Shown here: piece by piece, positions 1 through 64,000 of the stretch | How positions within the stretch are numbered: the first letter of the stretch is position 1 | Layout: each line of letters begins with the position of its first letter | NCBI GenBank assembly: GCA_016927835.1 | Contig: JAFGMA010000203.1 | Coordinates: 1 to 64,000 of the forward strand | Origin: Candidatus Zhuqueibacterota bacterium | Lineage (GTDB): Bacteria > Zhuqueibacterota > Zhuqueibacteria > Thermofontimicrobiales > Sulfurfontimicrobiaceae | Length of the DNA: 64,000 nt | Reading direction: 5' to 3' | Made by a program: the position numbers and the translations under genes | The notes under the pieces: model-generated | What the model saw: only the letters and a program-made list of their open reading frames with translations | What the model was told of the DNA's origin: nothing | Database searches by the model: none

Positions 1-112
1 AAAATGCAAAAATATGCTCAAATACTCGCTTCTTCTTTTAATGTTGAAAAGAAATGGTGAGTTAGCTATACTTTATTAACAAAGCCATAATTTCTTTTAA
101 ATATTGCATACA

Positions 113-447
113 GTGCGCTCAAGCCCTTTGGCGGGTTATGCTTGTCGAGCATGCGACACGATATCGCATAATTGTATGTTTGTTAAAGGATTACGCTCTT
201 AGTCAAACCTGGTATGTTCCTGCCAGTACCCTACAGTGACATGCACCCGTTGCGCTGATTCACTCCGTGAGGTAGATCAGCTTACACTGTGAGTCTCATT
301 GGCTTTTTTAATCATCTCACGGGGTAAAGGGTACAAAGGTCACTGGACGGGGATGCCCGGTCAATGTACCGAAAAGGGTAAAAATTATGAGAGAGAATCC
401 CATCCTTGCACGCCGCCCGGAAGTCCCTTCCTGTTACGCCTGATTGC
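113..447 (+). other. gene-free structured region, possible group II intron remnant
   Basis: No credible gene lies in bases 1-451. The stretch is rich in nested inverted repeats. ACAGTG (233-238) pairs with CACTGT (285-290) and encloses GCTGAT/ATCAGC (254-259/276-281), which caps a TCAC-tcc-GTGA hairpin (260-270). A second stem pairs GGTACA (330-335) with TGTACC (365-370) around GAC-GGG/CCC-GTC (346-362). GTGCG at 113-117 matches the conserved 5' end of group II introns, and a hairpin ATGCT-tgtcg-AGCAT follows. I infer a decayed domain I fragment. No reverse transcriptase and no domain V are visible, so it may instead be another structured RNA or debris. Confidence 0.3.
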
Positions 448-451
448 CTGC

Positions 452-1195
452 TCACGAATACAAGGCATTGACTTCGTGATATGTCTCCGGATTACCAATA
501 TCAAAACGATCGCCATCGATCAGATAGGCATACACCGGTCGCTGCCTGAAAAGCCATTTGATGAAATGCCCCGGCGCATCCGGATTTTGTCCTTCATTCA
601 AATATTGGTCTATCAATGGAATGGTTTCGCGTCTGAAAAGGTACAGCGGCGGGCAACCGTAGCTGGATTTCGGGTGCTGCGGTTTCTCCTCAAAACCAAC
701 TACCCGGTTGTTCTCATCGATTTCGACCACGCCTGTTCGCCTGAGCCGGTTTACATCATCAATTCGGTTGATGCAAATTGAATTATGCACGTGCGACTGA
801 TGAAATGAATAGAATTCACGCAGATCGAACCGGAACAGGTTATCTCCGGCTGAGACAAGCAAATCATCATCGAGGTGCGCGGAACGAATGAGGAATTGCA
901 GGTCCCGAATCGCGCCCAGGCGATTTTCATTCGAAGTGGAGCCATCGTTGTAAAGGTAAATTTCGAGGTGCCCGGTGCCTGCATCGAGAAATTGACGATG
1001 CCAGGCTTCGAAATGTGAGATATGCTTTTGATTGGTGATGATATGATAGCGTGTGATGTGCTCCATCGCAGACAGTTTGAGGATCAGGTGTTCCAGAATA
1101 GGCTTCCCCCCAACAGGCAAAAGGGGTTTTGGCGTTCGCTGAGTCAAGTGCCCCATCCGGGTTCCGTAGCCTGCTGCCAGAATGATTCCGTTCAT
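452..1195 (-). CDS. sugar-1-phosphate nucleotidyltransferase
   Basis: The protein (247 aa) belongs to the NTP_transferase/RmlA-like family, which joins a nucleotide to a sugar 1-phosphate with release of pyrophosphate. The N-terminus carries the family signature AAGYGTRMGHLTQRTPKPLL with the downstream GGKPI, and residues near 100 hold the SAGDN metal-site motif. The FEEKPQ and FDIGNPE motifs are also typical. The start chosen is the ATG at 1195, which overlaps the TGA of the upstream kinase gene as ATGA, so translation is probably coupled. Coupling to a galacturonokinase-like kinase suggests that it converts the kinase product, perhaps GalA-1-P, to a UDP- or dTDP-sugar. The substrate is inferred, not seen. 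Confidence 0.85.
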   Translation of the reverse strand: MNGIILAAGYGTRMGHLTQRTPKPLLPVGGKPILEHLILKLSAMEHITRYHIITNQKHISHFEAWHRQFLDAGTGHLEIYLYNDGSTSNENRLGAIRDLQFLIRSAHLDDDLLVSAGDNLFRFDLREFYSFHQSHVHNSICINRIDDVNRLRRTGVVEIDENNRVVGFEEKPQHPKSSYGCPPLYLFRRETIPLIDQYLNEGQNPDAPGHFIKWLFRQRPVYAYLIDGDRFDIGNPETYHEVNALYS

Positions 1196-2391
1196 AAAAT
1201 AGATGCCCCATGATCGCTTTGACAAAAATAAATAGAGTAGGTGGATTCGATATCGGGATGTATTTTCGGATACTCGGAATGAATCGTGTGCGCAATCTGT
1301 TCGCGATAGCGGGGATCAACCAGACCGATACAGCAACCGCGAAATCCGGCGCCGCTGAAACGGGACCCATAAACGCCCGGCGTGTTCGTTAATATTCGGT
1401 AAATGGTGATCAGGTGCGGACTGCCACATTCATAATTTTCGATGGAGCTTTCACCGGATTGATTGACAAGGGCGCCAAATTCAACCAGATTCCCCTGCTG
1501 CCAAACCTCTCGTCCTCGCAGTACCCGATCCAATTCCGTGAAAAAGTGCCTCGCACGCTTGTGTAAATTTTCCGAAAGCTTGTGCTGATAATTTTCAAAA
1601 ATACTTGCAGGTACATCCCGAAGGACAGGATTCTCAGCAAATGCAGTGCCATTGTTTTCCAGCAAAAAGCGCGCTGCCTGGCGACACTCATGTACACGTT
1701 GATTATAGCCCGTTCCGGTCAGAGCGCGACTCAATCCGGAGTACACAACCAGGATTTCGAAATTCTGAATCTGTTTCGAAGCCGGAATGGTTTCAGAATC
1801 ACCGGTTTGGCAATCCAGGTACAGCAACCGATCCTTCTCACTCAACAAAATCGCCGATTGGTCTAAAATTCCGTTATTCAGTCCGATGAATTCATTTTCG
1901 ATGATCTGGTCAAGCCTGATGTTGTCCGCTCTGGTCGTTTCGATGCCATTGACGTGTTCCAGCGCCAAAAGATACGCCAGCCCGACCGCGGCTGAAGAGC
2001 TCAATCCGCCAATCGGCAGGTTTCCTTCAATGATGCCATCGAAACCGAACCTGAGAGGATACATTTTTTTTAACGCATATACCGCACCTTTGAGGTAATT
2101 TCCCCAGTTTTTATTTTCTGCAACCAGTTCATCCTCAATCGAAAATGTGACAGTTCCGGGAAAATTTTTGCTTGTCATCCGAATCGTGCTGTCAGAATTG
2201 GGGGCAAACGCCAGCAGCACACTATGATCGATACACATGCCAGTTACGATGCCCTGTTGATGATCGATATGCGCACCCAACGGGCAAATACGATAGGGGG
2301 ATCGAACAATTCTGCACTCACTTCTGCCTCTGCCAAATGCCTTTTTCATTTCCGCAGTTAACACATCAGCTCTGGTACTGGTCGAATTCAT
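1192..2391 (-). CDS. galacturonokinase-like GHMP sugar kinase
   Basis: This GHMP-superfamily kinase (about 399 aa) probably phosphorylates the anomeric position of a galactose-type sugar. The substrate motif is SPYRICPLGAHIDHQQG (from about residue 34), where galactokinases have GEHTDY. The ATP loop GLSSSA is near residue 132, the catalytic Asp lies in NGILDQSA near residue 180, and the C-terminal motif is RFSGAGFRGCC. These forms, as I recall, match plant galacturonokinase better than GalK; the Glu-to-Ala change could make room for the C6 carboxylate. The start at 2391 is favoured because AAAGGA lies 9 nt upstream, while the ATG at 2400 abuts that site. The gene follows the beta-barrel gene by 14 bp and overlaps the nucleotidyltransferase gene. 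L-arabinokinase-like activity is an alternative. Confidence 0.8.
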   Translation of the reverse strand: MNSTSTRADVLTAEMKKAFGRGRSECRIVRSPYRICPLGAHIDHQQGIVTGMCIDHSVLLAFAPNSDSTIRMTSKNFPGTVTFSIEDELVAENKNWGNYLKGAVYALKKMYPLRFGFDGIIEGNLPIGGLSSSAAVGLAYLLALEHVNGIETTRADNIRLDQIIENEFIGLNNGILDQSAILLSEKDRLLYLDCQTGDSETIPASKQIQNFEILVVYSGLSRALTGTGYNQRVHECRQAARFLLENNGTAFAENPVLRDVPASIFENYQHKLSENLHKRARHFFTELDRVLRGREVWQQGNLVEFGALVNQSGESSIENYECGSPHLITIYRILTNTPGVYGSRFSGAGFRGCCIGLVDPRYREQIAHTIHSEYPKIHPDIESTYSIYFCQSDHGASIL

Positions 2392-2405
2392 AGGCTGCAT
2401 CCTTT

Positions 2406-3251
2406 CTATAATATTAGCATGATTCCGAATGTGATTCCAATATCCGACAATCCGGCGCCCGGGCTGTAATTTTTTTTAATCTCCCCGATTTTCGTCTGGC
2501 TTATTTTTGAATAGTTTGTACCGGTTGCATCCGCGCCATAAACGGTATAATGAATATCCCGGTTTTGCGTGAGCATGCACAGCCCAATATTCGAAAATTC
2601 CATAAAAAAGTGAAGGCTGGAAACTGCTCTGACATCGATCCCAATGATGAAAAATTGCGCGACTCCGGCGAGTGTGGCATTCTCATAGTCTCCCTTCGCC
2701 GTATAAATTGTGGAAATATCATTATGATCGATCTCCTCGTCGGTTATCTCCCATTCGCCTGAAAATTGATAACGATAATATCCGACACCAATCCCCGGAT
2801 AAATCGACAACATACGCTTGCGCCCCATTGTAAAAGGAACCAGGAATGACGTATTCACCGAGAAACCTCTTAGCCGCGTTTTTATCAGGTAGTTGAAGGC
2901 TTCAACCTGATAGGTTGTGCTTACACCGTTTCGATTTATCACATCATAAGTTCCGCCAGGTGTATTGGTTTCGAAATCCGATTGCGTGAATCCATAATTC
3001 ATATCCAAGCGAGCCGTGAACGATGGATAAACCAGATAAAACGCGCCGCCGATGTTTTGGGGACTATACGTTTCATCAAAAGTAAAATTGTTAAATAGAG
3101 ACCATGTAAATTGATCATCGGCAGTATATGACCAATGGATGAATGATGTACCGAGTGTGAGTCCCGTTCCAAATTCGGGGGATGCGGCAGCATTAAGGGT
3201 TAAAATCAGGAAAAGCGGGATCAGTAGCAAAGGTGCCTTTCGATATCTCAT
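2406..3251 (-). CDS. secreted outer-membrane beta-barrel protein, unknown function
   Basis: I do not recognise a named family. The 281-aa product starts with a signal peptide (MRYRKAPLLLIPLFLILTL, cleavage after AAA-S near residue 23). The rest is a series of alternating aromatic/polar strands, for example FYLVYPSFTARLDMNYGF and IYPGIGVGYYRYQFSGEW, ending in a strand (ITFGIMLIL) typical of outer-membrane barrels. A GGAGGT ribosome site precedes the ATG by 5 nt. It is first in a tight minus-strand trio with the sugar kinase and nucleotidyltransferase, so a role in sugar uptake is possible but unproven. Confidence 0.7.
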   Translation of the reverse strand: MRYRKAPLLLIPLFLILTLNAAASPEFGTGLTLGTSFIHWSYTADDQFTWSLFNNFTFDETYSPQNIGGAFYLVYPSFTARLDMNYGFTQSDFETNTPGGTYDVINRNGVSTTYQVEAFNYLIKTRLRGFSVNTSFLVPFTMGRKRMLSIYPGIGVGYYRYQFSGEWEITDEEIDHNDISTIYTAKGDYENATLAGVAQFFIIGIDVRAVSSLHFFMEFSNIGLCMLTQNRDIHYTVYGADATGTNYSKISQTKIGEIKKNYSPGAGLSDIGITFGIMLIL

Positions 3252-3348
3252 GATTTACCTCCGGTAGAAATCGGTTGGTTCCGGGTTCAACATCATTCCT
3301 GAAGCACGTCTCGATTGCAGGCAAGTCCCAGATGATGTTCATGAAGTT

Positions 3349-3450
3349 AAGGCGGTGGGATACAATAACTTGGACGTATCGCTTAAAAACAATTTTGATA
3401 ATAGCCACTCAAGAAATTTAAATGGGTAATTTTTTTATCCCACCTCCTGA
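3349..3450 (+). repeat. inverted-terminal repeat element, copy A
   Basis: The left end reads GGCGGTGGGATACAATAA and the right end TTTTTTTATCCCACCTCCTG, an imperfect inverted pair. The core (TAACTTGGACGTATCGCTTA, then AATTTTGATAATAG) matches copies B and C. No coding capacity is present, so it resembles a MITE-like or BIME-like element. Confidence 0.75.
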
Positions 3451-3509
3451 ATTAAGAAGTGTGCTGTGAATATACTTTTGAAAAGGGTAAAAATCAAGCA
3501 AATTTTCTT

Positions 3510-3537
3510 TTGAAAATTAAGGTCAATTGTTTATATT
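3510..3537 (+). promoter_or_regulatory. candidate sigma-70 promoter
   Basis: TTGAAA (3510-3515) is separated by 16 bp from TATATT (3532-3537). It faces the C69 peptidase gene, whose ATG is about 345 bp downstream. The distance is long, so assignment to that gene is weak. Confidence 0.3.
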
Positions 3538-3882
3538 GGAGTTTTGTGACATCGGGGCTATCAGAGCTCACATTTGCCATTCGCAGGACTTGCGCCGGGG
3601 AATGATTGAAAGTCGGCAGGGAAACATCCATCACGCGTTTCAGCACGCCTTTTTTAATTGATGCGACGTTTTCAAGGGGTGCGTTATTCTATGCCTCCCC
3701 TTCACAAACGTGTCGAAGCTTTCTGGATTGATAACGAGGATATTGCGTGCCACAATCTCGAAAAATATGACATATACCTCACTATCAATCCGAATCATAA
3801 GTCGCGAAAGCATGCACATTTGCATTTTAAAAAGATCTGAATTCAAACGATTGAATCCACCCAAAAAGCCGGAGCAGATTTC

Positions 3883-5451
3883 ATGAAAAAACATTTCGCC
3901 TATTTAATCGCAACCGTAATCGTGTGGCTTGCTATCGGACATTCTGATGTCGTTCCGTGTACCATCATTACTGTAGGGAAAACAGCCTCCACTGATAATT
4001 CTACCATTAATTGCAATGTGAGCGATAGCCGAACCACGCGCACCTGGATCGACATCGTCACTCATCGCTATCATAATCCCGGTTCGCTTTGTGAGATTTA
4101 TAGCAACAGCAAACGAACCGTGAGTGCATTTGATTTATCAGCCGCCCAAATAGCCGGTGAGATCCCACAGGTGAGTGAGACCTATAAGTACCTCAATACC
4201 GGTTACCCCTGCATGAATGAATACCAGCTCACCGTCTCGGAAACCACGTTCGGCGGCAGGGACACCTTGCGCAATAAAAATGCGATGTTCACCTGCGAAG
4301 AATTGTGCCGCATCATTATGGAGCGCGCCAAAACCGCCCGAGAAGCGATCCGCATCATCGATAACCTGACTCAAACGTATGGCTACAATGATGCCGGGGA
4401 ATGTCTGGCGATTGCGGATAAGGAGGAAGTCTGGTACCTGGAAATACTGGGATGCGGTCATGATAAAATCGGGGCGATCTGGGCGGCACAACGCGTTCCG
4501 CAGGGACATGTCAGTGTTTGTGCCAACGGCAGCCGTATTCGCCAGTTAAATCTAAAAGATTCCGACTGGTGCATGGCATCGAAGAACGTATTCGCGATCG
4601 CCGAAAAAATGGGTTGGTGGGATCGCACGAGCGGTCAACCGTTTGAATTTTGCTACACGTATGCCCCGGAAAGCCGGCGAAGCATGGCAACGCGCCGGCG
4701 GGAGTGGCGCGTCTTCGATCTCTGGGCGCCATCGCTGGGGCTCGATCCCAATGCATCGGATTTCCCATTTTCTGTAAAGCCGGATAGTCTGGTTTCGGTG
4801 CGCGATGTGATGGCAATTATTCGCGATACCTTTGAGGGAACCGATTTCGATATCACCAAAAATATTATCGTGCCGGACAAAGATGGGAAAATGGTCAAAA
4901 GCCCGTACGCGAATCCCTTCATGCATTATGATATGATGCCGCTATTCAAAATCAATGGCGGCTGGGGTGCGTATGGCGAACGATGCATTGCGCGCTATTA
5001 CTGCAACTATTCGATCGTCATGCAAATACGCGACTGGCTGCCCGATCCCATTGGCGGCTTGATCTGGCACGGCTACGATAATCCCGCAACCACGACGCAC
5101 GCCCCGCTTTGCATCGGCATTACAGATGTAGCTGGCTCATATAAAATCAGCGGACGCACCGGCTTCAATCGCGAGTGCGCCTGGTGGGCGTTCAACCGTG
5201 TGGCTGATCTGTCCGCTCAAAAATGGGGCGACATGCGGGTCGATGTGGATTCCGCCAGGCAGGTGGTCGAGGCAACGGTTTTTGACAGCCAAGCAGCACT
5301 CGAAGACCGCGCATTGAAGCTGTACCGGAAAAATCCCGACGCAGCAGGCGATGAACTGACCCGTTTCGCAATCGACTATTGCGAAATGATTGTGCGAGAA
5401 TGGTGGAAGCTGGGGGATTGGCTGTGGACTAAATATACCGGCAAGTTTTGA
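3883..5451 (+). CDS. secreted C69-family dipeptidase
   Basis: The 522-aa product belongs to peptidase family C69 (PepD-like N-terminal-nucleophile hydrolases that cleave dipeptides). A signal peptide covers about residues 1-20. The motif PCTIITVGKTASTDNSTI follows, with Cys26 as the likely nucleophile exposed by processing; this matches the family CTT...G.KAS.D.S pattern. Other family-like segments are NDAGECLAIADKEEVWYLEI and the tryptophan-rich middle. GGAG lies 8 nt before the ATG. No partner gene is adjacent, so it probably acts alone in periplasmic or extracellular peptide breakdown. Its length is slightly above the usual 470-500 aa because of the C-terminal helical tail. Confidence 0.88.
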   Translation: MKKHFAYLIATVIVWLAIGHSDVVPCTIITVGKTASTDNSTINCNVSDSRTTRTWIDIVTHRYHNPGSLCEIYSNSKRTVSAFDLSAAQIAGEIPQVSETYKYLNTGYPCMNEYQLTVSETTFGGRDTLRNKNAMFTCEELCRIIMERAKTAREAIRIIDNLTQTYGYNDAGECLAIADKEEVWYLEILGCGHDKIGAIWAAQRVPQGHVSVCANGSRIRQLNLKDSDWCMASKNVFAIAEKMGWWDRTSGQPFEFCYTYAPESRRSMATRRREWRVFDLWAPSLGLDPNASDFPFSVKPDSLVSVRDVMAIIRDTFEGTDFDITKNIIVPDKDGKMVKSPYANPFMHYDMMPLFKINGGWGAYGERCIARYYCNYSIVMQIRDWLPDPIGGLIWHGYDNPATTTHAPLCIGITDVAGSYKISGRTGFNRECAWWAFNRVADLSAQKWGDMRVDVDSARQVVEATVFDSQAALEDRALKLYRKNPDAAGDELTRFAIDYCEMIVREWWKLGDWLWTKYTGKF

Positions 5452-5799
5452 TGTACCTTGTATATTAAAACCGGAAACCAATTGCCTGCGTAAATGACCG
5501 GGTTTCAAGGGGATGCACTCCCATAATATTAGAGTAAAGAAATTCAGTAGTCAAAGAAATGGCAGGTTCAGATTTATCATTCATAATCGATGAATGCCCA
5601 GGTTGTTATTAATTGACAAAATAATTTTAGTCAAAATAATTTAAAAATAAAAGGCTTGAACTATACGTCTTATATCTGCGACGAATAAGATCAAATAGGT
5701 TTTCTGCAAAATGAGTTCGTAATAAAATTTGAAAGTTTTGGTATCCGCATCCATCAAAATCATTTTTGCCCTTAACCTGGATTATTCATATAAATTGCT

Positions 5800-5904
5800 A
5801 AAGGAGGTGGGATAAAATAAATTACCCTTTTTAATTTCTTAAGTTGCTATTTATCAATATCATTTTTAAGCAAAATGTCCAAGTTATTTAATCCCACCTC
5901 CTAA
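5800..5904 (-). repeat. inverted-terminal repeat element, copy B
   Basis: The ends are AAGGAGGTGGGATAAAATAA and ATTTAATCCCACCTCCTAAA. The core is the reverse complement of copy A (TAACTTGGACATTTTGCTTA when read on the minus strand), so this copy is inserted in the opposite orientation. Confidence 0.8.
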
Positions 5905-6020
5905 ATCAGAATTTTCGGGGATGATGCGACATTCAGACTAAAAAGCAAGCGAATAAGATTTAGCCACGGAGTTTCACTGATTTAACACGGATAAAAGCAA
6001 CACGGCACAACAAAACAGTG

Positions 6021-6036
6021 TTTTATCCCGCCTCCT
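6021..6036. repeat. half copy (single terminus) of the repeat element
   Basis: TTTTATCCCGCCTCCT matches one terminus of the element. No matching second terminus is seen within 150 bp, so this is a solo or decayed end. Confidence 0.55.
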
Positions 6037-6289
6037 GAACAGAGGCACTCTCATAGCGTGACGCTCTTTGAATCATTCATTAAAATTCAGGCTTAAAACT
6101 GAATTCAATTTGCATCATTCGGTTAATCATCTGTTTTTTTTGTTAGATACAAATTTAGAATCAGTTCTTTATGAATAATTCAAGTTAATTATTTTGATAG
6201 AGAAAATTTTTGTCTGATCTAGATTTGTTGTTCCAGCGTCCGTATTCATGCCGGCAATTCACAGGTTACATCGATATGGAGATGTACTT

Positions 6290-7420
6290 ATGAAAAAAGT
6301 AACTATATCTCAGGTTGATACGATATTCGTAAATGGAAGATATCCGATTGAGTTTCTGATTTATTTCAAAAACAAGCTGAAATCAAAAAGCATACGAGCG
6401 GCATTGAAGAAGCTCTCATCTGATTTTTATCCGTTATTCGGTGAATACCGCGAAGGAGTCATCCAGTTTCTCAAATATTCCGAATGCGAACACTTTGATG
6501 AAATTGCAGCAGAGCAACTGTTTAATCCTGAAGATGCACCTGAATCTATCTTTGACCGGTATCGCACAGCAATTCCGCCTGAAAAGAACAAGCTATTCTT
6601 TTTGAAAATCATTCAGCATAAAAATGGGACGGTTTTAATTCCGAAGCTGAATCACCTAGCCGGGGATGGCTACAGCTATTTCTATTTTCTGTCCGCCCTG
6701 GCGGCATTATCGCGGATTACGCATATACCTTTCAAAAAAAATCTGATTCAGACGCTTTATACACCCCATCACAACCGAACCGCTGTGAAGGAGTTTCAAT
6801 TTACAGCCATTGATGCTGAGCCGCCGCAGAATCCGCAACAACCGGTGATAAAATTCGAAGAGATTCCCAAATCAGTCATCCGAAAAAAGATACGGGATGT
6901 CGCTTCGGCTAACGCGCAAAAGGTGTCTACCAACGACATTTTATCAGCGATGGTCATCCAAAAGCTAATCACAATTCAAAAACACGACTGCAAAGACGGC
7001 TTTCAACTGACCATACCAATTGATGTGCGCCAGTACATCCCGGAATATGGTGCAAAGTTTTTGGGCAACGGAATCATGTTGCATACCGTCAGTTTTGCCT
7101 CGGATGAGCTGCAAAATCCCGGCATTCATGAACTCGCCGCCAGAATCAGGGTGTCCATGCCTGCCAGCACCAAAGAACGGTTCATCGCTTTTCTCAATCA
7201 CCTGGAAACCATTATCAAGCAGCGGCGCTTCCACGAGCTAAGACCTTTCAATCCGGAAACGGGTTGCCTGGTAACAAATTTATCCAGATTACCAGCGGAC
7301 AAACTGAATTTTGGGACCGGTGATCCAGATTTCATTTTTCCGCTGACTATTGAAAAAAATTCAGCGGCGATTCTTTCAAATAAAAATAACTACATCTTAA
7401 GACTCGCATACAGCGCCTGA
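6290..7420 (+). CDS. BAHD-like HXXXD acyltransferase
   Basis: The product (376 aa) belongs to the CoA-dependent acyltransferase superfamily (BAHD, condensation-domain and chloramphenicol-acetyltransferase relatives), which moves an acyl group from CoA or a carrier to an alcohol or amine. The catalytic motif HLAGD sits in PKLNHLAGDGYSYFYF (about residue 123). A C-terminal LNFGTGDPDF occupies the place of the BAHD DFGWG motif but is degenerate. The start at 6290 is preferred because GGAG lies 8 nt upstream; an ATG at 6248 would add 14 residues without a ribosome site. No biosynthetic cluster surrounds it, so the substrate cannot be guessed. A single-domain condensation enzyme is an alternative. 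Confidence 0.7.
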   Translation: MKKVTISQVDTIFVNGRYPIEFLIYFKNKLKSKSIRAALKKLSSDFYPLFGEYREGVIQFLKYSECEHFDEIAAEQLFNPEDAPESIFDRYRTAIPPEKNKLFFLKIIQHKNGTVLIPKLNHLAGDGYSYFYFLSALAALSRITHIPFKKNLIQTLYTPHHNRTAVKEFQFTAIDAEPPQNPQQPVIKFEEIPKSVIRKKIRDVASANAQKVSTNDILSAMVIQKLITIQKHDCKDGFQLTIPIDVRQYIPEYGAKFLGNGIMLHTVSFASDELQNPGIHELAARIRVSMPASTKERFIAFLNHLETIIKQRRFHELRPFNPETGCLVTNLSRLPADKLNFGTGDPDFIFPLTIEKNSAAILSNKNNYILRLAYSA

Positions 7421-7613
7421 CGCCGCCAGTGGCTTGCGGAACCGTCGTATTCGAATTACATGTATTTCAAGTCAGCTTCGTCATTCCTGATAATCCGCAT
7501 TGCGAATCGAAGGATTGAGGTTAGGTACAATGTAGTGTTTGAATGAAAAAGTCATCTTTTTTCACCCTGAGTGAAGACAACGCCTATACTGATGAAACCA
7601 GGAGCACACCAAA

Positions 7614-9257
7614 ATGAAAGAAAGCAGTGAGCTGAAAGTCAAGATTGATGCCTCTTCGCATTCATTGGCTGCGAAGGTATTTCAAATTTTGAAAGATCGG
7701 ATTGAGCAGCGCATCGCAATCGCGGTTAATGAGGCACCATCCGGGGCGCAGATTATCCTTGCACTCTGCCCCGATTTACCACCGGAAGCTTTCCGCATCG
7801 ATCAGGTGGGTACGGCGGTGCGCGTTGCCGGCGGCTCACCGCAGGGATTGCTTTACGGCGTTGGGAAGTTTCTCCGAACCAGCAAATACGATGGCGCATT
7901 TGTGCCTTCGACCTGGCGCGGAACGTCGACACCACACTGCAGTTTGCGCGGGATGTATTTCGCGTCGCACTTCCACAATTGGTACCAGGTTGCCCCTGAG
8001 CCGGAAATCAGGCGATACATAGAAGATCTCGCGCTCTGGGGTGTGAACGCCATCAAAGTATGTTTCCCGTTCATTAACCTCACCGATTGGGATGATCCCG
8101 AAGCGGAACCGATGCTGGAGATGGTGCGCAGATATGCCCGAATCACCAGGAACCTGGGACTCGGTTTTTGCATCAGCGTAAACAATACACTGTTCAAGGG
8201 AGCCGCAAAGCAGATTCGGGCGGTGCCTCTGCCCGATCCCACTCACAGACGTGGGAACAGCGGAAATCCCATCTGCCCCGGCAATCCTGAAGGGCATGCG
8301 TATATCATCGGAAATGTCCGGCATCTCATGGAGCAACTAAGCGATATCGGTGTGAACTATCTGATGTTCTGGACTTATGATGAGGGAGGCTGCGCTTGCG
8401 AAAAGTGCATGCCGTGGGGGAGCAATGGCTTCTTGAAATTATCCCGTGAGTTAGCTCAGGTGTGCCGCGAATACTTCCCGGAGCTGAAAACCATTCTGAG
8501 CACCTGGATGTTCGACACACCACCCGAAGGTGAATGGCAAGGATTGACCGAGGCTATGGAGAGGGACGCGGAATGGCTGGATTACGTCCTCGCTGATTCG
8601 CACGATGATTTTCCGGTTTATCCGCTGGAAATCGGTGTTCCGGGTAACCTGCCGCTGCTCAACTTTCCCGAAATCAGCATGTGGGGAAATTGGCCCTGGG
8701 GCGGATACGGCGCGAATCCCCTGCCTTCCCGTTTACAACGATTATGGAATCAGGTCAAGCATAAAATTGCCGGCGGATTCCCTTACAGCGAAGGGATTTA
8801 TGAAGACCTCAACAAAATTATCGAGCTTCAATTTTATTGGGATCGGGACAGAACCGCGCGAGCGATACTGGAAGAATATATTGCTTACGAATTCAGTCCG
8901 GTAGTCACGTCAGATGCTCTGTCACTGATCGATATGCTCGAGCGGGCAGCGGCAGCCTCCTATCAAAAACAACCAGTTGATAGTCAAATGGTGCGACGTG
9001 CCAGCCACCTCGCGGAAATGGTGGACAGGACGCTTCCTGACCGTGCGAGAGGGAGCTGGCGGTGGGTGATACTCAGATTGCGCGCGGTGCTGGATCGGCA
9101 TCGTTTTGCAGGCAAAGGATTGAATTCCATGCAGGCAGAGGAGGCTCTGGTCCGGTTGATCGACCTATTTCACTGTCAAATTGAAACGGAGGATCCTTAC
9201 CATCATCGTGTGCGCCCGCCGTTGGCTCGAGCAATATCTCGCTGCGGGGAATGCTGA
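7614..9257 (+). CDS. glycoside-hydrolase-like protein (GH20/GH67-type N-terminal domain)
   Basis: Family assignment is uncertain. The first 100 residues resemble the alpha/beta domain that precedes the barrel in GH20 and GH67 enzymes (VRVAGGSPQGLLYGVGKFL). After SLRGMYFASHFHNWY (about residue 109) a TIM-barrel-like region follows (VNAIKVCFPFINLTDWDD, LMFWTYDEGGCACEKC, WMFDTPPEGEW). The Asp-Glu and paired cysteines of DEGGCACEKC recall DUF4838-type proteins. The C-terminal 150 residues are helical. There is no signal peptide, so it is probably cytoplasmic. AGGAG lies about 10 nt before the ATG. It may process an imported oligosaccharide, possibly uronate-containing given the kinase 5 kb away, but that link is speculative. 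Confidence 0.6.
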   Translation: MKESSELKVKIDASSHSLAAKVFQILKDRIEQRIAIAVNEAPSGAQIILALCPDLPPEAFRIDQVGTAVRVAGGSPQGLLYGVGKFLRTSKYDGAFVPSTWRGTSTPHCSLRGMYFASHFHNWYQVAPEPEIRRYIEDLALWGVNAIKVCFPFINLTDWDDPEAEPMLEMVRRYARITRNLGLGFCISVNNTLFKGAAKQIRAVPLPDPTHRRGNSGNPICPGNPEGHAYIIGNVRHLMEQLSDIGVNYLMFWTYDEGGCACEKCMPWGSNGFLKLSRELAQVCREYFPELKTILSTWMFDTPPEGEWQGLTEAMERDAEWLDYVLADSHDDFPVYPLEIGVPGNLPLLNFPEISMWGNWPWGGYGANPLPSRLQRLWNQVKHKIAGGFPYSEGIYEDLNKIIELQFYWDRDRTARAILEEYIAYEFSPVVTSDALSLIDMLERAAAASYQKQPVDSQMVRRASHLAEMVDRTLPDRARGSWRWVILRLRAVLDRHRFAGKGLNSMQAEEALVRLIDLFHCQIETEDPYHHRVRPPLARAISRCGEC

Positions 9258-9386
9258 GCGTCACTTCTCAAAGCCGCAAAATAAATATCTTCAGACGACG
9301 CCTATTTCTGGCAAAATTGCGGCTGTTGAAGAATTATGCTGAATCAGGATATGTACAAGCATGTGGGATGAGGTTGCATGAGAGGC

Positions 9387-10952
9387 TCAAACGCTGCTGC
9401 TTACATCAATAATTCTGAGAGCCAAAGAATTGCCGGATTCAACAATCTCTCCGCGTGCAATGAGTTTATTTTCAATCATCAATTTCACACTCGATGTTAC
9501 TGGACGCTTCAATTCGATTATTTTTCCGGGTTTGAGTGATAATATTTCTGAAAGGCTTAATTTGATGCGACCCAACTCGACCGGCAGGGAAACTTGAATT
9601 CCTTTCAGCAGGTTATCATCCACGTCATGAGTACCCACCGATTGCGGCATTGCCTTCACTGCTTCGTAGCCAGTAAACGTCAAATTCGCGCGATTCAAAT
9701 CATTACCGAGATCGGACGCCATCATGCGGGGCATGTCACTGAGCTTCGCGCTGATTTCCGACAATCCTTGTTCCCAACTGCCTTCATCTTCTACTTGTAT
9801 TTTACTATTTCCGTTTTCGTGCTTAAATTGACCCTGCCAATAATTCTCGGCATCATTCATCAGCATCAGCCGCACTTCGCCTTCGATTTGCTTGTTTCGA
9901 AGGCGCACGAAAAGTTCGTTAAATTGCAGCAACTGATTCGCTTCGAGTGACATCAATTCATACATCGATAGCTTTATGGAACCGATACGCATAATCAGAT
10001 TCGTCGTGACCCCCATAATTCTCGACAGCCTCTCCTTCAGCGCCTTCTCACGTTCAGCTTGCGGCTTCTTAAGGTGTTTTGTACTCTTCGTCGTATCCAA
10101 TTCCCTAACGAAAAATTCTTTGAAGCTGGCGGGCAGAACAATGCGCAGGAAACCGGTTCCCGATCCTATTGCAATTTTCAGTACGAGCAAAAGAATCTGG
10201 GCATCATCAGCCAGACTCGCTTGCAGGTTGCTGGATTTATCCTCGAATCGGCTGAACAGCAACTTGATCTTCAACTCCTGCTGCAAATGCTCGTTCAAAA
10301 CTTCCAGAAAATGCAGAAAGAGATTTTCCAGTCCGGCGTAGACAACTTCCGGCTGGAGAGGTGCATCAAGATTTGCGCTTCTTCCTGTTATTTGAATCCG
10401 GTGAGTCAACATTTCGATTGAGCGCTCATCGAATTCAACAAAAATTGTCCCTTTGGGGATAACATCGATCTGGGCGATGATTGAATTGCCGGCGTGCGTG
10501 AGGATGAATTGACTGAACGGTGTCTGGTTGGATGATACGGCTTCGAGCGCAATGTTTATTTTTTTTCGGGTAGCTCCTTCAATGGAGGCTATCAATTTAA
10601 AGCGCTCGATTTGAATGATATCTCCGTCGGACAGGGGTGTTTCGATATTCTCTTCAAGATGTTGCCGATTCAAAAACGTACCATTGGTACTGCCAATATC
10701 TTTCAAATAGAAACGCCCTTTGCGCGCAACAATCTGGGTGTGTTCCCGTGACACATATCGATCATTCAACGTGATATCGTTGGTAACAGAGCGACCGATA
10801 GAAATAATGGTTTCTTCCGGTTGAAACACCTGCCGCTGCAACCCATCAACCAGGGTGAGTGACAGCTTTGGTCGGGAAGGCGGTTGCTGCTCTTCGAGTA
10901 TCTTTTTCAAAATTTCACGGCAAAACGCGAGCGTTTCCGGCGCTATCATCAT
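9387..10952 (-). CDS. FHA domain fused to tandem SpoA (FliM/YscQ-like) domains
   Basis: This 521-aa cytoplasmic protein joins two modules. Residues about 28-125 are an FHA phosphothreonine-binding domain with all key motifs: SIGRS (52-55), YVSREHTQI (66-74) and GSTNGTFLN (87-95). Residues about 130-300 resemble the FliM/YscQ middle region. Two SpoA domains follow: a weak one at about 311-385 and a clear one at 448-518 (VSLPVELGRIKLSLSEIL, IARGEI). SpoA domains form the C-ring or sorting platform of flagella and type III secretion. No other such gene is present here. AGGAG lies 9 nt upstream of the ATG. It ends the minus-strand block of kinases and CsgG-like proteins, so it may read their phosphorylation. 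Confidence 0.8.
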   Translation of the reverse strand: MMIAPETLAFCREILKKILEEQQPPSRPKLSLTLVDGLQRQVFQPEETIISIGRSVTNDITLNDRYVSREHTQIVARKGRFYLKDIGSTNGTFLNRQHLEENIETPLSDGDIIQIERFKLIASIEGATRKKINIALEAVSSNQTPFSQFILTHAGNSIIAQIDVIPKGTIFVEFDERSIEMLTHRIQITGRSANLDAPLQPEVVYAGLENLFLHFLEVLNEHLQQELKIKLLFSRFEDKSSNLQASLADDAQILLLVLKIAIGSGTGFLRIVLPASFKEFFVRELDTTKSTKHLKKPQAEREKALKERLSRIMGVTTNLIMRIGSIKLSMYELMSLEANQLLQFNELFVRLRNKQIEGEVRLMLMNDAENYWQGQFKHENGNSKIQVEDEGSWEQGLSEISAKLSDMPRMMASDLGNDLNRANLTFTGYEAVKAMPQSVGTHDVDDNLLKGIQVSLPVELGRIKLSLSEILSLKPGKIIELKRPVTSSVKLMIENKLIARGEIVESGNSLALRIIDVSSSV

Positions 10953-11032
10953 AAAAAAATACTCCTATCAATTCATTCGAAAGGATGTACCCCGTTTGAT
11001 TTACTGGTAAAACCGAATGAATGATATCGTGT

Positions 11033-11974
11033 TTAGTTCGAGAGGTTGATTTCACCATCCACCACCCACACCTCCAATGGAACCATCGGATCAGTGGTTA
11101 CGAATGCACTGCCCGCTTTGACGCTGATTGTCGGACTTGCCACAGGCTGAATTGAACTCGCTATTCGAAATCCCAACTCCGCAACTGCTCCCGGAGAAGC
11201 GCTGGCATCCTTAAGCGGCAACAATGCAGCGCCTTCGGTTCGATCGTACATCAGGATTCGAACCTGAAAATCTTCGGTATTCAGAACATTAAAATCGATG
11301 TTGCTAAAAGCTTGCGACCGGGCGGTTTTGCGTACGGAAATTGTCGAGAACATGCTGGGTGTGGTCTCGAAAATCAAATCAAGTTGGATGCCGCGTATGC
11401 TATCCAGATTTGCCACTGAAATCGGCAGGTACTTTGCCGAGGTATCCCGCTGCGCTTCAACCGAACCCACGTGGATGACCACCCGCTCGTTTTTTATTGG
11501 CGCCGGCAATAATTCGATCCGGGCTTCGACTACCGCCCCGGCTTCAACCGTCACATTCTGCCGCCCATAAAATGAGATCACTTCGTCGTTCGCTATGGAG
11601 GTTAGCTCGGATTCGCCCCGGTTTTCATACAGCTTTGCAACAAGAAGCTGTTTTTCACCTGCCGGCACAAGCAGTTTGCCTTCGAATTCAGTATCGCTTG
11701 CGGAAAGAGCCACCTCAAGTCGAGCGACGGGTGTTTGGGCGATTGAAGAAACAGATACCGCATCGCTCGAAGAATACACTTCGATCACCACTCTGGTGAA
11801 TGAATGCGCAGGTTTCATTAAATATGTGTTTCCATTCAACTGCCGACCCGCTATTTCGAAATGAAGATTAACCTGACCCGTGGTTTCCGGCGAAGTAGGC
11901 TGCCTGTCACAACTCATATAGCTGATCGATACTAAAAACAGCAGTATAAATAGTAATAATATTTTCGAATTCAT
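11033..11974 (-). CDS. lipoprotein with cohesin-like domain
   Basis: The product (313 aa) has a lipoprotein signal peptide with Cys near residue 22 (ISYMSC). The middle (about residues 30-160) is a beta-rich domain of unknown type. The C-terminal half (from VVIHVGSVEAQRDTSAKYLP) looks like a cohesin-type jelly-roll, with the usual GIQLDL, VRILMYD and VAELGFRI strands. AGAAGG lies about 7 nt before the ATG at 11974; an ATG further upstream at 11998 lacks a site. It sits 47 bp after the large dockerin-containing protein gene and is probably co-transcribed. A cell-surface anchor that binds that dockerin is a reasonable inference. Confidence 0.65.
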   Translation of the reverse strand: MNSKILLLFILLFLVSISYMSCDRQPTSPETTGQVNLHFEIAGRQLNGNTYLMKPAHSFTRVVIEVYSSSDAVSVSSIAQTPVARLEVALSASDTEFEGKLLVPAGEKQLLVAKLYENRGESELTSIANDEVISFYGRQNVTVEAGAVVEARIELLPAPIKNERVVIHVGSVEAQRDTSAKYLPISVANLDSIRGIQLDLIFETTPSMFSTISVRKTARSQAFSNIDFNVLNTEDFQVRILMYDRTEGAALLPLKDASASPGAVAELGFRIASSIQPVASPTISVKAGSAFVTTDPMVPLEVWVVDGEINLSN

Positions 11975-12021
11975 TGGATGACCTTCTGATATGCTCAATA
12001 TTCATCGACTATCTTTTGATA

Positions 12022-15000
12022 CTATCTTATCAGCAACAATTTTTTTGTATCTCGAAAATCAGTGGCATGAAGCTCGTAAAAGTAAATGCCACTGGCAACA
12101 TCACGCCCCAACCGATCTTTTCCATCCCATTTAATCCGAACTGTTCCTGCATCCGCTTTCGAATTATACAGCGTGGCGATAGACTGTCCCATAATGTCAT
12201 ACAGAACTAAGGAAACTTTGCCTGCATTCTGCGGGCATTGAAATACGATTGCCGTTTCTGAATTGAATGGATTCGGAAAATTCTGGTTTAGCACAAACTT
12301 GTTCGGGACGGACGCATTCATCACACCGAACCGCGATTCCGGTGAAGATGCCCGCACGAGTTTATTTTTCGAAGTGAGCGCCAAACCAGCGCTTATTGCC
12401 AATTCTACTGCATCCGTGAGCCCCGACTTGTTCGAAGGCGCAATTGTCAATGAAAACAAGTCGCATCGACCGGGCGGCAAAATCGTATTATTCATGCTAT
12501 AAATAAGAATTCGTGTCTGAGTTCCGTTTTGATGGCTGGCAATCGTCAACTCACTATCATTGCAGTGCGCTTGAACGGATTTGATTTCAATGTGCGCGCT
12601 GTGATCGATTTGAAGTTGCAGGGATTTGACCGGCATCGCGCTGTTCAACGCAACCGGAATCCTGGTTTCACCAGTGGGGGATATCATTGTGCCGAGAAAT
12701 TCCAGTTGAACGCCATCCCGGGAAGCTGTATGAGTTTCCGGTTCGAACGACATGGGAATATTCAAAATCTCGTTGACAATCCATATCACATCATGAATGT
12801 TGATTTGACCATCTGCATAGCAATCAGCAGCTTTGGTCTCGTATTGCGTTGCTTCAGGTCCCTGTTCCAGAATGATTTGTACCAACCGGTCAAGATCAGC
12901 CAGATTAATGGCGGCATCGATTACAATATCACCGATCAAGGGTTCTGCCTGCGATGGCAGCACCAGCAACGACTCACTCGGTTCGGTGAGAATCCGATCC
13001 CCATTGTATGCCCGAACGCGGTACCAGTAGCCGGCGTCTGAATCCGACGGACTATCGGTATAATCTGGCTCGGAAACATTGCCTTCCCAATCAACCAGGA
13101 GCAGCCACTCCCCGGGTTCATTTTCATAATTCAATGCGCGTTCAACCGCGAAACGCGTTCCGCCATACCCGTTCCATGAAAGATTGATACTATTTCCGCT
13201 GCGGGAAAACGTCAAGCCGCTGGGGATTTGTGCCAGTGTATATGCTGCACGCCTATTTGATCCGCCGCTCAAATCACCAGACGCGCTCCGCGCAAACACC
13301 TGGCGGGAATAGCGGGTATTTACTGCAAGATCGGTCTCTCTCCACTCGATTTGATTCGCTGGCAATTCAGCCAGTTGTGTGCCCGCTGAATCGAAAATGA
13401 CATACCCGGTTTCGAGCTCGGTATTATCGCGCCACTGCCATTCGATACTGGAGGTAGATCTGGCAAACGCGGTCAAATTTGTTGGCGGCGTAATAATCGA
13501 TGAGAGTGTGGTTACGGAGATGATATTGCTGGCTTCGGTCAGTATCTTATCGCCGTTAAAACCCATAACGCGATACCAGTACATGGCATCGGGCAATAAT
13601 CCCGTTTCAGTGAATGAAGCATTAATCAGCTTATTTTCCCAAAGGATGATAAATTCCCAATCATGGTACTGATCCTGATATGTGTATGCCCTTTCAATCG
13701 CGTATCGAAAGGCTTTGCTCGCGTTCCACTGCAGACTGATCGACGTCGAGGTGGAGTCTGTTGCGCGTAGATTGGCTGGCGCGTCAGCCAGCGTATACAC
13801 GGCTGCGTAATTGGAGCCGCCGCTCATTTCGCCAGAAGTGCTTTGTGCCACCACCTGGCGCTTGTAGCGCGTGTTAATTGCGAGCCCGGTTTCAATCCAA
13901 CTGGTTTGATCCGCCGGCAGCGTGACGATAGCATTTCCCAGCGAATCCAGGATGACGTAGCCGGTCTCCTGGTCGGTATTATCCATCCATTTCCATTCGA
14001 TTTCAGTGGTTGATCTCGCGCCACCGATCAAATTGGTCGGCGGATTGATGACAGAAAATGGTGTGGTTACCGTCACCATGTTGCTGGGCTCGGTGAGCAT
14101 CTGGTCGCCATTATAACCATAAACGCGATACATGTAAGTACTCGCCGGCTTCAGCCCGGAATCGGTGTAAAAATTTTCTGTCACATTATCGTTCCAGTCG
14201 ACGATGACTTGCATCGATTCCGGCGAGGCGCTCCCAAAATCCGCGCGTGTGATATAAAACCGGGAAGCGCCATGCCCCTGCCATTGAAGCACAACCGAGG
14301 TTGATGTTGTATCAACTGCCCTGAAATTTGTCGGCGGATTTGCCAGAGTATAAACCGTATCGGCATTTGAAGGACCGCTGAGCCTGCCATTGAGCGCCAG
14401 AGCACGTACGTACCGCACATATTGCGTATTCGCGAGTAATCCGGTTTCCAACCATGCTTCGGCATTATCTGAAAGCAAAATACTGTCGTTTTCTGAAAGA
14501 TAGAGGACATAAGCCTTTTCTTCATTGGTATTATCGCGCCATGACCATTCAATTGAAGTAGTAGACCGGGCGGTACCAGTGAAATTCGAAGGAGCCTCGA
14601 AAGCCAGGGTCTTAATTTTAATCACGGCGCCTTCTTCATTAATTTCATTGTGCTGGTTGAAACTCTTGACGCGGTACCAGTACAGCGTATTTTCAGACAA
14701 ATTGCTGTCGCTGAACGCCGTATTTGTCCAGGCAGCGTCCCATCCCTTCAAACTCACCCATTCACCGGGCACACCGCCATTGTCCAGCGCCCTGTCGATC
14801 TCGAATTGAGTGGCGCCATTGCCGGACCATCGCAGCAGAACAGAAGATGAGGTTGTGTCGGCAACGACCAGGTCGGAGGGAGGATTCGCCAGGGTACACG
14901 CCGTGTGTTCTTTTGAAGGATCGCACACAACGCCGGTCGTGGAGGTACCCCTGACACGCCGTGCATAAGCCACATTCGCCAGGAGACCGGTTTCGAGCCA

Positions 15001-17040
15001 ACTGGTGCTGTTGGGCGCCAGGTTGCCGGATACGATTTCCCCGGATTCATTTTCCAGGTAAAAATTGCTTTCATTATTCGAGTTATCTTGCCACTTCCAT
15101 AGAATGGTTGTCGGCGAACTCGATTTTCCGATCAGGTCTGATGGCGGAATCATAACCGCGTCTCCGGTAACGATTCTTACCGCTTTCGAAGCCGCCGAAA
15201 GGATTTGATCACCGTTGTACGCGCTGACACGGTACCAATATGCTGTGATGGGTTTGACGTCGCGATCCTGGTAAGCGGTATCAAAAAGACTGTCGCCCCA
15301 GGTGGCAACAACCTGATAAACGCCCGGCTGTCCGTTGGTATCGAGCGCTTTCTGAACCGCAAACCGGGCAGCGTTCGGACAGGTCCACACGAGATCGATC
15401 GTGCTGTCAGTGACGGAACTGGCGCGTAAATTTGTAGGTGTTTCTGCAAGCGTGAAAACTGAAATCAATTTCGAGGCAGCACTTTCTCCGCTGGTATTTC
15501 CGGCAACCACTTTGCGCCTGACTAACAAATTGGGACTTAGCCCGGTCTCCGTCCAGCTTTGTGTATTGGGATTCAGGTACGGTGAGACAACGTTGTTTGC
15601 ATCATCTTTAACGACAAAATACGTTTCATTATTCGAATTATCGCGCCACCGCCACTGGACATAATCCGTGCCGACTGAGTCTGGCTGCAAATCAAATGGC
15701 GGATCCGGCAGCGGAATTCCGAAGATATTTTGGTAGACATAGCCCGTAAAATTTTCCTGGGGCATGCGGAGGCGATTTGCAGTCCATGCGGAGATCATCA
15801 AATTCGCGTGATTGAAAACATGCGCATGCTCCGTATTGAATTGCACGGTTCCCCCCTGGTCAATGCACCACTCGCCGTCAATCGAATCATTTTTGCTGCT
15901 GAACTGCCTGGCAAAAATATGGTCGAAAGCGGTATCCGGATCGGCTTTGGTGAAACTTCGCCGGCTATACTGGATGACAAATTTGCTGTCGTTATCAGTC
16001 GCAATGCCCGGGCGGCTCAAAATATTGCAGGCGGCGACCGTGATATCGCCGGTCAGCGGCTCTTCTTCCCACGAAAATTTCCTGAAAAAAACATAGTAGC
16101 TGCGCATATTATCATAAAACCGACCATCATGCCACGTAAAAATCAGGTTATTGCTTTCGTCAACAGCCACATCCGGATCGCTGAAAGATACCCAGGTTTG
16201 AGGTACCCACTGATTGACTAAAAATACAGCGCCTAATGCTTTACCAGAATAATGAAATCGGCGCCCGTAAATCATTGATATGCCGGTATCTTCATACGAA
16301 TAACGATTATCGCGCCAAGCTGCGACAAAATTTCCTTCTGCAGAAACCGCGATCCGGGGTTGGTTTGCGGAGCGCGTTTTGCGCTGGTTACCGTCATTTA
16401 GAACGAATTCGGAAAGAACGTTGGTTTCCGCATTATTGACAATCTGCAAAAATCTACAATAGATATCAATCTGCCCCTGGAATTCATTGACCCAGGCAAG
16501 CAAAATCGTATTTTGCGGACTGATGCCGATTGCCGGCTGGTGGACAATTCCCCCGACTTCGGGACTGGTGCCAATGACAAACTCATTTGACAGCGCTTTG
16601 CCGGTCCTGGCAAAAACCCTGGCGTAAATCTGAATATCGGGATAGTTGCGGCGATCATCCCAGATTACCCAAAAATTGCCGGCAGGATCAACCGCTATAT
16701 CGATGGTGCTGTAAACACAGGCAATTGTATCCGGGCATTGATCGACCTGGAATTCAGAGGTCATCGCATCACCATTCGGAGCGAATATCTTTCCATAAAC
16801 TTTTGTGATGCTCTGATATGGCTCATCTACCCACACGATCATATAATTCAAATGCTCGGGATTGGTCGCAATGGCTGGAGCATGAGATCCCCAGCTACGT
16901 GATACGGTTTCATCCACGCGAGCATCCGGGATAATTAGTCCCAGCGTTTGCGAGACGCTCTTCGCAATAAATCCCGGGAAAATAACTGTCAGAATCAAGA
17001 TTGCACACATCATTTTGAAACGTATCAATAGCCTTTTCAT
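12022..17040 (-). CDS. giant secreted FnIII/dockerin protein with type IX-like sorting domain
   Basis: This 1672-aa exported protein has a signal peptide (to about residue 30). Residues about 50-430 contain at least five blade-like repeats of the type VAVDESNNLIFTWHDGRF, probably a beta-propeller. Ten fibronectin-III-like domains follow, arranged as five copies of an about 200-residue pair (for example PPTNLIGGARSTTEIEWKW, then APANLRATDSTSTSISLQW). A dockerin-like pair of calcium loops (ADGQINIHDVIWIVNEIL) lies near 1375-1430, then a cohesin-like domain, then the sorting domain FVLNQNFPNPFNSETAIVF to the end. GAAGGTGA precedes the ATG. It is probably a surface or extracellular adhesin or scaffold. 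The substrate or partner is unknown. Confidence 0.8.
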   Translation of the reverse strand: MKRLLIRFKMMCAILILTVIFPGFIAKSVSQTLGLIIPDARVDETVSRSWGSHAPAIATNPEHLNYMIVWVDEPYQSITKVYGKIFAPNGDAMTSEFQVDQCPDTIACVYSTIDIAVDPAGNFWVIWDDRRNYPDIQIYARVFARTGKALSNEFVIGTSPEVGGIVHQPAIGISPQNTILLAWVNEFQGQIDIYCRFLQIVNNAETNVLSEFVLNDGNQRKTRSANQPRIAVSAEGNFVAAWRDNRYSYEDTGISMIYGRRFHYSGKALGAVFLVNQWVPQTWVSFSDPDVAVDESNNLIFTWHDGRFYDNMRSYYVFFRKFSWEEEPLTGDITVAACNILSRPGIATDNDSKFVIQYSRRSFTKADPDTAFDHIFARQFSSKNDSIDGEWCIDQGGTVQFNTEHAHVFNHANLMISAWTANRLRMPQENFTGYVYQNIFGIPLPDPPFDLQPDSVGTDYVQWRWRDNSNNETYFVVKDDANNVVSPYLNPNTQSWTETGLSPNLLVRRKVVAGNTSGESAASKLISVFTLAETPTNLRASSVTDSTIDLVWTCPNAARFAVQKALDTNGQPGVYQVVATWGDSLFDTAYQDRDVKPITAYWYRVSAYNGDQILSAASKAVRIVTGDAVMIPPSDLIGKSSSPTTILWKWQDNSNNESNFYLENESGEIVSGNLAPNSTSWLETGLLANVAYARRVRGTSTTGVVCDPSKEHTACTLANPPSDLVVADTTSSSVLLRWSGNGATQFEIDRALDNGGVPGEWVSLKGWDAAWTNTAFSDSNLSENTLYWYRVKSFNQHNEINEEGAVIKIKTLAFEAPSNFTGTARSTTSIEWSWRDNTNEEKAYVLYLSENDSILLSDNAEAWLETGLLANTQYVRYVRALALNGRLSGPSNADTVYTLANPPTNFRAVDTTSTSVVLQWQGHGASRFYITRADFGSASPESMQVIVDWNDNVTENFYTDSGLKPASTYMYRVYGYNGDQMLTEPSNMVTVTTPFSVINPPTNLIGGARSTTEIEWKWMDNTDQETGYVILDSLGNAIVTLPADQTSWIETGLAINTRYKRQVVAQSTSGEMSGGSNYAAVYTLADAPANLRATDSTSTSISLQWNASKAFRYAIERAYTYQDQYHDWEFIILWENKLINASFTETGLLPDAMYWYRVMGFNGDKILTEASNIISVTTLSSIITPPTNLTAFARSTSSIEWQWRDNTELETGYVIFDSAGTQLAELPANQIEWRETDLAVNTRYSRQVFARSASGDLSGGSNRRAAYTLAQIPSGLTFSRSGNSINLSWNGYGGTRFAVERALNYENEPGEWLLLVDWEGNVSEPDYTDSPSDSDAGYWYRVRAYNGDRILTEPSESLLVLPSQAEPLIGDIVIDAAINLADLDRLVQIILEQGPEATQYETKAADCYADGQINIHDVIWIVNEILNIPMSFEPETHTASRDGVQLEFLGTMISPTGETRIPVALNSAMPVKSLQLQIDHSAHIEIKSVQAHCNDSELTIASHQNGTQTRILIYSMNNTILPPGRCDLFSLTIAPSNKSGLTDAVELAISAGLALTSKNKLVRASSPESRFGVMNASVPNKFVLNQNFPNPFNSETAIVFQCPQNAGKVSLVLYDIMGQSIATLYNSKADAGTVRIKWDGKDRLGRDVASGIYFYELHATDFRDTKKLLLIR

Positions 17041-17588
17041 TTTATCTTCACCTTCTATTGCATATCACACATTTATAGCGCTGTTTTATAAATACGTTGA
17101 CGATGCTAAAGAAATTTGACAGGATAACAGGATGGACAGGATAGATACCATCCTGTTTATCAATGATATGTTAGCTCCGATTGACTTTCTGCTAAGAACC
17201 TATCCGAAAACCTATTTCAAAGAATTATATGGATTAACAATATACGATTTGCGAAGGTTTTAATTCGCAAATCAAAAATCGTTAATCGTAAATCATCTTT
17301 TAAGGTGTTTCAAATGGGTGCTGAACTATTACCAATGGTTGTAATCTATTGATATTGCTTTTTTAACACCCCATAATCCGGTGATTTTTCATAATAAATT
17401 GGGTATAAAAATCTAATAATGCGCAATTATTAAAATTTTATCTGTTAAGGCTCATCAACCTTTAACGTTGAACCGATTAGCCCGGTTAAATCAAGGGCAT
17501 CTTCGATTACGCGAGAAACCAATTTTGTGCGATAACAGCAAACGGATAATCAGAATGTACTTCATTGGCGCGGCTGTTCAGGCACCGT
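17041..17588. other. intergenic region with repeat remnant and hairpin
   Basis: There is no gene. Bases 17081-17196 are a remnant of a GxxExxY-gene 3' end with its flank. Bases 17246-17273 form a perfect hairpin: GATTTGCGAA and TTCGCAAATC around an 8-nt loop. The rest is AT-rich without recognisable content. Confidence 0.6.
17081..17196 (-). repeat. decayed GxxExxY 3'-end flank, copy 1
   Basis: The segment with ATACGTTGACGATGCTAAAG, ACAGGATAACAGGATGGACA and TAGCTCCGATTGACTTTCTG matches 20314-20430 over about 115 bp with scattered differences. In the second copy these bases run into the end of a GxxExxY pseudogene. Here only the last few codons remain. Confidence 0.75.
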
Positions 17589-18716
17589 TTAGAATCGGAA
17601 TGAAAATGCAATTGTAGTTTGCCATCCGTTGAGAGTAATTGTGTTGGCTTCTGCTTCGCCGGTCAAATACATCAGATCGGTACGAACGATCATCGTTTCG
17701 GAAAACTTGGCATAAAATTCCGGTCCCGAATGAATTGTCCAGGCATCCGCTACCTGAATATCACTTTTGCCAAATTTGTTGAAACCGAATTTCCCTCCGA
17801 AAGAAAAGGATGGATTAAGATTAAACATAAATTGCGCTTGGCTCAAGAAGCTGTTATCAATAAAATTACGACCGATTAACAGCGCTCTCCCCAGGTCACC
17901 GGAAACACCATTTTCCTGTTTGATAATGTTATTCACGAAAATTGAAAACGAGATAGGATAGGTATGGTAATGAAAAAGCGCCTCGATTTCAGTCTGGCTG
18001 CCTTCGGTTAAAAATTGTTCGCCATCGAGCTTATCAACGCCGAATCGGGTGTGAAGCACATTGGCTCTGATGAAAATGCTATCCAATTCAATATCCACTC
18101 CGCCGTGGATGGATAATTCATCCCCCGGTTTGAATTTTATCTCGCTATCGGTCTGGTAGTTGTATTCGCCTTTGAAAAGGTAGCCCACGCCAAATCCGAT
18201 GGTGAAGGTTCCGCCAAAATTTCTGGCGTAAACCGCGCCCAGGTCGGCATCAAAGCCTTCTCCGTAACGCTTCACCTTGAAACCGAGTACTGTTTCATAC
18301 AGGGCATTGGCAACCTGATTTTCTGATTCGTTAAAAGAATTTTTGCCGAAGGGCATTCCCAATCCCAGGCTCAACATCACGGAATTTTCAGCCAGTCGCC
18401 AGAAGGCTTTAAATTTGCCATCCGTCATACCGTTCAATTTATAGTCTGACTCCGATTTGAGCATCGAAGACGCATTTGAAGTGCTGAAGTACACATCGAT
18501 ATTTTGAGTAACCGGGCGCAAAACCGAAAACGGGACAACGAGCTGGGAGATTTTCTGCTCTGTACCACCCTGCTTAACCGCCCAACTGCGATAGGATAAA
18601 TAGGTTGAAATCGCGGCATTGTACGCGGGGTAATTGAATTGTGGTTGAGCAACCGCCGTCGTACCGAGCACGCCAACCACGCACAAGGCAATAATGATCG
18701 AATAATTTTTCATCAT
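17589..18716 (-). CDS. outer-membrane beta-barrel protein, unknown function
   Basis: The product (375 aa) starts with a signal peptide (MMKNYSIIIALCVVGVLGTT, AVAQ cleavage). The mature part is a barrel-like series of amphipathic strands (LGAVYARNFGGTFTIGFGVG, FSFGGKFGFNKFGKSDI) ending in the aromatic strand WQTTIAFSFRF, the usual outer-membrane insertion signal. It resembles the generic large-pore or transporter-like barrels found next to secreted proteins in this superphylum, but no family is recognised. It lies 98 bp downstream of the CsgG-like lipoprotein gene on the same strand, which suggests an envelope complex. Confidence 0.7.
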   Translation of the reverse strand: MMKNYSIIIALCVVGVLGTTAVAQPQFNYPAYNAAISTYLSYRSWAVKQGGTEQKISQLVVPFSVLRPVTQNIDVYFSTSNASSMLKSESDYKLNGMTDGKFKAFWRLAENSVMLSLGLGMPFGKNSFNESENQVANALYETVLGFKVKRYGEGFDADLGAVYARNFGGTFTIGFGVGYLFKGEYNYQTDSEIKFKPGDELSIHGGVDIELDSIFIRANVLHTRFGVDKLDGEQFLTEGSQTEIEALFHYHTYPISFSIFVNNIIKQENGVSGDLGRALLIGRNFIDNSFLSQAQFMFNLNPSFSFGGKFGFNKFGKSDIQVADAWTIHSGPEFYAKFSETMIVRTDLMYLTGEAEANTITLNGWQTTIAFSFRF

Positions 18717-18814
18717 ATAATTAATCCATTGCTAAAACAGAATTCAATCGCCTCTAACACTTGCAGCTTTTCTACTGATTTGATATTTACTTCATTCACC
18801 TCAGGCACTTTGGA

Positions 18815-20110
18815 TCATTTTGATTCGCTTTTCGGCAACGTGCCTTTAACCACCAGCGTTCCTTTTTTGCCGGAGAGTGTCGGTCGAACAGTCACTTTAT
18901 CGTCCTGATTCACCGGTAAAAAGCTGCTGCCGACTTCAAGCGCACTCACTTCCAGCCGATCGAGTGGGCTTATTGCATCGATTTCGCGCACAATCTGGAT
19001 GAGCCGCTCGCTTGAAACCGGCGCGATCTGCATTTCGAGCAACTTCTCGTTTGCCATCTGAAATCCCGGATCCAATTTAACTGCCCGCTTATAGGCATTT
19101 CTTGCGCGCACCAGATCACCGGTATCCTCATAATCCAATCCCTCGGCAAATGCCAGGAAAGCCATGAAACTTTCGGTCGGCACTTTTTTGATCTCTTCAA
19201 TTTCGCTGAAAGACAGCCGGATGCCCATTTCGTTGATCAATTGAAGTACCAGTTTTTTCTCGATCTTGAAAAAATCACTGAGCCTGCCGTCTGCGCTGGC
19301 TTCCATCGATGCCCGGGAACCGAGTTCAGATTCAACAACTGCTGCAATAATCTGCAGGTAGCCTTCCTCTGAAGTAATGAAGCCGCCTTTGACCAATTTT
19401 TTGGCGCCGAGAAGCCTGCCCAGGCGCGGGGCACTTTGCACATCGAACAGCTCGGATTGACTGAGTTTCAGCTCTTGCATCAACTGCTGGAGCTTTTGGC
19501 GCTCGACAATTTTCAATTTTCGAACTTTTGACAGATCCGTTGTCAGCATCACCGCCAGCCCTTTTTCCAACGGATTTAATTTCTGCCATTGATTGATATT
19601 CTTGAAATATAAAATTGCAATCGAATTTTCGGGGATGTCCTGCACCATTAATTTTTGCTCATCTTCGATTGCCTTTCGCAGGTCGGCGGTGATTTTTAAT
19701 TTCATCAGCGCATTCATCCGATCCTGGATACGTTTTCGGATCGAACTGAACTTATTCAGGTGAGTTATTCGCTTATATGCATCCAGGGCTTTATCGAACG
19801 AACGTTGCGCTTCGTAGCTCAAGCCGAGATATAAAATGGTCATCCCATCATTCGGGTTCAGGGTATTGGCTTCTCGCAATTTGGTGATTGCGGGAGCATA
19901 ATTTTTAAGCTCATAATAGACAATGCCCAGATCGCGCTTGATGCGATAATCATTCGGACTCAGGCGTTCAGCAGCGAGGAATTTTTCAATGGCTGAACGG
20001 TAGCTGCGTTGGCGCACCAACGATTTGGCTTCCCAATAGCTATATGTTGCACAGCCGCAGAGGATTGCGATGAAAATGACCAACATTAGCAGCAAAAATT
20101 TCGATTTCAA
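18815..20110 (-). CDS. TPR/CsgG-like lipoprotein
   Basis: The product (431 aa from the chosen start) is a lipoprotein with TPR repeats (about residues 30-130) and a CsgG/FlgO-like domain (about 160-285: SIAILYFKNI, VMLTTDLSKVRKLKIVERQK, LGRLLGAKKLVKGGF). A further TPR-like pair lies near 320-360. CsgG-type domains occur in outer-membrane lipoproteins that form secretion pores or accessory rings. The open frame reaches 20170, but only a TTG begins it. The TTG at 20110 has GGAG 6 nt upstream and gives an ideal lipoprotein signal (MKSKF, then AILCGC, Cys20). It is the second of three CsgG-like genes in this block. Confidence 0.75.
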   Translation of the reverse strand: MKSKFLLLMLVIFIAILCGCATYSYWEAKSLVRQRSYRSAIEKFLAAERLSPNDYRIKRDLGIVYYELKNYAPAITKLREANTLNPNDGMTILYLGLSYEAQRSFDKALDAYKRITHLNKFSSIRKRIQDRMNALMKLKITADLRKAIEDEQKLMVQDIPENSIAILYFKNINQWQKLNPLEKGLAVMLTTDLSKVRKLKIVERQKLQQLMQELKLSQSELFDVQSAPRLGRLLGAKKLVKGGFITSEEGYLQIIAAVVESELGSRASMEASADGRLSDFFKIEKKLVLQLINEMGIRLSFSEIEEIKKVPTESFMAFLAFAEGLDYEDTGDLVRARNAYKRAVKLDPGFQMANEKLLEMQIAPVSSERLIQIVREIDAISPLDRLEVSALEVGSSFLPVNQDDKVTVRPTLSGKKGTLVVKGTLPKSESK

Positions 20111-20313
20111 AATTGACTCCAGGCATTTTTTTAATTTTCGAACCAGCCCGGACGACAGGTCCAGGCGCAATATTCATTTATCAAGGCAGCATGCACTTAT
20201 TCAACCGTATAATGTACTTGTGTCAAATAAAATTAGCGAGTTACAAAATCTGAAGCGCAACGCACACTGAATTCGATATTTCAATTCAGTTCGTGCAGTC
20301 GAGCACTTAGAGC

Positions 20314-20430
20314 TTTATTTTACAAATACGTTGATGATGCCAAAGAGATTAGACAGGATAACAGGATGGACAAGATAAATAACATCCTGTTTATAAATGA
20401 GTTGATAGCTCCGATTAACTTTTTGCTAAT
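20314..20430 (-). repeat. GxxExxY 3'-end flank, copy 2
   Basis: This copy of the 115-bp repeat (ACAGGATAACAGGATGGACA) overlaps the last codons of the adjacent pseudogene. It shows that the repeat is the downstream flank of a GxxExxY gene. Confidence 0.75.
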
Positions 20431-20792
20431 TCTCTTACTTTTCTTTTTATTTCAACTTTTTGCTCACCAAAGTTGATGAATAGACCAACATCTTTTCCGG
20501 TTGCAGTCAGGTAATTCACTAACTAAACTTCATGAGCTTTAATGAACCTTCGAACTGATTTCAATTCTAAAATAACTATATCCTCAACAACCACATCGGC
20601 TACAAACTCTCAGACCATCTCAGTGTCATAATAAACCGTGATCGGATTCTGAGCTAATGCCCGAAATCCAACCTTTTTCAGTTCAATCATCAGGCATTTT
20701 TCGTAAACCGATTCTAAGAAGCCATAGCCCATTTTGTTGTAAACTCGATAGGCACATCCTATTATTCTCTACGTCAACTCTTTATGTTTCAT
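20415..20792 (-). pseudogene. GxxExxY-family protein, pseudogene with three nonsense codons
   Basis: Reading the minus strand from the ATG at 20792 gives a full-length 125-codon GxxExxY protein (family of small PD-(D/E)XK-like proteins of unknown role). Recognisable segments are YRVYNKMGYGFLESVYEKCL, VADVVVEDIVILELKSV and NYLTATGKDVGLFINFGEQK. Three stops interrupt it at codons 8 (TAG), 61 (TGA) and 90 (TAG), with no frameshift. In functional relatives these sites are typically Glu, Gly and Gln. The flanks carry the usual ACAGGAT-rich sequences, including GGATTTACATGATCAACAGG (minus strand) upstream. Decay by point mutation alone suggests recent inactivation. Confidence 0.85.
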
Positions 20793-20916
20793 GATTGCTA
20801 CCTTCGTCAGGTTGTGATATTTATTTTGATTTACTGGATTTATATCTTGGTTAATCCTGTTGATCATGTAAATCCCGTCTAAAATTTTATGTCACCATAA
20901 TTATGAAATTAGATAT

Positions 20917-21978
20917 TTAGGAGATAAGAGGTTCAAGAACCGCGATCTTCTTTTTTGCAGGCAGATAATTCGGATCATATTTCAACGCTTCCTGGAATTT
21001 TGCATGCGCTTTCTTGTATTCCTCTTTGTCGAGAAAACTCAATCCTTCTGAATAGGAAAGAATCGCTTCTAACGATTTATTTTCAACTTTCTTGATTTCC
21101 TTCACTTCGGTCTTCGAAAGAATCACGTCCAGATCTTTGGTAATTTTCAGTGCCAGTTTTTTTTCCATTTCGATGAATTTTTTCGCATTGTCGGTTATCT
21201 CTTCAGCCTTGATTAATTCACCGGTTTCAACCTTAATCAAACGCGCGTCAAGCCGCATCAAATCGCCGATCTTGGCAATTCCTCCGAACAGCATCGAATG
21301 CACTCCCAGCAATTTCCCGATCCTGACCGCGGTTTTCTGATCGAATACCTTATTTTTTTCCAGTTCGATCTCATCCATAATGAACTGAATACGTTCGCGC
21401 TCGATCACTTTGAGCCTTGTGGCTTTGGACAAATCTGTAATCAGCATCTGGGCGATGCCTTTGCCCATAGGCTCCCACTTTTCTTTATCATCTCCGATTG
21501 AATTGTTATCGAAATCCAGGATAGCAATCGTCTGAACGCCGGGATCCGCGCGTTCATCGATGGTCATATTTCCCTTTTTTTCCTTTTTCACTTCATAATA
21601 AATTCGCATCAATTTTGGGGGGACGTTTTCCGGATTGAATTCAATGCTTGGATCGAGATCGACAATTTTCTCGACCATTTCTTTCGCCTGGTCGTAATAT
21701 CCCTTGGCAACCATCGAAAAGCCAAGTAATTGATAGACGATAATCTGTTGATTGGACGTCAATCCTTTCTCTTCGGAAATCACTTGAAGCGTTTTTATGG
21801 CATCATCAAAACGTGCTGAGGTATAATGTCTGCGCGCCTGATCGATTTGCATTTCAAATTTTGTTTGCGCAAACGATTCTGAAAATGGCATTATTGCCGC
21901 ATGCACCAGCACGAATGTGCCAGCCAGGATAAATCCCAATCGGAATTTACTCACGGTTCCCGCATGTTTAAGCTTCAT
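20917..21978 (-). CDS. TPR/CsgG-like exported protein
   Basis: The product (353 aa) has an N-terminal signal segment ending at SFAQ (about residue 39), TPR-like helices (about 45-125), a CsgG/FlgO-like domain (about 146-260: TIAILDFDNNSIGDD, MLITDLSKATRLKVIERERI, IGKLLGVHSMLFGGI) and a C-terminal TPR (AILSYSEGLSFLDKEEYKKA). It has no lipobox, so it is likely periplasmic. The start is the ATG at 21978 because AGGAGG lies 7 nt upstream; a GTG two codons earlier would overlap that site. It follows the PEGA kinase gene by 56 bp on the same strand, suggesting one transcript with the kinases. Confidence 0.78.
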   Translation of the reverse strand: MKLKHAGTVSKFRLGFILAGTFVLVHAAIMPFSESFAQTKFEMQIDQARRHYTSARFDDAIKTLQVISEEKGLTSNQQIIVYQLLGFSMVAKGYYDQAKEMVEKIVDLDPSIEFNPENVPPKLMRIYYEVKKEKKGNMTIDERADPGVQTIAILDFDNNSIGDDKEKWEPMGKGIAQMLITDLSKATRLKVIERERIQFIMDEIELEKNKVFDQKTAVRIGKLLGVHSMLFGGIAKIGDLMRLDARLIKVETGELIKAEEITDNAKKFIEMEKKLALKITKDLDVILSKTEVKEIKKVENKSLEAILSYSEGLSFLDKEEYKKAHAKFQEALKYDPNYLPAKKKIAVLEPLIS

Positions 21979-22034
21979 CGTCACACCTCCTGAATAGTAA
22001 TGGATGAATGGATTTTATTTCGATGAATCGAACG

Positions 22035-23987
22035 CTACTCCTGAGTCGCCTTCACCAGCGTAAATTTCACGGTACAATGTTTTCCGGGGAGAACCTGAAT
22101 CTCCTGTTCGCCCTGAATTGATTTATATTCAAATTTGGATATGTCGATTTTATAGGTGCCGGCAGGGAGTTCAATTTCTCCGCTGAATTGCATGTCTTCT
22201 CCTGTGCTGTCCTTAAATGGCTTGTCATTAATGAGTACCAGGCCCCTGATAGGATTTCCAAATTCATCAACAATGACAATACCGACTTTGCCGGTTTCCG
22301 GTTGTGGCGGTTGAGGCACGCGAGAGAGTTTCCGATGCAGCAGCGTCTGCTTGCCGGCGGACACACGAACCTTCTCCGTCAACGATTCATAGCCTGCGAG
22401 TGTGAAACTAATCGTGTAAAGCGCTGCCTTCAAAGAAGTGATAACACAATTGGTTTTTTTCGAGTAAGGGCGATCATTGAGCGAAATGTTTGCGCCCGGT
22501 GGTTCCGATTTCAATTCGAGGCTGCCATAAGCCGGCTCAACCTTTTCCTCGACAGGCTCGGTGTGAATTTTTTTCTTTTCGGGCGGCAGCACCACAGCCG
22601 GCGTTGAATCAGCCGGTTGAAGCTTTGGTGCAATTTCGAGAGTTGCCGAAGCCAAATGCACCGAATCTGACCAGGAGAGAAAATCAGATTTTTGAATCGA
22701 GATGAAATAGGTGCCGTACGCAAATTCCTCAAGAGTAAGCGGTGTTTCTCCATCGATTCGCTGCCCGTTGACGGAAACAGATGCCCCTGGCGGATTCGAA
22801 CTGATGATCAATCTTCCTTCGTCAATCGTCTCGCCTTTCCTGGTTGCCAATTGATAAATCAGATAAGCCAGCAGCATGAAAACAACGATGCCGAACCATT
22901 TGACCGCTCTCAATGAAGTATCATCCATATTTTGCGAGCGGCGCTCTTTGACGGCTCGCTGGCTCTTTTGGGTACTGGACGTTTCAGAAACCATCTCAGT
23001 GGCACGTGGCGTTGAAACCTGATCACCTGACGGGAAATCGATTGCCGGCTCCGAATTCTTGCTTGCGATGACGGTTTCTGATAAATCTTCGGAAACGGAA
23101 GCGATGGTAGGTTCGGAAAAATGGCTTTTGCGGGTATAATTTTCCCACTCATCGAGATCATTCAGCAAGTCTTGTGCAAATTGATAGCGCTTCCGGGGTG
23201 CTTTTTCGATACATTTCATCACGATGGGTTCCAGACCATCCGGAATGTCTGCCTTGATCGTATGCAACGGCGGCGCGGGTGTCGCTATTTGTTTGTGGCA
23301 AATTGAAAGCGGATCGCCGCTGAACGGTGGCTGACCGGTGAGCGCCTCGTAAAGGACAATTCCGAGTGAATAAATATCAGCCCGATGATCGAGTTCGTCG
23401 CCTTGCACTTGTTCCGGCGACATATATTTTGGAGTGCCCATCACCGTATCTTTGACCGTCAATTGGGAAAAATCCCCGCTCTTGACCAACCCGAAATCGG
23501 TCAGGATTGCGTTGCCCGATTCATCGAACATGATATTCGCCGGCTTGATATCTCTGTGGATGAAGTTGGTGACGGTTTTATGACTGTGCATATAACTGAG
23601 CGCTGAACTCATATCACTGGCGATTTTCAGCCATTGGGCAAGCGGTAATCCCTGCCGGTTTTCGCGCAGACGCAATATCTGCTGAAGCGTGGTGGGCAGG
23701 TAATTCATCACAAAATAATGAATGCCGTTTTCCGAGCCGCTATCGAATATTTTAATGATATTGGGGTGCTCGAACATCGCCACAACTTTTGCCTCCCGGA
23801 TGAAACGCCTCACCAGGTCTTCATCTTCGGCGGCAAACTCCGAAAGCACTTTTACCGCTACTTTGCGCTTCAACTGGGTTTGGATTCCGAGGTATACCGT
23901 TGCGAAGCCGCCTTTTCCCAGGGGTTTGTCGCCGATAATCTTGAAGCGTCCGTTGGCGAGTTCTTTCCCCAGCAAATTATCTTTCAA
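22035..23987 (-). CDS. Hanks-type Ser/Thr kinase with PEGA domains
   Basis: The product (650 aa) is a membrane Ser/Thr kinase. Residues 1-285 are an intact kinase: GKGGFATVY loop (24-32), Lys46 in VAVKV, HRDIKPAN (144-151), DFG (164-166), and the activation-segment end SPEQ. A cytoplasmic linker is followed by one membrane helix (about 363-381). Outside are two PEGA domains (about 391-450 and 488-545) and a third beta domain (566-645). PEGA domains often bind surface or wall components. The start is a TTG with AGGAG 7 nt upstream. It is 25 bp downstream of the TPR kinase gene. Together with the pseudokinase and the PP2C gene, it forms a likely phospho-signalling unit. Confidence 0.88.
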   Translation of the reverse strand: MKDNLLGKELANGRFKIIGDKPLGKGGFATVYLGIQTQLKRKVAVKVLSEFAAEDEDLVRRFIREAKVVAMFEHPNIIKIFDSGSENGIHYFVMNYLPTTLQQILRLRENRQGLPLAQWLKIASDMSSALSYMHSHKTVTNFIHRDIKPANIMFDESGNAILTDFGLVKSGDFSQLTVKDTVMGTPKYMSPEQVQGDELDHRADIYSLGIVLYEALTGQPPFSGDPLSICHKQIATPAPPLHTIKADIPDGLEPIVMKCIEKAPRKRYQFAQDLLNDLDEWENYTRKSHFSEPTIASVSEDLSETVIASKNSEPAIDFPSGDQVSTPRATEMVSETSSTQKSQRAVKERRSQNMDDTSLRAVKWFGIVVFMLLAYLIYQLATRKGETIDEGRLIISSNPPGASVSVNGQRIDGETPLTLEEFAYGTYFISIQKSDFLSWSDSVHLASATLEIAPKLQPADSTPAVVLPPEKKKIHTEPVEEKVEPAYGSLELKSEPPGANISLNDRPYSKKTNCVITSLKAALYTISFTLAGYESLTEKVRVSAGKQTLLHRKLSRVPQPPQPETGKVGIVIVDEFGNPIRGLVLINDKPFKDSTGEDMQFSGEIELPAGTYKIDISKFEYKSIQGEQEIQVLPGKHCTVKFTLVKATQE

Positions 23988-24012
23988 TTTCGGTCTCCTG
24001 ATTCATCAAATT

Positions 24013-26706
24013 TCAGAGCATGGGCATGGTTTTATCGATATCGGTGATAATTTCTCGTGCTGTGGCGTAGCGATTGTTGGGACTTTTTTCCATCATTTTA
24101 TTAACAATATTTTCCAATTCAACGGGCAGATTATTGTCATACGAGGTGATTCGCCTGGGTTTCGCCTGGATAATTTTGACGATGATCGATGCGATGCTAT
24201 CGCCTTTGAACGGTCTGACACCGGTGAGCATTTCGTAAAAAACCACGCCCAGCGAAAATATATCCGAGCGTCCATCAATCTCCTTGCCTTCGATTTGCTC
24301 CGGCGACATATAGCTGGGCGTGCCCAGGCTGCTGCCAGCCTGTGTAAGCGTTCCCGAAGAGTCAGCCATTTTCGCGACCCCAAAATCAACAATTTTAATC
24401 AAACCGTTTTTCATGACCATGATATTCGATGGTTTGATGTCCCGATGAACGATCCCCCGAGAATGTGCTTCTGCCAATGCGCTGCAAGCCTGACGCACAA
24501 GATTCGCAGCTTCTTTGGGGGGAAGCAATTTGCGTTGCTGCAGCAAATGCAGCAAATTAATTCCTTCGATATATTCCATTGAAATAAAACTTCTGGTATC
24601 GATTTTTACAATATCAAAAATTGTAACGATATTCGGATGATTCAATTTTCCGGCAGATAACGCTTCACGCTCGAATCGGCGTTTCAATTTTTCCAACTCC
24701 ATTTTGCCCAAATCCAAATCCATCCGAATTTCTTTCAGAACGACTGTCCGGTCCATTTTGTGATCATAAGCTTTGTAAACCTTCCCCATGGCGCCTTTGC
24801 CAATTTCGCTTTTCACCTCGTAGCGATCCTGGATTAAAGGATTCACCGAGTCTTGTTCTGTACTGAGAAGTCGTGTTTTCTCCTCAATTAATTGTTGATC
24901 GCCGGCAGGAGCCATTGCAGCCGGTTCTTTGCTTTCACCGCTTCGCTGAGAGCCGAGTACTGTTTTCTGCTGCGCCTGTTCTTCATCCGCAGCGATGGTT
25001 TTAATCTGACCGGATGGTTTACGCTTTGCTTTCACCGGGGGAACGCGATGTTCCGCTTTTGCCTGCGAAACCCGAGGCGCTGGTTGCTGACGCCGAGATC
25101 GATTTACCAACAATAGAATTATAACCAGCAAAGCAGCCGCGCCGCCTCCGGCAAATTCCCAATGATCCATTACGACATTCAGCCAGCCCGATTCAGCAGG
25201 CGCGCCGGTTTGAGAGCGCAGCGCTTTGAGCCGCTGATTCACATCACGATATGTTGGTTCTGCCCCCAAAATGCTTTCGAATTCTGCCAGGGCTTCCTTC
25301 ACCTCGCCGACCGATTCTTTTTGGCGTCCCACTGCATAATGTTTAGCCAGCACAGCAGGTTGAAAATCCGGGGTGATTTCCAGCGACTTGTCCAACAAAT
25401 TTGAAGCGAATGCCCAATTTTCAAGATTTAGCATGGACATTCCCCTGGCGTAATTCAACAGCATTTGCGCTTCATTGAGGGATGGTTCAATCGATAGCGC
25501 GGCTTCGAAGTGTTTGATGGCATTTTCCCATTGATTTTGCTCTATTGCCGCCTTGCCCTGGTTGACGAATGCCCGGGCATCCGTCGTTGTTTCCGGCGGT
25601 TTTTCAGTCGTTGCGGTATCCAGGGGAGTGGTGACGGAAGCTGGCTGTGCATCATACCTCGTTCTGGCATGGCGAAGTTTTTGAGCAACATCTTTATAAT
25701 TCGAATCCTTGCTGTTGATCTGGTTCAAAAGGCGTATGGCAAGCTGCCATTGCTGCGCCTTAATCGCCTGCTCCGCTTTCTGATATTCCGTTTCCAGTTC
25801 CTGTGTCGTTTCGAGCCTCGATTTTATTTGGCTTAATTCAGCCTGGTTCTTGCCATATTCCAGCGCCCGATTGATATAGCCCAATGCCAAATCCGGGTTC
25901 TGTTCCGAAGTGGCAAGCCGGGCGTAATATTGCGCTAGCTGATTATCAACGTCATCCAGCCTGGCATGTCCCGGAGCCTTTTGTGCCAGTTGGTCTCTTA
26001 ATTTAATTGCGGAGTCAATCTCGCCTGCATTGATTGCCTCTGTTGCCTGTCTGGCAAGCTCATCCACATCGTTCATTGATTTGAGTTTGGAAGCGGCTTG
26101 TTTCGCCGGTTCGTGATTCGAATCCTTCACAAGTGCCTGTTCATACGCGGCAAGGGCTTCTTTTGTATTGCCCTGGGCGAGTTTGATTTTTCCATCATAA
26201 TAAAAATAATCCGCTTCGGATAAATTTTTTCGATACTTAGTCAAAGCGGAGGCAGCTTTTGAAAATTCGCTTTCGCCCAAGTAAAGCGCAATCGCCTTGG
26301 CAAATAGCTCAGTATTCCGTTTAAGCGTCAACGAGGTTTCGTAGGCGGTTGCAGCATTCGTTCGTTCGCCCAGTTCCAGATATGAATTGCCAATATATTT
26401 CCAGGCATTACTTCCATTGGGATTTCGAAGTGGATTAATTCCGATTTCTGCGCGGAATTCTTCGATTGCTTTTTTGTACTCTCCTTGTTCAAAATAAATC
26501 TCCCCGAGTTTCAAATGTGCAGCTTCATACTCCGGATAAATCTCCAGTGTCTTTTTCAAGCCTTCAACCTTTTCAGTCCTGGATTTGGATTTCAGCGCCT
26601 CTATGAAATGCTTTTTTGCCTCTTGCCGGGCATCCTGGGCGACTGCGGTTTCCAGGCTTAAAAGGAGGAATTGTGTGATAAAAAATATACTGATGACTTG
26701 CCTCAT
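24013..26706 (-). CDS. TPR-transmembrane-Ser/Thr kinase
   Basis: The product (897 aa) has reversed domain order. A signal peptide (MRQVISIFFITQFLLLSLET) precedes about 500 residues of TPR repeats, then a membrane helix (about 521-536, AAALLVIILLLVN), a linker, and a C-terminal kinase (about 628-897). The kinase is intact: GKGAMGKVYKAYD, VVLKEI lysine, HRDIKPSNIM, VDFGVAK, SPEQ. The TPR part is thus probably periplasmic and the kinase cytoplasmic, unlike PknB. The start at 26706 has GAGGT 8 nt upstream; an upstream ATG (26769) overlaps the previous gene and lacks a signal sequence. It pairs with the pseudokinase gene ahead of it, 49 bp away. Confidence 0.85.
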   Translation of the reverse strand: MRQVISIFFITQFLLLSLETAVAQDARQEAKKHFIEALKSKSRTEKVEGLKKTLEIYPEYEAAHLKLGEIYFEQGEYKKAIEEFRAEIGINPLRNPNGSNAWKYIGNSYLELGERTNAATAYETSLTLKRNTELFAKAIALYLGESEFSKAASALTKYRKNLSEADYFYYDGKIKLAQGNTKEALAAYEQALVKDSNHEPAKQAASKLKSMNDVDELARQATEAINAGEIDSAIKLRDQLAQKAPGHARLDDVDNQLAQYYARLATSEQNPDLALGYINRALEYGKNQAELSQIKSRLETTQELETEYQKAEQAIKAQQWQLAIRLLNQINSKDSNYKDVAQKLRHARTRYDAQPASVTTPLDTATTEKPPETTTDARAFVNQGKAAIEQNQWENAIKHFEAALSIEPSLNEAQMLLNYARGMSMLNLENWAFASNLLDKSLEITPDFQPAVLAKHYAVGRQKESVGEVKEALAEFESILGAEPTYRDVNQRLKALRSQTGAPAESGWLNVVMDHWEFAGGGAAALLVIILLLVNRSRRQQPAPRVSQAKAEHRVPPVKAKRKPSGQIKTIAADEEQAQQKTVLGSQRSGESKEPAAMAPAGDQQLIEEKTRLLSTEQDSVNPLIQDRYEVKSEIGKGAMGKVYKAYDHKMDRTVVLKEIRMDLDLGKMELEKLKRRFEREALSAGKLNHPNIVTIFDIVKIDTRSFISMEYIEGINLLHLLQQRKLLPPKEAANLVRQACSALAEAHSRGIVHRDIKPSNIMVMKNGLIKIVDFGVAKMADSSGTLTQAGSSLGTPSYMSPEQIEGKEIDGRSDIFSLGVVFYEMLTGVRPFKGDSIASIIVKIIQAKPRRITSYDNNLPVELENIVNKMMEKSPNNRYATAREIITDIDKTMPML

Positions 26707-26755
26707 CCCCGTTGACCTCGTATAAATGTTTTTACAATGACCCACCTGTTCATAA

Positions 26756-28888
26756 TTAATTCGACCCAATTAATTTCTTCAACTGAAGCGCGATGTCCAG
26801 CGCATTAAAATAGCGCTTCTGGATATTTTTTTCGAGCATTTTCATCACAATGTTGTTTAATTCTTCGGGAATATCCTCATTCAGCACATTGGGTGCCTGG
26901 GGCGTAACCTCTAAAATTTTATGAACCGTAGCTGAAATATATTCGCCTTTGAACGGAAGCTGTCCGGTAAGCATTTCATACGCTATAACGCCGAGGGAGA
27001 AAATATCGGTGCGCAAATCAACTTCCCCATTTTTGATCTGCTCCGGCGACATATAAGTCGGATCATTTTTGGCGATTGCCAGTGGTGTCAGATCATCGAT
27101 TTGCATCAAGCCGGATAATTCGAAGCCGCCCAATTTTACAAAATCGTTCGCCATCACTTTTATGTTTTCAGGGCGCAAATCAAAATGAATAACGCCTTTC
27201 CGATGGGCATAATCCAGGGCGACGCAAAGCTGGCTTATGATTTTCATTCCGCGCCAAACTTTCAACGAATTTTCCTGTTTCAGAAGTTGAGCCAACTCCA
27301 GTCCTTCGATGTATTCCAGTGAGATGAAAATGCTGTCGTCTTCTCTGTAAATATCCTCAATTCGGATAATGTTCGGGTGACTCAACAGCGCTGCCTTTCG
27401 GATTCCCTGGTACAGTATCTGTTCCATGCGCTGCTGCCCGGCATCGGAACCGAGAAGGTTAATTTTATCAATTAGCACATCTCGTTCGAGCAGATTATCA
27501 TACCCTTTATAGGTTTTGATATTCCCAATCCGGCGAATGGGTGCTCGCAATTCGTAGCGCGACCGATTTTTCGGGATATCGGAGGAAGGCTCTGCAAGCT
27601 CAGGAGCAATTTGCCGCGTCTCATCCAAATCAGCAATTGGCGACAATGGTTGTTCACTGGTGTCAGCATCCGAAGTGAGAGCCGGATCCAGATATGAAAC
27701 CGCTCCCGGTGCTTTTTGTGTGGGCGGTTTCCTCACAAGTCGCCTGGTCTTTTTGCGCCGAAATTTTGAGCGAACCGCGGAACCGAAAAAGTAGCCCCCT
27801 GACGCGATAAGTATCACGATCAGGAATATGGCAGCAATCCACCAACGCTGGAAGAGATCCCAAAAATCGTGTTGCGGGGATTCAGGGATCATTTCTCCGG
27901 TCGCGGCAGATGAATCAATAGCTGGCGTGACAGTCGCCGGGGGAGCAATGGCAATTTGAAGCGTGTCTTCGCGTATTTCGGGCGGTGGCTCAGGTTTCGG
28001 AAGTGCGGCGGTTTTCGCTTCCCGCGCGGCATTCAATAGCTCACCCGCGTCTTTATAGCCTCGATCGAGCTTGACTACTCGGCTGAAAGATTCAATTGCC
28101 GAATCCCAGTTGCGCCGTCGATATGCATAAATCCCGTTTTGATAATTGGCTTCAAGCTCGCGTTGGAGATCATTTTGCTCTTCGAGCAGCTCAATTTTCT
28201 GTTTTACGTTCAGATAATCTGGAACAACCGACTGCGCGCGCCGATAATACCTGAGCGCCAGATTCCGTTCGCCTTGCTGTTCCGCGGATCTACCTGATTG
28301 ATATAGGATCCGGGCGATCTGTTGCCGGAAGCCAGCCACCTCCTGATAGGTTGAATCAAGTGATATCATCTGTCTCAAATACCGCAGCGCCTCATCGGCA
28401 TCCCGCTGATTCAACGCGTTTTGGATCGAGCGCGAATATTGCCTGAGCTGTTTGTATTTTTTTATCTGATTTAAACCATTCAGAGCGATGCGATTATTCG
28501 GTTCCACTTGCAGCGCTTGCTTGAACACAGCAGACGCCTCACCGAGTTTTTGTTGCAACAGATAAATCCGTCCCAAATAGGCAAATGCTTCGACATTTTG
28601 GGAATCCCGGGATAGCACTGCCAAAAATTCAGATTTGGCATCATCATATTGCCGGTTGACGAAATAACGTTTTCCCAACTGGATACGGGCGGTGAGCGAG
28701 TCGGATGCTGCCTGTGGTGATTCCGCCGGATTCCAGTAGGCTTCCGCAGCGTAGGCGAATTGAAGATTCTGCGCATTCACATTTTGAAAGCCACCTGATC
28801 CGCCTGTGGTATTCAGCAAGCCGACCACCAACCAGACGCAGCCGAACAGAAGCGTTCGTTTCCGTATTTTATTGATTTCGATCATCAT
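26756..28888 (-). CDS. TPR-transmembrane pseudokinase
   Basis: The product (710 aa) has the same layout as its downstream neighbour. An N-terminal hydrophobic segment is followed by TPR repeats (about 60-290), a membrane helix (349-371) and a kinase-like domain (444-707). Several catalytic elements are missing. The glycine loop is RRIGNIKTYKG, HRD is HFD (568-570), the catalytic-loop lysine is Arg (DLRPEN), and DFG is GFE (588-590), so the metal-binding Asp is lost. A VAIK-type lysine (475) and SPEQ remain. I infer a catalytically dead scaffold or allosteric partner of the adjacent active TPR kinase. Weak residual activity cannot be excluded. Confidence 0.85.
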   Translation of the reverse strand: MMIEINKIRKRTLLFGCVWLVVGLLNTTGGSGGFQNVNAQNLQFAYAAEAYWNPAESPQAASDSLTARIQLGKRYFVNRQYDDAKSEFLAVLSRDSQNVEAFAYLGRIYLLQQKLGEASAVFKQALQVEPNNRIALNGLNQIKKYKQLRQYSRSIQNALNQRDADEALRYLRQMISLDSTYQEVAGFRQQIARILYQSGRSAEQQGERNLALRYYRRAQSVVPDYLNVKQKIELLEEQNDLQRELEANYQNGIYAYRRRNWDSAIESFSRVVKLDRGYKDAGELLNAAREAKTAALPKPEPPPEIREDTLQIAIAPPATVTPAIDSSAATGEMIPESPQHDFWDLFQRWWIAAIFLIVILIASGGYFFGSAVRSKFRRKKTRRLVRKPPTQKAPGAVSYLDPALTSDADTSEQPLSPIADLDETRQIAPELAEPSSDIPKNRSRYELRAPIRRIGNIKTYKGYDNLLERDVLIDKINLLGSDAGQQRMEQILYQGIRKAALLSHPNIIRIEDIYREDDSIFISLEYIEGLELAQLLKQENSLKVWRGMKIISQLCVALDYAHRKGVIHFDLRPENIKVMANDFVKLGGFELSGLMQIDDLTPLAIAKNDPTYMSPEQIKNGEVDLRTDIFSLGVIAYEMLTGQLPFKGEYISATVHKILEVTPQAPNVLNEDIPEELNNIVMKMLEKNIQKRYFNALDIALQLKKLIGSN

Positions 28889-29189
28889 CCAAAGGTAATT
28901 GAATAATTCCTTAATTTCGAAAATGAAAATATCAACTCACGCCTAATTTCAATATTTCAGTCGGAGTGCATCGACTGCGTCGATGCTGAATTGACGCAGT
29001 CAATTCACTCCAAAACCGCTAATTAACAGTAAATTGCCGTCTAAATTTCGGTCTCATTTTAGAGATTCAGGCAAAAGCCTTGGAAATTCCAGATTTTGTT
29101 ATAGCCGCCAATCCGCCTTTTGATTTGGGGATAATTCGTGTCCGTACCAAGATTCAGGAAAATCCCCGGGATATCTCCGTGGCTTCGTT
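28889..29189. other. intergenic region with compact double hairpin
   Basis: Bases 28963-29011 form a cruciform-like structure (separate entry). About 53 codons stay open on the plus strand before the TAG near 29191, but there is no start codon or recognisable protein. I see nothing else. Confidence 0.55.
28963..29011. other. double-hairpin palindromic element
   Basis: GGAGT (28963-28967) and ACTCC (29007-29011) enclose two 8-bp perfect hairpins: GCATCGAC-TGC-GTCGATGC (28968-28986) and GAATTGAC-GCA-GTCAATTC (28988-29006). The loops, TGC and GCA, are complementary. The element lies between the CsgG-like gene and the pseudokinase gene. Confidence 0.7.
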
Positions 29190-29885
29190 TTAGGGCAAAT
29201 CTGGCGGTATTGGCAATGGCTCATCTTTGGGCGTCGGACCAGGCGATGGGTTGTTGCCATTCGAACCGGCTAATATCGCTGCGCTGCTAACAATTGCCAC
29301 GCCACCGGCAGCAGACGCCCATACCCACCATTTTTTATACCATCGAGCCGGCTTTGTATCTTCGGATTGCTGCTCCAATAGCGATTCGGGTTTCTGGTCA
29401 ATTTCTTCAAATATTTTTTCCACAATCTGTCGTGCTACATTTTCAATTGTCTCATACTGAAATGAGTCTTTTGTGCCCGTATGATCGTCTGAAATTTCAA
29501 AGCTGGTTGAAGTTTCGACGCTGAAAGCTTTCAATGTGATTGTAAAGAAATCGCCCACCTTTACAATCGAGCCGGCTACCACCCATTGGGTTCCGATCAA
29601 TTGTCCCACGCGCAATATTTCATCATTTTCAGTGAACGGACCGATAAGCTCCGTTCGCTCTGCGAGTTTTCCGAGAATTTCCTCGCGGTGCATGATACTC
29701 AGCCGACTTTCCAGACGCAATTGATCGCGCAGGTATTCGGTGATGGTTTCGGCAACCGTAACATCGATTCCGGTTGCATCCAGAGCGAGCACTGCCAGGC
29801 TAATCGGCTCCTCTGTTTGAGAAAAACTCATTGGTTGCATTACGACCAGAAGGAACAAAGTTGCTAGTTTACAAAACGCTTTCAT
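29190..29885 (-). CDS. CsgG/FlgO-like exported protein with C-terminal membrane helix
   Basis: The product (231 aa) starts with a signal peptide (MKAFCKLATLFLLVVMQ, cleavage near SFSQ). A CsgG/FlgO-like domain follows (ISLAVLALDATGI, LRLESRLSIMHREEILG, VGQLIGTQWVVAGSIVKVGD). Near the C-terminus there is a hydrophobic helix (WWVWASAAGGVAIVSSAAIL) and a Pro-rich tail. The ATG at 29885 is preferred because AAGGGA is 9 nt upstream, while the earlier ATG (29894) touches that site. It is the smallest of three CsgG-like genes in the block and lies upstream of the two TPR kinase-type genes. A role as an envelope sensor or pore accessory is inferred only. Confidence 0.7.
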   Translation of the reverse strand: MKAFCKLATLFLLVVMQPMSFSQTEEPISLAVLALDATGIDVTVAETITEYLRDQLRLESRLSIMHREEILGKLAERTELIGPFTENDEILRVGQLIGTQWVVAGSIVKVGDFFTITLKAFSVETSTSFEISDDHTGTKDSFQYETIENVARQIVEKIFEEIDQKPESLLEQQSEDTKPARWYKKWWVWASAAGGVAIVSSAAILAGSNGNNPSPGPTPKDEPLPIPPDLP

Positions 29886-29947
29886 CTTTCTCATTCCCTT
29901 CAGATGATACTAAAAGCTTGTTTACATGGCGAAGACATAAACGATCG

Positions 29948-32900
29948 CTATTTGAGCAAGATCATTTTTTTCATCGCTGAAAAGCCATCCGCCTGGAGCC
30001 GGAACAGGTAGATTCCGCTGGCGACCGGATGACCTTCCTTGTCCCAACCATTCCAGATCACAGAATGATTGCCGGCGACATAATTTCTATCACCGATCAA
30101 CGCGTTAATTTCCTCCCCAAGCACGTTGTAAATTGTCAGTCTGACGATTCCCGGAGCGGGCAAGGCGAATCGAATTTCAGTTTCGGGATTAAACGGATTG
30201 GGGAAATTTTGTGACAGGTGATAGCTCTCTGGGAGCACATTCAGTCCGGCGGTTTTTTCCTCGATGAATTCGTCCGTACCTGTGATGAGTGTCAGGCGCC
30301 GCGGTGTAAGGTCGCTGCCCGAAGTATAGCGATAATAATGCTCCTCCGCGAGATTCTTCACGGTCCTGTCATCTACATCGATTAGAACTGCTTTTTTTCT
30401 GCTTTCCAGGTCCGTGATCCCTTCAAAAGTGAGTTCGACTTCGGAATGCGGAATATTGGTTCTTATCTCGAAATCCCAACTATTGCCGGCGCTCGAATGT
30501 GGTCGAAAATCAGCCGCATAATCGCCCGGATTTTCCTGCCACTCCGAATGCGGAAAATAGAGCGTAATAAACTCACCAATCGGCGGAGGTTCGAAAAGAT
30601 CATTTGCATCCCAACCATCGGAAGCATCATGGCGCATTCCGATGAAATTAATCGGATCTCTGGCATGTTCGCAGCGCGCATCGATTTGAATATACCAATC
30701 GTTCTCGTTCGGCGATGCGCCAGCTTGTACCAGCAGCCGTTTTGAAAGGCTGGTGGTACTATCGATGGTATTTACGACCAGGTTTGTGGCTGCTGTCGTT
30801 TTCAGCGCATAGCCTTCCCAGGGAACCAGCACGCTAGATGTATCCCATTGACCTTTGTACGTCCACAGCGTCACCGGATCGCCGTTCGCAAGTGTCAATT
30901 GATTTTTCGAAATTTCGAAATTATAGGGATTCCCGATGAGATTCCAGGAGCCTGCCAATGGGATATTGTATTCAACTCCGGTTTTTAATGTCGTGCCTGC
31001 GCCACTTGTTATAACATACGTACCTGACTTCACAATGATGAAAAAGGCTTTTCCCGGAGTAAAATGCGACGTATTGGGATATTCGATATACCTGCCGCTG
31101 CCATAGTCGAAAAGCCGCCATTTGGTATTATCATAGCTTTCGCCCAGATCATCGAAAAGCACATCTTCAATCGTTGACTTATCCAATTTTAGCGGCACTG
31201 AAACCATGCGATACGCAGTTTGCGCCGAACCGGTATGCAGGGGAATGGGCACACCGGCAGTATTTCGCGGGCTTTCGCCGGGATCATGAATGACGACCTG
31301 GATGCTTGAAAATCCCGTCTGCGGAAATCGCGTCGCATTGCCAGCCAGGTCTTCGGCAACCAGCGCATATTCCACGCCGCGAGAAGTGATGTAATCAGAG
31401 GGGATAGTGACGATATTGTCTGTGATGGATTTAGACCTTGTGCCGGTTTCGCCGCCTTTGCGGTACAATAACTTTCGGGAACGCAGCCCGGACAGGGCAT
31501 CCTCGATATCGGCTGAAATTGAAACCTGGGAATCTGCCGCAGCGAATTGAATCGGAACGTGTGAAACTGTGGGTTTCGTCAAATCAACCATGAACTTCTG
31601 GGCAGTGGACGTTTCGCCGAACTGACGACCATCCCAGGCGGAAACGCGCCACCAGTACCAGTTTTCATTCAAAGAAATGGTGAATTTCACCGATTGTTCG
31701 GAACCGGCGACTGCGGGCATGGGCGAAAATTTATCCGGGTTGGCTTGCGAAGTGAAAGAAACTTTGTCTGCGCCAAAATCACCCTTTGTATCCAACTCAA
31801 CCTTGAAATGCAATGAATCGCCATCGGCGTCATTGGGAACTTCCCATTCGAGGGTAATCGTCGCCTGATTGGTGATAAAATTCGTTGTCGGTGACAGCAA
31901 TGTTGGCGCATCCGGGGGCTGATTCGAAGAAACCGTTTGCACCGTATCGACGATTGTGATGGTTTCCGCAACATCGAGCATGCTTTCGCGGTTGCCTACA
32001 TTATCGAATGCCAACGCTTGAAATCCGTAGCGATGCCCGTGTTCCCCGGCGTAAGCTGAAGACGCCAGGATTGTTTTCACCAACCAGGTTTGCCATGGAT
32101 TGCCATCAATTTGTACCAGAATATCGAAAATACCGGACAACCCTGAACCCGAAGAATCGGTGCCGCTTTCCCAGAATACGTTGAAAGATTCGCTTCGACT
32201 TGAATCCGGCGAATAGGCGATGCTTTGCGCGGGCGGTGTTTGATCGAGTTGAACCTGCAAGCTGTCGCGGACACGATTCCCGGCACTATCAGCGACTTCA
32301 AGCTGGAAGCTGAAACTGCCGTCATTTTTATCACTCAAATCGACATCGTATTCAAAGCGAGTTAATGAAATTGCATTCGTCTGATATGTGAAGTTGGCAG
32401 CAGTAAAAACCGGTAAAACCGGATGCTTTTCCTCGAATTGTAACAAAATTTTTGCTACTGACGTTGCAATCGGATTGAACCAGGTGGAATCGTAATCTGC
32501 ATTTTTAACGAGCAAGCTATCGATTCGAGGCGCGTGGGAATCGTATCTCAACAGCACGCGGGCGTTTAGATTGAAATCGAGATTCCCCCGCGTATCTTCG
32601 AGCCAGACGAACAATGGCTGCCCATCCTCTTTGGTGGCAGTAACGAGCAGTGAGTCATCCAGGGTGGTGCCCGTGGTGTCAAAATTGCCCTGTGGCTCGC
32701 TGCCAAGTTTATACAGGGCACGTTTGATTCCGCTGGGATCGTGCGGATTCTCCCATGTCACAGAAAATTCCGGTGTATTTTGCCAGGGACTGATCTGTGC
32801 GCCATTCACGGCAATATTTCGGGGAGCTGCCGGCGCGTCCACATCTTCACGGGTGGTGTCGATGAGGATTGAAGTCTCGGCGATATCTGTCCATGCTTCC

Positions 32901-34102
32901 CGGTTGCCAGCCCGGTCCCAACTTGCAGCTTCAAACGAATAAACCGAATCCTGCATCGCATTTTTAAAAATGGCGTACGTGCTATCGATTCTGGTTTTCC
33001 AGTTGAGCCAGCTACCGCTGCTCCCGATTTTCATCCTGATATCGAACAGCTTGTCCAAACCTGAACCGCCGGCATCGCTTGCATAATCACCCCAGGTTAC
33101 CAGGAAAGTGGTTTGTGTGCTAACGGAATCCGTTCTTGCCAGCGTCCCGGCAGGCGGAATATTATCATAATTGAATCGATAGATTGTCACCCACGATTCG
33201 GCGGCATTTCCCACGCCATCGATGGTTCTGATACGCAAAAAGTAGGTATTGCTGCTGTCGATCTGCTTCGGTTGATAAACCGGATCGACCGTAGAATGGG
33301 TAATCGTCGTCCCGCTCGAATCGGTGCCCCAATATACATGATATTCGCTCACGCCGGAAAGCGCATCATTGCCAGGCTGCCAGTGGAATTCAGGTGCGGT
33401 GATGTTATTTTGCCAAATATTATTCAGGCTTCCGCTGCTGTCGCCGCAAACATTTTGGGTCAATGCCGGATTTTCAGGCGGTTCTGCATCGATGGTGATG
33501 CGCATGCTGGCGGAATATTCGCTATAGGAATGTTTGTCAAACGCTTTGACCCGCCACCAATATTTTCCCGAATTCAGCGGTTGCGGAGGTGTAAACCTGA
33601 TGCTTCCTGTTCCCTGGGCAACCGGTGGTTTGGGATCGAATCCTGCATCCCCTGCGAAAGAGGAAGCGGAAATTTTTCCGGAGCCGAATTGGGCGCTGGT
33701 ATCGATTTCGAAAACAAAGTGCAGCGAATCGCTGTCAGTATCCGCAGGAATCGACCAGCTAAAGGTTGGCGCCTGCTCCCCGGTCAGAGTGTTATCCGCC
33801 GGTGAAACCAGCAGCGGTTTGCCCGGGGGCTTATTATCAGTTGGAATTAAGGTGGGGATGAAACCGCTGCTCAATTTATCCCCATTAACTGCACTTAAAT
33901 TCCCGACAGGAGACGACTGTCCCGCAGCTATCACCATTTTATACGTACTGGAACCAATAATCTGACCGGCGCTGCCCAGCACGCTGGATTTGATGGTTCT
34001 TGTCGCATCTGCCTGCCCAGCCAGATTGGCGAGCATTAAAAATGATAAAAGAACAGCCATCAGAAATTTAGCACAGCCATTTATGAATACGTGTTTTTTC
34101 AT
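29948..34102 (-). CDS. large secreted Ig/FnIII-like protein with type IX-like sorting domain
   Basis: The product (1384 aa) has a signal peptide (about residues 1-33) and repeated Ig/FnIII-type domains of the kind FSWSIPADTDSDSLHFVFEI and LEWEVPNDADGDSLHFKVEL. Five or more such modules are seen between residues 90 and 860. A less repetitive region follows (AYRMVSVPLKLDKSTIEDVL, typical of S-layer-like surface proteins of this superphylum). The C-terminal sorting domain begins at YHLSQNFPNPFNPETEIRF and ends in MKKMILLK. It is predicted to be exported through a type IX-like route. The ribosome site is weak. It precedes the CsgG-like gene by 62 bp, so envelope genes and kinases are interleaved on one strand. 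Confidence 0.78.
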   Translation of the reverse strand: MKKHVFINGCAKFLMAVLLSFLMLANLAGQADATRTIKSSVLGSAGQIIGSSTYKMVIAAGQSSPVGNLSAVNGDKLSSGFIPTLIPTDNKPPGKPLLVSPADNTLTGEQAPTFSWSIPADTDSDSLHFVFEIDTSAQFGSGKISASSFAGDAGFDPKPPVAQGTGSIRFTPPQPLNSGKYWWRVKAFDKHSYSEYSASMRITIDAEPPENPALTQNVCGDSSGSLNNIWQNNITAPEFHWQPGNDALSGVSEYHVYWGTDSSGTTITHSTVDPVYQPKQIDSSNTYFLRIRTIDGVGNAAESWVTIYRFNYDNIPPAGTLARTDSVSTQTTFLVTWGDYASDAGGSGLDKLFDIRMKIGSSGSWLNWKTRIDSTYAIFKNAMQDSVYSFEAASWDRAGNREAWTDIAETSILIDTTREDVDAPAAPRNIAVNGAQISPWQNTPEFSVTWENPHDPSGIKRALYKLGSEPQGNFDTTGTTLDDSLLVTATKEDGQPLFVWLEDTRGNLDFNLNARVLLRYDSHAPRIDSLLVKNADYDSTWFNPIATSVAKILLQFEEKHPVLPVFTAANFTYQTNAISLTRFEYDVDLSDKNDGSFSFQLEVADSAGNRVRDSLQVQLDQTPPAQSIAYSPDSSRSESFNVFWESGTDSSGSGLSGIFDILVQIDGNPWQTWLVKTILASSAYAGEHGHRYGFQALAFDNVGNRESMLDVAETITIVDTVQTVSSNQPPDAPTLLSPTTNFITNQATITLEWEVPNDADGDSLHFKVELDTKGDFGADKVSFTSQANPDKFSPMPAVAGSEQSVKFTISLNENWYWWRVSAWDGRQFGETSTAQKFMVDLTKPTVSHVPIQFAAADSQVSISADIEDALSGLRSRKLLYRKGGETGTRSKSITDNIVTIPSDYITSRGVEYALVAEDLAGNATRFPQTGFSSIQVVIHDPGESPRNTAGVPIPLHTGSAQTAYRMVSVPLKLDKSTIEDVLFDDLGESYDNTKWRLFDYGSGRYIEYPNTSHFTPGKAFFIIVKSGTYVITSGAGTTLKTGVEYNIPLAGSWNLIGNPYNFEISKNQLTLANGDPVTLWTYKGQWDTSSVLVPWEGYALKTTAATNLVVNTIDSTTSLSKRLLVQAGASPNENDWYIQIDARCEHARDPINFIGMRHDASDGWDANDLFEPPPIGEFITLYFPHSEWQENPGDYAADFRPHSSAGNSWDFEIRTNIPHSEVELTFEGITDLESRKKAVLIDVDDRTVKNLAEEHYYRYTSGSDLTPRRLTLITGTDEFIEEKTAGLNVLPESYHLSQNFPNPFNPETEIRFALPAPGIVRLTIYNVLGEEINALIGDRNYVAGNHSVIWNGWDKEGHPVASGIYLFRLQADGFSAMKKMILLK

Positions 34103-34234
34103 AGTCGCTCAATTTGGATTAATTTAATCTGAAAAAGCGATTTAAATCCTTATTGCGTTCCTTGAAGAACGCTCGTTTAATCCGAATATATGAACATGAA
34201 AATGGGACATGCCCGATGATTTAATTTGGCGCCG

Positions 34235-35950
34235 CTAATCATGGGAACCAAACGGGTCATTCGCTGAAACCGTCGTCTCCGGTTCTTTTTCCAGACGATA
34301 GGATTCATATCCTTTGCGCTTGGCAACAATCCGGTAAGAGAATCGAATATTCGACGTTCCTCCGTTCAACTCCTCTACAGTGAAAGCATCTCGTCCGAGC
34401 TGCGACACATACAAGCCGTTGCAATTGCCAAGAGGCGTCAAAAATACGTGATAATCGTGATCCGTGGAAATGGTTTTAAGATATAACGGCTCGATACCGA
34501 TACTTGTACGACCGTTTTTCAGTTGCCCGTAGCCGAAATCTTCGAACCAGACTTCGGGGCTTTCCAGGCAGTACAGAAAATAGGTTTCACCATCGACATC
34601 GACGCGGGCGCTTTTATTGTCGGCGGTGATATAGCCTTCGATCCTGACATTTCCCTGGAACAAGGCGGCGTAGCTGCTGGTATTGTTGACTTTACACAAA
34701 ATGCCGTAATTTGTGCCGGTTAACGAAGTCGCCTCAGCATAAATGGCTGCCGAATTCACACCGGTTGAATATGCAGCGATCCCCGTATCGACGGCGGCTG
34801 CCTGGAGACCGGTTTTTTTCCCGCCGCCGGCAGGATTGAGAGCTTCCGCGCGAAGCGCCGTTGCCCGGGCATTGCTCGAAGTGAAACTGTTTGCAGCCGA
34901 AGCCTGAATGCCATAAATTGTTCCGTTTCGTTGACCGCTTGCAGTACTTTGCACACCGATATTCGTGCTGGTTGCCACCAGGGCTTTGCCGGTTCCGGTA
35001 TTCGATATGCTTAATGTGGATTCGCTGTTGCTGGATGTTATACCCTGCGTTTCGGTGCCTGCTGATTTCCGAACATATTTTTCAGTGAGCGTGCTCGTAC
35101 CTTCGTATAAGCTGGCGACAACTCCCTGCCTTCCGGCATCATTGGTCAAATTTAAAAATTCGTTGCTGTCCTTGCCGTCCAGTAAATCTGCATCCAATCC
35201 GCTGCCAGAGCCGTCATTAATATCAGTTGCGTTATGATTATGCGTGGTATTGGCAAAATCAGTCGAATTTTTGCCATCGAGAAGATCGGCATTCAAACCG
35301 CTGCCGGGACCTGCGCTAATATCGCTGGCGGAATGCGTATGCGTTGACTGGGCGTATTCCGCCCCTTGCTTGCCATCCAGAAGGTCTGCGTTGAGTTCGC
35401 TGCCGGGTCCATCATTGATTTCATCAGCACTATGGGTATGCGCAGTATTGGCAAACGTCTCCGAATCTTTGCCATCCAGCAGATCGGCGTCAAGCCCGCT
35501 GCCCGATCCAGCCAGGATATCGACGGCATCGTGTGTATGGGCGGTGTTGGCGAAATTTGTGGCATCCTGACCGTCAAGTTTATCTGAATTTATAGCATAC
35601 GCAACACTGGTTAGCCGGACCCTGGGCTTCATTTCTTCATTCGTTCCGATTTTCACACCCAAAAATAGCGCATTCGCCGAGAATGCTGATGGTTCGAGGC
35701 TCTGCTTGGAGCCAAGCAATACGTGAAAAATACCCGATTGAATGGCAACCGTTTGCGTTTCGCTCCAGATCGGAGCCTGCGTTGTGTCTTCGTACAGGTA
35801 GAACGTCATCTCCAGGTTTCCGGTGAATTCTTGATTGGCATTATCCAACAATCGCCCCTGATAATTTAGCAGCAATGGAACCTGAGCCAGACAAAGCCCG
35901 TTTAGCGAAATCAAAATAAGTATTGAAATTATAAAAATACCTTGTTTCAT
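34235..35950 (-). CDS. secreted fibre-like protein with 33-residue repeats
   Basis: The product (571 aa) has a signal peptide (MKQGIFIISILILISLNGLC). It then has an N-terminal domain (VPLLLNYQGRLLDNANQEFT) common in phage-tail-fibre-like secreted proteins. Four tandem 33-residue repeats (unit starting HTHSASDISAGPGSGLNADL) lie at about 140-275, encoded by 99-bp DNA repeats. The C-terminal domain (WFEDFGYGQLKNGRTSIGIE, then FSYRIVAKRKGYE) recurs in secreted proteins of this group, but I know no name for it. GGAGG precedes the ATG at 35950. An open extension to 36028 has no ribosome site. It is likely a trimeric or fibrous surface protein. Confidence 0.7.
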   Translation of the reverse strand: MKQGIFIISILILISLNGLCLAQVPLLLNYQGRLLDNANQEFTGNLEMTFYLYEDTTQAPIWSETQTVAIQSGIFHVLLGSKQSLEPSAFSANALFLGVKIGTNEEMKPRVRLTSVAYAINSDKLDGQDATNFANTAHTHDAVDILAGSGSGLDADLLDGKDSETFANTAHTHSADEINDGPGSELNADLLDGKQGAEYAQSTHTHSASDISAGPGSGLNADLLDGKNSTDFANTTHNHNATDINDGSGSGLDADLLDGKDSNEFLNLTNDAGRQGVVASLYEGTSTLTEKYVRKSAGTETQGITSSNSESTLSISNTGTGKALVATSTNIGVQSTASGQRNGTIYGIQASAANSFTSSNARATALRAEALNPAGGGKKTGLQAAAVDTGIAAYSTGVNSAAIYAEATSLTGTNYGILCKVNNTSSYAALFQGNVRIEGYITADNKSARVDVDGETYFLYCLESPEVWFEDFGYGQLKNGRTSIGIEPLYLKTISTDHDYHVFLTPLGNCNGLYVSQLGRDAFTVEELNGGTSNIRFSYRIVAKRKGYESYRLEKEPETTVSANDPFGSHD

Positions 35951-36080
35951 TTCTTTCCTCCGCGAATCCTTGATAATTGAAGTCACAGGGAGCAGCACCT
36001 TCTGAAATCGGTGATGGGTCAATTCCAAATCCTGCCCGGATTGAAGGAATTTGTAAACAAGGCTGCTCTCCCGGTTGAGT

Positions 36081-36184
36081 TTAGGAGGTGAGATAAAATA
36101 GCCTGGACATTTGGTAAAAAATAATTTTGATAACTAGCAACTTAAGAAATTTAAATGTGTAACTTATTTTATCCCAACTCCTTA
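36081..36184 (+). repeat. inverted-terminal repeat element, copy C
   Basis: The ends are TTAGGAGGTGAGATAAAATA and TTATTTTATCCCAACTCCTT. The core (TGGACATTTGG, then AATTTTGATAACTAGCAACT) matches copies A and B. The last bases of the element supply the stop codon of the PP2C gene (TAA at 36182-36184 on the minus strand). Confidence 0.8.
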
Positions 36185-37093
36185 GCGATTAATATTGATT
36201 GGTCGCGTTTCGGCTTCACTCTCGTCTACGCCGAACAAATCCGTAAGAAGCCGATATTCAATTGCAAGCTGACTGGTAGATTCTTCAGCCACTGTGTCGT
36301 GAAAGTTGTGTTGTACGGCTGGTGCATCGAGTTGTGTAACTTTCATTAACGCAATTGTAATATTATCTTTCCCCCCGGCTTTATTGGCTTTAAAAATGAG
36401 GGCTTTAATCGCATCTTCCACATCGTCCTCATACGCCAGGACGGTATTCATAATGGTCTCATCACTGATCAGGTCATGCAATCCATCAGAGCAAAGCAAA
36501 AAATAGTCATCTTCTTTCACAGGATCAAGGCGAATATCAATTTTAACTGTATTTTCGATTCCCAGGGCACGGATGATGACGTTCCGGTGCGGGAAATTTT
36601 TAATGTTTTCTTTATTGAGTTTACCAGCGTGGATTAGCTCATTCAGCCAGGAATGGTCTTCTGTCATTTGGATAATTTTTTTATCTCTGATTCGATAGGC
36701 ACGGCTATCGCCGACGTGCGCAATGCATGAGATTCCTTCGCTCAATGAGATCCCGACGATAGTTGTTCCCATTCCCTGCAATTCGGATCGATTTTGCGAA
36801 ATATTGTAGATTCTCAGGTTAGCCAACCGAATTGCGTGAATCATCCGTCGAGCGAAAATAGGGAGTGTTGGCTGGAATTCCGCATCTAGCGCTTTCAATT
36901 TGTCATCGTTCAGGTGAGTGTGTGTTTTCGTGAGTGTATCGATAGCAAAATGGCTGGCTTGTGCGCCAGCAACATGCCCGCCCATGCCATCACATAAATA
37001 TGCTGAACTTAAATTTTCAAGAATACAATAGCTGTCTTCATTCGATTTTCTTACTCTTCCTACATCGGTTGATGCTGTAACTAAGAGCCGCAT
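36182..37093 (-). CDS. PP2C-type Ser/Thr protein phosphatase
   Basis: The product (303 aa) is a metal-dependent PP2C/Stp1-like phosphatase. Metal-binding motifs are present: VRKSNEDSYC (Asp20), LCDGMGGHVAG (35-43), HVGDSRAYRI, LLCSDGLHDLI and the late GGKDNITIAL. AAGGAG lies 7 nt before the ATG. It is the most upstream gene of the minus-strand block that also encodes two active Hanks kinases, a pseudokinase and an FHA protein, and it probably reverses their phosphorylations. A C-terminal extension of about 50 residues follows the catalytic domain; its role is unknown. The stop codon lies at the edge of repeat copy C. Confidence 0.93.
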   Translation of the reverse strand: MRLLVTASTDVGRVRKSNEDSYCILENLSSAYLCDGMGGHVAGAQASHFAIDTLTKTHTHLNDDKLKALDAEFQPTLPIFARRMIHAIRLANLRIYNISQNRSELQGMGTTIVGISLSEGISCIAHVGDSRAYRIRDKKIIQMTEDHSWLNELIHAGKLNKENIKNFPHRNVIIRALGIENTVKIDIRLDPVKEDDYFLLCSDGLHDLISDETIMNTVLAYEDDVEDAIKALIFKANKAGGKDNITIALMKVTQLDAPAVQHNFHDTVAEESTSQLAIEYRLLTDLFGVDESEAETRPININR

Positions 37094-38325
37094 TCATTTT
37101 CTCCTTCGTGAAAGCCCAAAGATGCAAAGTATTTGTGTGAGAACGGATGAATAAAAGAGCTCAGAAAGGACACTCTAGCAGGCAGCCCATCGATTTGGGA
37201 TGCGATCCTGGGAATTTTTAGAAACCAGGATTCTGTTTGTGCGATTCATGCCACCTGATTTCGAGAAATACAATGAAATATCTCGCCAAGCTATTGTCGT
37301 TCATCCCTTGAATAGCCATTCAAATATGAAGCTAATCGCAATAAAACTAAATAAATCCTTCAATACAATATAACCAAAAATATGGCAAAGTCAAGCCTAA
37401 ATTTTGACATTCAATAAAATATCAAAGCAATTCTTTCAGCGGTTTGATAACTATCACATATTTATAAAAAGATTTCCAATGAAAAAGTTCCGTATATACT
37501 TAAACTAAATCTTTATTTTTAGTAATTTTCTCGTATCATATTACAAACTTTTCAAATGCCTGCGATTTACAATTAATCGAGTAGAACGGTTTTTGATCGT
37601 GCAAATGAACCAACCGCAAGTATCGCATTATCCTGATGCTACAGCTAATTTCACTGGTTTAATTTTTGCAGCTTGAGCGCGTTGCAATTCATTATCAAGG
37701 ACATTTCCATATCACCCAATCGGTTTAGCACTCTGTTTAAATGGTTTATTCAATTGCATAATACGCTTTATCGGGAAATAGCCATCTCTATCATCAATGA
37801 GGTGGTCGAAAATCGATCGGATTTCCGCTGATTTGTGAAAACTGATTGAAATTTAAGAGCAATTGCGATAGTATCTAAAAATTTTTTAACCGATCTCCAA
37901 TTTAGTCTTTTTTGTTACCGAATAAAAATAGTTAACGAGTCTGCTTTTGTTAAGTTGTTAAACATTAAGTGATTGACATACCAAAATCTATCAAGGTTTA
38001 TCAATAGCTTAAATTTAATTCGCGTTAAATTTAACCGGTAATCGCAGTGCAATTTTGCTTAAAGGATGATTTGCCTTAAACGAAACGAAAATATCGAATC
38101 ATTTTTCAATCTTTGGAGCAAATATTGCATATTAAGCACATATTCGACTGGATGACAGGCACAAACAATAACAGCAGCGCGGCTATTTATCAACCTGGTT
38201 TTTTAATTTGTCGTATTTTTGCAGCTCTGGTATGAATCGCTTATGGGTGAATTCGAAAGGCATCCGCAGCGAAACCGGACTTTAGCAGCCTTTACCGGGG
38301 CTTAACTCGCGAAACGAAAAATCGC

Positions 38326-38354
38326 TTGACTATTACTGATTAAAATTGTATTTT
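38326..38354 (+). promoter_or_regulatory. candidate sigma-70 promoter of gcvPB
   Basis: TTGACT (38326-38331), a 17-bp spacer and TATTTT (38349-38354). The start codon is 191 bp downstream, leaving a long leader. Confidence 0.5.
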
Positions 38355-38451
38355 TTGCTGAATTACCAGAATCGGATTACTTCTTTATTTTCAGAGAGTA
38401 ATTCCATTTAAATTCAAAATCATAAATAAAAATACAGATTACAGTAAATCG

Positions 38452-38514
38452 TTAAGCGAAGCTGCTGGGGTCGGAAACACTCACAATGATATTCTTCACC
38501 GGTATTTCGCTTAA
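38452..38514 (+). promoter_or_regulatory. long-range leader stem before gcvPB
   Basis: TTAAGCGAA (38452-38460) is perfectly complementary to TTCGCTTAA (38506-38514), closing a 45-nt loop 30 bp before the start codon. No glycine-riboswitch consensus was recognised. Confidence 0.35.
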
Positions 38515-38544
38515 GGCAAATCATCAATTAATCAAGGATCCAAT

Positions 38545-39990
38545 ATGCCGGAAAAATTGTCATTCGAGCTAAGCCGCGAAGGTAGGATCGGCTATTCGCT
38601 GCCAGAAAGCAATCTGCAAGAGCCTGACATTGAAAAATTAGTTCCCGGTCGTTTTATCCGAAAGACACGGGCTCGTTTACCTGAGTTGAGTGAGATTGAG
38701 ACCATCAGACATTTCATCGCTCTATCGGTGATGAATCACCATGTGGATAAAGCTTTTTATCCGCTGGGATCTTGTACAATGAAGTATAATCCCAAAATTA
38801 ACGAGGATATTTCCCGTCTGCCCGGATTCGCCAATGTTCACCCGAAATGTGAGGACAACCTCGCGCAGGGTGCGTTGAAATTGATGCACGAATTGAGCAA
38901 TTATTTGTCGGAAATATCCGGCATGGCGGCGACAACGCTGCAGCCGGCTGCAGGTGCGCATGGTGAATTGACAGGCTTGATGATGATTCGTGCCTACCAC
39001 GAAAACCAGGGAAATACGAGGAAAACAATTCTCATCCCGGATTCAGCACACGGCACGAATCCGGCGAGTGTTACGATTTCCGGGTACGAGGCGATTGAGA
39101 TCAAATCGAATGCTGATGGATTGGTTGATCTTGATGATTTGAAAGCGCATTTGAATGAGGATACCGCAGCGCTTATGCTTACAAATCCCAATACGTTGGG
39201 ATTTTTTGAGATCCAGTCTAAAGCAATTTCTGAACTTATCCATAAAACAGGCGCATTGCTTTATATGGATGGCGCCAATTTGAATGCCTTGCTGGGAATT
39301 GTGCGACCGGGAGATTTGGGATTCGATGTGCTGCACTTTAATTTGCACAAAACGTTTTCAACGCCACATGGCGGTGGCGGACCAGGCAGCGGTCCCGTGG
39401 GCGTAAGTTCAAAATTAATTGATTTTTTACCAAATCCTGAAATTACGTTGCACGATGGATTATTTAAGCTTTCGAATACTCATCCGAAATCAGTAGGGAA
39501 GGTTGCCACGTTTTACGGCAACTTTGCAGTCTTCGTAAAGGCTTACAGCTATATTCGGATGTTGGGTTCTGAAGGTTTGAGCCAGGTGAGTCAGAATGCG
39601 ATTATCAACGCGAACTATCTTTTAAGTCAATTAAAAGAATCCTTCGACTTCCCATATTCAACACCAGCGATGCACGAATTTGTATTGTCTGGCACACGGC
39701 AACGCGAGAAGGGCGTTAAAACGATGGATATTGCCAAGCGCCTGCTTGATTTTGGTTTTCATGCACCGACAACCTATTTCCCGCTCATAGTGCGTGAGGC
39801 AATAATGGTGGAACCGACTGAGACCGAAGCAAAACAAACACTCGATAGTTTCATTGAGGCGCTGAAACGTATTGCCCGCGAAGTCGATGAGGAACCCGAC
39901 ATTGTGAGAAGCGCACCGACTGCCACACCAGTTTCAAGACTTGATGATGTAAAAGCTGCTAAACTATCAGATTATCGGTTCAGCTTTTAA
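38545..39990 (+). CDS. gcvPB: glycine dehydrogenase (decarboxylating) subunit 2
   Basis: The 481-aa product is the C-terminal-half subunit of the split P-protein of the glycine cleavage system, which decarboxylates glycine with pyridoxal phosphate and passes the aminomethyl group to lipoyl H-protein. Family motifs are [39 protein letters not shown] and [20 protein letters not shown]; Lys269 in the last holds the cofactor. The length fits GcvPB of split-type bacteria. AAGGA lies before the ATG. The partner gcvPA, gcvH and gcvT genes are not in the window. Confidence 0.96.
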
Positions 39991-40198
39991 AGATGCCAAT
40001 CATGCGTGTATATCGGATATTCATAAATTTTCAAGATTTCAAATCTGAAGCTTTTGGATTTTAAAAATTCCAGTACGGGAGTAGCGAGTTATTTATTTTA
40101 TAATTTCACAATTCTGCTCCATGAAAAAACGAAGGTGTTATGCAAATTTTTTGGGAATACCAGATTGAAAAAAAGGAATTTATAAGAAACTATAAGCA

Positions 40199-41146
40199 AT
40201 GGAAAATGTAAGCGTCAGAAACTCAAAGATTTTAGTCGTCGATGATGTCCCAATTAATATTAAATTACAAAAAACTTATTTAAGTGCAGTAGGGTATGAA
40301 GTTATCGATGCAAAAGATGGCCTCGAAGCGCTATTGAAAGCACGTAAGGAGAAACCCGATCTTATTCTACTGGATGTAATGATGCCGAAAATGAATGGAT
40401 TTCAGGTATGCCAGAAATTAAAAAATGGTGACAATCAATTCATACCCATCATCATGGTAACGGCTTTAAATGAGATTGAGGACAAAATTAAAGGCATCGA
40501 AGCCGGCGCAGATGATTTTATATGCAAGCCTTTTAACAAGCTGGAATTACTAGCTCGCGTGAAATCGCTTCTCAGAATAAAGCATTTGCATGATAAACTC
40601 GAAGAAAAAGTCAAAGAGCTAGAAGAAGCTCACAAACAGCTCAGGAAACTCGCTATAACTGATGGATTGACCGGGCTTTATAATTTCCGCTATTTCAAAG
40701 ACCAACTCAGCCAGGAATTGAATCGAGGGCGCCGGCACAAATTGCGGGTATCGGTCGTGATTATTGATATCGACTATTTCAAACATTACAACGATACTCA
40801 CGGACATCCCGCCGGAAATATCGTACTCAAGACAATCGCTAATTTGCTGCGCGGTAATATTCGAAATATCGATATCGCCGCACGGTATGGCGGTGAAGAG
40901 TTTTCACTGATTTTGGTTGAAAGCGATAAAAAGGCTGCCGGAATTGTGGCGCATAAAATAAAGAAGCTGGTTGAAGATTATCCGTTTTCTTACCAGGAAA
41001 CACAGCCCAACGGAAAATTAACAATCAGCATGGGCGTTGCCACCTTCCCTGACGATGGATTCGACCCGGATGAACTCGTCAACGTTGCGGATAAGCGGCT
41101 CTATAAAGCCAAGGAAAATGGCAGAAATCTGGTGATTATGGAATAG
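40199..41146 (+). CDS. response regulator with GGDEF domain (diguanylate cyclase)
   Basis: The 315-aa product is PleD-like. A receiver domain (1-120) has phospho-acceptor Asp59 in LILLDVMMPK and Lys110 in ICKPF. A coiled linker (about 128-150) leads to a GGDEF domain (151-315). The active-site loop is RYGGEEFSLIL (231-235 GGEEF), so it should make cyclic di-GMP, and an RxxD inhibitory site (RNID, 222-225) lies five residues before it. It opens the plus-strand regulatory block. The histidine kinase gene follows 100-140 bp downstream and is a plausible phosphodonor. Confidence 0.92.
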   Translation: MENVSVRNSKILVVDDVPINIKLQKTYLSAVGYEVIDAKDGLEALLKARKEKPDLILLDVMMPKMNGFQVCQKLKNGDNQFIPIIMVTALNEIEDKIKGIEAGADDFICKPFNKLELLARVKSLLRIKHLHDKLEEKVKELEEAHKQLRKLAITDGLTGLYNFRYFKDQLSQELNRGRRHKLRVSVVIIDIDYFKHYNDTHGHPAGNIVLKTIANLLRGNIRNIDIAARYGGEEFSLILVESDKKAAGIVAHKIKKLVEDYPFSYQETQPNGKLTISMGVATFPDDGFDPDELVNVADKRLYKAKENGRNLVIME

Positions 41147-41287
41147 AAGAATCCGGTCAAAAAGGAAAGTCTTTCGCAAGGATGATCCCTTCAGGCTTGC
41201 GCAGAGCCGGGGCAAAAAGCTATCTTATGAAAATAAAATACGCATGATGTGTACCAAAATATCAAATTGACCAAACACCGATATCTT

Positions 41288-42775
41288 ATGAATTGGGATT
41301 TTTTAAAAGGTAAAACCATTTTTCAAAAGCTTTTTCTTGTATTGATCACAGTAGCGGTGGTTCCGCTGATAATAATGGAGATTCAATTACACATATTCGA
41401 ATTGATTTCGAAAGAGATTGTGAAATGGGCTTTTCATTCCATTTTTGGGCTCGCGGTTTTGCTTGCTGCGGGAGGGGCATTTTATTTATCCAGAAAAATT
41501 AGTCGTCCAATATCAGATTTCGCGAAAAGCGCGACATCAATAGCCAGGGGGAATTTTACGCATAGGGTTAATGTAAATTCTAATGATGAGATAGGCAAAT
41601 TGGCAAAAATATTCAATTACATGACAACTGAACTACAAAGATTGCATGAAATGAACTTAAACAAGATTATTTCTGAAAAGAACAAAACAGAGACCATCAT
41701 CAAAAATATTGCGGATGGTGTAATTGTGACAGATCCTGATAATCGCATACTGGTTCTAAATTCTGTGGCTGAAAATTGGTTCGGTTTAAAGGAACGAGAA
41801 GTAATGCAGCACCCGCTTGAAAATTTCATTCATGATGAAGAACTCGTTTCGCTCATCAAAAACATCCGAAATTCTTGTAGCAATCATTCATCTGCCCTGG
41901 AAATTCAACTTAAACCAACGAAAACCAGACGTGATATTATTTTGCAGGCGAAAGCAGCGCGCGTTGTTCGAAACAAAGATGACCTGATCGGAATTGTTAC
42001 CATTTTGAGAGATATTACCCGCGAGAAAGAAATTGATCGCATGAAAACCGAACTGGTTTCAATGGTTGCACATGAACTAAGATCGCCTTTGACATCAATA
42101 TCCGGCTTCAGCGAGCTGCTGCTTGATCAAAATCTCTCAGAGGAGCAGTCCAAAGAATACGCCGAAATTATTTTGAAAGAATCGAATCGTCTCGGCGATT
42201 TGATAAATAAATTTTTGGATATTTCAAAAATTGAAGCCGGCAAAAGCCAAATAAATCGCGAACCAACGTCAATTAAAGAAATTATCGACAAAGTGGTCGA
42301 TCTGAATATTCACCAGGCAGGTCGAAAGAAGCTTTCAATCGATATCAATATTTCACCCGAGATACCGCTGGTACTGGTTGACAAAGAAATGATCAGCGAA
42401 GTCGTATTGAATCTTTTCTCGAATGCGATTAAATACAGTCCGGAAAAAGCCAATGTAAATATAGTGGTCACTCATGCGGATGGCTTTCTGCAAATCGCTG
42501 TACGCGATACCGGATACGGCATTTCGAAAGAATCCCTTCCAAAAATATTCAACAAATTCTATCGTGTTGATGATGATGAAAACGTTCGCGACACAACCGG
42601 TTCGGGTCTGGGTCTGGCGCTTGTGAAAGAAATCGTAGAATTGCATGGCGGAAGCGTCCATGTTAAAAGCAAACTTGGCGAAGGCTCAACGTTTACCGTA
42701 AAGCTTCCGACAGGCACAGAATCCGAAGAAAGCTATTTTGCTCCCGAATTTTTGCGGGAATCGCTTTTCGCCTGA
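41288..42775 (+). CDS. membrane sensor histidine kinase (HAMP-PAS-HisKA-HATPase)
   Basis: The product (495 aa from the ATG at 41288) has two membrane helices (KLFLVLITVAVVPLIIME and FHSIFGLAVLLAAGGAFYL) with almost no periplasmic loop, a HAMP domain, a PAS domain (IADGVIVTDPDNRILVLNSV), a HisKA dimerisation domain with the phospho-acceptor His in MVAHELRSPLTSI (about residue 262), and an ATPase domain (NLFSNAIKYSPEKA, DTGYGIS, GSGLGLALVKEI). Its sensing is probably intramembrane or cytoplasmic. A GTG at 41249 could add 13 residues; neither start has a good ribosome site. Confidence 0.9.
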   Translation: MNWDFLKGKTIFQKLFLVLITVAVVPLIIMEIQLHIFELISKEIVKWAFHSIFGLAVLLAAGGAFYLSRKISRPISDFAKSATSIARGNFTHRVNVNSNDEIGKLAKIFNYMTTELQRLHEMNLNKIISEKNKTETIIKNIADGVIVTDPDNRILVLNSVAENWFGLKEREVMQHPLENFIHDEELVSLIKNIRNSCSNHSSALEIQLKPTKTRRDIILQAKAARVVRNKDDLIGIVTILRDITREKEIDRMKTELVSMVAHELRSPLTSISGFSELLLDQNLSEEQSKEYAEIILKESNRLGDLINKFLDISKIEAGKSQINREPTSIKEIIDKVVDLNIHQAGRKKLSIDINISPEIPLVLVDKEMISEVVLNLFSNAIKYSPEKANVNIVVTHADGFLQIAVRDTGYGISKESLPKIFNKFYRVDDDENVRDTTGSGLGLALVKEIVELHGGSVHVKSKLGEGSTFTVKLPTGTESEESYFAPEFLRESLFA

Positions 42776-42825
42776 GCCAGACTCAGCCGTCTGCAAATCC
42801 GGTTTCGACAAAACATTACGAATAG

Positions 42826-42847
42826 CAGGATTTTTCCAAAAATCCTG
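42826..42847. terminator. inverted repeat, possible bidirectional terminator
   Basis: CAGGATTTTT-cc-AAAAATCCTG is a perfect 10-bp inverted repeat 50 bp after the histidine kinase stop. It has A/T-rich arms but no long T tract after it. Confidence 0.45.
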
Positions 42848-42981
42848 AACAAGATGAGTTGATGCATCGCCGACAGTTTTCGATACAAAACTTATGGTGT
42901 CCTGTAAAATGACAGGTTGGTAGTATTGCAGTTTCACTATTTTAGGCGCTGGTTTCAAAAGAAACAACTTTAATTGATTTT

Positions 42982-43091
42982 CAGGGGGTGGGATAAAATT
43001 TCGTCTACCAGTTTATGTGTCAATCAACCTATCTGGCAATAAACTTTTACTTCAAACGGTTTAAAGCACAATTTATTTATCCCGCCTTCAT
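42982..43091. repeat. inverted-terminal repeat element, copy D (divergent core)
   Basis: The ends CAGGGGGTGGGATAAAATTT and TTTATTTATCCCGCCTTCAT match the family termini. The interior is unrelated in sequence to copies A-C, so only the termini are conserved. Confidence 0.6.
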
Positions 43092-43797
43092 GATCGAAGC
43101 AGCTTATTCCAACTCTCATCTTTTTGGATTGAATACGGTTTAGCGATAAACGTCTGTGACATATTAATTTTCATCCCGGGCTTTCACGGAGCAGAAAGCA
43201 GTAAAAAATATTTCTATTGCAGCACTACCTTTGGCAGCAAAAGAGGAGCTACGCAACTCAGGAAAACACAACTTTGAAATTCTCGATATGAAGCATGCCA
43301 GAATTGGTTCTATTTGACCGGAAGAATGATTAGCATGTAATAAAGGAAAGCTTTCTGGTTAAATACGATACCTCAATAGATCAAAAAATGATATTTTCCG
43401 TCTATCATTATTATCTATGATTTATTTGCCACTTCCTGTTTTATAAAAGCTGCTTGTCAATTTGACGTGCGTCAACAATGATGAAAAATCTTCATGCTAT
43501 ATTGCGTTAAATGATAAATATTCCAGCTTTCGCAAAAGCCGTAACGTATGAATGATTTAATCTTCAACGCAGGTGGTTTCAATTTGAAGCCGCTGACAAG
43601 CTGTCAAAAATCGATTAGCATTTCAATGGATATTGATGAATGCGAATTTGATATTTAAATGCATTTCGACGACGATCTGGCAATGAATCAAATCAGTATG
43701 TGCAGCATATTTGTAAAGGGTATATCCCCGAAGGCGCAATGTGATTGACGAATCATTTTCATGCTTTTTGAATTAAAAAGAATATGTGGATTAAGAC

Positions 43798-45816
43798 ATG
43801 GGTAGCAAATTGGAAATCTCAATTAAAAACAACAAGTTACCAGATATTGAAAAGCCGATGCAACATCGTTTTAAGGCACAAGATGGCGCGGATTCATTTT
43901 CAGCTTTGGAGCATGGCATGGGCTCGCCACACAAGACCGTATTGCTCATTGATGATGACAGCGATATGAGGGAAATCGGGCGAAAAATCATCACCGGTGC
44001 CGGCTATCAATATATTGAAGCCAGCAGCGGGAGCGAGGGTCTCGAAAAAATACTGAAGTTTCGTCCCGACTTGATCTTGCTGGATTATATGATGCCGCAA
44101 ATGAGCGGTGACGAGGTATTCCAGCAGTTGATAAGCTCAGCCCGATACCGGACAAGATCGGATATTCCGGTCATCATGCTCACTGCAAAATCGGAATATG
44201 ATGTAGACCGCAATCGTTTATTCGAAATGGGGCTTAGCGCATTCCTTGTCAAGCCATTCGGTCATCGCGAATTGATCAATGTGATTGATAATGTTTTCAT
44301 CCTGCACCAGGTGCGGCAGAAAAACCGGGAACTGGAACAGCGGATTCGCCGAACCGAGTACAAATACCAGGACCTGATCGAAAATGCAAATGATCTGATT
44401 TTTACGCTTAGCCTTAAAGGCGATTTCATTTTCATCAATCGTCGCCTGGCTACGTTGACCGGGTACGCTCGCGAGAACTGGATTGGGCGCAGTTTTTTCG
44501 ATCTGGTTGCAGCGTATGACCGCAAGGAAGCTGAAAAGAACTTTCAGGAGACTTTGCGAGGTTCGGCGCGCATTTTTGAAATGCGAATTATCTGCGCAGA
44601 TAAGAAAACGCTCTATTTGAATACCAACATCAACCCCATTTTTGAAAAAGGTGAAGTCATTGGTTCCGTCGGCATTGCTCGAGATATTACCCAACGCGTG
44701 AAACTCGAACAAGAGATTGTGGAACTTAAAAATTTCATCGAAAGTATTATTCAAAGCATCGGTTCGGGTCTGATCACGCTGGATTTGGAAAAACGCATCA
44801 CCTATTTCAATTCCGGCGCGGAAGACATCACCGGCTATAAAGCAAAATCTGTTATTGGAAAATACCTGGATGAAGTTTTTCCCCGCGAAGAGATAAAACA
44901 GCTTTTACCCGATTTTTCATCCAACAATTCTCCGCTCAACCGCGAAATGGAAATAACCATCAAATCGGGAAATAAGATTTATATTGGTTTCAATGTGACG
45001 CCACGGATGGACAATCGCGAAACGAAAGTCGGAACTATCATAACGTTCCGGGATATCTCGGAAATCAAGCAGATGCAGGCAGAGGTTATCCGGATGGACC
45101 GACTGGCTTCGCTGGGAGTACTCGCCTCGGGTATCGCCCATGAAATCAGAAATCCGCTTGCCGGCATCAAAACAATGGCTCAGACTTTGGAGGAGGAAAT
45201 TGAGCAAAACGATTCCAGGCGCGAATATACTTCGCGCATTATCAGACAGGTGAATCGGCTTGATGAACTACTGCGTACCTTCTTCTCCTATGCGCGTCCC
45301 AGACAGCCCATTCGCAAGTTTTATCGCCTTCAGGAAATCGTTCATGAAGTTTATATGCTATTGGAAAGCCGTTTTTCCAGCCATAATATAGAATTCATCA
45401 GCGAATATGACAAAAATTTGCCGCTGGTTTACGTGGATTTCCAGCAAATTCAACAGGTTTTTTTCAATCTGATTCTGAATGCGATTGATGCCATGCAGGA
45501 TGGTGGACACCTTCAGATCATTGCCAAGCCGGTAGAAACCATTATATATGCCGTGGATCGCCGAAAAAAGCCTTACCTGGGAAAACGCAATAGCTCAATT
45601 TTTGTGGAAGTGAAGGTTGATGACACCGGCAGCGGAATTACATCTGAAGACCTCGAGGCGATTTTCGATCCGTTTTTCACGACAAAGCCACAGGGAACAG
45701 GGTTGGGGCTATCAATTGTGCATCGGATCGTCGAAGAGCACGAAGGGGAAATCAGAGTAAAAAGCGAAATTAATAAGGGTACTTCTTTTACGCTTCTCTT
45801 ACCGACCAAGGAGTAA
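43798..45816 (+). CDS. hybrid histidine kinase: receiver-PAS-PAS-HisKA-HATPase
   Basis: This 672-aa soluble protein begins with a receiver domain (46-165; Asp96 in LILLDYMMPQ, Lys in VKPFG). Two PAS domains (about 190-300 and 310-425), a HisKA domain with His448 (GIAHEIRNPLAGI) and an NtrB-like ATPase domain (LILNAIDAMQDGG, DTGSGIT, GTGLGLSIVHRI) follow. The N-terminal receiver suggests it is itself controlled by another kinase. Its gene is 7 bp before the NtrC-type activator, so it is the likely cognate kinase. No membrane helix is seen. Confidence 0.92.
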   Translation: MGSKLEISIKNNKLPDIEKPMQHRFKAQDGADSFSALEHGMGSPHKTVLLIDDDSDMREIGRKIITGAGYQYIEASSGSEGLEKILKFRPDLILLDYMMPQMSGDEVFQQLISSARYRTRSDIPVIMLTAKSEYDVDRNRLFEMGLSAFLVKPFGHRELINVIDNVFILHQVRQKNRELEQRIRRTEYKYQDLIENANDLIFTLSLKGDFIFINRRLATLTGYARENWIGRSFFDLVAAYDRKEAEKNFQETLRGSARIFEMRIICADKKTLYLNTNINPIFEKGEVIGSVGIARDITQRVKLEQEIVELKNFIESIIQSIGSGLITLDLEKRITYFNSGAEDITGYKAKSVIGKYLDEVFPREEIKQLLPDFSSNNSPLNREMEITIKSGNKIYIGFNVTPRMDNRETKVGTIITFRDISEIKQMQAEVIRMDRLASLGVLASGIAHEIRNPLAGIKTMAQTLEEEIEQNDSRREYTSRIIRQVNRLDELLRTFFSYARPRQPIRKFYRLQEIVHEVYMLLESRFSSHNIEFISEYDKNLPLVYVDFQQIQQVFFNLILNAIDAMQDGGHLQIIAKPVETIIYAVDRRKKPYLGKRNSSIFVEVKVDDTGSGITSEDLEAIFDPFFTTKPQGTGLGLSIVHRIVEEHEGEIRVKSEINKGTSFTLLLPTKE

Positions 45817-45823
45817 TTTATTC

Positions 45824-47218
45824 ATGAATTCCAAAGCGAACGTTTTGATTGTTGAAGATGATGGTACAATTTCACTCGGACTGGAGAAAACACTCAAAAG
45901 AGATGGGTATAAAGTTATCAGTGTCGAGAGCGGAGAAAAAGCCCTGTCAATTTTAAGTCAGGAAGCGATTGACCTGGTTCTGCTGGATATTAAATTGCCC
46001 AAAATGAACGGATTTCAGGTTCTGGACCGAATCAAGGAAATAGAACCCGAACCAACCGTGATCATGATTACTGCACTTCACGATGTCCCGGAAGTTGTCA
46101 AGGCAATTCGTTCCGGCGCTTATGATTATATCCCGAAGCCGTTTGAAAACGAAACCGTTCGCCAAAGAGTCAGAAAAGCTCTTGAAAACAAGCAGCTAAA
46201 AAAAGAAGTCATGGCACTGAAGCGCCAACAAAAGGAACGGTATCCTGCAAATATGCTGTTTGGCAATAGCCCGCAAATCAAAGAGGTAAAGCGCCTCATC
46301 GAACTGGTTGCTAGCACACCGCGGACTCCGATTTTGATTCAAGGAGAAAGCGGTACCGGGAAAGAACTTGTCGCCGATGCCATTCATAATTCAAGCGCGC
46401 GGGCAACCAAACCCATGATTAAAATTAATTGCAGTGCCATTCCTGAACTGCTGCTCGAAAGCGAATTATTCGGTCACGAAAAAGGGGCATTCACCGATGC
46501 GAAAACCTTGAAGAAAGGCATGTTCGAGTTGGCTAATAATGGCAGCATATTTCTGGACGAAATCTCCAGCATGAAAATGTCGCTGCAGCCTAAAATTTTG
46601 AGAGTACTTGAAGATCATACAATTCGTCGCATTGGTGGAATTCAGGACATAAAAATTGATGTTCGAATAATTGCGGCTTCCAATCGCGATATCGATAAAC
46701 AGGTTCAGGAGGAAACCTTTCGCGAAGATTTGCTTTATCGGCTCAAGGTAATGGTGATCGAAATTCCGCCCTTGCGGGAACGCAAAATCGATATTCTGCC
46801 ATTAGCAAAAATATTTATTGAAGCGAACAATAAAGAATTCAATAAAAATATTCAAAGCATCGCGCCCGAAGCTGAAAATTTATTGCAAAATTACAATTGG
46901 CCCGGAAATGTCCGTGAGCTTAAAAATGTCATGGAACGAGCCGCTATTTTAGCCGATGGTGATTGCCTGAAGCCCGAACATCTGCCGCTGGAGTTGAAAC
47001 CAGGAAAGAGCAAATCCGGTGCATTCCCGGCTCCCGTCGCCGAACCAGTATCTGCGCCCGCTGAAAGCCATCTCGATCAATCTTTGCAAGAAATCGAGAA
47101 GAAGCACATCATAGATATTCTGAACCGGCATGATGGCAATAAATCAAAAGCTGCCAGAATTCTCAATATTTCCCGTTCGACGCTACGCGAAAAACTCAAA
47201 GTCTATGGAATTTCCTGA
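45824..47218 (+). CDS. NtrC-family sigma-54-dependent response regulator
   Basis: The 464-aa protein has a receiver domain (Asp55 in LVLLDIKLPK, KPFEN), an AAA+ activator domain (Walker A GESGTGKE at 174-181, HEKGAFTDA at 218-226, Walker B SIFLDEISS, RRIGG) and a Fis-type helix-turn-helix at the end (SKAARILNISRSTLREKLK). The sigma-54-contacting GAFTGA loop reads GAFTDA. AAGGAG precedes the ATG, 7 bp after the kinase gene stop. Two sigma-54 promoter candidates lie downstream (47542 and 49795), making local activation likely. Confidence 0.94.
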   Translation: MNSKANVLIVEDDGTISLGLEKTLKRDGYKVISVESGEKALSILSQEAIDLVLLDIKLPKMNGFQVLDRIKEIEPEPTVIMITALHDVPEVVKAIRSGAYDYIPKPFENETVRQRVRKALENKQLKKEVMALKRQQKERYPANMLFGNSPQIKEVKRLIELVASTPRTPILIQGESGTGKELVADAIHNSSARATKPMIKINCSAIPELLLESELFGHEKGAFTDAKTLKKGMFELANNGSIFLDEISSMKMSLQPKILRVLEDHTIRRIGGIQDIKIDVRIIAASNRDIDKQVQEETFREDLLYRLKVMVIEIPPLRERKIDILPLAKIFIEANNKEFNKNIQSIAPEAENLLQNYNWPGNVRELKNVMERAAILADGDCLKPEHLPLELKPGKSKSGAFPAPVAEPVSAPAESHLDQSLQEIEKKHIIDILNRHDGNKSKAARILNISRSTLREKLKVYGIS

Positions 47219-47604
47219 GCCTTTTTCATCCACATATAAAGTCTTCACCAAACGCCTGCTTTAATCGCATATTTCTTCACCGGAAGACATAAATCGGTAA
47301 AAATACATTTTCTTGTTATTAAATAAGTTATATAATCGATACTTATATGTACGGAAATCGGTCAAAGATATTATTAGTCACCTCAATTATGCTCTGCTAT
47401 CGGATTGTATGTAAAACGATTCGAAAGATGCCTTTCCGATCACCAAACCGTAATTTTCTAATCCTTTAATTCTGAGAGAAATAAGCCAAAACGTCCGACA
47501 TCAGACAACATCGATTAATCCAACGATTTAAATAAGTTACATGGCATAATATTTGCAAATTTGAGCGGATAAGTTACTCACAACGAAATATTGGGGTCAA
47601 ACCG
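47219..47604. other. intergenic region with sigma-54 promoter
   Basis: This 386-bp AT-rich stretch between the activator gene and the receiver-PATAN gene holds a near-consensus sigma-54 promoter near its end. No gene was found. The region before it could hold activator-binding sites, but no clear inverted repeat stood out. Confidence 0.6.
47542..47557 (+). promoter_or_regulatory. sigma-54 promoter candidate
   Basis: TGGCAT-AATAT-TTGCA fits the -24/-12 consensus TGGCAY-N5-TTGCW with the exact GG-N10-GC spacing. The predicted start, about 12 bp further, leaves a leader of roughly 37 nt to the ATG at 47605. Confidence 0.75.
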
Positions 47605-48285
47605 ATGGTTTCAATTCACAAAAAAATATTAATTGTAGATGATGAAGAAGATCTGACATGGAGCATCGCCAGGAGCCTGACGAAGGATTGCAAGCTATTC
47701 GAAATTTTTTGTGTTAATGCGGGGGATAAGGCATTAGAATTTTTGTCAAAAACCTCGGTTGATCTGGTCATTACCGATGTACGTATGCCAGGAATCAATG
47801 GGTTGGATTTGGTGCTTGAGGTTCGTAAACGGTACCCTTCAATTAAAATAATAGTTATGACAGCTTATGGTACGCCTGAAATCGAAGAGCAAGCGGATAA
47901 GCGAGGTGCATACCATTATATTGAAAAACCATTTGATATCAAGAACTTGAAACGACTCGTATATACAAATTTAATCGAACCCTTCGAGCACTTCGAAGGT
48001 CATTTGATGAATATTCGTTTGCGCGATGTACTATCCTTATATTGCATCAGCCAAAACACCGCAGCTTTGAATATTTCAAATGGCGCCGACAAAGGTGTCG
48101 TTTACTTCAAAGGCGGCGAAATCGTTCACGCCAAGTGCTGCAATCTAAGCGGCGAACCTGCCTTGCGCTTCATGCTCAATTGGAAAAAAGGAAGTTTCAA
48201 AACGAGTTTAGGCAGTTTTCCGGTTCAGCAAACTATCAGTCGTGACTGGCAAAATCTTTTAATGCAATCGTCTGTTGATAATTGA
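47605..48285 (+). CDS. response regulator with PATAN/DUF4388 output domain
   Basis: The 226-aa protein has an N-terminal receiver (Asp58 in LVITDVRMPG, Lys in IEKPFD). A C-terminal PATAN (DUF4388) domain starts at FEGHLMNIRLRDVLSL and includes GVVYFKGGEIVHAKC and GEPALRFMLNWKKGSFK. PATAN domains occur in cyanobacterial PatA and in bacterial receiver proteins, and are thought to mediate protein contacts rather than DNA binding. A sigma-54 promoter candidate lies 48-63 bp upstream, so the gene is probably activated by the NtrC-type protein encoded just before it. Confidence 0.88.
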   Translation: MVSIHKKILIVDDEEDLTWSIARSLTKDCKLFEIFCVNAGDKALEFLSKTSVDLVITDVRMPGINGLDLVLEVRKRYPSIKIIVMTAYGTPEIEEQADKRGAYHYIEKPFDIKNLKRLVYTNLIEPFEHFEGHLMNIRLRDVLSLYCISQNTAALNISNGADKGVVYFKGGEIVHAKCCNLSGEPALRFMLNWKKGSFKTSLGSFPVQQTISRDWQNLLMQSSVDN

Positions 48286-48496
48286 AATCAAATCAAGGAA
48301 ACTGGATTCAATTGGTTGCTCTGCTAATCTAATAACTTCTTGTTTTCATTTCATATCGCGTTTACAACCGCGCTGGCTGTTAAATCCGATATCCTCATTG
48401 TAGAACAGGTGATAAAGCCACGGCTGATTCAAAATAAGGTAAAACAAAAAATGGAATCCTTTATTAATCTGAAAATAATTTAACCGGGGTAAGACG

Positions 48497-49339
48497 ATGG
48501 GTGAAGTGATAGCAATCGCAAGTCAGAAGGGCGGTGTAGGGAAAACGACCACTGCTGTCAATCTTAGCGCAAGTCTGGCACTCCTGAATCATAAAACTCT
48601 ACTGATTGATACAGATCCGCAGGGTCATGTTGCCAGCAGCTTTGGATTTGGCAAATTCGATGTTAAAGCCGGCGTTTATGACCTGTTTCTCGGGAATGCC
48701 AAAATAACCGATATGATTCATAAAACCGAAATCGAGAACTTCGATTTCATTCCAACCAACATCTGGGCAGATAACGGCAAGAATGAACAACTCATCAGCG
48801 CAGCATCAGAATCAATTTTATGTGAATCCATTAAAGAAATCCGCGATAGTTACCGATTTATTCTAATAGATTGTCCTCCTGCATTGGGGAATTTAACGCT
48901 GAATGCTCTGCTTGCTGCAGATTCGCTTATTGTTCCTGTGCAATGTGAATATTATGCCTTGAAAACCCTGGGAAAATTTTTAAAGCTTATTCAAACGATC
49001 CGCCAGAGGCAAAATCCAGCATTGCAATATCGAGGATTTCTATTGACAATGGTCGATTTGCGCAATAATCTCACAAGAGAGGTTATTAAGAAAATCAAAT
49101 ATACCTTAAAAGGGCTGGTTTATGAAACCATGATCCCAAGAAATGTGAGGCTAGCTGAAGTTCCATTTTATGGGCGCCCCGCTATTCTATTTGATAAAAA
49201 AAGTAAAGGCGCATCAAGTTATTTTAAATTGGCAAAGGAAGTTATTCAACAACAGCCTGACCTGTCATCCTCCCTGAAAAGCGATCTAAACCAAAAAGAG
49301 CATTCTCTAAATCAATTGGCAACTCTGCATGCTTCCTGA
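48497..49339 (+). CDS. ParA/Soj-type ATPase, orphan
   Basis: The 280-aa product is a ParA-family (MinD-superfamily) ATPase with the deviant Walker A motif QKGGVGKTTTA (10-20), LLIDTDPQGH (A' box) and LIDCPPALGNL (Walker B). ParA proteins form dynamic gradients on the nucleoid that position chromosomes, plasmids or protein clusters. No ParB lies nearby. The neighbours are response regulators and an FtsZ-like gene, so it may position a chemosensory-type or division-related complex rather than segregate DNA. The C-terminal about 25 residues (KSDLNQKEHSLNQLATLHAS) are an extension of unknown use. Confidence 0.93.
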   Translation: MGEVIAIASQKGGVGKTTTAVNLSASLALLNHKTLLIDTDPQGHVASSFGFGKFDVKAGVYDLFLGNAKITDMIHKTEIENFDFIPTNIWADNGKNEQLISAASESILCESIKEIRDSYRFILIDCPPALGNLTLNALLAADSLIVPVQCEYYALKTLGKFLKLIQTIRQRQNPALQYRGFLLTMVDLRNNLTREVIKKIKYTLKGLVYETMIPRNVRLAEVPFYGRPAILFDKKSKGASSYFKLAKEVIQQQPDLSSSLKSDLNQKEHSLNQLATLHAS

Positions 49340-49865
49340 ATTGGAATGATTGATAATTCAAATTTCTTAAGAAAAATCAGAAGCTGGATTACACCCTAAG
49401 ATATTTATAATTAATATGTTGATAATGATTACGGAGTGATCCAACTTGTTACACATGCCTCATTGTTGGGCATTGTATAACACGTAAAGACTCTCTTTTT
49501 TACACTTTTAGCATGCGAAGTGCAAGCAAAAATCACTGATACCGCGCCGATTGGACATTTCTGATTATCCTGAGGTTCAGTTCTATTCCATCCTCATAGA
49601 ACTAAATCAGCAGAAAGCGAACAATATAACCTTCTAACTATTTGATTTAAAATAGGTGTGACGCGAGTAGCATACAATGATGTCATTTTGTTACACCATA
49701 GTAACGTCGTCAAGCATTTATCAATGATAACATTCATGTTTGAGTGATTGTATTTCAAAATTGTCATCAGCATCAATCCTAACCAGCTATTAATTGGGAT
49801 AGTAATTGCAAAAATGATTTCCGAATTGAAATCAGGAAACGAATAAATTACATGGAGATTGTTCA
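49340..49865. other. intergenic region with sigma-54 promoter candidate
   Basis: This AT-rich 526-bp stretch contains no gene. A TGG-N10-GC sigma-54 match lies at 49795-49810, 56 bp before the transglycosylase start. No other motif was assigned. Confidence 0.6.
49795..49810 (+). promoter_or_regulatory. sigma-54 promoter candidate
   Basis: TGGGAT-AGTAA-TTGCA has the exact GG-N10-GC spacing and a perfect TTGCA -12 box. The -24 box carries G for C. The predicted start leaves about a 45-nt leader before 49866. Confidence 0.6.
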
Positions 49866-50570
49866 ATGATTTCGGTAAAAAGGACTTTTAGGAAAATGAA
49901 GCTGGCATTATTGACTTCTTTGATCGTCATCACCTGCCTTTCTGCAATCAGTTTTACCTACAAGTTTTACTCATTTGAAGAAACAGCTTCAAGAATGTCT
50001 AAACTCGAGAGAACGCTGCAGGATTTGCGCGCTGCAATGAATGTGGATAGCGTGCGCCAATACCATATTCACAAAATAATGGGCATCATCGATCAATACA
50101 ATCCAAAATTGCCTGCCGGTACAAAATACGAGATCGCAAATGAAATTTATCGTATGAGCGTCAAATACCCGAATATCGATGTCGACTTGATTTGCGCAAC
50201 GATTACCCATGAAAGCGCTGTCACATGGCGACCTACTATCAAGTCTGAAGCAGGTGCCATGGGACTTATGCAAATTATGCCCACCACTGGCATCCTTTTG
50301 GCGCAAGCCGAGGGAATTCCCTGGACAACACCTGAAGAAATTTTATATGATCCAATTTATAATATTCGACTTGGATGCCGTTATCTTTCAACTCTCGTCA
50401 AAAGCTATAATACAGATGGCGGATTGGCAGCATACAATGGCGGAGAAAAACGAGCTGCTTTATGGCTTGCCAATAACAGGGATTATGCATTTTTGTGGGA
50501 AGAAACCAGGGACTATGTGCCGGCAGTTTTGAAGCTCTACGAAAAATTCAAAAATCAGGGCATCCTGTAA
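49866..50570 (+). CDS. membrane-anchored lytic transglycosylase (SLT fold)
   Basis: The 234-aa product has a signal anchor (LALLTSLIVITCLSAISFTY), a short coiled segment (about 40-65) and a C-terminal SLT-type domain that cleaves peptidoglycan glycan strands. Catalytic Glu116 lies in ATITHESAVTWRP. The motifs GAMGLMQIMPTTG and LAAYNGG are canonical. GGAG precedes the ATG. It probably opens the wall locally for a trans-envelope machine or for division. Its position between a ParA ATPase and an FtsZ-like gene, with a sigma-54 promoter candidate in front, supports a regulated, localised role. Confidence 0.92.
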   Translation: MISVKRTFRKMKLALLTSLIVITCLSAISFTYKFYSFEETASRMSKLERTLQDLRAAMNVDSVRQYHIHKIMGIIDQYNPKLPAGTKYEIANEIYRMSVKYPNIDVDLICATITHESAVTWRPTIKSEAGAMGLMQIMPTTGILLAQAEGIPWTTPEEILYDPIYNIRLGCRYLSTLVKSYNTDGGLAAYNGGEKRAALWLANNRDYAFLWEETRDYVPAVLKLYEKFKNQGIL

Positions 50571-50684
50571 TCAGCAAGCTTAAAACTATTGCTCAAGAAC
50601 ATGTATCAACTGCGCCAATTCAATGGCATTTGAAATTACCTGACACCGCGTTATAAGGTTCTTTTATTTAAATTCTGAATCGAA

Positions 50685-52367
50685 ATGGAAGAAGATACCA
50701 AACAACTCCGAACATCTAGCTTTTGTGATGAATTAATCACGCGCTTCTTCAACTCGAACAGCTTCTTCTTCCTGTGCCTGAACGCGCATCTGGTACATCT
50801 GGAAAGCGTTCCCAATCAGAAAATCAGTGACGAAGTGTTTGATCTCATTCAGAAATTGGTACAAGCTGTGGTTGGTTCATCCGACAAATTATCGCATCTC
50901 GACCGGATTTCAGAAATTTTGGGCATCAATCTTCGCAATTTCTTTACCACGCAAATTGCTCAATTAAAGCGTGCTGATGCAGGAAGTGATGTTATCAGCT
51001 TGACAATTGATAATATTGCTGCAGACTTCTCTTCAATGCTGCTTACAAGCATACAAAGCGAAGTTGCTCAAAATAAAATCAGAACGTTTCTGGGGCATCC
51101 CCCACCGGAGATGCCTGACTCGAAGGAGACGGAACTCTATCAGTCTTCCGATGCCATCAAAATTGTCGATGTCTCTGATAGCTCCTATTTTCCCCAGGCT
51201 GAAGCCCTGTTTTCTACCTTTAAAAGAGAAATTCACTCTAAATTAAACGAAATAAACGCAACTACCGATAATTTTATTAAGCAACCTTCCGACTTCTTTC
51301 ATCTGAAGCAATTGGAGGGTGAATTGTGGGATTTGAAAATCCTGTCTATGATTCAGGATTTTGATATCATCGAGGATTTATCCGGGAAGTCTGCAAATTT
51401 GCTGCGGGTTATCCGTGAAAAGCAATCGAAACCAGATGATTCTGTATTGCAAATCATAGAAACGCTGAATAGCCTGGTGCATAAATCCCTGTCAGAGAAT
51501 TTTGAAGACAGCGAAATTGTCGACTTCATCAACCAGATAAAGCAAGCAAAAATAAAATATTTAAACCCGGATTTTTATGAACCAATCGTAATACCAAATC
51601 CGTCCGAGCAGACAGAAGAGGCTGCGAACCAGAGCAATGAAGCGCCGTTGATGAAAAAGGATTTCGAACGCTCAGGTGAGTCATCTCTGAAACCATCCGT
51701 TGCGCCTCCGGAATCAGCGGCTAAGCCTTCGGAATTGAAATTGCCGGGAGAAGATGATCCGGAATTGCATAAAATTGTTGATGATATCGTCCATAGCCGG
51801 GCAATACATACCAGAAAGCAGGAGAATGCCACCGAGATAATTGGCAAAGCTGAATCATCGCACCACCAGCCGGGAGAAAAAATATCAGTTCCCGACACGC
51901 AAATGAACAGCGTGCACAGCCAGGGTATCCACAACGGACGTGAACGTCTCTTCAAACGAGAGACCGCTATGTACTTGAAAATGATGGTAAATGCGGTTGA
52001 TGCGCTTCACGACGAGCCAACAAATATGAATGCACTGGAGGATATCGAGCTCGCCTCATATTCTGTAAAAGGTGTTGCCCAACGCCTGGGCTATGAAACG
52101 ATTGGACGCTTGCCGGCTGTGCTGGAAGCGCTTTCAGCTCAAATTACAGCCCGTAAAATGATGTTAACTGGTGATATGCTGCAACTTTTTGAAAACGCGA
52201 TTCATCTTTTGGAAAGTTTTGAAACCAACGATGTCTCCTTCAAAAAGGATGTCATGAAAACGATTTCAAATTTGAAAAAATTGAGCCGTCATTTTGATGC
52301 CCCTGGGATAAAATCATCTCAAAAGGTCAGCAAACAGCCGGGTATTGGTCTTTTGAATTATGATTAG
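50685..52367 (+). CDS. protein with degenerate Hpt-like modules
   Basis: I recognise no named family. The 560-aa protein is soluble and mostly helical, with a Pro/Ser/Glu-rich linker at about 300-420. Two segments follow the Hpt pattern HxLKGxAxxxGFxxL: YSVKGVAQRLGYETIGRLP (459-477), with Tyr in the His position, and LWDLKILSMIQDFDIIEDL (215-233), with Trp. The phospho-acceptor is missing from both, so they are likely docking modules, as in multi-Hpt kinases such as ChpA. An N-terminal domain (10-135) is unassigned. It lies 107 bp before the FtsZ-like gene on the same strand. Confidence 0.6.
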   Translation: MEEDTKQLRTSSFCDELITRFFNSNSFFFLCLNAHLVHLESVPNQKISDEVFDLIQKLVQAVVGSSDKLSHLDRISEILGINLRNFFTTQIAQLKRADAGSDVISLTIDNIAADFSSMLLTSIQSEVAQNKIRTFLGHPPPEMPDSKETELYQSSDAIKIVDVSDSSYFPQAEALFSTFKREIHSKLNEINATTDNFIKQPSDFFHLKQLEGELWDLKILSMIQDFDIIEDLSGKSANLLRVIREKQSKPDDSVLQIIETLNSLVHKSLSENFEDSEIVDFINQIKQAKIKYLNPDFYEPIVIPNPSEQTEEAANQSNEAPLMKKDFERSGESSLKPSVAPPESAAKPSELKLPGEDDPELHKIVDDIVHSRAIHTRKQENATEIIGKAESSHHQPGEKISVPDTQMNSVHSQGIHNGRERLFKRETAMYLKMMVNAVDALHDEPTNMNALEDIELASYSVKGVAQRLGYETIGRLPAVLEALSAQITARKMMLTGDMLQLFENAIHLLESFETNDVSFKKDVMKTISNLKKLSRHFDAPGIKSSQKVSKQPGIGLLNYD

Positions 52368-52473
52368 GCTTGCGATGATGAGTTTTTGCTCTGGTTTGAT
52401 TACTGATGGAGAATGCTATGATTCGAGAAAGCGTGATGCCTCTTAGCGAATTGGCAGATGAAGGAGGTTTATT

Positions 52474-54351
52474 GTGAAATCCATTCTGGAAAGCGGACGC
52501 AAGGAAGTCTCCCAAAACAGAAAAATTGAATTGACGGAAAAAGATAAAGAATTGCAAACAATGCTGGGCTCCCATAAAACGGTAATAAAAATTATGGGCG
52601 TCGGAGGCGCTGGCAATAATACGCTTACCAGGTTAATGGAAGTGGGTGTCAAAGATGTCGACACGATTGCGGCGAATACGGATGCACAGGATTTGCTCTA
52701 TACAACAGCTAATAAGAAATTATTATTAGGACGCGATATTACAAACGGACTCGGTGCCGGCAGCAATCCGCAAATTGGTGAAGACGCTGCAAAGGAGAAC
52801 GAACATGAATTGAAGGAAATGCTGGAAGGCAGCGATATGGTCTTCGTAACCTGCGGACTCGGTGGGGGAACAGGTACAGGCGCTGCGCCAGTTGTTGCAG
52901 AGATTGCACGCGACACCGGTGCATTGACAATCTCTATCGTTACCCTGCCTTTCACTGAAGAAGGGGTCATGCGCTGGGATAATGCGAGATCCGGATTGGA
53001 AAAATTGCGCCAAAATTCGGATACTGTGATTATTATTCAAAATGACAAATTGCTGGAAATCGCTCCCGACCTGCCGCTCGATGCTGCGTTCAAAGTCGCC
53101 GACGAAATCCTGGTGAATGCCGTCAAAGGCATCACGGAACTGGTCACCGAAAAAGGACTCGTCAATTTGGATTTTGCTGACGTCAAAGCCATCATGCGCA
53201 ATGGCGGCACAGCTATGATCGGTATCGGGGAAAGTGAAACCGAAAACCGTGCAGAAGAAGCGGTTGAAGAGGCGATTAAAAATCCGTTGCTTGACGTCGA
53301 TATCACCGGAGCAAAAAGCGCCCTGCTTCATATCTCAGGCGGCAGAAATATGTCGCTCAAAGATGCGAAAATTGTGATGAAAACGGTTTCCGAAAAACTC
53401 GATGCCAGCGCCCGAGTCATTTGGGGGGCACGCATGGATGACGCGATGAATGAAACCTTGCGCGTTATGCTTATTGTAACCGGTCTGCGCTCTTCCGAAC
53501 AATTTGATCATTTAACCTCAAATAGCAATTCTGCACTCTCAACTGAGAAAAACAAATCGACCACGAGTGCTGCTGCACCTCAGTTAATGAAGGAACATAA
53601 AACCGATGATCGAATGCCACCCAGGCAACCCGAAAAATTTCGATCCATTTCGGATCAAACACTCGCTTCAAAAAAAAACAATGAAAATAGCGTTGTCAAG
53701 TTGGATGATCAACCAACACGGCAGCGCAGCAATACCCAGCCGCAAGTCGAGAAATCAACCCGTAGTATTAATGATGTGACCGGAAAAACTGAAGATGCTA
53801 CCGAACCCGATCTCGAAAGCGTAGCGGAAGATTCAATACAAGATTCTAAATATTTTGACATAAAAGAGATCGAAACTGTCGATACAATCCCAACTGAAGC
53901 TGCCTATGCCCCGAAAGCCGATCGCAAAGGCAAGCGAGTCTTCACTGAAATTTTCGAAGAAGAAGCTAAAGGTGATTTGAATATTTTGGTAGATGCAATC
54001 GGTTTGCTGGGAAATGGGGAAACCGACCGCAAGGTTTTGAAAGATATAAAAAATGCCTGCAATTCATTGAAAAACACTGCCCAACTCTTCGCATTTGAGC
54101 AAATCGAAGCTTTTGCCGACAGAATCTCAGCCTTCATGGATTTTTTAGCGCTGCAAAAAGTCATCCCCATTCAGTCGCTTCAAAAAGCGTTGGAAGATGT
54201 ACCCGATACCATCAACGATCTGATGTTTGAGGATCAGGAAGCGCTGCTTAGAGTGGATGAAGTACAGTCCAAATTCAATGAAATTCAAAAGGCGTTGGAG
54301 CAGAGAATTTCCCATAGCCCGGAAATTCAGCATCCTGAAAAAAAAAAGTGA
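52474..54351 (+). CDS. archaeal-type FtsZ GTPase with Hpt-like C-terminal module
   Basis: The 625-aa protein contains a complete FtsZ core (35-345) that should bind GTP and polymerise: GVGGAGNN (42-49), GLGGGTGTGAAPV (128-140) and the synergy loop NLDFADVKAIM (231-241) are intact. Details such as ELTEKDKEL before the core, GLGAGSNPQIGEDAAKE and VKGITELVTEKGLVNLDFAD are closer to archaeal FtsZ as I recall it than to usual bacterial FtsZ. A disordered linker (about 350-490) leads to a helical domain (495-612) with an Hpt-like segment CNSLKNTAQLFAFEQIEAFA, where Asn replaces His. The usual FtsA/ZipA-binding tail is absent. The start is a GTG with AAGGAGG. It is probably a second, regulated FtsZ rather than the division protein. 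Confidence 0.85.
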   Translation: MKSILESGRKEVSQNRKIELTEKDKELQTMLGSHKTVIKIMGVGGAGNNTLTRLMEVGVKDVDTIAANTDAQDLLYTTANKKLLLGRDITNGLGAGSNPQIGEDAAKENEHELKEMLEGSDMVFVTCGLGGGTGTGAAPVVAEIARDTGALTISIVTLPFTEEGVMRWDNARSGLEKLRQNSDTVIIIQNDKLLEIAPDLPLDAAFKVADEILVNAVKGITELVTEKGLVNLDFADVKAIMRNGGTAMIGIGESETENRAEEAVEEAIKNPLLDVDITGAKSALLHISGGRNMSLKDAKIVMKTVSEKLDASARVIWGARMDDAMNETLRVMLIVTGLRSSEQFDHLTSNSNSALSTEKNKSTTSAAAPQLMKEHKTDDRMPPRQPEKFRSISDQTLASKKNNENSVVKLDDQPTRQRSNTQPQVEKSTRSINDVTGKTEDATEPDLESVAEDSIQDSKYFDIKEIETVDTIPTEAAYAPKADRKGKRVFTEIFEEEAKGDLNILVDAIGLLGNGETDRKVLKDIKNACNSLKNTAQLFAFEQIEAFADRISAFMDFLALQKVIPIQSLQKALEDVPDTINDLMFEDQEALLRVDEVQSKFNEIQKALEQRISHSPEIQHPEKKK

Positions 54352-54532
54352 TCATGAAATAAAAATATTGAAACAATGGGCACTATTCCAATATATGAGT
54401 CAACCAATGCCTCACGAATTAAGTGGTTCATTTCAGCAGGCAAAATATTTGTTTATGGACTTAGATGCCAATTTAATTTAAGCTGCACCAGCCACAATCT
54501 TTGAGCGGACTAATCGGAATACGGTGATATAC

Positions 54533-55741
54533 ATGGCAAATGATAGCTCGGACATAATCAACGAAATAACGGGGAACAATCAACCACAGGGTGCGGTACA
54601 TCACTCTCTGGACGATTATTTTCTGGATGAGCTGCAGAATCATTTGAATTTTCTGCATTCCATCCTCACTGATAAGGCAGAAAGCAATTTTGCTCCTTCC
54701 GATCTGCAACAAATGATTCATGCTGCACAACGAATCGAAGACCTGGCAATGGTGCACGGCTATCATGAAATCGAAGCGTATGCAAATGTAGTCTTCGCAC
54801 AAATCGTGTCCCTGAAAAATAAATCTTCCTCAAATCATGCGGATAAACTAAAGCTGATACAAGCCATTTTCCATTCGATTAAAAAAATCCGTGCCATCGA
54901 GCCGACCATTGATGGCGGTGAAAGACCACCCGCCAATGATTCCGGCACCGTAGCTCTTTCGAAGAAGCATATTAATGATATTTTGCCCGCTGAAAAGTCC
55001 CTGGATGAATCACCTTCTGAGGCGAACAAACATTCGGCAACTGAATTGTTCGACATCAAAGAGGTGGATGACTTGCTGAAACTGAAAAGCAAATCAAATC
55101 CGTTGCAGCCGCGCAACCAGGAAAATCCCGACACACCGCAAACATTGCAGGTTGTTGAAGTCGATTGGGCGGCAACTGCCAGGCATGCGGCACCAGCATT
55201 CACGACAGAGCAAGTTGCATCTGATTCTGATTTTGCCGGTGACCAATTTCAGGCTGTCGAGGAATCCATGGAAGCATTGCTGGAAGTGTTTTCAGCTTCG
55301 CATGAAATTGAAAACATTGATTATGCAATTCAAAATATTCAGCAGGCGTTTGCGACGCTGCAAGATCTGATGCAACGCAGCGCATCGAATGACATGCAAA
55401 ATCTCTCGAATCTGGTTGCAAAAATTTGCCATAATAATTTGTCATCCGAAATATTCAGGAAACCAGGGATTGCGGTCCTTTTTAAGGAGATTATTGATAT
55501 TTTTAAAGCCTATCTCAATGACGAAACCGAAAGCTCGGATCGAATCAAGCATGTTGTGCTTGAATTGGTCGATATATTTAAATCCAATTCGCAATCGGAA
55601 AAACCTGGCATATCGGAAACACTCGCCCCTGATGATGATGAAATCCTCGAAAAAAAAGCTGTCTCCCCATCACCGAAAAAGAGAATCAAATTGATACCTT
55701 CGAAAGAAGATGTACGACGCAGATGGATTCTCAAATTTTAA
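54533..55741 (+). CDS. protein with two degenerate Hpt-like modules
   Basis: Unrecognised 402-aa soluble protein. An N-terminal helical module (about 25-95) has QRIEDLAMVHGYHEIEAYA in the Hpt core position, with Gln for His. A second module (about 240-335) has ATLQDLMQRSASNDMQNLS. Between them lies a charged linker with LFDIKEVDDLL; the FtsZ-like protein linker has YFDIKEIETVD, a possible shared docking motif. The C-terminus is basic (KKRIKLIPSKEDVRRRWILK). The ATG at 54533 is chosen over a GTG at 54524; neither has a strong ribosome site. It is adjacent to the FtsZ-like gene and similar in module type, so all three products probably act together. Confidence 0.6.
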   Translation: MANDSSDIINEITGNNQPQGAVHHSLDDYFLDELQNHLNFLHSILTDKAESNFAPSDLQQMIHAAQRIEDLAMVHGYHEIEAYANVVFAQIVSLKNKSSSNHADKLKLIQAIFHSIKKIRAIEPTIDGGERPPANDSGTVALSKKHINDILPAEKSLDESPSEANKHSATELFDIKEVDDLLKLKSKSNPLQPRNQENPDTPQTLQVVEVDWAATARHAAPAFTTEQVASDSDFAGDQFQAVEESMEALLEVFSASHEIENIDYAIQNIQQAFATLQDLMQRSASNDMQNLSNLVAKICHNNLSSEIFRKPGIAVLFKEIIDIFKAYLNDETESSDRIKHVVLELVDIFKSNSQSEKPGISETLAPDDDEILEKKAVSPSPKKRIKLIPSKEDVRRRWILKF

Positions 55742-56069
55742 ATAGCCGCCTGGTTTCGCATTCCCCGAATTACCCGAAACATCCCCATAGGTTTGATTTA
55801 AACTTTCAATCTGTTATCTCATTCGCGGCTCATCCGAATTTCATCGTCGAAATTCTACGGAACTCCCTCTGTTATAGCAGCCAGAACTGAAGCAAGGAAG
55901 CACATTAAATCGCTGAATTCTAACATGCTGAGCGATCAGGCTCGAAGGGAAAAAAGTATTGATTATTTGGAAAATATTTGCTATACTTTTCGAATATTTT
56001 GAGCATTTATTTGCCGCTCTCACCACCTGGCAGTATTTAATCGGGTAATTCAAAAATAACGAAAAAAGC
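55742..56069. other. intergenic region before hutH
   Basis: There is no gene. A consensus-like sigma-70 promoter lies at 55959-55987. Nothing else was recognised. Confidence 0.6.
55959..55987 (+). promoter_or_regulatory. sigma-70 promoter of hutH
   Basis: TTGATT (55959-55964), a 17-bp spacer and TATACT (55982-55987), 83 bp upstream of the hutH start codon. Confidence 0.6.
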
Positions 56070-57593
56070 ATGAAAATACTCGAGCTCGATGGCGAGCATC
56101 TGACAATTGAAAATGTGGCTGAAATTGCCGCTTCCCAATGCATTGTAACGGCAGCATCGCTGGCGAGGTCGAAAGTAGAAAAGTGCCGGCGTTTTGTCGA
56201 AAAAGCAATAGACCAGGGGCGTGTAATCTATGGGGTTAATACCGGCTTTGGGAAATTTAGCGATGTCCGCATCCGCGATGATCTGCTAGAACGGCTTCAG
56301 GAAAATCTTGTGATGAGTCACGCTGCCGGTGTAGGCTCGCCGCTGCCGGCGGATGTTGTGCGCGCAATTTTGCTGCTGAAAGCCAATACGCTTTTGCGAG
56401 GTTACTCCGGTTGCCGCTTTGAAATCATCGAGAGACTGCTGGCGCTATTAAATAAAAATGTATTACCAATTATTCCGGAAAAAGGTTCGGTAGGCGCATC
56501 CGGCGATCTGGCACCACTGGCTCATCTGGCACTGGTTCTTATCGGGAAGGGAGAAGCGATTTGTAACGGTCAAAAACTAAACGGAGCCGATGCATTAAAA
56601 TGCGCCGGTCTGGAGCGGATTCAATTGAAGGCTAAAGAAGGTCTGGCGCTTCTAAACGGAACCCAGGTATCGACCGCGATGTCGGCGCTGGCAATATCAG
56701 CTCTTGAATCGCTGCTGGTCCACGCCGATATCATTGGTGCGCTGAGCACCGAAGCACTCAAAGGCACTCCCAGCGCATTCGATCAGAGAATCCACGCCGT
56801 GCGCGGTCTGAAAGGGCAAATTGAATCCGCCCAAAATTTGAGAAATCTGCTCGAAGGCAGTGAAAATGTCGCTTCTCACAAAGATTGCCCTAAAATTCAG
56901 GATGCTTATAGCTTGCGCTGTATGCCCCAGGTACACGGATCAGCCAGAGACGCAACCGCGTTTTGCCGTTCTGTTATCAGCGCCGAACTCAACAGCGCTA
57001 CCGATAATCCGCTTATTTTTCATGATGATGAAGTCGTTTTATCGGGTGGAAATTTCCACGCGCAACCAATATCCACCGCTGCCGATGTGCTTGCTATCGC
57101 TGCCGCCCAATTAGCCAATATTTCAGAACGCCGAATTGAATACATGCTCGATCCGGCGACAAGTGAAATGGCAGGCTTTTTGACCGAAGATGGCGGCTTG
57201 AATTCGGGTTTCATGATTGCCCAGGTTACCGCTGCCAGTCTCGTTTCCGAGAATAAAGTCCTGTGTCATCCGGCTTCCGTCGATTCAATTCCGACTTCAG
57301 CCAATAAGGAGGATTTTGTCAGTATGGCAGCACTCGCCGCGCGAAAGGCGCTGGATGTTGTGCAAAACGCGGAATACGTTCTGGCGATCGAGCTGCTGTG
57401 TGCCGTGCAGGGATTCGACTTCAAAAACCAGCGCTCAAGCAATGCTTTGAATGCAATTATTCGGGAAATACGCGCGGAAATTCCTCACTGGGATCAAGAT
57501 CGAATTATGTATCACGACATCGAAACCGCCCGAAATATCATTAAGAGCCAGAAACTTATTATGATTGCCCGGGAATCGCTGGCGCTGGCATAA
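56070..57593 (+). CDS. hutH: histidine ammonia-lyase
   Basis: The 507-aa enzyme deaminates histidine to urocanate, the first step of histidine breakdown. The Ala-Ser-Gly triad that forms the MIO cofactor lies in GSVGASGDLAPLAHLALVL (about residue 140). Other HAL motifs are VIYGVNTGFGKF, LVMSHAAGVGSPL, LLNGTQVSTA, DAYSLRCMPQVHG, DNPLIF and SGGNFHAQP. The His of SHAAG and overall length fit HAL rather than tyrosine or phenylalanine ammonia-lyase. No other hut gene lies in the window, so the pathway is either dispersed or incomplete. Confidence 0.95.
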   Translation: MKILELDGEHLTIENVAEIAASQCIVTAASLARSKVEKCRRFVEKAIDQGRVIYGVNTGFGKFSDVRIRDDLLERLQENLVMSHAAGVGSPLPADVVRAILLLKANTLLRGYSGCRFEIIERLLALLNKNVLPIIPEKGSVGASGDLAPLAHLALVLIGKGEAICNGQKLNGADALKCAGLERIQLKAKEGLALLNGTQVSTAMSALAISALESLLVHADIIGALSTEALKGTPSAFDQRIHAVRGLKGQIESAQNLRNLLEGSENVASHKDCPKIQDAYSLRCMPQVHGSARDATAFCRSVISAELNSATDNPLIFHDDEVVLSGGNFHAQPISTAADVLAIAAAQLANISERRIEYMLDPATSEMAGFLTEDGGLNSGFMIAQVTAASLVSENKVLCHPASVDSIPTSANKEDFVSMAALAARKALDVVQNAEYVLAIELLCAVQGFDFKNQRSSNALNAIIREIRAEIPHWDQDRIMYHDIETARNIIKSQKLIMIARESLALA

Positions 57594-57886
57594 ACATAAC
57601 CTTTTGTATGAAGAGGAATATGTCGATGAATGGGGCGCCGTTAGCAGGTGTCACCACCTTGATGCGGAAGACCATGGTTTTGGAGTACAGTAATGGGTTC
57701 AAAGTGCTTTCAGGTGTGCACCCGATGGCGCGTATCGCTATGTGCGATTGAGCGATTCGCATGGCTGAACCACACAAACTTGATCACGTGAATTGACCGA
57801 TTTTTTCAAAAATTACGCAAAACTAGTCAGGAGCAATTTTCTGTCATGTCTGCTTCTGCGGATCTACAAACTTATCGGAGAGAAAA

Positions 57887-59353
57887 ATGGCTGAGAAATT
57901 AATAATGGAAGGATTAACTTTCGATGATATCTTGTTATTGCCCAACGAATCGGATGTGCTTCCGCGCGAGACCAATATACAAACGCGTCTTTCTCGACAC
58001 ATCGCTCTGAACATCCCCCTCGTCAGCGCCGCTATGGATACCGTCACCGAGGCTGCTTTAGCAATTGCCCTGGCACGTGAAGGCGGCATTGGTATCATTC
58101 ATAAAAACATGAGCATTGGAAAACAAGCTTCGGAGGTCGATCAGGTTAAGCGTTCGGAAAGCGGCATGATTTTACATCCCATTACGCTGTCCTCCGACAG
58201 ATGCATCCGCGATGCATTGGATTTGATGGAGCGCTATCGAATTTCAGGCGTACCAATAGTTGATGGAGGAAAATTGGTGGGCATTCTGACGAACAGGGAC
58301 TTGCGCTTCGAAACAGACGATACATTGAAAATATCGGAACGGATGACAAGTCGAAATTTAATCACAGCACCTGAAGGGACGACGTTGGAAGAAGCCGAAG
58401 TATTGCTCCAAAAACATAAAATTGAAAAATTGCTAATCGTCGACGGCAATCAGCGCCTGAAGGGACTCATCACGGTGAAGGATATTCAAAAGAAGAAGAA
58501 ATATCCCGATGCTGCCAAAGATCAGCATGGACGCTTGCGCGTTGGTGCAGCCGTGGGTGTAACTCCTGACGTATTGGAGCGAACCGAAGCGCTCGTAAAC
58601 GCAGGCGCAGATGTCATCGCAGTTGATACTGCCCACGGACACTCAAAAGGTGTCATCTCAACAGTGAAGCAAATAAAGGCGCAATTCGGCGAGATTGAAA
58701 TAATTGCCGGAAATGTCGCCACATTTGACGGGGCGCAGGCGCTCATCGACTGTGGCGCGGATGCGATAAAAGTTGGCATCGGACCAAGCGCGATTTGCAC
58801 GACGCGAGTCGTTACCGGCGTGGGTGTTCCCCAGGTAACCGCTATCATTGAGTGCGCCAGAGCTTGCAAAAAACATAGCATCCCGCTCATCGCAGACGGT
58901 GGAATCAAGCAGACTGGTGATATTGCCAAAGCGATTGCTGCCGGCGCCGATTCGGTTATGATCGGCAGTTTATTCGCTGGAACACAGGAAAGCCCCGGCG
59001 ATATCGAATTTTTGGAGGGACGAAGCTATAAAGTTTATCGCGGAATGGGTTCGCTAGGTGCAATGAAAGAAGGCAGCAAAGACCGCTATTTTCAGGGGGA
59101 ACAAAGCGATGTTAAAAAGCTCGTTCCTGAAGGCATCGAAGGCAGGGTTCCCTATCGCGGACCATTGAGCAATGGCGTCTACCAAATGACAGGCGGTTTG
59201 AAAGCGGCAATGGGGTATTGTGGTGCAAAATCGATCGCGGAAATGCAGCAAAAAGCCCGGTTTATCAAAATGACGCTCGCCGGCTTGAAAGAAAGCCATC
59301 CGCACGATGTGATTGTAACGAAGGAAGCACCTAATTATAAAATGGACCGTTGA
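57887..59353 (+). CDS. guaB: inosine-5'-monophosphate dehydrogenase
   Basis: The 488-aa enzyme oxidises IMP to XMP with NAD, the committed step of GMP synthesis. It has the N-terminal [11 protein letters not shown] motif, two CBS domains (about 95-205), the catalytic-loop cysteine in [18 protein letters not shown], the [11 protein letters not shown] phosphate site, the [12 protein letters not shown] segment and the mobile flap with [16 protein letters not shown] precedes the ATG. It is convergent with rpsT and is a standard full-length IMPDH. Confidence 0.97.
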
Positions 59354-59421
59354 ACAAAATTTGATGTATGGATAGTGGATTCATAAATGAAGGGGTGATG
59401 AAAATGTGGAATACAAAAAAA

Positions 59422-59490
59422 GAAACCGGGTTCGCTCCACCACACCGGGATTAGGGGGAGTTACCGGTTGCGGTTGGCTGACCCGGTTTC
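59422..59490. other. long inverted repeat between convergent guaB and rpsT
   Basis: GAAACCGGGT (59422-59431) is perfectly complementary to ACCCGGTTTC (59481-59490) and encloses 49 nt that contain further GC-rich pairing. It may end transcription of guaB from the plus strand. No U tract follows, so this is uncertain. Confidence 0.4.
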
Positions 59491-59496
59491 AAATAG

Positions 59497-59524
59497 TAAA
59501 AAATCCTTGGGGTTAGCCTCCAAG
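59497..59524 (-). terminator. candidate rpsT terminator
   Basis: On the minus strand CTTGG (59524-59520) can pair with CCAAG (59510-59506) and is followed by a run of T (59503-59497). The stem overlaps the rpsT stop codon and has only five pairs. Confidence 0.35.
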
Positions 59525-59770
59525 TTTATTTACATGTTTTACTAATCTGGATTTTTGATTCGCTGCTTTATTTTTATGAATTAGCTTTTTCGTTGCCAAT
59601 TTGTCAAGCAATGACACCGCACCTTTCAGGTTTTCCTCGGCAACCGCCCTGTCCTCCGTCTGAATTACTTTCTTTATCGCGGTTTTCATTTTCGACTTAT
59701 AGTGCCTGTTATTCGCAGCCGATTTCAAATTTGTTTTTATTCTTTTTTTTGCTGATTTATGATGTGCCAT
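59513..59770 (-). CDS. rpsT: 30S ribosomal protein S20
   Basis: This 85-aa, Lys/Arg-rich protein is the helical S20 that binds 16S rRNA in the small subunit. The family pattern MAHHKSAKKRIKTNLKSAAN and NKAANQKSRLVKHVNKL is clear, and the length is normal. A GGAGAAGG site lies before the ATG, and a consensus promoter lies 34-62 bp upstream of the start codon. It is the only clear ribosomal protein in the window and is transcribed alone. Confidence 0.97.
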   Translation of the reverse strand: MAHHKSAKKRIKTNLKSAANNRHYKSKMKTAIKKVIQTEDRAVAEENLKGAVSLLDKLATKKLIHKNKAANQKSRLVKHVNKLGG

Positions 59771-59803
59771 AATCTTACCTTCTCCATCTATTATATTTTA
59801 CTC

Positions 59804-59832
59804 AATATAATAAATTAAAAATCAAATGTCAA
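59804..59832 (-). promoter_or_regulatory. sigma-70 promoter of rpsT
   Basis: On the minus strand TTGACA (59832-59827), a 17-bp spacer and TATATT (59809-59804). This is a near-perfect match, directly upstream of rpsT. It shows that the standard -35/-10 pattern is used here, rather than the Bacteroidetes-type -33/-7 pattern. Confidence 0.85.
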
Positions 59833-59983
59833 TAGAAAAATTCTTGAATTTTTAATTTAAGTGAGTTATCAACCTGTTTAGCATATAACACTTACATTTA
59901 AGTAAGAATGAGATTCTTCGTTTCAGTTCAAAAAAAACTTGATTATCAAAAAAAATATTGTTAATATTAGATTCAAAATTAAG

Positions 59984-61546
59984 ATGTGCGAATACAACCA
60001 ATTAAGGAGTTCCCTGTTGTCTGACTTCCTGAAGCGATTCGAAAATTCTTGTTCTAACTATCCTGAAAATATAGCGATTACATACAATGATCTAAACTTT
60101 TCTTATCAACAAATATGCCAGGCAACCGATCTCCTGGCACAGGCTTTGGTTAAAATGGGATTTCAAAAAGGCAATCGTATTGCTATCATTTTGCCGAATT
60201 ATGTACAATTTCCAATTTGCGTTTATGCGATTTTGAAAGCGGGCGCGGTCGCTTTTCCGATAAATTTTATGTTTAGTGAATCACAATTGCGCAATTTGCT
60301 TCAACGAACCGAGATAAAAGGCATTATAACCTGCGAAACATTTTTGAAAAAAGTTGAAGCCGCAGCTACTGATTTGGCTTTGGTTGCCCCGCTTATTGTA
60401 TTAGGAAAAAATATCAAACAATCGTATATCAGCTTAACTGAATTATTCGAATCAACTGCGCCTGAGGAACAGCCGATCGAGATCGCAAACGACGACGCTG
60501 CGATCATTTTGCACTCTTCAGCTGCTACCGGCGATCCCAAAGCCGCTGAAATTTCTCACGCGGCACTGGATATCAATTGCAATGCACTGAAAGAGCAGTT
60601 CAATTTTAATGCTAATGATTCATTTATCGTTCCGCTGCCGCTTTTCCATCCGCTTGCCCTGGTTTCGATTCTGGGAACCAGTTTTTCCTTTGGATCACGC
60701 ATTCATCTTTTGCCCTACTTTGATCCTCAAAAAATAGTGGCGCTGATAAGGCAGCAACGGATCACGGCGTTTTTCGCTATTCCATCTATTTACAAGGCGT
60801 TACTGGAAACTGATATCGATAGCGATTCTTTCGATAGCGTGCGCGTTTGTCTCGCTGCCTGGCAAACTTGTCCGGATTCCTTGCTCCGGGCATTTAAAAA
60901 TAAATTCAACCGAACGATTTTTCAGGCGTATGGTTTGATTGAAGCAACCGCTCTGGTTACGATTAATCGAATTGATCCCGAGAAAAATCCCGAATCGGTT
61001 GGCTTGCCAGTAGCCAATTTCAGCGTTAGAATCGTCGACGAGCAAAATCAGGAATTAGCGATTGGAGAAATTGGCGAGATTGTCCTCCAGGGACCCGGTC
61101 TCATGAAAGACTATGTCGGAAACATTAATGAAACAATCACCGGATTGCGCGACGAGTGGTTACACACCGGAGATCTGGGGAAATTTGATGATACAGGAAA
61201 TTTATATTTCATAGATCGGAGGGAAAATATTATCACACGCGGCGGATTTCATGTGTTTCCCGAAGAACTTGAGGCGCATCTTGCCAACCACCCCAAAATA
61301 AAGGAAGCAGCCATTATCGGTTTTCCTGATGCCATTCACGGTGAAGAGGTAAAGGCTTGCATTGTACCCACCGCGAATGAAATGCTTACATCGGAGGAGG
61401 TCATCGAATACTGCCGGCAAGCGTTCGCAGTATATAAATGTCCCAGCATCGTTGAATTTTATACGAGTTTACCGAAAAGCCCAACCGGGAAAATTCTAAA
61501 ATACCATCTGAAAAAAAATCGTGCGGAAAAAGCGCCCTTACCTTGA
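59984..61546 (+). CDS. AMP-dependent acyl-CoA synthetase-like ligase
   Basis: The product (520 aa) is an ANL-superfamily ligase that should adenylate a carboxylate and load it on CoA. Present are AIILPNYVQFPICVYAILKA, YGLIEATALVTINRIDPEKN (A5), WLHTGDLGKFDDTGNLYFID (A7), RRENIITRGGFHVFPEELE (A8) and the catalytic lysine in PKSPTGKILKYH (A10). The nucleotide loop is degenerate, SSAATGDPKAAEI instead of SGTTGxPKGV. The ATG at 59984 is used; a TTG at 59939 would add 15 residues. Neither has a good ribosome site. The substrate, probably a fatty or aryl acid, is unknown. Confidence 0.85.
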   Translation: MCEYNQLRSSLLSDFLKRFENSCSNYPENIAITYNDLNFSYQQICQATDLLAQALVKMGFQKGNRIAIILPNYVQFPICVYAILKAGAVAFPINFMFSESQLRNLLQRTEIKGIITCETFLKKVEAAATDLALVAPLIVLGKNIKQSYISLTELFESTAPEEQPIEIANDDAAIILHSSAATGDPKAAEISHAALDINCNALKEQFNFNANDSFIVPLPLFHPLALVSILGTSFSFGSRIHLLPYFDPQKIVALIRQQRITAFFAIPSIYKALLETDIDSDSFDSVRVCLAAWQTCPDSLLRAFKNKFNRTIFQAYGLIEATALVTINRIDPEKNPESVGLPVANFSVRIVDEQNQELAIGEIGEIVLQGPGLMKDYVGNINETITGLRDEWLHTGDLGKFDDTGNLYFIDRRENIITRGGFHVFPEELEAHLANHPKIKEAAIIGFPDAIHGEEVKACIVPTANEMLTSEEVIEYCRQAFAVYKCPSIVEFYTSLPKSPTGKILKYHLKKNRAEKAPLP

Positions 61547-61767
61547 CGCAAACCGTGTACTCGCTTTTTCAAGGCGATCAATTGTGCGCCAACAATATCG
61601 CTCCCGAAGGCTTGGCACCCGGCTCAGGTGCTTCAGACGCTGATGTGCTTTCAGGCATGCAATACTGCAATAATTCAGATACACATTTATAAAATAGATT
61701 CCTTCACCAATTGCTGATATTTATCGAGGTGATCGAAGAGAAAGGATAGCTATTAAGGAGGCTTATT

Positions 61768-63852
61768 GTGAAAGATTTGTCAACAGAGAAGATCAGAAAT
61801 ATCGCGTTGCTTTCCCATGGCGGCGTAGGAAAAACCTCGCTGGCTGAGGCACTTGCCTTCTGCGCCGGTGTTTCCAATAGGTTAGGTAATATCGAGGATG
61901 GCACAACGATTTCTGATTATAGCCAGGATGAAATTGAGCGAAAGGTTTCGATTAGTTCGTCGATGCTGCATTTTCAATGGCAAAAACATAAACTGAATTT
62001 AATTGATACACCCGGCTATTTCGATTTCGTCGGTGAGGTTGTCGGTGCACTGCGCGTTGTTGATTCTGCGATTGTCCTGGTGGATGCTGCTGCCGGAATC
62101 GAAGTGGGAACCGAGTCGAACTGGCAATTGGCTGCCAAAAGCAATCTCCCCCGATTGCTGTTCGTCAACAAAGTGAATAGAGAACACGCTAATTTTGACA
62201 ACGTCGTTGAAGCCGCACAGCAACGATTCGGTCACGAAACAGTGATTCTCCAATTCCCGGTAAATCAGGGAGAAGGCTTTGATGCGATCATCGATCTGGT
62301 GAAAATGAAAATGTTGACATTTGCCGACGATAAGAGCGGAAAATATACTGAATCGGAAATTCCGGCTGAGTTTGCGGACAGGGCAAATGAATTACGGTCA
62401 AATTTGGAAGAAACCATCGCAGAAAATGATGAAGCACTACTTGAAAAATTCTGTGAACTCGGTGAACTCGAACACAAAGAATTTATTAACGGATTAAGAA
62501 ATGAAGTGATCAATCAAAATATATTCCCCGTGCTTTGTGGTTCGGCAACCAGGAATATCGGTGTTCAATCACTAATCGATTTTATAATAACCTTTTGTCC
62601 GTCACCGATTGATATGCCGGAAGAGGAGGGTTTGAAACCGAATACAGAAGAAAAACTCTCACGCCCGGCAGATATAACTGCTCCCACATCAATATTCGTT
62701 TTCAAAATAAATTCCGAAATGCACATCGGTGAGCTTTCGTTCTTCAAAGTCATTTCTGGAGAGTTGAAACCCGGGAGCGATTTGCTAAATACAACCCAGG
62801 GTGCCAATGAAAAAATCGGTCAAATCTTTTCGATGAATGGGAGAAACAGAAGTGATGCAACCTCTTTCATCGCCGGCGATATCGGTGCTACGGTTAAATT
62901 GAAATCGACCCACACCGGTGATACGCTTTGCGAAAAGCGCGATCCAATCGTGTTTGCCAAAATCGCTTTCCCCGAACCGGTTATCCGAGTCGCCGTAGAG
63001 CCTAAAACCAAGGGTGATGAAGAAAAAATCGGTGCAGGCTTATCATCAATCCATGAGGAAGATCCGACATTTGTCGTCAAATATGATCCCGAAATCAAGC
63101 AGACTGTTATGTCGGGGCAGGGCGAGCTTCAACTGGACATCGTTGTCAAGCGCCTCAAAGAAAAATACGGTGTGGAAGTGAACGTCATCCAGCCAAAAAT
63201 CCCGTATCTCGAAACAATTCGTGCCAAAGTCGAAGCCCAGGGCAAATTTAAAAAACAATCCGGTGGTCGCGGTCAATACGGAGATTGCCATTTGCGCATC
63301 GAACCATTGCCCCGCGGTGAAGGATTCGTATTCTCTGATGAAATTGTTGGCGGTGTGATCCCCGGAAAATATATTCCGGCAGTAGAAAAAGGTGTCCGTG
63401 AAACCATGGAAGAAGGCGTACTTGCCGGATATCGCGTGGTGGATATTAAAGTCGCTGTATATTATGGCTCTTATCACTCTGTCGATTCATCCGATATGGC
63501 TTTCAAAATTGCAGCTTCGATGGGATTCAAGAAAGCATTTATGGAAGCGAAGCCCATGCTGCTTGAACCGATTTATAACATCGAGGTTACCGTGCCCGAG
63601 GAATATATGGGCGATGTGATGGGTGATATATCGTCGCGTCGAGGGAAAATCCAGGGAATGGAAGCCGAAGGTCCCTTCCAGATAATCAAAGCTAAAGTAC
63701 CGTTGGCTGAATTGTACAAATATTCAACAACCTTGCGCTCTTTAACCCAGGGACGCGGATTGCACAGACGATCTTTTTCCCATTACGAACAAGTTCCAAA
63801 TGAAAATGCGGAGAAGATAATCGCCGAATCTCAAAAACACAAGGAAAATTAG
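61768..63852 (+). CDS. elongation factor G paralogue (EF-G2-like GTPase)
   Basis: The 694-aa protein has all EF-G domains: a GTPase (1-285), the beta-barrel domain II, domain III/V and domain IV (SGGRGQYGDCHLRIEPLPRG). The G motifs differ from canonical EF-G: G1 is SHGGVGKTS instead of AHIDAGKTT, switch II is DTPGYFDFVGE (His to Tyr), and G4 is NKVN (134-137) instead of NKxD. These changes, especially the first two, are seen in EF-G2-type paralogues; the Asp-to-Asn in G4 is unusual and could lower guanine specificity. The start is a GTG with AAGGAGG 6 nt upstream. A strong terminator follows. Confidence 0.85.
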   Translation: MKDLSTEKIRNIALLSHGGVGKTSLAEALAFCAGVSNRLGNIEDGTTISDYSQDEIERKVSISSSMLHFQWQKHKLNLIDTPGYFDFVGEVVGALRVVDSAIVLVDAAAGIEVGTESNWQLAAKSNLPRLLFVNKVNREHANFDNVVEAAQQRFGHETVILQFPVNQGEGFDAIIDLVKMKMLTFADDKSGKYTESEIPAEFADRANELRSNLEETIAENDEALLEKFCELGELEHKEFINGLRNEVINQNIFPVLCGSATRNIGVQSLIDFIITFCPSPIDMPEEEGLKPNTEEKLSRPADITAPTSIFVFKINSEMHIGELSFFKVISGELKPGSDLLNTTQGANEKIGQIFSMNGRNRSDATSFIAGDIGATVKLKSTHTGDTLCEKRDPIVFAKIAFPEPVIRVAVEPKTKGDEEKIGAGLSSIHEEDPTFVVKYDPEIKQTVMSGQGELQLDIVVKRLKEKYGVEVNVIQPKIPYLETIRAKVEAQGKFKKQSGGRGQYGDCHLRIEPLPRGEGFVFSDEIVGGVIPGKYIPAVEKGVRETMEEGVLAGYRVVDIKVAVYYGSYHSVDSSDMAFKIAASMGFKKAFMEAKPMLLEPIYNIEVTVPEEYMGDVMGDISSRRGKIQGMEAEGPFQIIKAKVPLAELYKYSTTLRSLTQGRGLHRRSFSHYEQVPNENAEKIIAESQKHKEN

Positions 63853-63857
63853 CATTT

Positions 63858-63900
63858 TATTAAAGGGCATTGAGATTGGACATCTCAATGCCCTTTAATA
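63858..63900 (+). terminator. strong stem-loop after the EF-G-like gene
   Basis: A perfect 19-bp stem (5' arm with TTAAAGGGCATTGAGAT, 3' arm with ATCTCAATGCCCTTTAA) closes a TGGAC loop just after the stop codon. It could also serve a minus-strand gene on the other side. Confidence 0.7.
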
Positions 63901-63908
63901 TGCTCCAC

Positions 63909-63925
63909 CCTGCAAAATGCAGGGA
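63909..63925 (-). terminator. small hairpin at the 3' end of a minus-strand gene
   Basis: CCCTGCA-aaa-TGCAGGG, a perfect 7-bp hairpin, lies about 14 bp past the stop of the possible partial gene at the window edge. Confidence 0.35.
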
Positions 63926-63938
63926 TCAAGTCAGCGAG

Positions 63939-64000
63939 TTATTCATCCACTCCGAAAGCTACCGCAGGGAACGTAACCACCGGATGCGATGCAGAAATGA
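63939..64000 (-). CDS. possible C-terminus of a minus-strand protein, partial
   Basis: Reading in from the window edge, one frame stays open for about 20 codons and ends SHPVVTFPAVAFGVDE before a TAA at 63941-63939. Two hairpins lie downstream. It is too short to identify. Confidence 0.25.
   Translation of the reverse strand, partial: ISASHPVVTFPAVAFGVDE

Follow-up and report, generated by a model that had tools for sequence, protein, structure and literature searches.

The SpoA and C-ring proteins that we met in a literature search are described solely in flagella and T3SSs. The SctQ/YscQ/Spa33 sorting-platform protein is a FliM-FliN-like fusion, and the tandem SpoA domains of Spa33 exemplify how such domains pair within one chain and can oligomerise (PMC4832279). 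FHA domains also have a place in these systems: SctD/YscD/CdsD carry cytoplasmic FHA domains (PMC1084347), and in Chlamydophila the Ser/Thr kinase PknD phosphorylates CdsD (PMC2765968). FHA domains are further found in the kinase-FHA adaptors OdhI/GarA and FhaB, which are without SpoA or FliM-like parts. The literature search returned no FHA-SpoA fusion.

The window, which is the whole stretch of 64,000 nucleotides analysed, belongs to a 7.58-Mb metagenome-assembled genome (G000) that is 93% complete. It encodes a protein, hereafter FHA-SpoA, in which an FHA domain precedes FliM- and FliN-like parts:

9387..10952, minus strand: predicted FHA-FliM-FliN fusion protein (FHA-SpoA, P0001), 521 aa
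10608..10805, minus strand: FHA domain, residues 50-115, with GRS at 53-55, SREH at 68-71, NGT at 90-92 and N95
9864..10541, minus strand: FliM-like middle domain and first SpoA domain (SpoA1), residues about 138-363
10377..10388, minus strand: site of the lost GGxG motif, TGRS at residues 189-192
9402..9611, minus strand: second SpoA domain (SpoA2), FliN type, residues 448-517

An AGGAG sequence sits a few bases 5′ of the ATG start. The FHA domain was recognised by Pfam at residues 50-115 (E 3.6e-20; 72.6 bits vs a cut-off of 20.7), and the YscD_cpl family also matches this region, with 41.3 bits vs 72.6 for PF00498. As in SctD/YscD/CdsD, the FHA domain lies in a type-III-related protein beside Ser/Thr kinases, whereas theirs is part of an inner-membrane ring protein and this one is carried by a soluble FliM-FliN-like protein. 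FHA-SpoA has no convincing transmembrane helix (one stretch near residue 251 is borderline) and is therefore expected to be cytoplasmic. The structures of GarA and OdhI are among its PDB matches, and as in OdhI/GarA and FhaB the FHA domain is expected to read phosphothreonine made by Hanks kinases. At the other end of the chain, Pfam FliMN_C (SpoA) matches residues 448-517 (E 5.1e-22; 78 bits vs a cut-off of 23.8). Three further models match below their cut-offs, namely Pfam FliM at residues 122-279 (E 6.7e-4; 20.1 vs 27 bits), NCBIfam SctQ TIGR02551 at residues 303-515, spanning both SpoA domains (62.7 vs 100.8 bits), and NCBIfam FliN at residues 447-519 (61.5 vs 84 bits).

A full-length homologue with the same architecture and 29% identity is encoded by G056, a 100% complete genome of a different genus and the only other genome of the window's family examined. 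Because it recurs in a second genus, chance and assembly error can both be ruled out. The canonical phosphothreonine-binding FHA motifs GRS, SREH and NGT are identical in the two proteins. Within the phylum, to which the search was confined, FHA-SpoA is carried by these two genomes only, both of which are metagenome-assembled. The initial annotation, which described an FHA domain fused to SpoA domains of the FliM/YscQ type, is borne out by the Pfam profile matches to FHA and SpoA2 and by profile comparison (hhalign) for SpoA1.

The middle of the protein and its two SpoA domains point to a FliM/FliN origin. Residues about 138-363 are collinear with residues 78-301 of FliM from the same phylum (hhalign with 21 FliM rows over 223 columns; P 1.2e-8). 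Among 36 comparisons with decoys, which were unrelated proteins of the cluster, the best gave P 0.008. The diverged SpoA1 was detectable by profile comparison only, and its position in the tree is unreliable because of long branches, the domain being too diverged to place. Residues 440-521 matched FliN best (hhalign P 2.9e-14, vs 9.8e-7 for FliM), and SpoA2 of both homologues fell inside the FliN clade of the tree with 98/98 support. A structural model of residues 122-395 had a mean pLDDT of 65.5, with values mostly between 70 and 89 in the middle domain and low values in the SpoA1 part, and its 25 best PDB matches in Foldseek were all FliM, FliY or CheC. As the alignment behind this model contained FliM rows, the FliM-like fold is partly circular, and so supported rather than proven; prediction from the two sequences alone gave a mean pLDDT of 33. 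In the flagellated relative G066 the fliM and fliN genes overlap (L016:444-1436 and 1423-1935), so that a fusion is readily imagined. Judged from sequence, a fliM::fliN fusion in which the FHA domain replaces the CheY-binding tail is the best reading of FHA-SpoA, and flagellar relatives within the phylum are the likely source of its FliM and FliN parts.

Several features of flagellar FliM are missing from what is here a single fused chain. FliM contacts FliG through the GGxG loop of its middle domain. This conserved loop is a target of che mutations (PMC4938800), and it is lost in both homologues, where the alignment has TGRS in FHA-SpoA and a QRPE region in G056. The N-terminal CheY-binding motif of FliM, which is of the LSQxEIDALL type in relatives, is also absent, its place being occupied by the FHA domain. 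With the tail replaced and GGxG lost, FliM's contacts for flagellar partners are gone. Like SctQ/YscQ/Spa33, FHA-SpoA has two tandem SpoA domains in one chain; unlike them, it matches the SctQ model below cut-off only, combines a full FliM-like middle domain with an FHA domain, and stands without export genes. An internal start for a SpoA2-only product, as in SctQ, was considered and rejected, since no start with a ribosome site is conserved in both genera. Genome searches revealed no free SpoA partner, FHA-SpoA being the sole SpoA protein of G000 and its homologue that of G056. A CheC-type phosphatase was likewise rejected, as the motif [D/S]xxxEN is not kept: EN is present at residues 209-210, but the position four residues before is Y205 (K in G056). 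Going by the features that define FliM and SctQ, FHA-SpoA belongs to neither; it derives from proteins of the FliM-FliN kind.

Genome searches for FlhA, FliP and YscJ/FliF gave no match in G000 or G056, whereas the same search found FlhA in 33 of the 82 genomes of the phylum. Given these absences and the flagellated relatives, the family seems either to have lost its flagellum or never to have possessed one. Among the window proteins tested, which comprise most of the larger ORFs, there is no flagellar or T3SS gene. The earlier description of the gene as lying outside any flagellar or T3SS locus agrees both with its surroundings and with the searches of its genome. Neither of the outcomes that it had named as refuting, a T3SS in the genome with this gene as its sorting-platform protein or a SpoA match failing in profile searches, has occurred.

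FHA-SpoA is the last of eleven genes that have the same order in the window and in G056. The ten genes that precede it are given below in that order, together with two that are found in the window version only:

36182..37093, minus strand: PP2C-type protein phosphatase (Pfam PP2C), first gene of the cluster; 48% identity in G056
34235..36028, minus strand: fibre-like (mosaic adhesive trimer N-domain) protein, window version only; NCBIfam Bdello_MAT_N, E 2.8e-9, below cut-off
29948..34102, minus strand: secreted Ig-like/FlgD_ig protein (Pfam), window version only; none between the PP2C and CsgG-like genes in G056
29190..29894, minus strand: protein with CsgG-like N-terminal domain and probable transmembrane helix near residue 191; 41% in G056
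26756..28888, minus strand: TPR pseudokinase, HFD for HRD and GGF for DFG; 32% identity in G056 (L032:645-2633)
24013..26769, minus strand: Hanks kinase with N-terminal TPR region predicted periplasmic and transmembrane helix near residue 537; HRD and DFG intact; 37% in G056
22035..23987, minus strand: Hanks kinase with transmembrane helix (near residue 359) and PEGA domains (Pfam); GKGGFATV, VAVK, HRD and DFG intact; 44% in G056
20917..21984, minus strand: CsgG/TPR protein 2 (Pfam CsgG); 59% in G056
18815..20170, minus strand: CsgG/TPR protein 1 (Pfam CsgG and TPR); 44% in G056
17589..18716, minus strand: predicted outer-membrane beta-barrel with signal peptide and C-terminal RF; no Pfam family; 41% in G056
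12022..17040, minus strand: giant secreted surface protein with fn3 repeats, dockerin and FlgD_ig/Por_Secre sorting tail (Pfam); 32% over 1709 columns in G056
11033..11998, minus strand: lipoprotein with probable cohesin-like fold; 27% identity to its G056 counterpart

The two extra genes follow the PP2C gene (29948-36028) and are without counterpart in G056. The genes flanking the cluster are not common to the window and G056 either, bar weak matches among common regulator domains. Three Hanks-type kinase genes lie on the FHA-SpoA strand, in line with the kinases noted there in the initial annotation; two are active-looking and one is a pseudokinase. The HFD and GGF lesions of the latter are the same in both genera, and it is therefore a conserved pseudokinase. 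The TPR pseudokinase adjoins the active-looking TPR kinase in the two genera, making a conserved kinase/pseudokinase pair. The spacing between the lipoprotein gene and FHA-SpoA is also similar (80 bases in the window and 73 in G056), while gaps of 301, 548 and 746 bp within the window's cluster make several transcripts possible.

The outer-membrane part of the cluster (CsgG, barrel, giant protein and lipoprotein) occurs without FHA-SpoA in other families of the phylum, and the fusion would therefore have joined an older envelope module in the window's family, as an addition to it or as its partner. Relatives of the beta-barrel protein are present in 51 of the 82 genomes. A contig scan with this protein as query found the sister MAG only. 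The arrangement of CsgG/TPR proteins next to a beta-barrel-like protein is repeated throughout the phylum (window 17589-21984; loci L050-L054). The G056 lipoprotein has a Pfam Cohesin match below cut-off (E 0.005), and in the window the cohesin-like lipoprotein adjoins the giant surface protein with its dockerin-like match (11033-17040), a possible outer-membrane anchoring pair. In G056 a gene for a single-TM protein with a TonB/AgmX-like C terminus (L033:1774-3027) comes after FHA-SpoA; it was rejected as a cluster member, as its three relatives in G000 all sit on other contigs.

We give an even chance to the likeliest reading, in which FHA-SpoA derives from the flagellar switch and serves a kinase/phosphatase system that senses the envelope, as its cytoplasmic phosphothreonine reader, output protein and scaffold. 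FliM (middle domain and SpoA) and FliN (SpoA), whose genes are neighbours in flagellated relatives, would have merged into a single chain, with an FHA domain that reads phosphothreonine in place of FliM's CheY-binding tail. The lineage would then have lost its flagella and retained the fusion as the output protein of the eleven-gene envelope system, whose genes we infer to function together as a putative operon. The kinases' TPR and PEGA regions, for which the helix positions predict a periplasmic location, may monitor the outer-membrane module formed by the CsgG/TPR proteins, the predicted beta-barrel, the cohesin-like lipoprotein and the giant surface protein. The kinases would phosphorylate threonines on themselves, on the pseudokinase or on another target, and the FHA domain would dock on these phosphothreonine sites. 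The SpoA1-SpoA2 pair could then gather these complexes in a platform at the inner membrane, and PP2C would reverse platform formation and reset the switch.

This reading is favoured by the FHA motifs kept in both genera, the eleven collinear genes, the presence of kinases, pseudokinase and PP2C in both, and the loss of GGxG. The likeness of the middle domain and SpoA1 to FliM and of SpoA2 to FliN, the overlapping fliM and fliN of G066, the missing FlhA, FliP and YscJ/FliF, the short distance to the lipoprotein gene in both genomes and the ability of tandem SpoA domains to pair and oligomerise also speak for it. It is weakened by the restriction of FHA-SpoA to two MAGs, the occurrence of the outer-membrane part elsewhere without it, the gaps in the cluster and the lack of a free SpoA2 partner. 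The Shigella Spa33 SpoA1-SpoA2 construct, which is mostly monomeric on its own (PMC4832279), also counts against it. The initial annotation had suggested a phosphorylation-gated ring or platform in another machine. The link to kinases and PP2C has gained support, since the order of the eleven genes is kept in another genus where the flanks differ; a ring, rotary or secretion machine has not, with GGxG lost, no free SpoA partner and no conserved internal start. A better fit than a ring belonging to a machine is a scaffold or adaptor that serves envelope-sensing phospho-signalling. We regard as doubtful the bolder proposal that a C-ring-type assembly survives here without flagellum, export apparatus or FliG, as a phosphorylation-gated oligomeric FHA-FliM-FliN platform under the inner membrane that would couple the Hanks kinases to the outer-membrane CsgG/barrel/giant-adhesin system.

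The cluster suggests that phosphate-based signalling has taken over an old motor part. A lineage in which no flagellar export genes were detected, and which keeps a fused FliM-FliN apparently controlled by phosphothreonine, would be a clear example of motor parts put to such use, and FHA-SpoA makes testable a C-ring-type assembly without FliG, FliF or export genes. If true, a phosphorylation-gated platform would be a new machine for signalling, made of motor parts. Envelope kinase clusters that contain CsgG-like proteins are widespread in this little-studied phylum, and they too gain a testable function.

Other motor-related genes occur in the phylum. Eight genomes (G026, G027, G028, G030, G068, G069, G071 and G073) have a conserved five-gene operon:

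L079:8378-13683 (also L076, L077 and L080-L084): FliF-FliG/MotA/MotB operon, with genes for a FliF_C-TM-FliG fusion (first), a secreted protein of about 380 aa, a TPR lipoprotein, MotA and MotB

Carriers of the operon include flagellated genomes as well as G027, which is 99% complete and has neither FlhA nor SpoA. Its gene content looks like that of a rotor-stator motor without a flagellum. G000 has a lone FliF-FliG fusion gene (L058:19-1863; G000:C155:1549-3390) without adjoining MotA or MotB, and a MotB of the operon type was not found in this genome.

The main rival to the scaffold reading sees in FHA-SpoA no more than an adaptor or inhibitor that depends on phosphothreonine, of the OdhI/GarA or FhaB type; the FHA domain would bind a kinase or its substrate and the FliM/FliN part a single target, without a higher-order platform. 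It owes this standing to the mostly monomeric state of Spa33 SpoA1-SpoA2 and to the missing extra SpoA2 protein; the resemblance of the FHA domain to GarA/OdhI and the want of a conserved internal start are in its favour too. Both SpoA domains and the whole FliM-like middle domain are nevertheless kept at 29% identity, seemingly beyond the need of an adaptor, and we consider this explanation possible rather than probable. That FHA-SpoA is a decaying flagellar remnant which adjoins the cluster fortuitously and has no function in common with it would suit a gene at the cluster edge in a family without flagella whose relatives are flagellated, yet the ORF is intact with a ribosome site, its canonical FHA motifs are kept, and its position and strand agree between the two genera despite differing surroundings; we judge this very unlikely.

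The lone FliF-FliG gene raises another alternative, in which FHA-SpoA would form the FliM/FliN-like ring of an export-less rotor, with the FHA domain providing kinase control. The encoded protein of 614 aa has weak FliF-C similarity, transmembrane helices and clear FliG domains, and its relatives share an operon with MotA and MotB in the eight other genomes. Nonetheless G056 has FHA-SpoA without FliF-FliG, the two genes are unlinked in G000, the FliG-binding GGxG is lost, and G027 has the complete rotor operon but no SpoA protein at all. FliF-FliG was rejected as a partner of FHA-SpoA on its absence from G056, its unlinked position and its missing MotB; the first and last of these also mean that the motor operon is not tied to FHA-SpoA, and we hold the rotor explanation to be improbable. 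Close to refuted is the idea that FHA-SpoA is the SctQ sorting-platform or C-ring protein of a T3SS or flagellum missed by assembly or searches. The sub-cut-off SctQ match to both SpoA domains and the incomplete assembly of G000 would allow it, but the empty FlhA, FliP and YscJ/FliF searches extend to the fully complete G056, and the FlhA search was positive in 33 other genomes of the phylum; a hidden T3SS or flagellum was rejected on these grounds.

An orphan FliN-like SpoA protein of 305 aa was also observed in G015:C62 (L075:8925-9842), in a genome that is 94% complete and has no FlhA. Its gene lies downstream of those for a MinD/FlhG-like ATPase and a two-component pair.

Follow-up and report, generated by a model that had tools for sequence, protein, structure and literature searches.

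An archaeal-type FtsZ joined to a predicted pseudo-Hpt domain and encoded beside two-component genes in a bacterial phylum

Background

Why should a bacterium encode, beside two-component genes and outside its division cluster, an FtsZ that looks archaeal in its core and ends like a signalling protein, and where might such a protein have come from? We address this question for one gene in a window of 64,000 nucleotides, by which we mean the whole stretch of DNA analysed, from a Candidatus Zhuqueibacterota bacterium, a member of a little-known phylum of KSB1 type (contig JAFGMA010000203.1, positions 1 to 64,000; source assembly GCA_016927835.1, 7.58 Mb in 452 contigs).

Archaeal FtsZ is anchored by SepF, the ParA-family ATPases MipZ and PomZ position FtsZ, and in some bacteria the site of the Z-ring is set by proteins of the ParA type. 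Literature searches found no description of an FtsZ-Hpt fusion, as had been supposed when the gene was first read from its sequence, and searches on FtsZ in KSB1 bacteria likewise gave no description of the fusion. As far as those searches show, it would be the first case in which the membrane-anchoring tail of an FtsZ gives way to a signalling-type domain, and a connection of two-component signalling with a tubulin-family filament becomes testable. The component parts are of known kinds; what appears to be new is that they are combined and that the combination is widely fixed in one phylum.

Our preferred reading, in which we place about as much belief as doubt, is that the protein is an acquired, GTP-driven second FtsZ filament whose tail has been swapped for a receiver-docking pseudo-Hpt domain, bringing it under sensor-kinase control.

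Results and discussion

The fusion gene and its GTPase core

The gene and its parts are as follows.

52474..54351, + strand: FtsZ-pseudoHpt fusion gene, 625 aa with a GTG start, identified by domain and TIGR00065 matches
52474..52572, + strand: N-terminal lead-in, residues 1-33, aligned to M. jannaschii FtsZ1 from residue 4
52573..53502, + strand: FtsZ GTPase core of archaeal FtsZ1 type, residues 34-343, from profiles, alignment, trees and identities
53854..53868, + strand: FDIKE peptide of the linker, residues 461-465, common to W9 and the sister-class FtsZ linkers
53923..54312, + strand: pseudo-Hpt domain, residues 484-613, CheA P1 fold, from Pfam Hpt matches in homologues and the predicted fold
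54061..54063, + strand: codon of Asn530, at the phospho-histidine position in a 45-homologue alignment

The core is a complete FtsZ, as the original prediction had it: it matches Pfam Tubulin (6.9e-48) and FtsZ_C (8.9e-34) and scores 429.9 bits with TIGR00065 (ftsZ), for which the curated cut-off is 295.2. The glycine-rich GTP-binding loop, with conservative changes only, and the catalytic T7 loop (NxDxxD; N231, L232, D233, F234 and D236 in the fusion) are kept in 26 family members, and on the strength of these motifs we expect an active GTPase. GTP-dependent polymerisation is inferred. Affiliation with CetZ, TubZ or tubulin was rejected: chains of these kinds score no higher than 61 bits, archaeal FtsZ1 reaching 412.

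A C-terminal domain without its histidine

The fusion has no FtsA-binding tail. A domain of about 130 residues, present in all 45 relatives checked from both classes, follows a variable linker; the tail was rightly read as replaced by something Hpt-like. With the Pfam Hpt profile the window protein stays below threshold (E = 0.012), and 16 of 26 homologues match at E up to 1, the best at 8e-6. A sequence search of PDB chains with the domain gave no match, and a comparison of folds was therefore needed. AlphaFold2, run on an 11-row alignment, gave a model with a mean pLDDT of 87.8 and a pTM of 0.81, for which the top Foldseek matches are CheA P1 domains (3kyi, 3kyj, 8c5v and 1i5n; TM 0.63-0.70). 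The leading two, 3kyi and 3kyj, are CheA3 P1-CheY6 complexes (TM 0.65-0.70). None of the E-values is better than 0.02, a modest level that small helical bundles commonly give, and the P1 fold remains a prediction.

Asn530 occupies the phospho-histidine position. Among the 45 homologues this column holds Ser (16), Lys (10), Thr (6), Asn and Ala (3 each), Ile and Glu (2 each) and single Gly, Leu and Met residues; histidine occurs in none. A predicted Hpt-type domain whose column lacks the histidine is a pseudo-Hpt, and both the helical, Hpt-like nature of this domain and the asparagine had been anticipated. A failure to find an Hpt fold would have refuted that anticipation; the predicted fold is of this type. 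A functional Hpt is ruled out by the absence of the acceptor histidine from all 45 homologues.

The family thus has the helical-bundle fold of CheA P1 and Hpt domains (PF01627; PDB 3kyj, 1i5n) in common with them, together with the weak Pfam matches, but it lacks the phospho-histidine, and its fusion partner is a cytoskeletal GTPase rather than a kinase. A degenerate Hpt protein is known as a polar regulator in Pseudomonas aeruginosa, namely FimL, whose Hpt-like domains have a Gln at the histidine position and which is tied to a chemosensory system (PMC3019171). The fusion meets the same description, an Hpt-type fold with its acceptor histidine replaced, and we make no claim of descent from FimL, which has no GTPase fusion and acts in the control of type IV pili and cAMP.

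Of 45 FtsZ tails, 18 contain the linker peptide FDIK[ED] or a close variant, as do 18 of 22 W9 proteins, compared with 0.9% of shuffled FtsZ tails; the peptide may be a docking motif in place of the usual FtsZ tail. It is found in all nine sister-class FtsZ copies and is rare in other genes of these loci (32 of 661 genes overall). As a separate observation, many family members (L041, L043-L045, L047 and others) end in a conserved short helix of the VREAVKYFDKLF, KVGDMVNYVKHLL or DLKNKLKMELN types, which the window protein has lost.

A conserved two-component operon

The neighbours of the fusion include the following.

41249..42775, + strand: HAMP-PAS histidine kinase, from neighbour annotation
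43798..45816, + strand: REC-PAS-PAS histidine kinase that co-occurs with the fusion, from domain search and co-occurrence
45824..47218, + strand: NtrC-type sigma-54 response regulator, from domain search
47605..48285, + strand: REC-PATAN (DUF4388) response regulator, candidate docking partner, from domain search
48497..49339, + strand: ParA/MinD-type ATPase (AAA_31, 1.7e-54)
49866..50570, + strand: SLT lytic transglycosylase with an N-terminal hydrophobic segment (PF01464, 7.9e-19)
50685..52367, + strand: W7, 560 aa, an N-terminal helical domain and two CheA-P1-like bundles (about 170-293 and 416-538), from prediction and homology
54524..55741, + strand: W9, 405 aa, an N-terminal pseudo-Hpt-like domain and an FDIKE peptide, from homology

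No division genes are found among the neighbours, and the annotations agree with the first description of the setting, in which phosphorelay genes and a ParA surround the fusion. Homologues of the pseudo-Hpt lie in three neighbouring genes, W7, FtsZ and W9, the C-terminal bundle of W7 and the domain of W9 aligning with that of FtsZ at hhalign E-values of 1.4e-11 and 1.1e-6, respectively. By alignment neither has a histidine at the phospho-histidine place. The full-length model of W7 has a pTM of only 0.32, and we consequently use its local domains alone. Between its two P1-like bundles W7 has a conserved LPGEDD peptide, seen in 22 of 30 homologues.

The gene order kinase - NtrC - REC - (ParA - SLT - W7) - FtsZ is kept over many genera, and the sister class keeps kinase - NtrC - REC - FtsZ with no adjoining W7, W9 or ParA. 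Of 82 genomes from the KSB1-type phylum, 50 carry the fusion, most copies sitting in the conserved operon, and the gene is anciently fixed there rather than sporadic. The REC-PAS kinase occurs in 49 of the 50 genomes with the fusion and, among the 32 that lack the fusion, in 9. Of these nine genomes, six are less than 90% complete, and the other three, of family f4, have a decayed FtsZ in the same slot. When only genomes at least 90% complete are counted, the kinase is present in 33 and absent from 0 of those with the fusion, against 3 and 17 of those without. These counts are uncorrected for shared ancestry. The link to the operon is not universal, because family f10 has its fusions elsewhere, apart from the kinase, W7 and ParA.

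Two observations on these families may be added. The f10 fusions (L046, L051, L052, L061, L224-L226) are longer, at about 710-900 aa, and have a different gene context. The decayed f4 genes (L062:7077-8609 and L064:5839-7401, both on the - strand; G012, G022 and a similar ORF in G017) match Tubulin at about 1e-23, have neither FtsZ_C nor a T7 loop and keep an F[DE]VRE peptide; judged from these features, the product looks like a pseudo-GTPase that is still part of the operon.

Signal control or assembly?

An archaeal-type FtsZ with a dead signalling domain, encoded beside two-component genes, suggests a filament cytoskeleton under direct signal control. In the preferred reading, an archaeal FtsZ1 core would most likely have been acquired by an ancestor of the KSB1-type phylum, and in place of its archaeal C-terminal anchoring peptide there would now be a long linker followed by a CheA-P1-type Hpt whose phospho-histidine was lost. 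As the pseudo-Hpt cannot carry phosphate at that residue, it would most likely be a docking surface, which may bind the receiver of the operon (REC-PATAN; in relatives a stand-alone REC) and/or W7 and W9. The sensor kinases would thereby set the place or the time of filament assembly, ParA would take care of positioning, and the wall would be the target of the lytic transglycosylase. PATAN regulators elsewhere exert their effect by binding a motor protein, PilB in Synechocystis (PMC10519157). As in the systems of MipZ and PomZ, a ParA-family ATPase is here genetically linked with an FtsZ; in this case, though, it shares an operon with an FtsZ from outside the dcw cluster, and positioning by it is only proposed.

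Polymerisation, receiver docking, signal control and the cellular role are all inferred, there being no interaction or expression data. Nearly all of the original prediction is borne out, and its reading of the gene is supported; the idea of a second, signal-controlled cytoskeletal GTPase stands in one part: the protein is a second FtsZ beside a dcw copy (see below), while its control by signals and its cytoskeletal role remain inference. The inference of signal control is strengthened because the operon is conserved, the kinase co-occurs with the fusion and both flanking genes carry pseudo-Hpt homologues. The fuller picture, of two FtsZ systems in one phylum, one for division and the other a domesticated archaeal FtsZ1 that is phosphorelay-gated through receiver docking, positioned by ParA and given a wall-cutting output, is more tentative, and we lean slightly against it.

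The chief alternative gives the pseudo-Hpt a structural docking role alone. It would be an assembly module that passes on no signal, pairing with the W7 and W9 domains as a four-helix bundle and tethering the filament to a scaffold, with the two-component genes controlling transcription of the operon. This would fit the presence of one domain family in three adjacent genes, the loss of the histidine in all homologues and the FDIK[ED] peptides common to the FtsZ linkers and W9, and the NtrC regulator in the cluster could indeed act on transcription. In the sister class, however, the domain persists together with REC and kinase genes although no W7 or W9 adjoins, and the known ligand of the P1 fold is a receiver domain, the top structural match being a P1-CheY complex. 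We regard the assembly role as possible but rather unlikely.

A canonical ftsZ in the same genome

Searched with PF00091, the whole genome yields exactly two genes, the fusion and a second ftsZ, the C173 copy, which closes a full dcw cluster of rsmH, an ftsI-type PBP, murF, mraY, ftsW, murG, ftsA and ftsZ. The original prediction would have been undermined had there been no such copy and had the core also branched inside the bacterial FtsZ of its own phylum; the copy is present and adjoins ftsA. Its C-terminus looks canonical (LELPTFIRKRLEI), and its best match among solved structures is B. subtilis FtsZ at 393 bits, the reverse of the pattern of the fusion. The genome thus encodes FtsA; no SepF was found in it. 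The fusion has the GTPase fold and T7 loop in common with canonical bacterial FtsZ of the dcw type, but at about 46% identity, and it is not a protein of that type: it lies outside the dcw cluster, has no FtsA-binding C-terminal peptide and coexists with the C173 copy, which fills the dcw role.

The fusion might nevertheless be a second division FtsZ, sharing the Z-ring with the dcw protein much as archaea have FtsZ1 and FtsZ2, its pseudo-Hpt replacing the FtsA or SepF anchor. Its GTPase motifs are intact, it is a close relative of archaeal FtsZ1, which acts in division, and a ParA adjoins it. Yet, apart from its position outside the dcw cluster and the want of an FtsA-binding tail or, in this genome, of any SepF found, several families of the class keep the dcw ftsZ and have no fusion, from which it follows that the fusion is not needed for division in general. 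We consider a division role improbable.

Archaeal affiliation of the core

The original prediction had placed the motifs and lead-in nearer to archaeal than to bacterial FtsZ, and structure matches, identities and trees agree. Among solved structures the top score, 412 bits, belongs to M. jannaschii FtsZ1, bacterial FtsZs reaching at most 291, and the alignment takes in the lead-in (query 1-340 to chain 4-342). About ten of the best 80 loci from 84,980 species genomes belong to the bacterial group of the fusion and the rest to archaea; the bacterial matches among those 80 come from one phylum only. The median core identity of the fusion family is 59% to archaeal FtsZ1 and 46% to both archaeal FtsZ2 and bacterial FtsZ, the window core alone being 56-65% identical to archaeal FtsZ1s. 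The two archaeal paralogues are 50% identical to each other, less than the fusion is to FtsZ1, and the identity of the fusion family to bacterial FtsZ is no higher than that of the archaea.

In maximum-likelihood trees under a site-mixture model, the fusion and its sister-class orthologues form one clade (100/94), split from bacterial FtsZ at 100/100; a position inside bacterial FtsZ, which would have told against the archaeal affiliation, was not found. A cleaner set, with the longest rows out (without E. coli FtsZ and 9v7v), makes the fusions of the window's class sister to the FtsZ1 of the archaeon UBA543 (100/98), although the FtsZ1-side placement of the fusion family is supported at only 79/75. 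With this set the AU test rejects archaea as one clade without the fusions (p = 0.022). A test of archaeal FtsZ1 alone as a group was weaker (p = 0.0555). The first set, with the long rows, gave weaker tests (p = 0.074 and 0.256) and did not reject the grouping with bacterial FtsZ. Because these values vary with the choice of taxa and of group, nesting of the fusion core inside archaeal FtsZ is likely but not proven.

The core could instead be an ancient paralogue that a single bacterial phylum has retained, or its archaeal likeness could come from slow evolution, and the AU tests with long rows leave room for this. Such an origin sits poorly with a fusion that is nearer to FtsZ1 than archaeal FtsZ2 is, with bacterial FtsZs no nearer to it than to archaea, with a well-supported sister in the UBA543 FtsZ1 and with the single bacterial phylum among the best 80 loci, and we hold it to be quite unlikely. 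Archaeal contamination or a chimeric bin, for which the fragmentation into 452 contigs and 5.09% contamination might speak, is ruled out for practical purposes, since the fusion and the same neighbours recur in dozens of separately assembled genomes across the phylum with no archaeal genes around the fusion.

Acquisition from archaea, the origin that we prefer, bears on a 2023 survey of FtsZ evolution, which noted no notorious ftsZ transfer between archaea and bacteria (PMC9871819); the KSB1-type phylum looks like a clear case. The fusion resembles archaeal FtsZ1 (M. jannaschii FtsZ1, PDB 1w58/1fsz) in core sequence, lead-in and GTPase motifs. It differs in its surroundings and its end: the archaeal protein has an archaeal host, an archaeal tail and spt5-rpL11 beside its gene, whereas the fusion is bacterial, has a linker and pseudo-Hpt and lies in a two-component/ParA operon. 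The protein-synthesis gene context reported for archaeal ftsZ1 (PMC9871819) is seen in UBA543, where ftsZ1 adjoins spt5 and rpL11; the fusion lacks this context, and no SepF partner was found in its genome.

Elsewhere in the window, positions 29948-36028 (- strand) encode a large secreted protein with a C-terminal sorting tail of the NFPNPFNPET type, together with a second secreted protein; this is ordinary for bacteria of the broader group.
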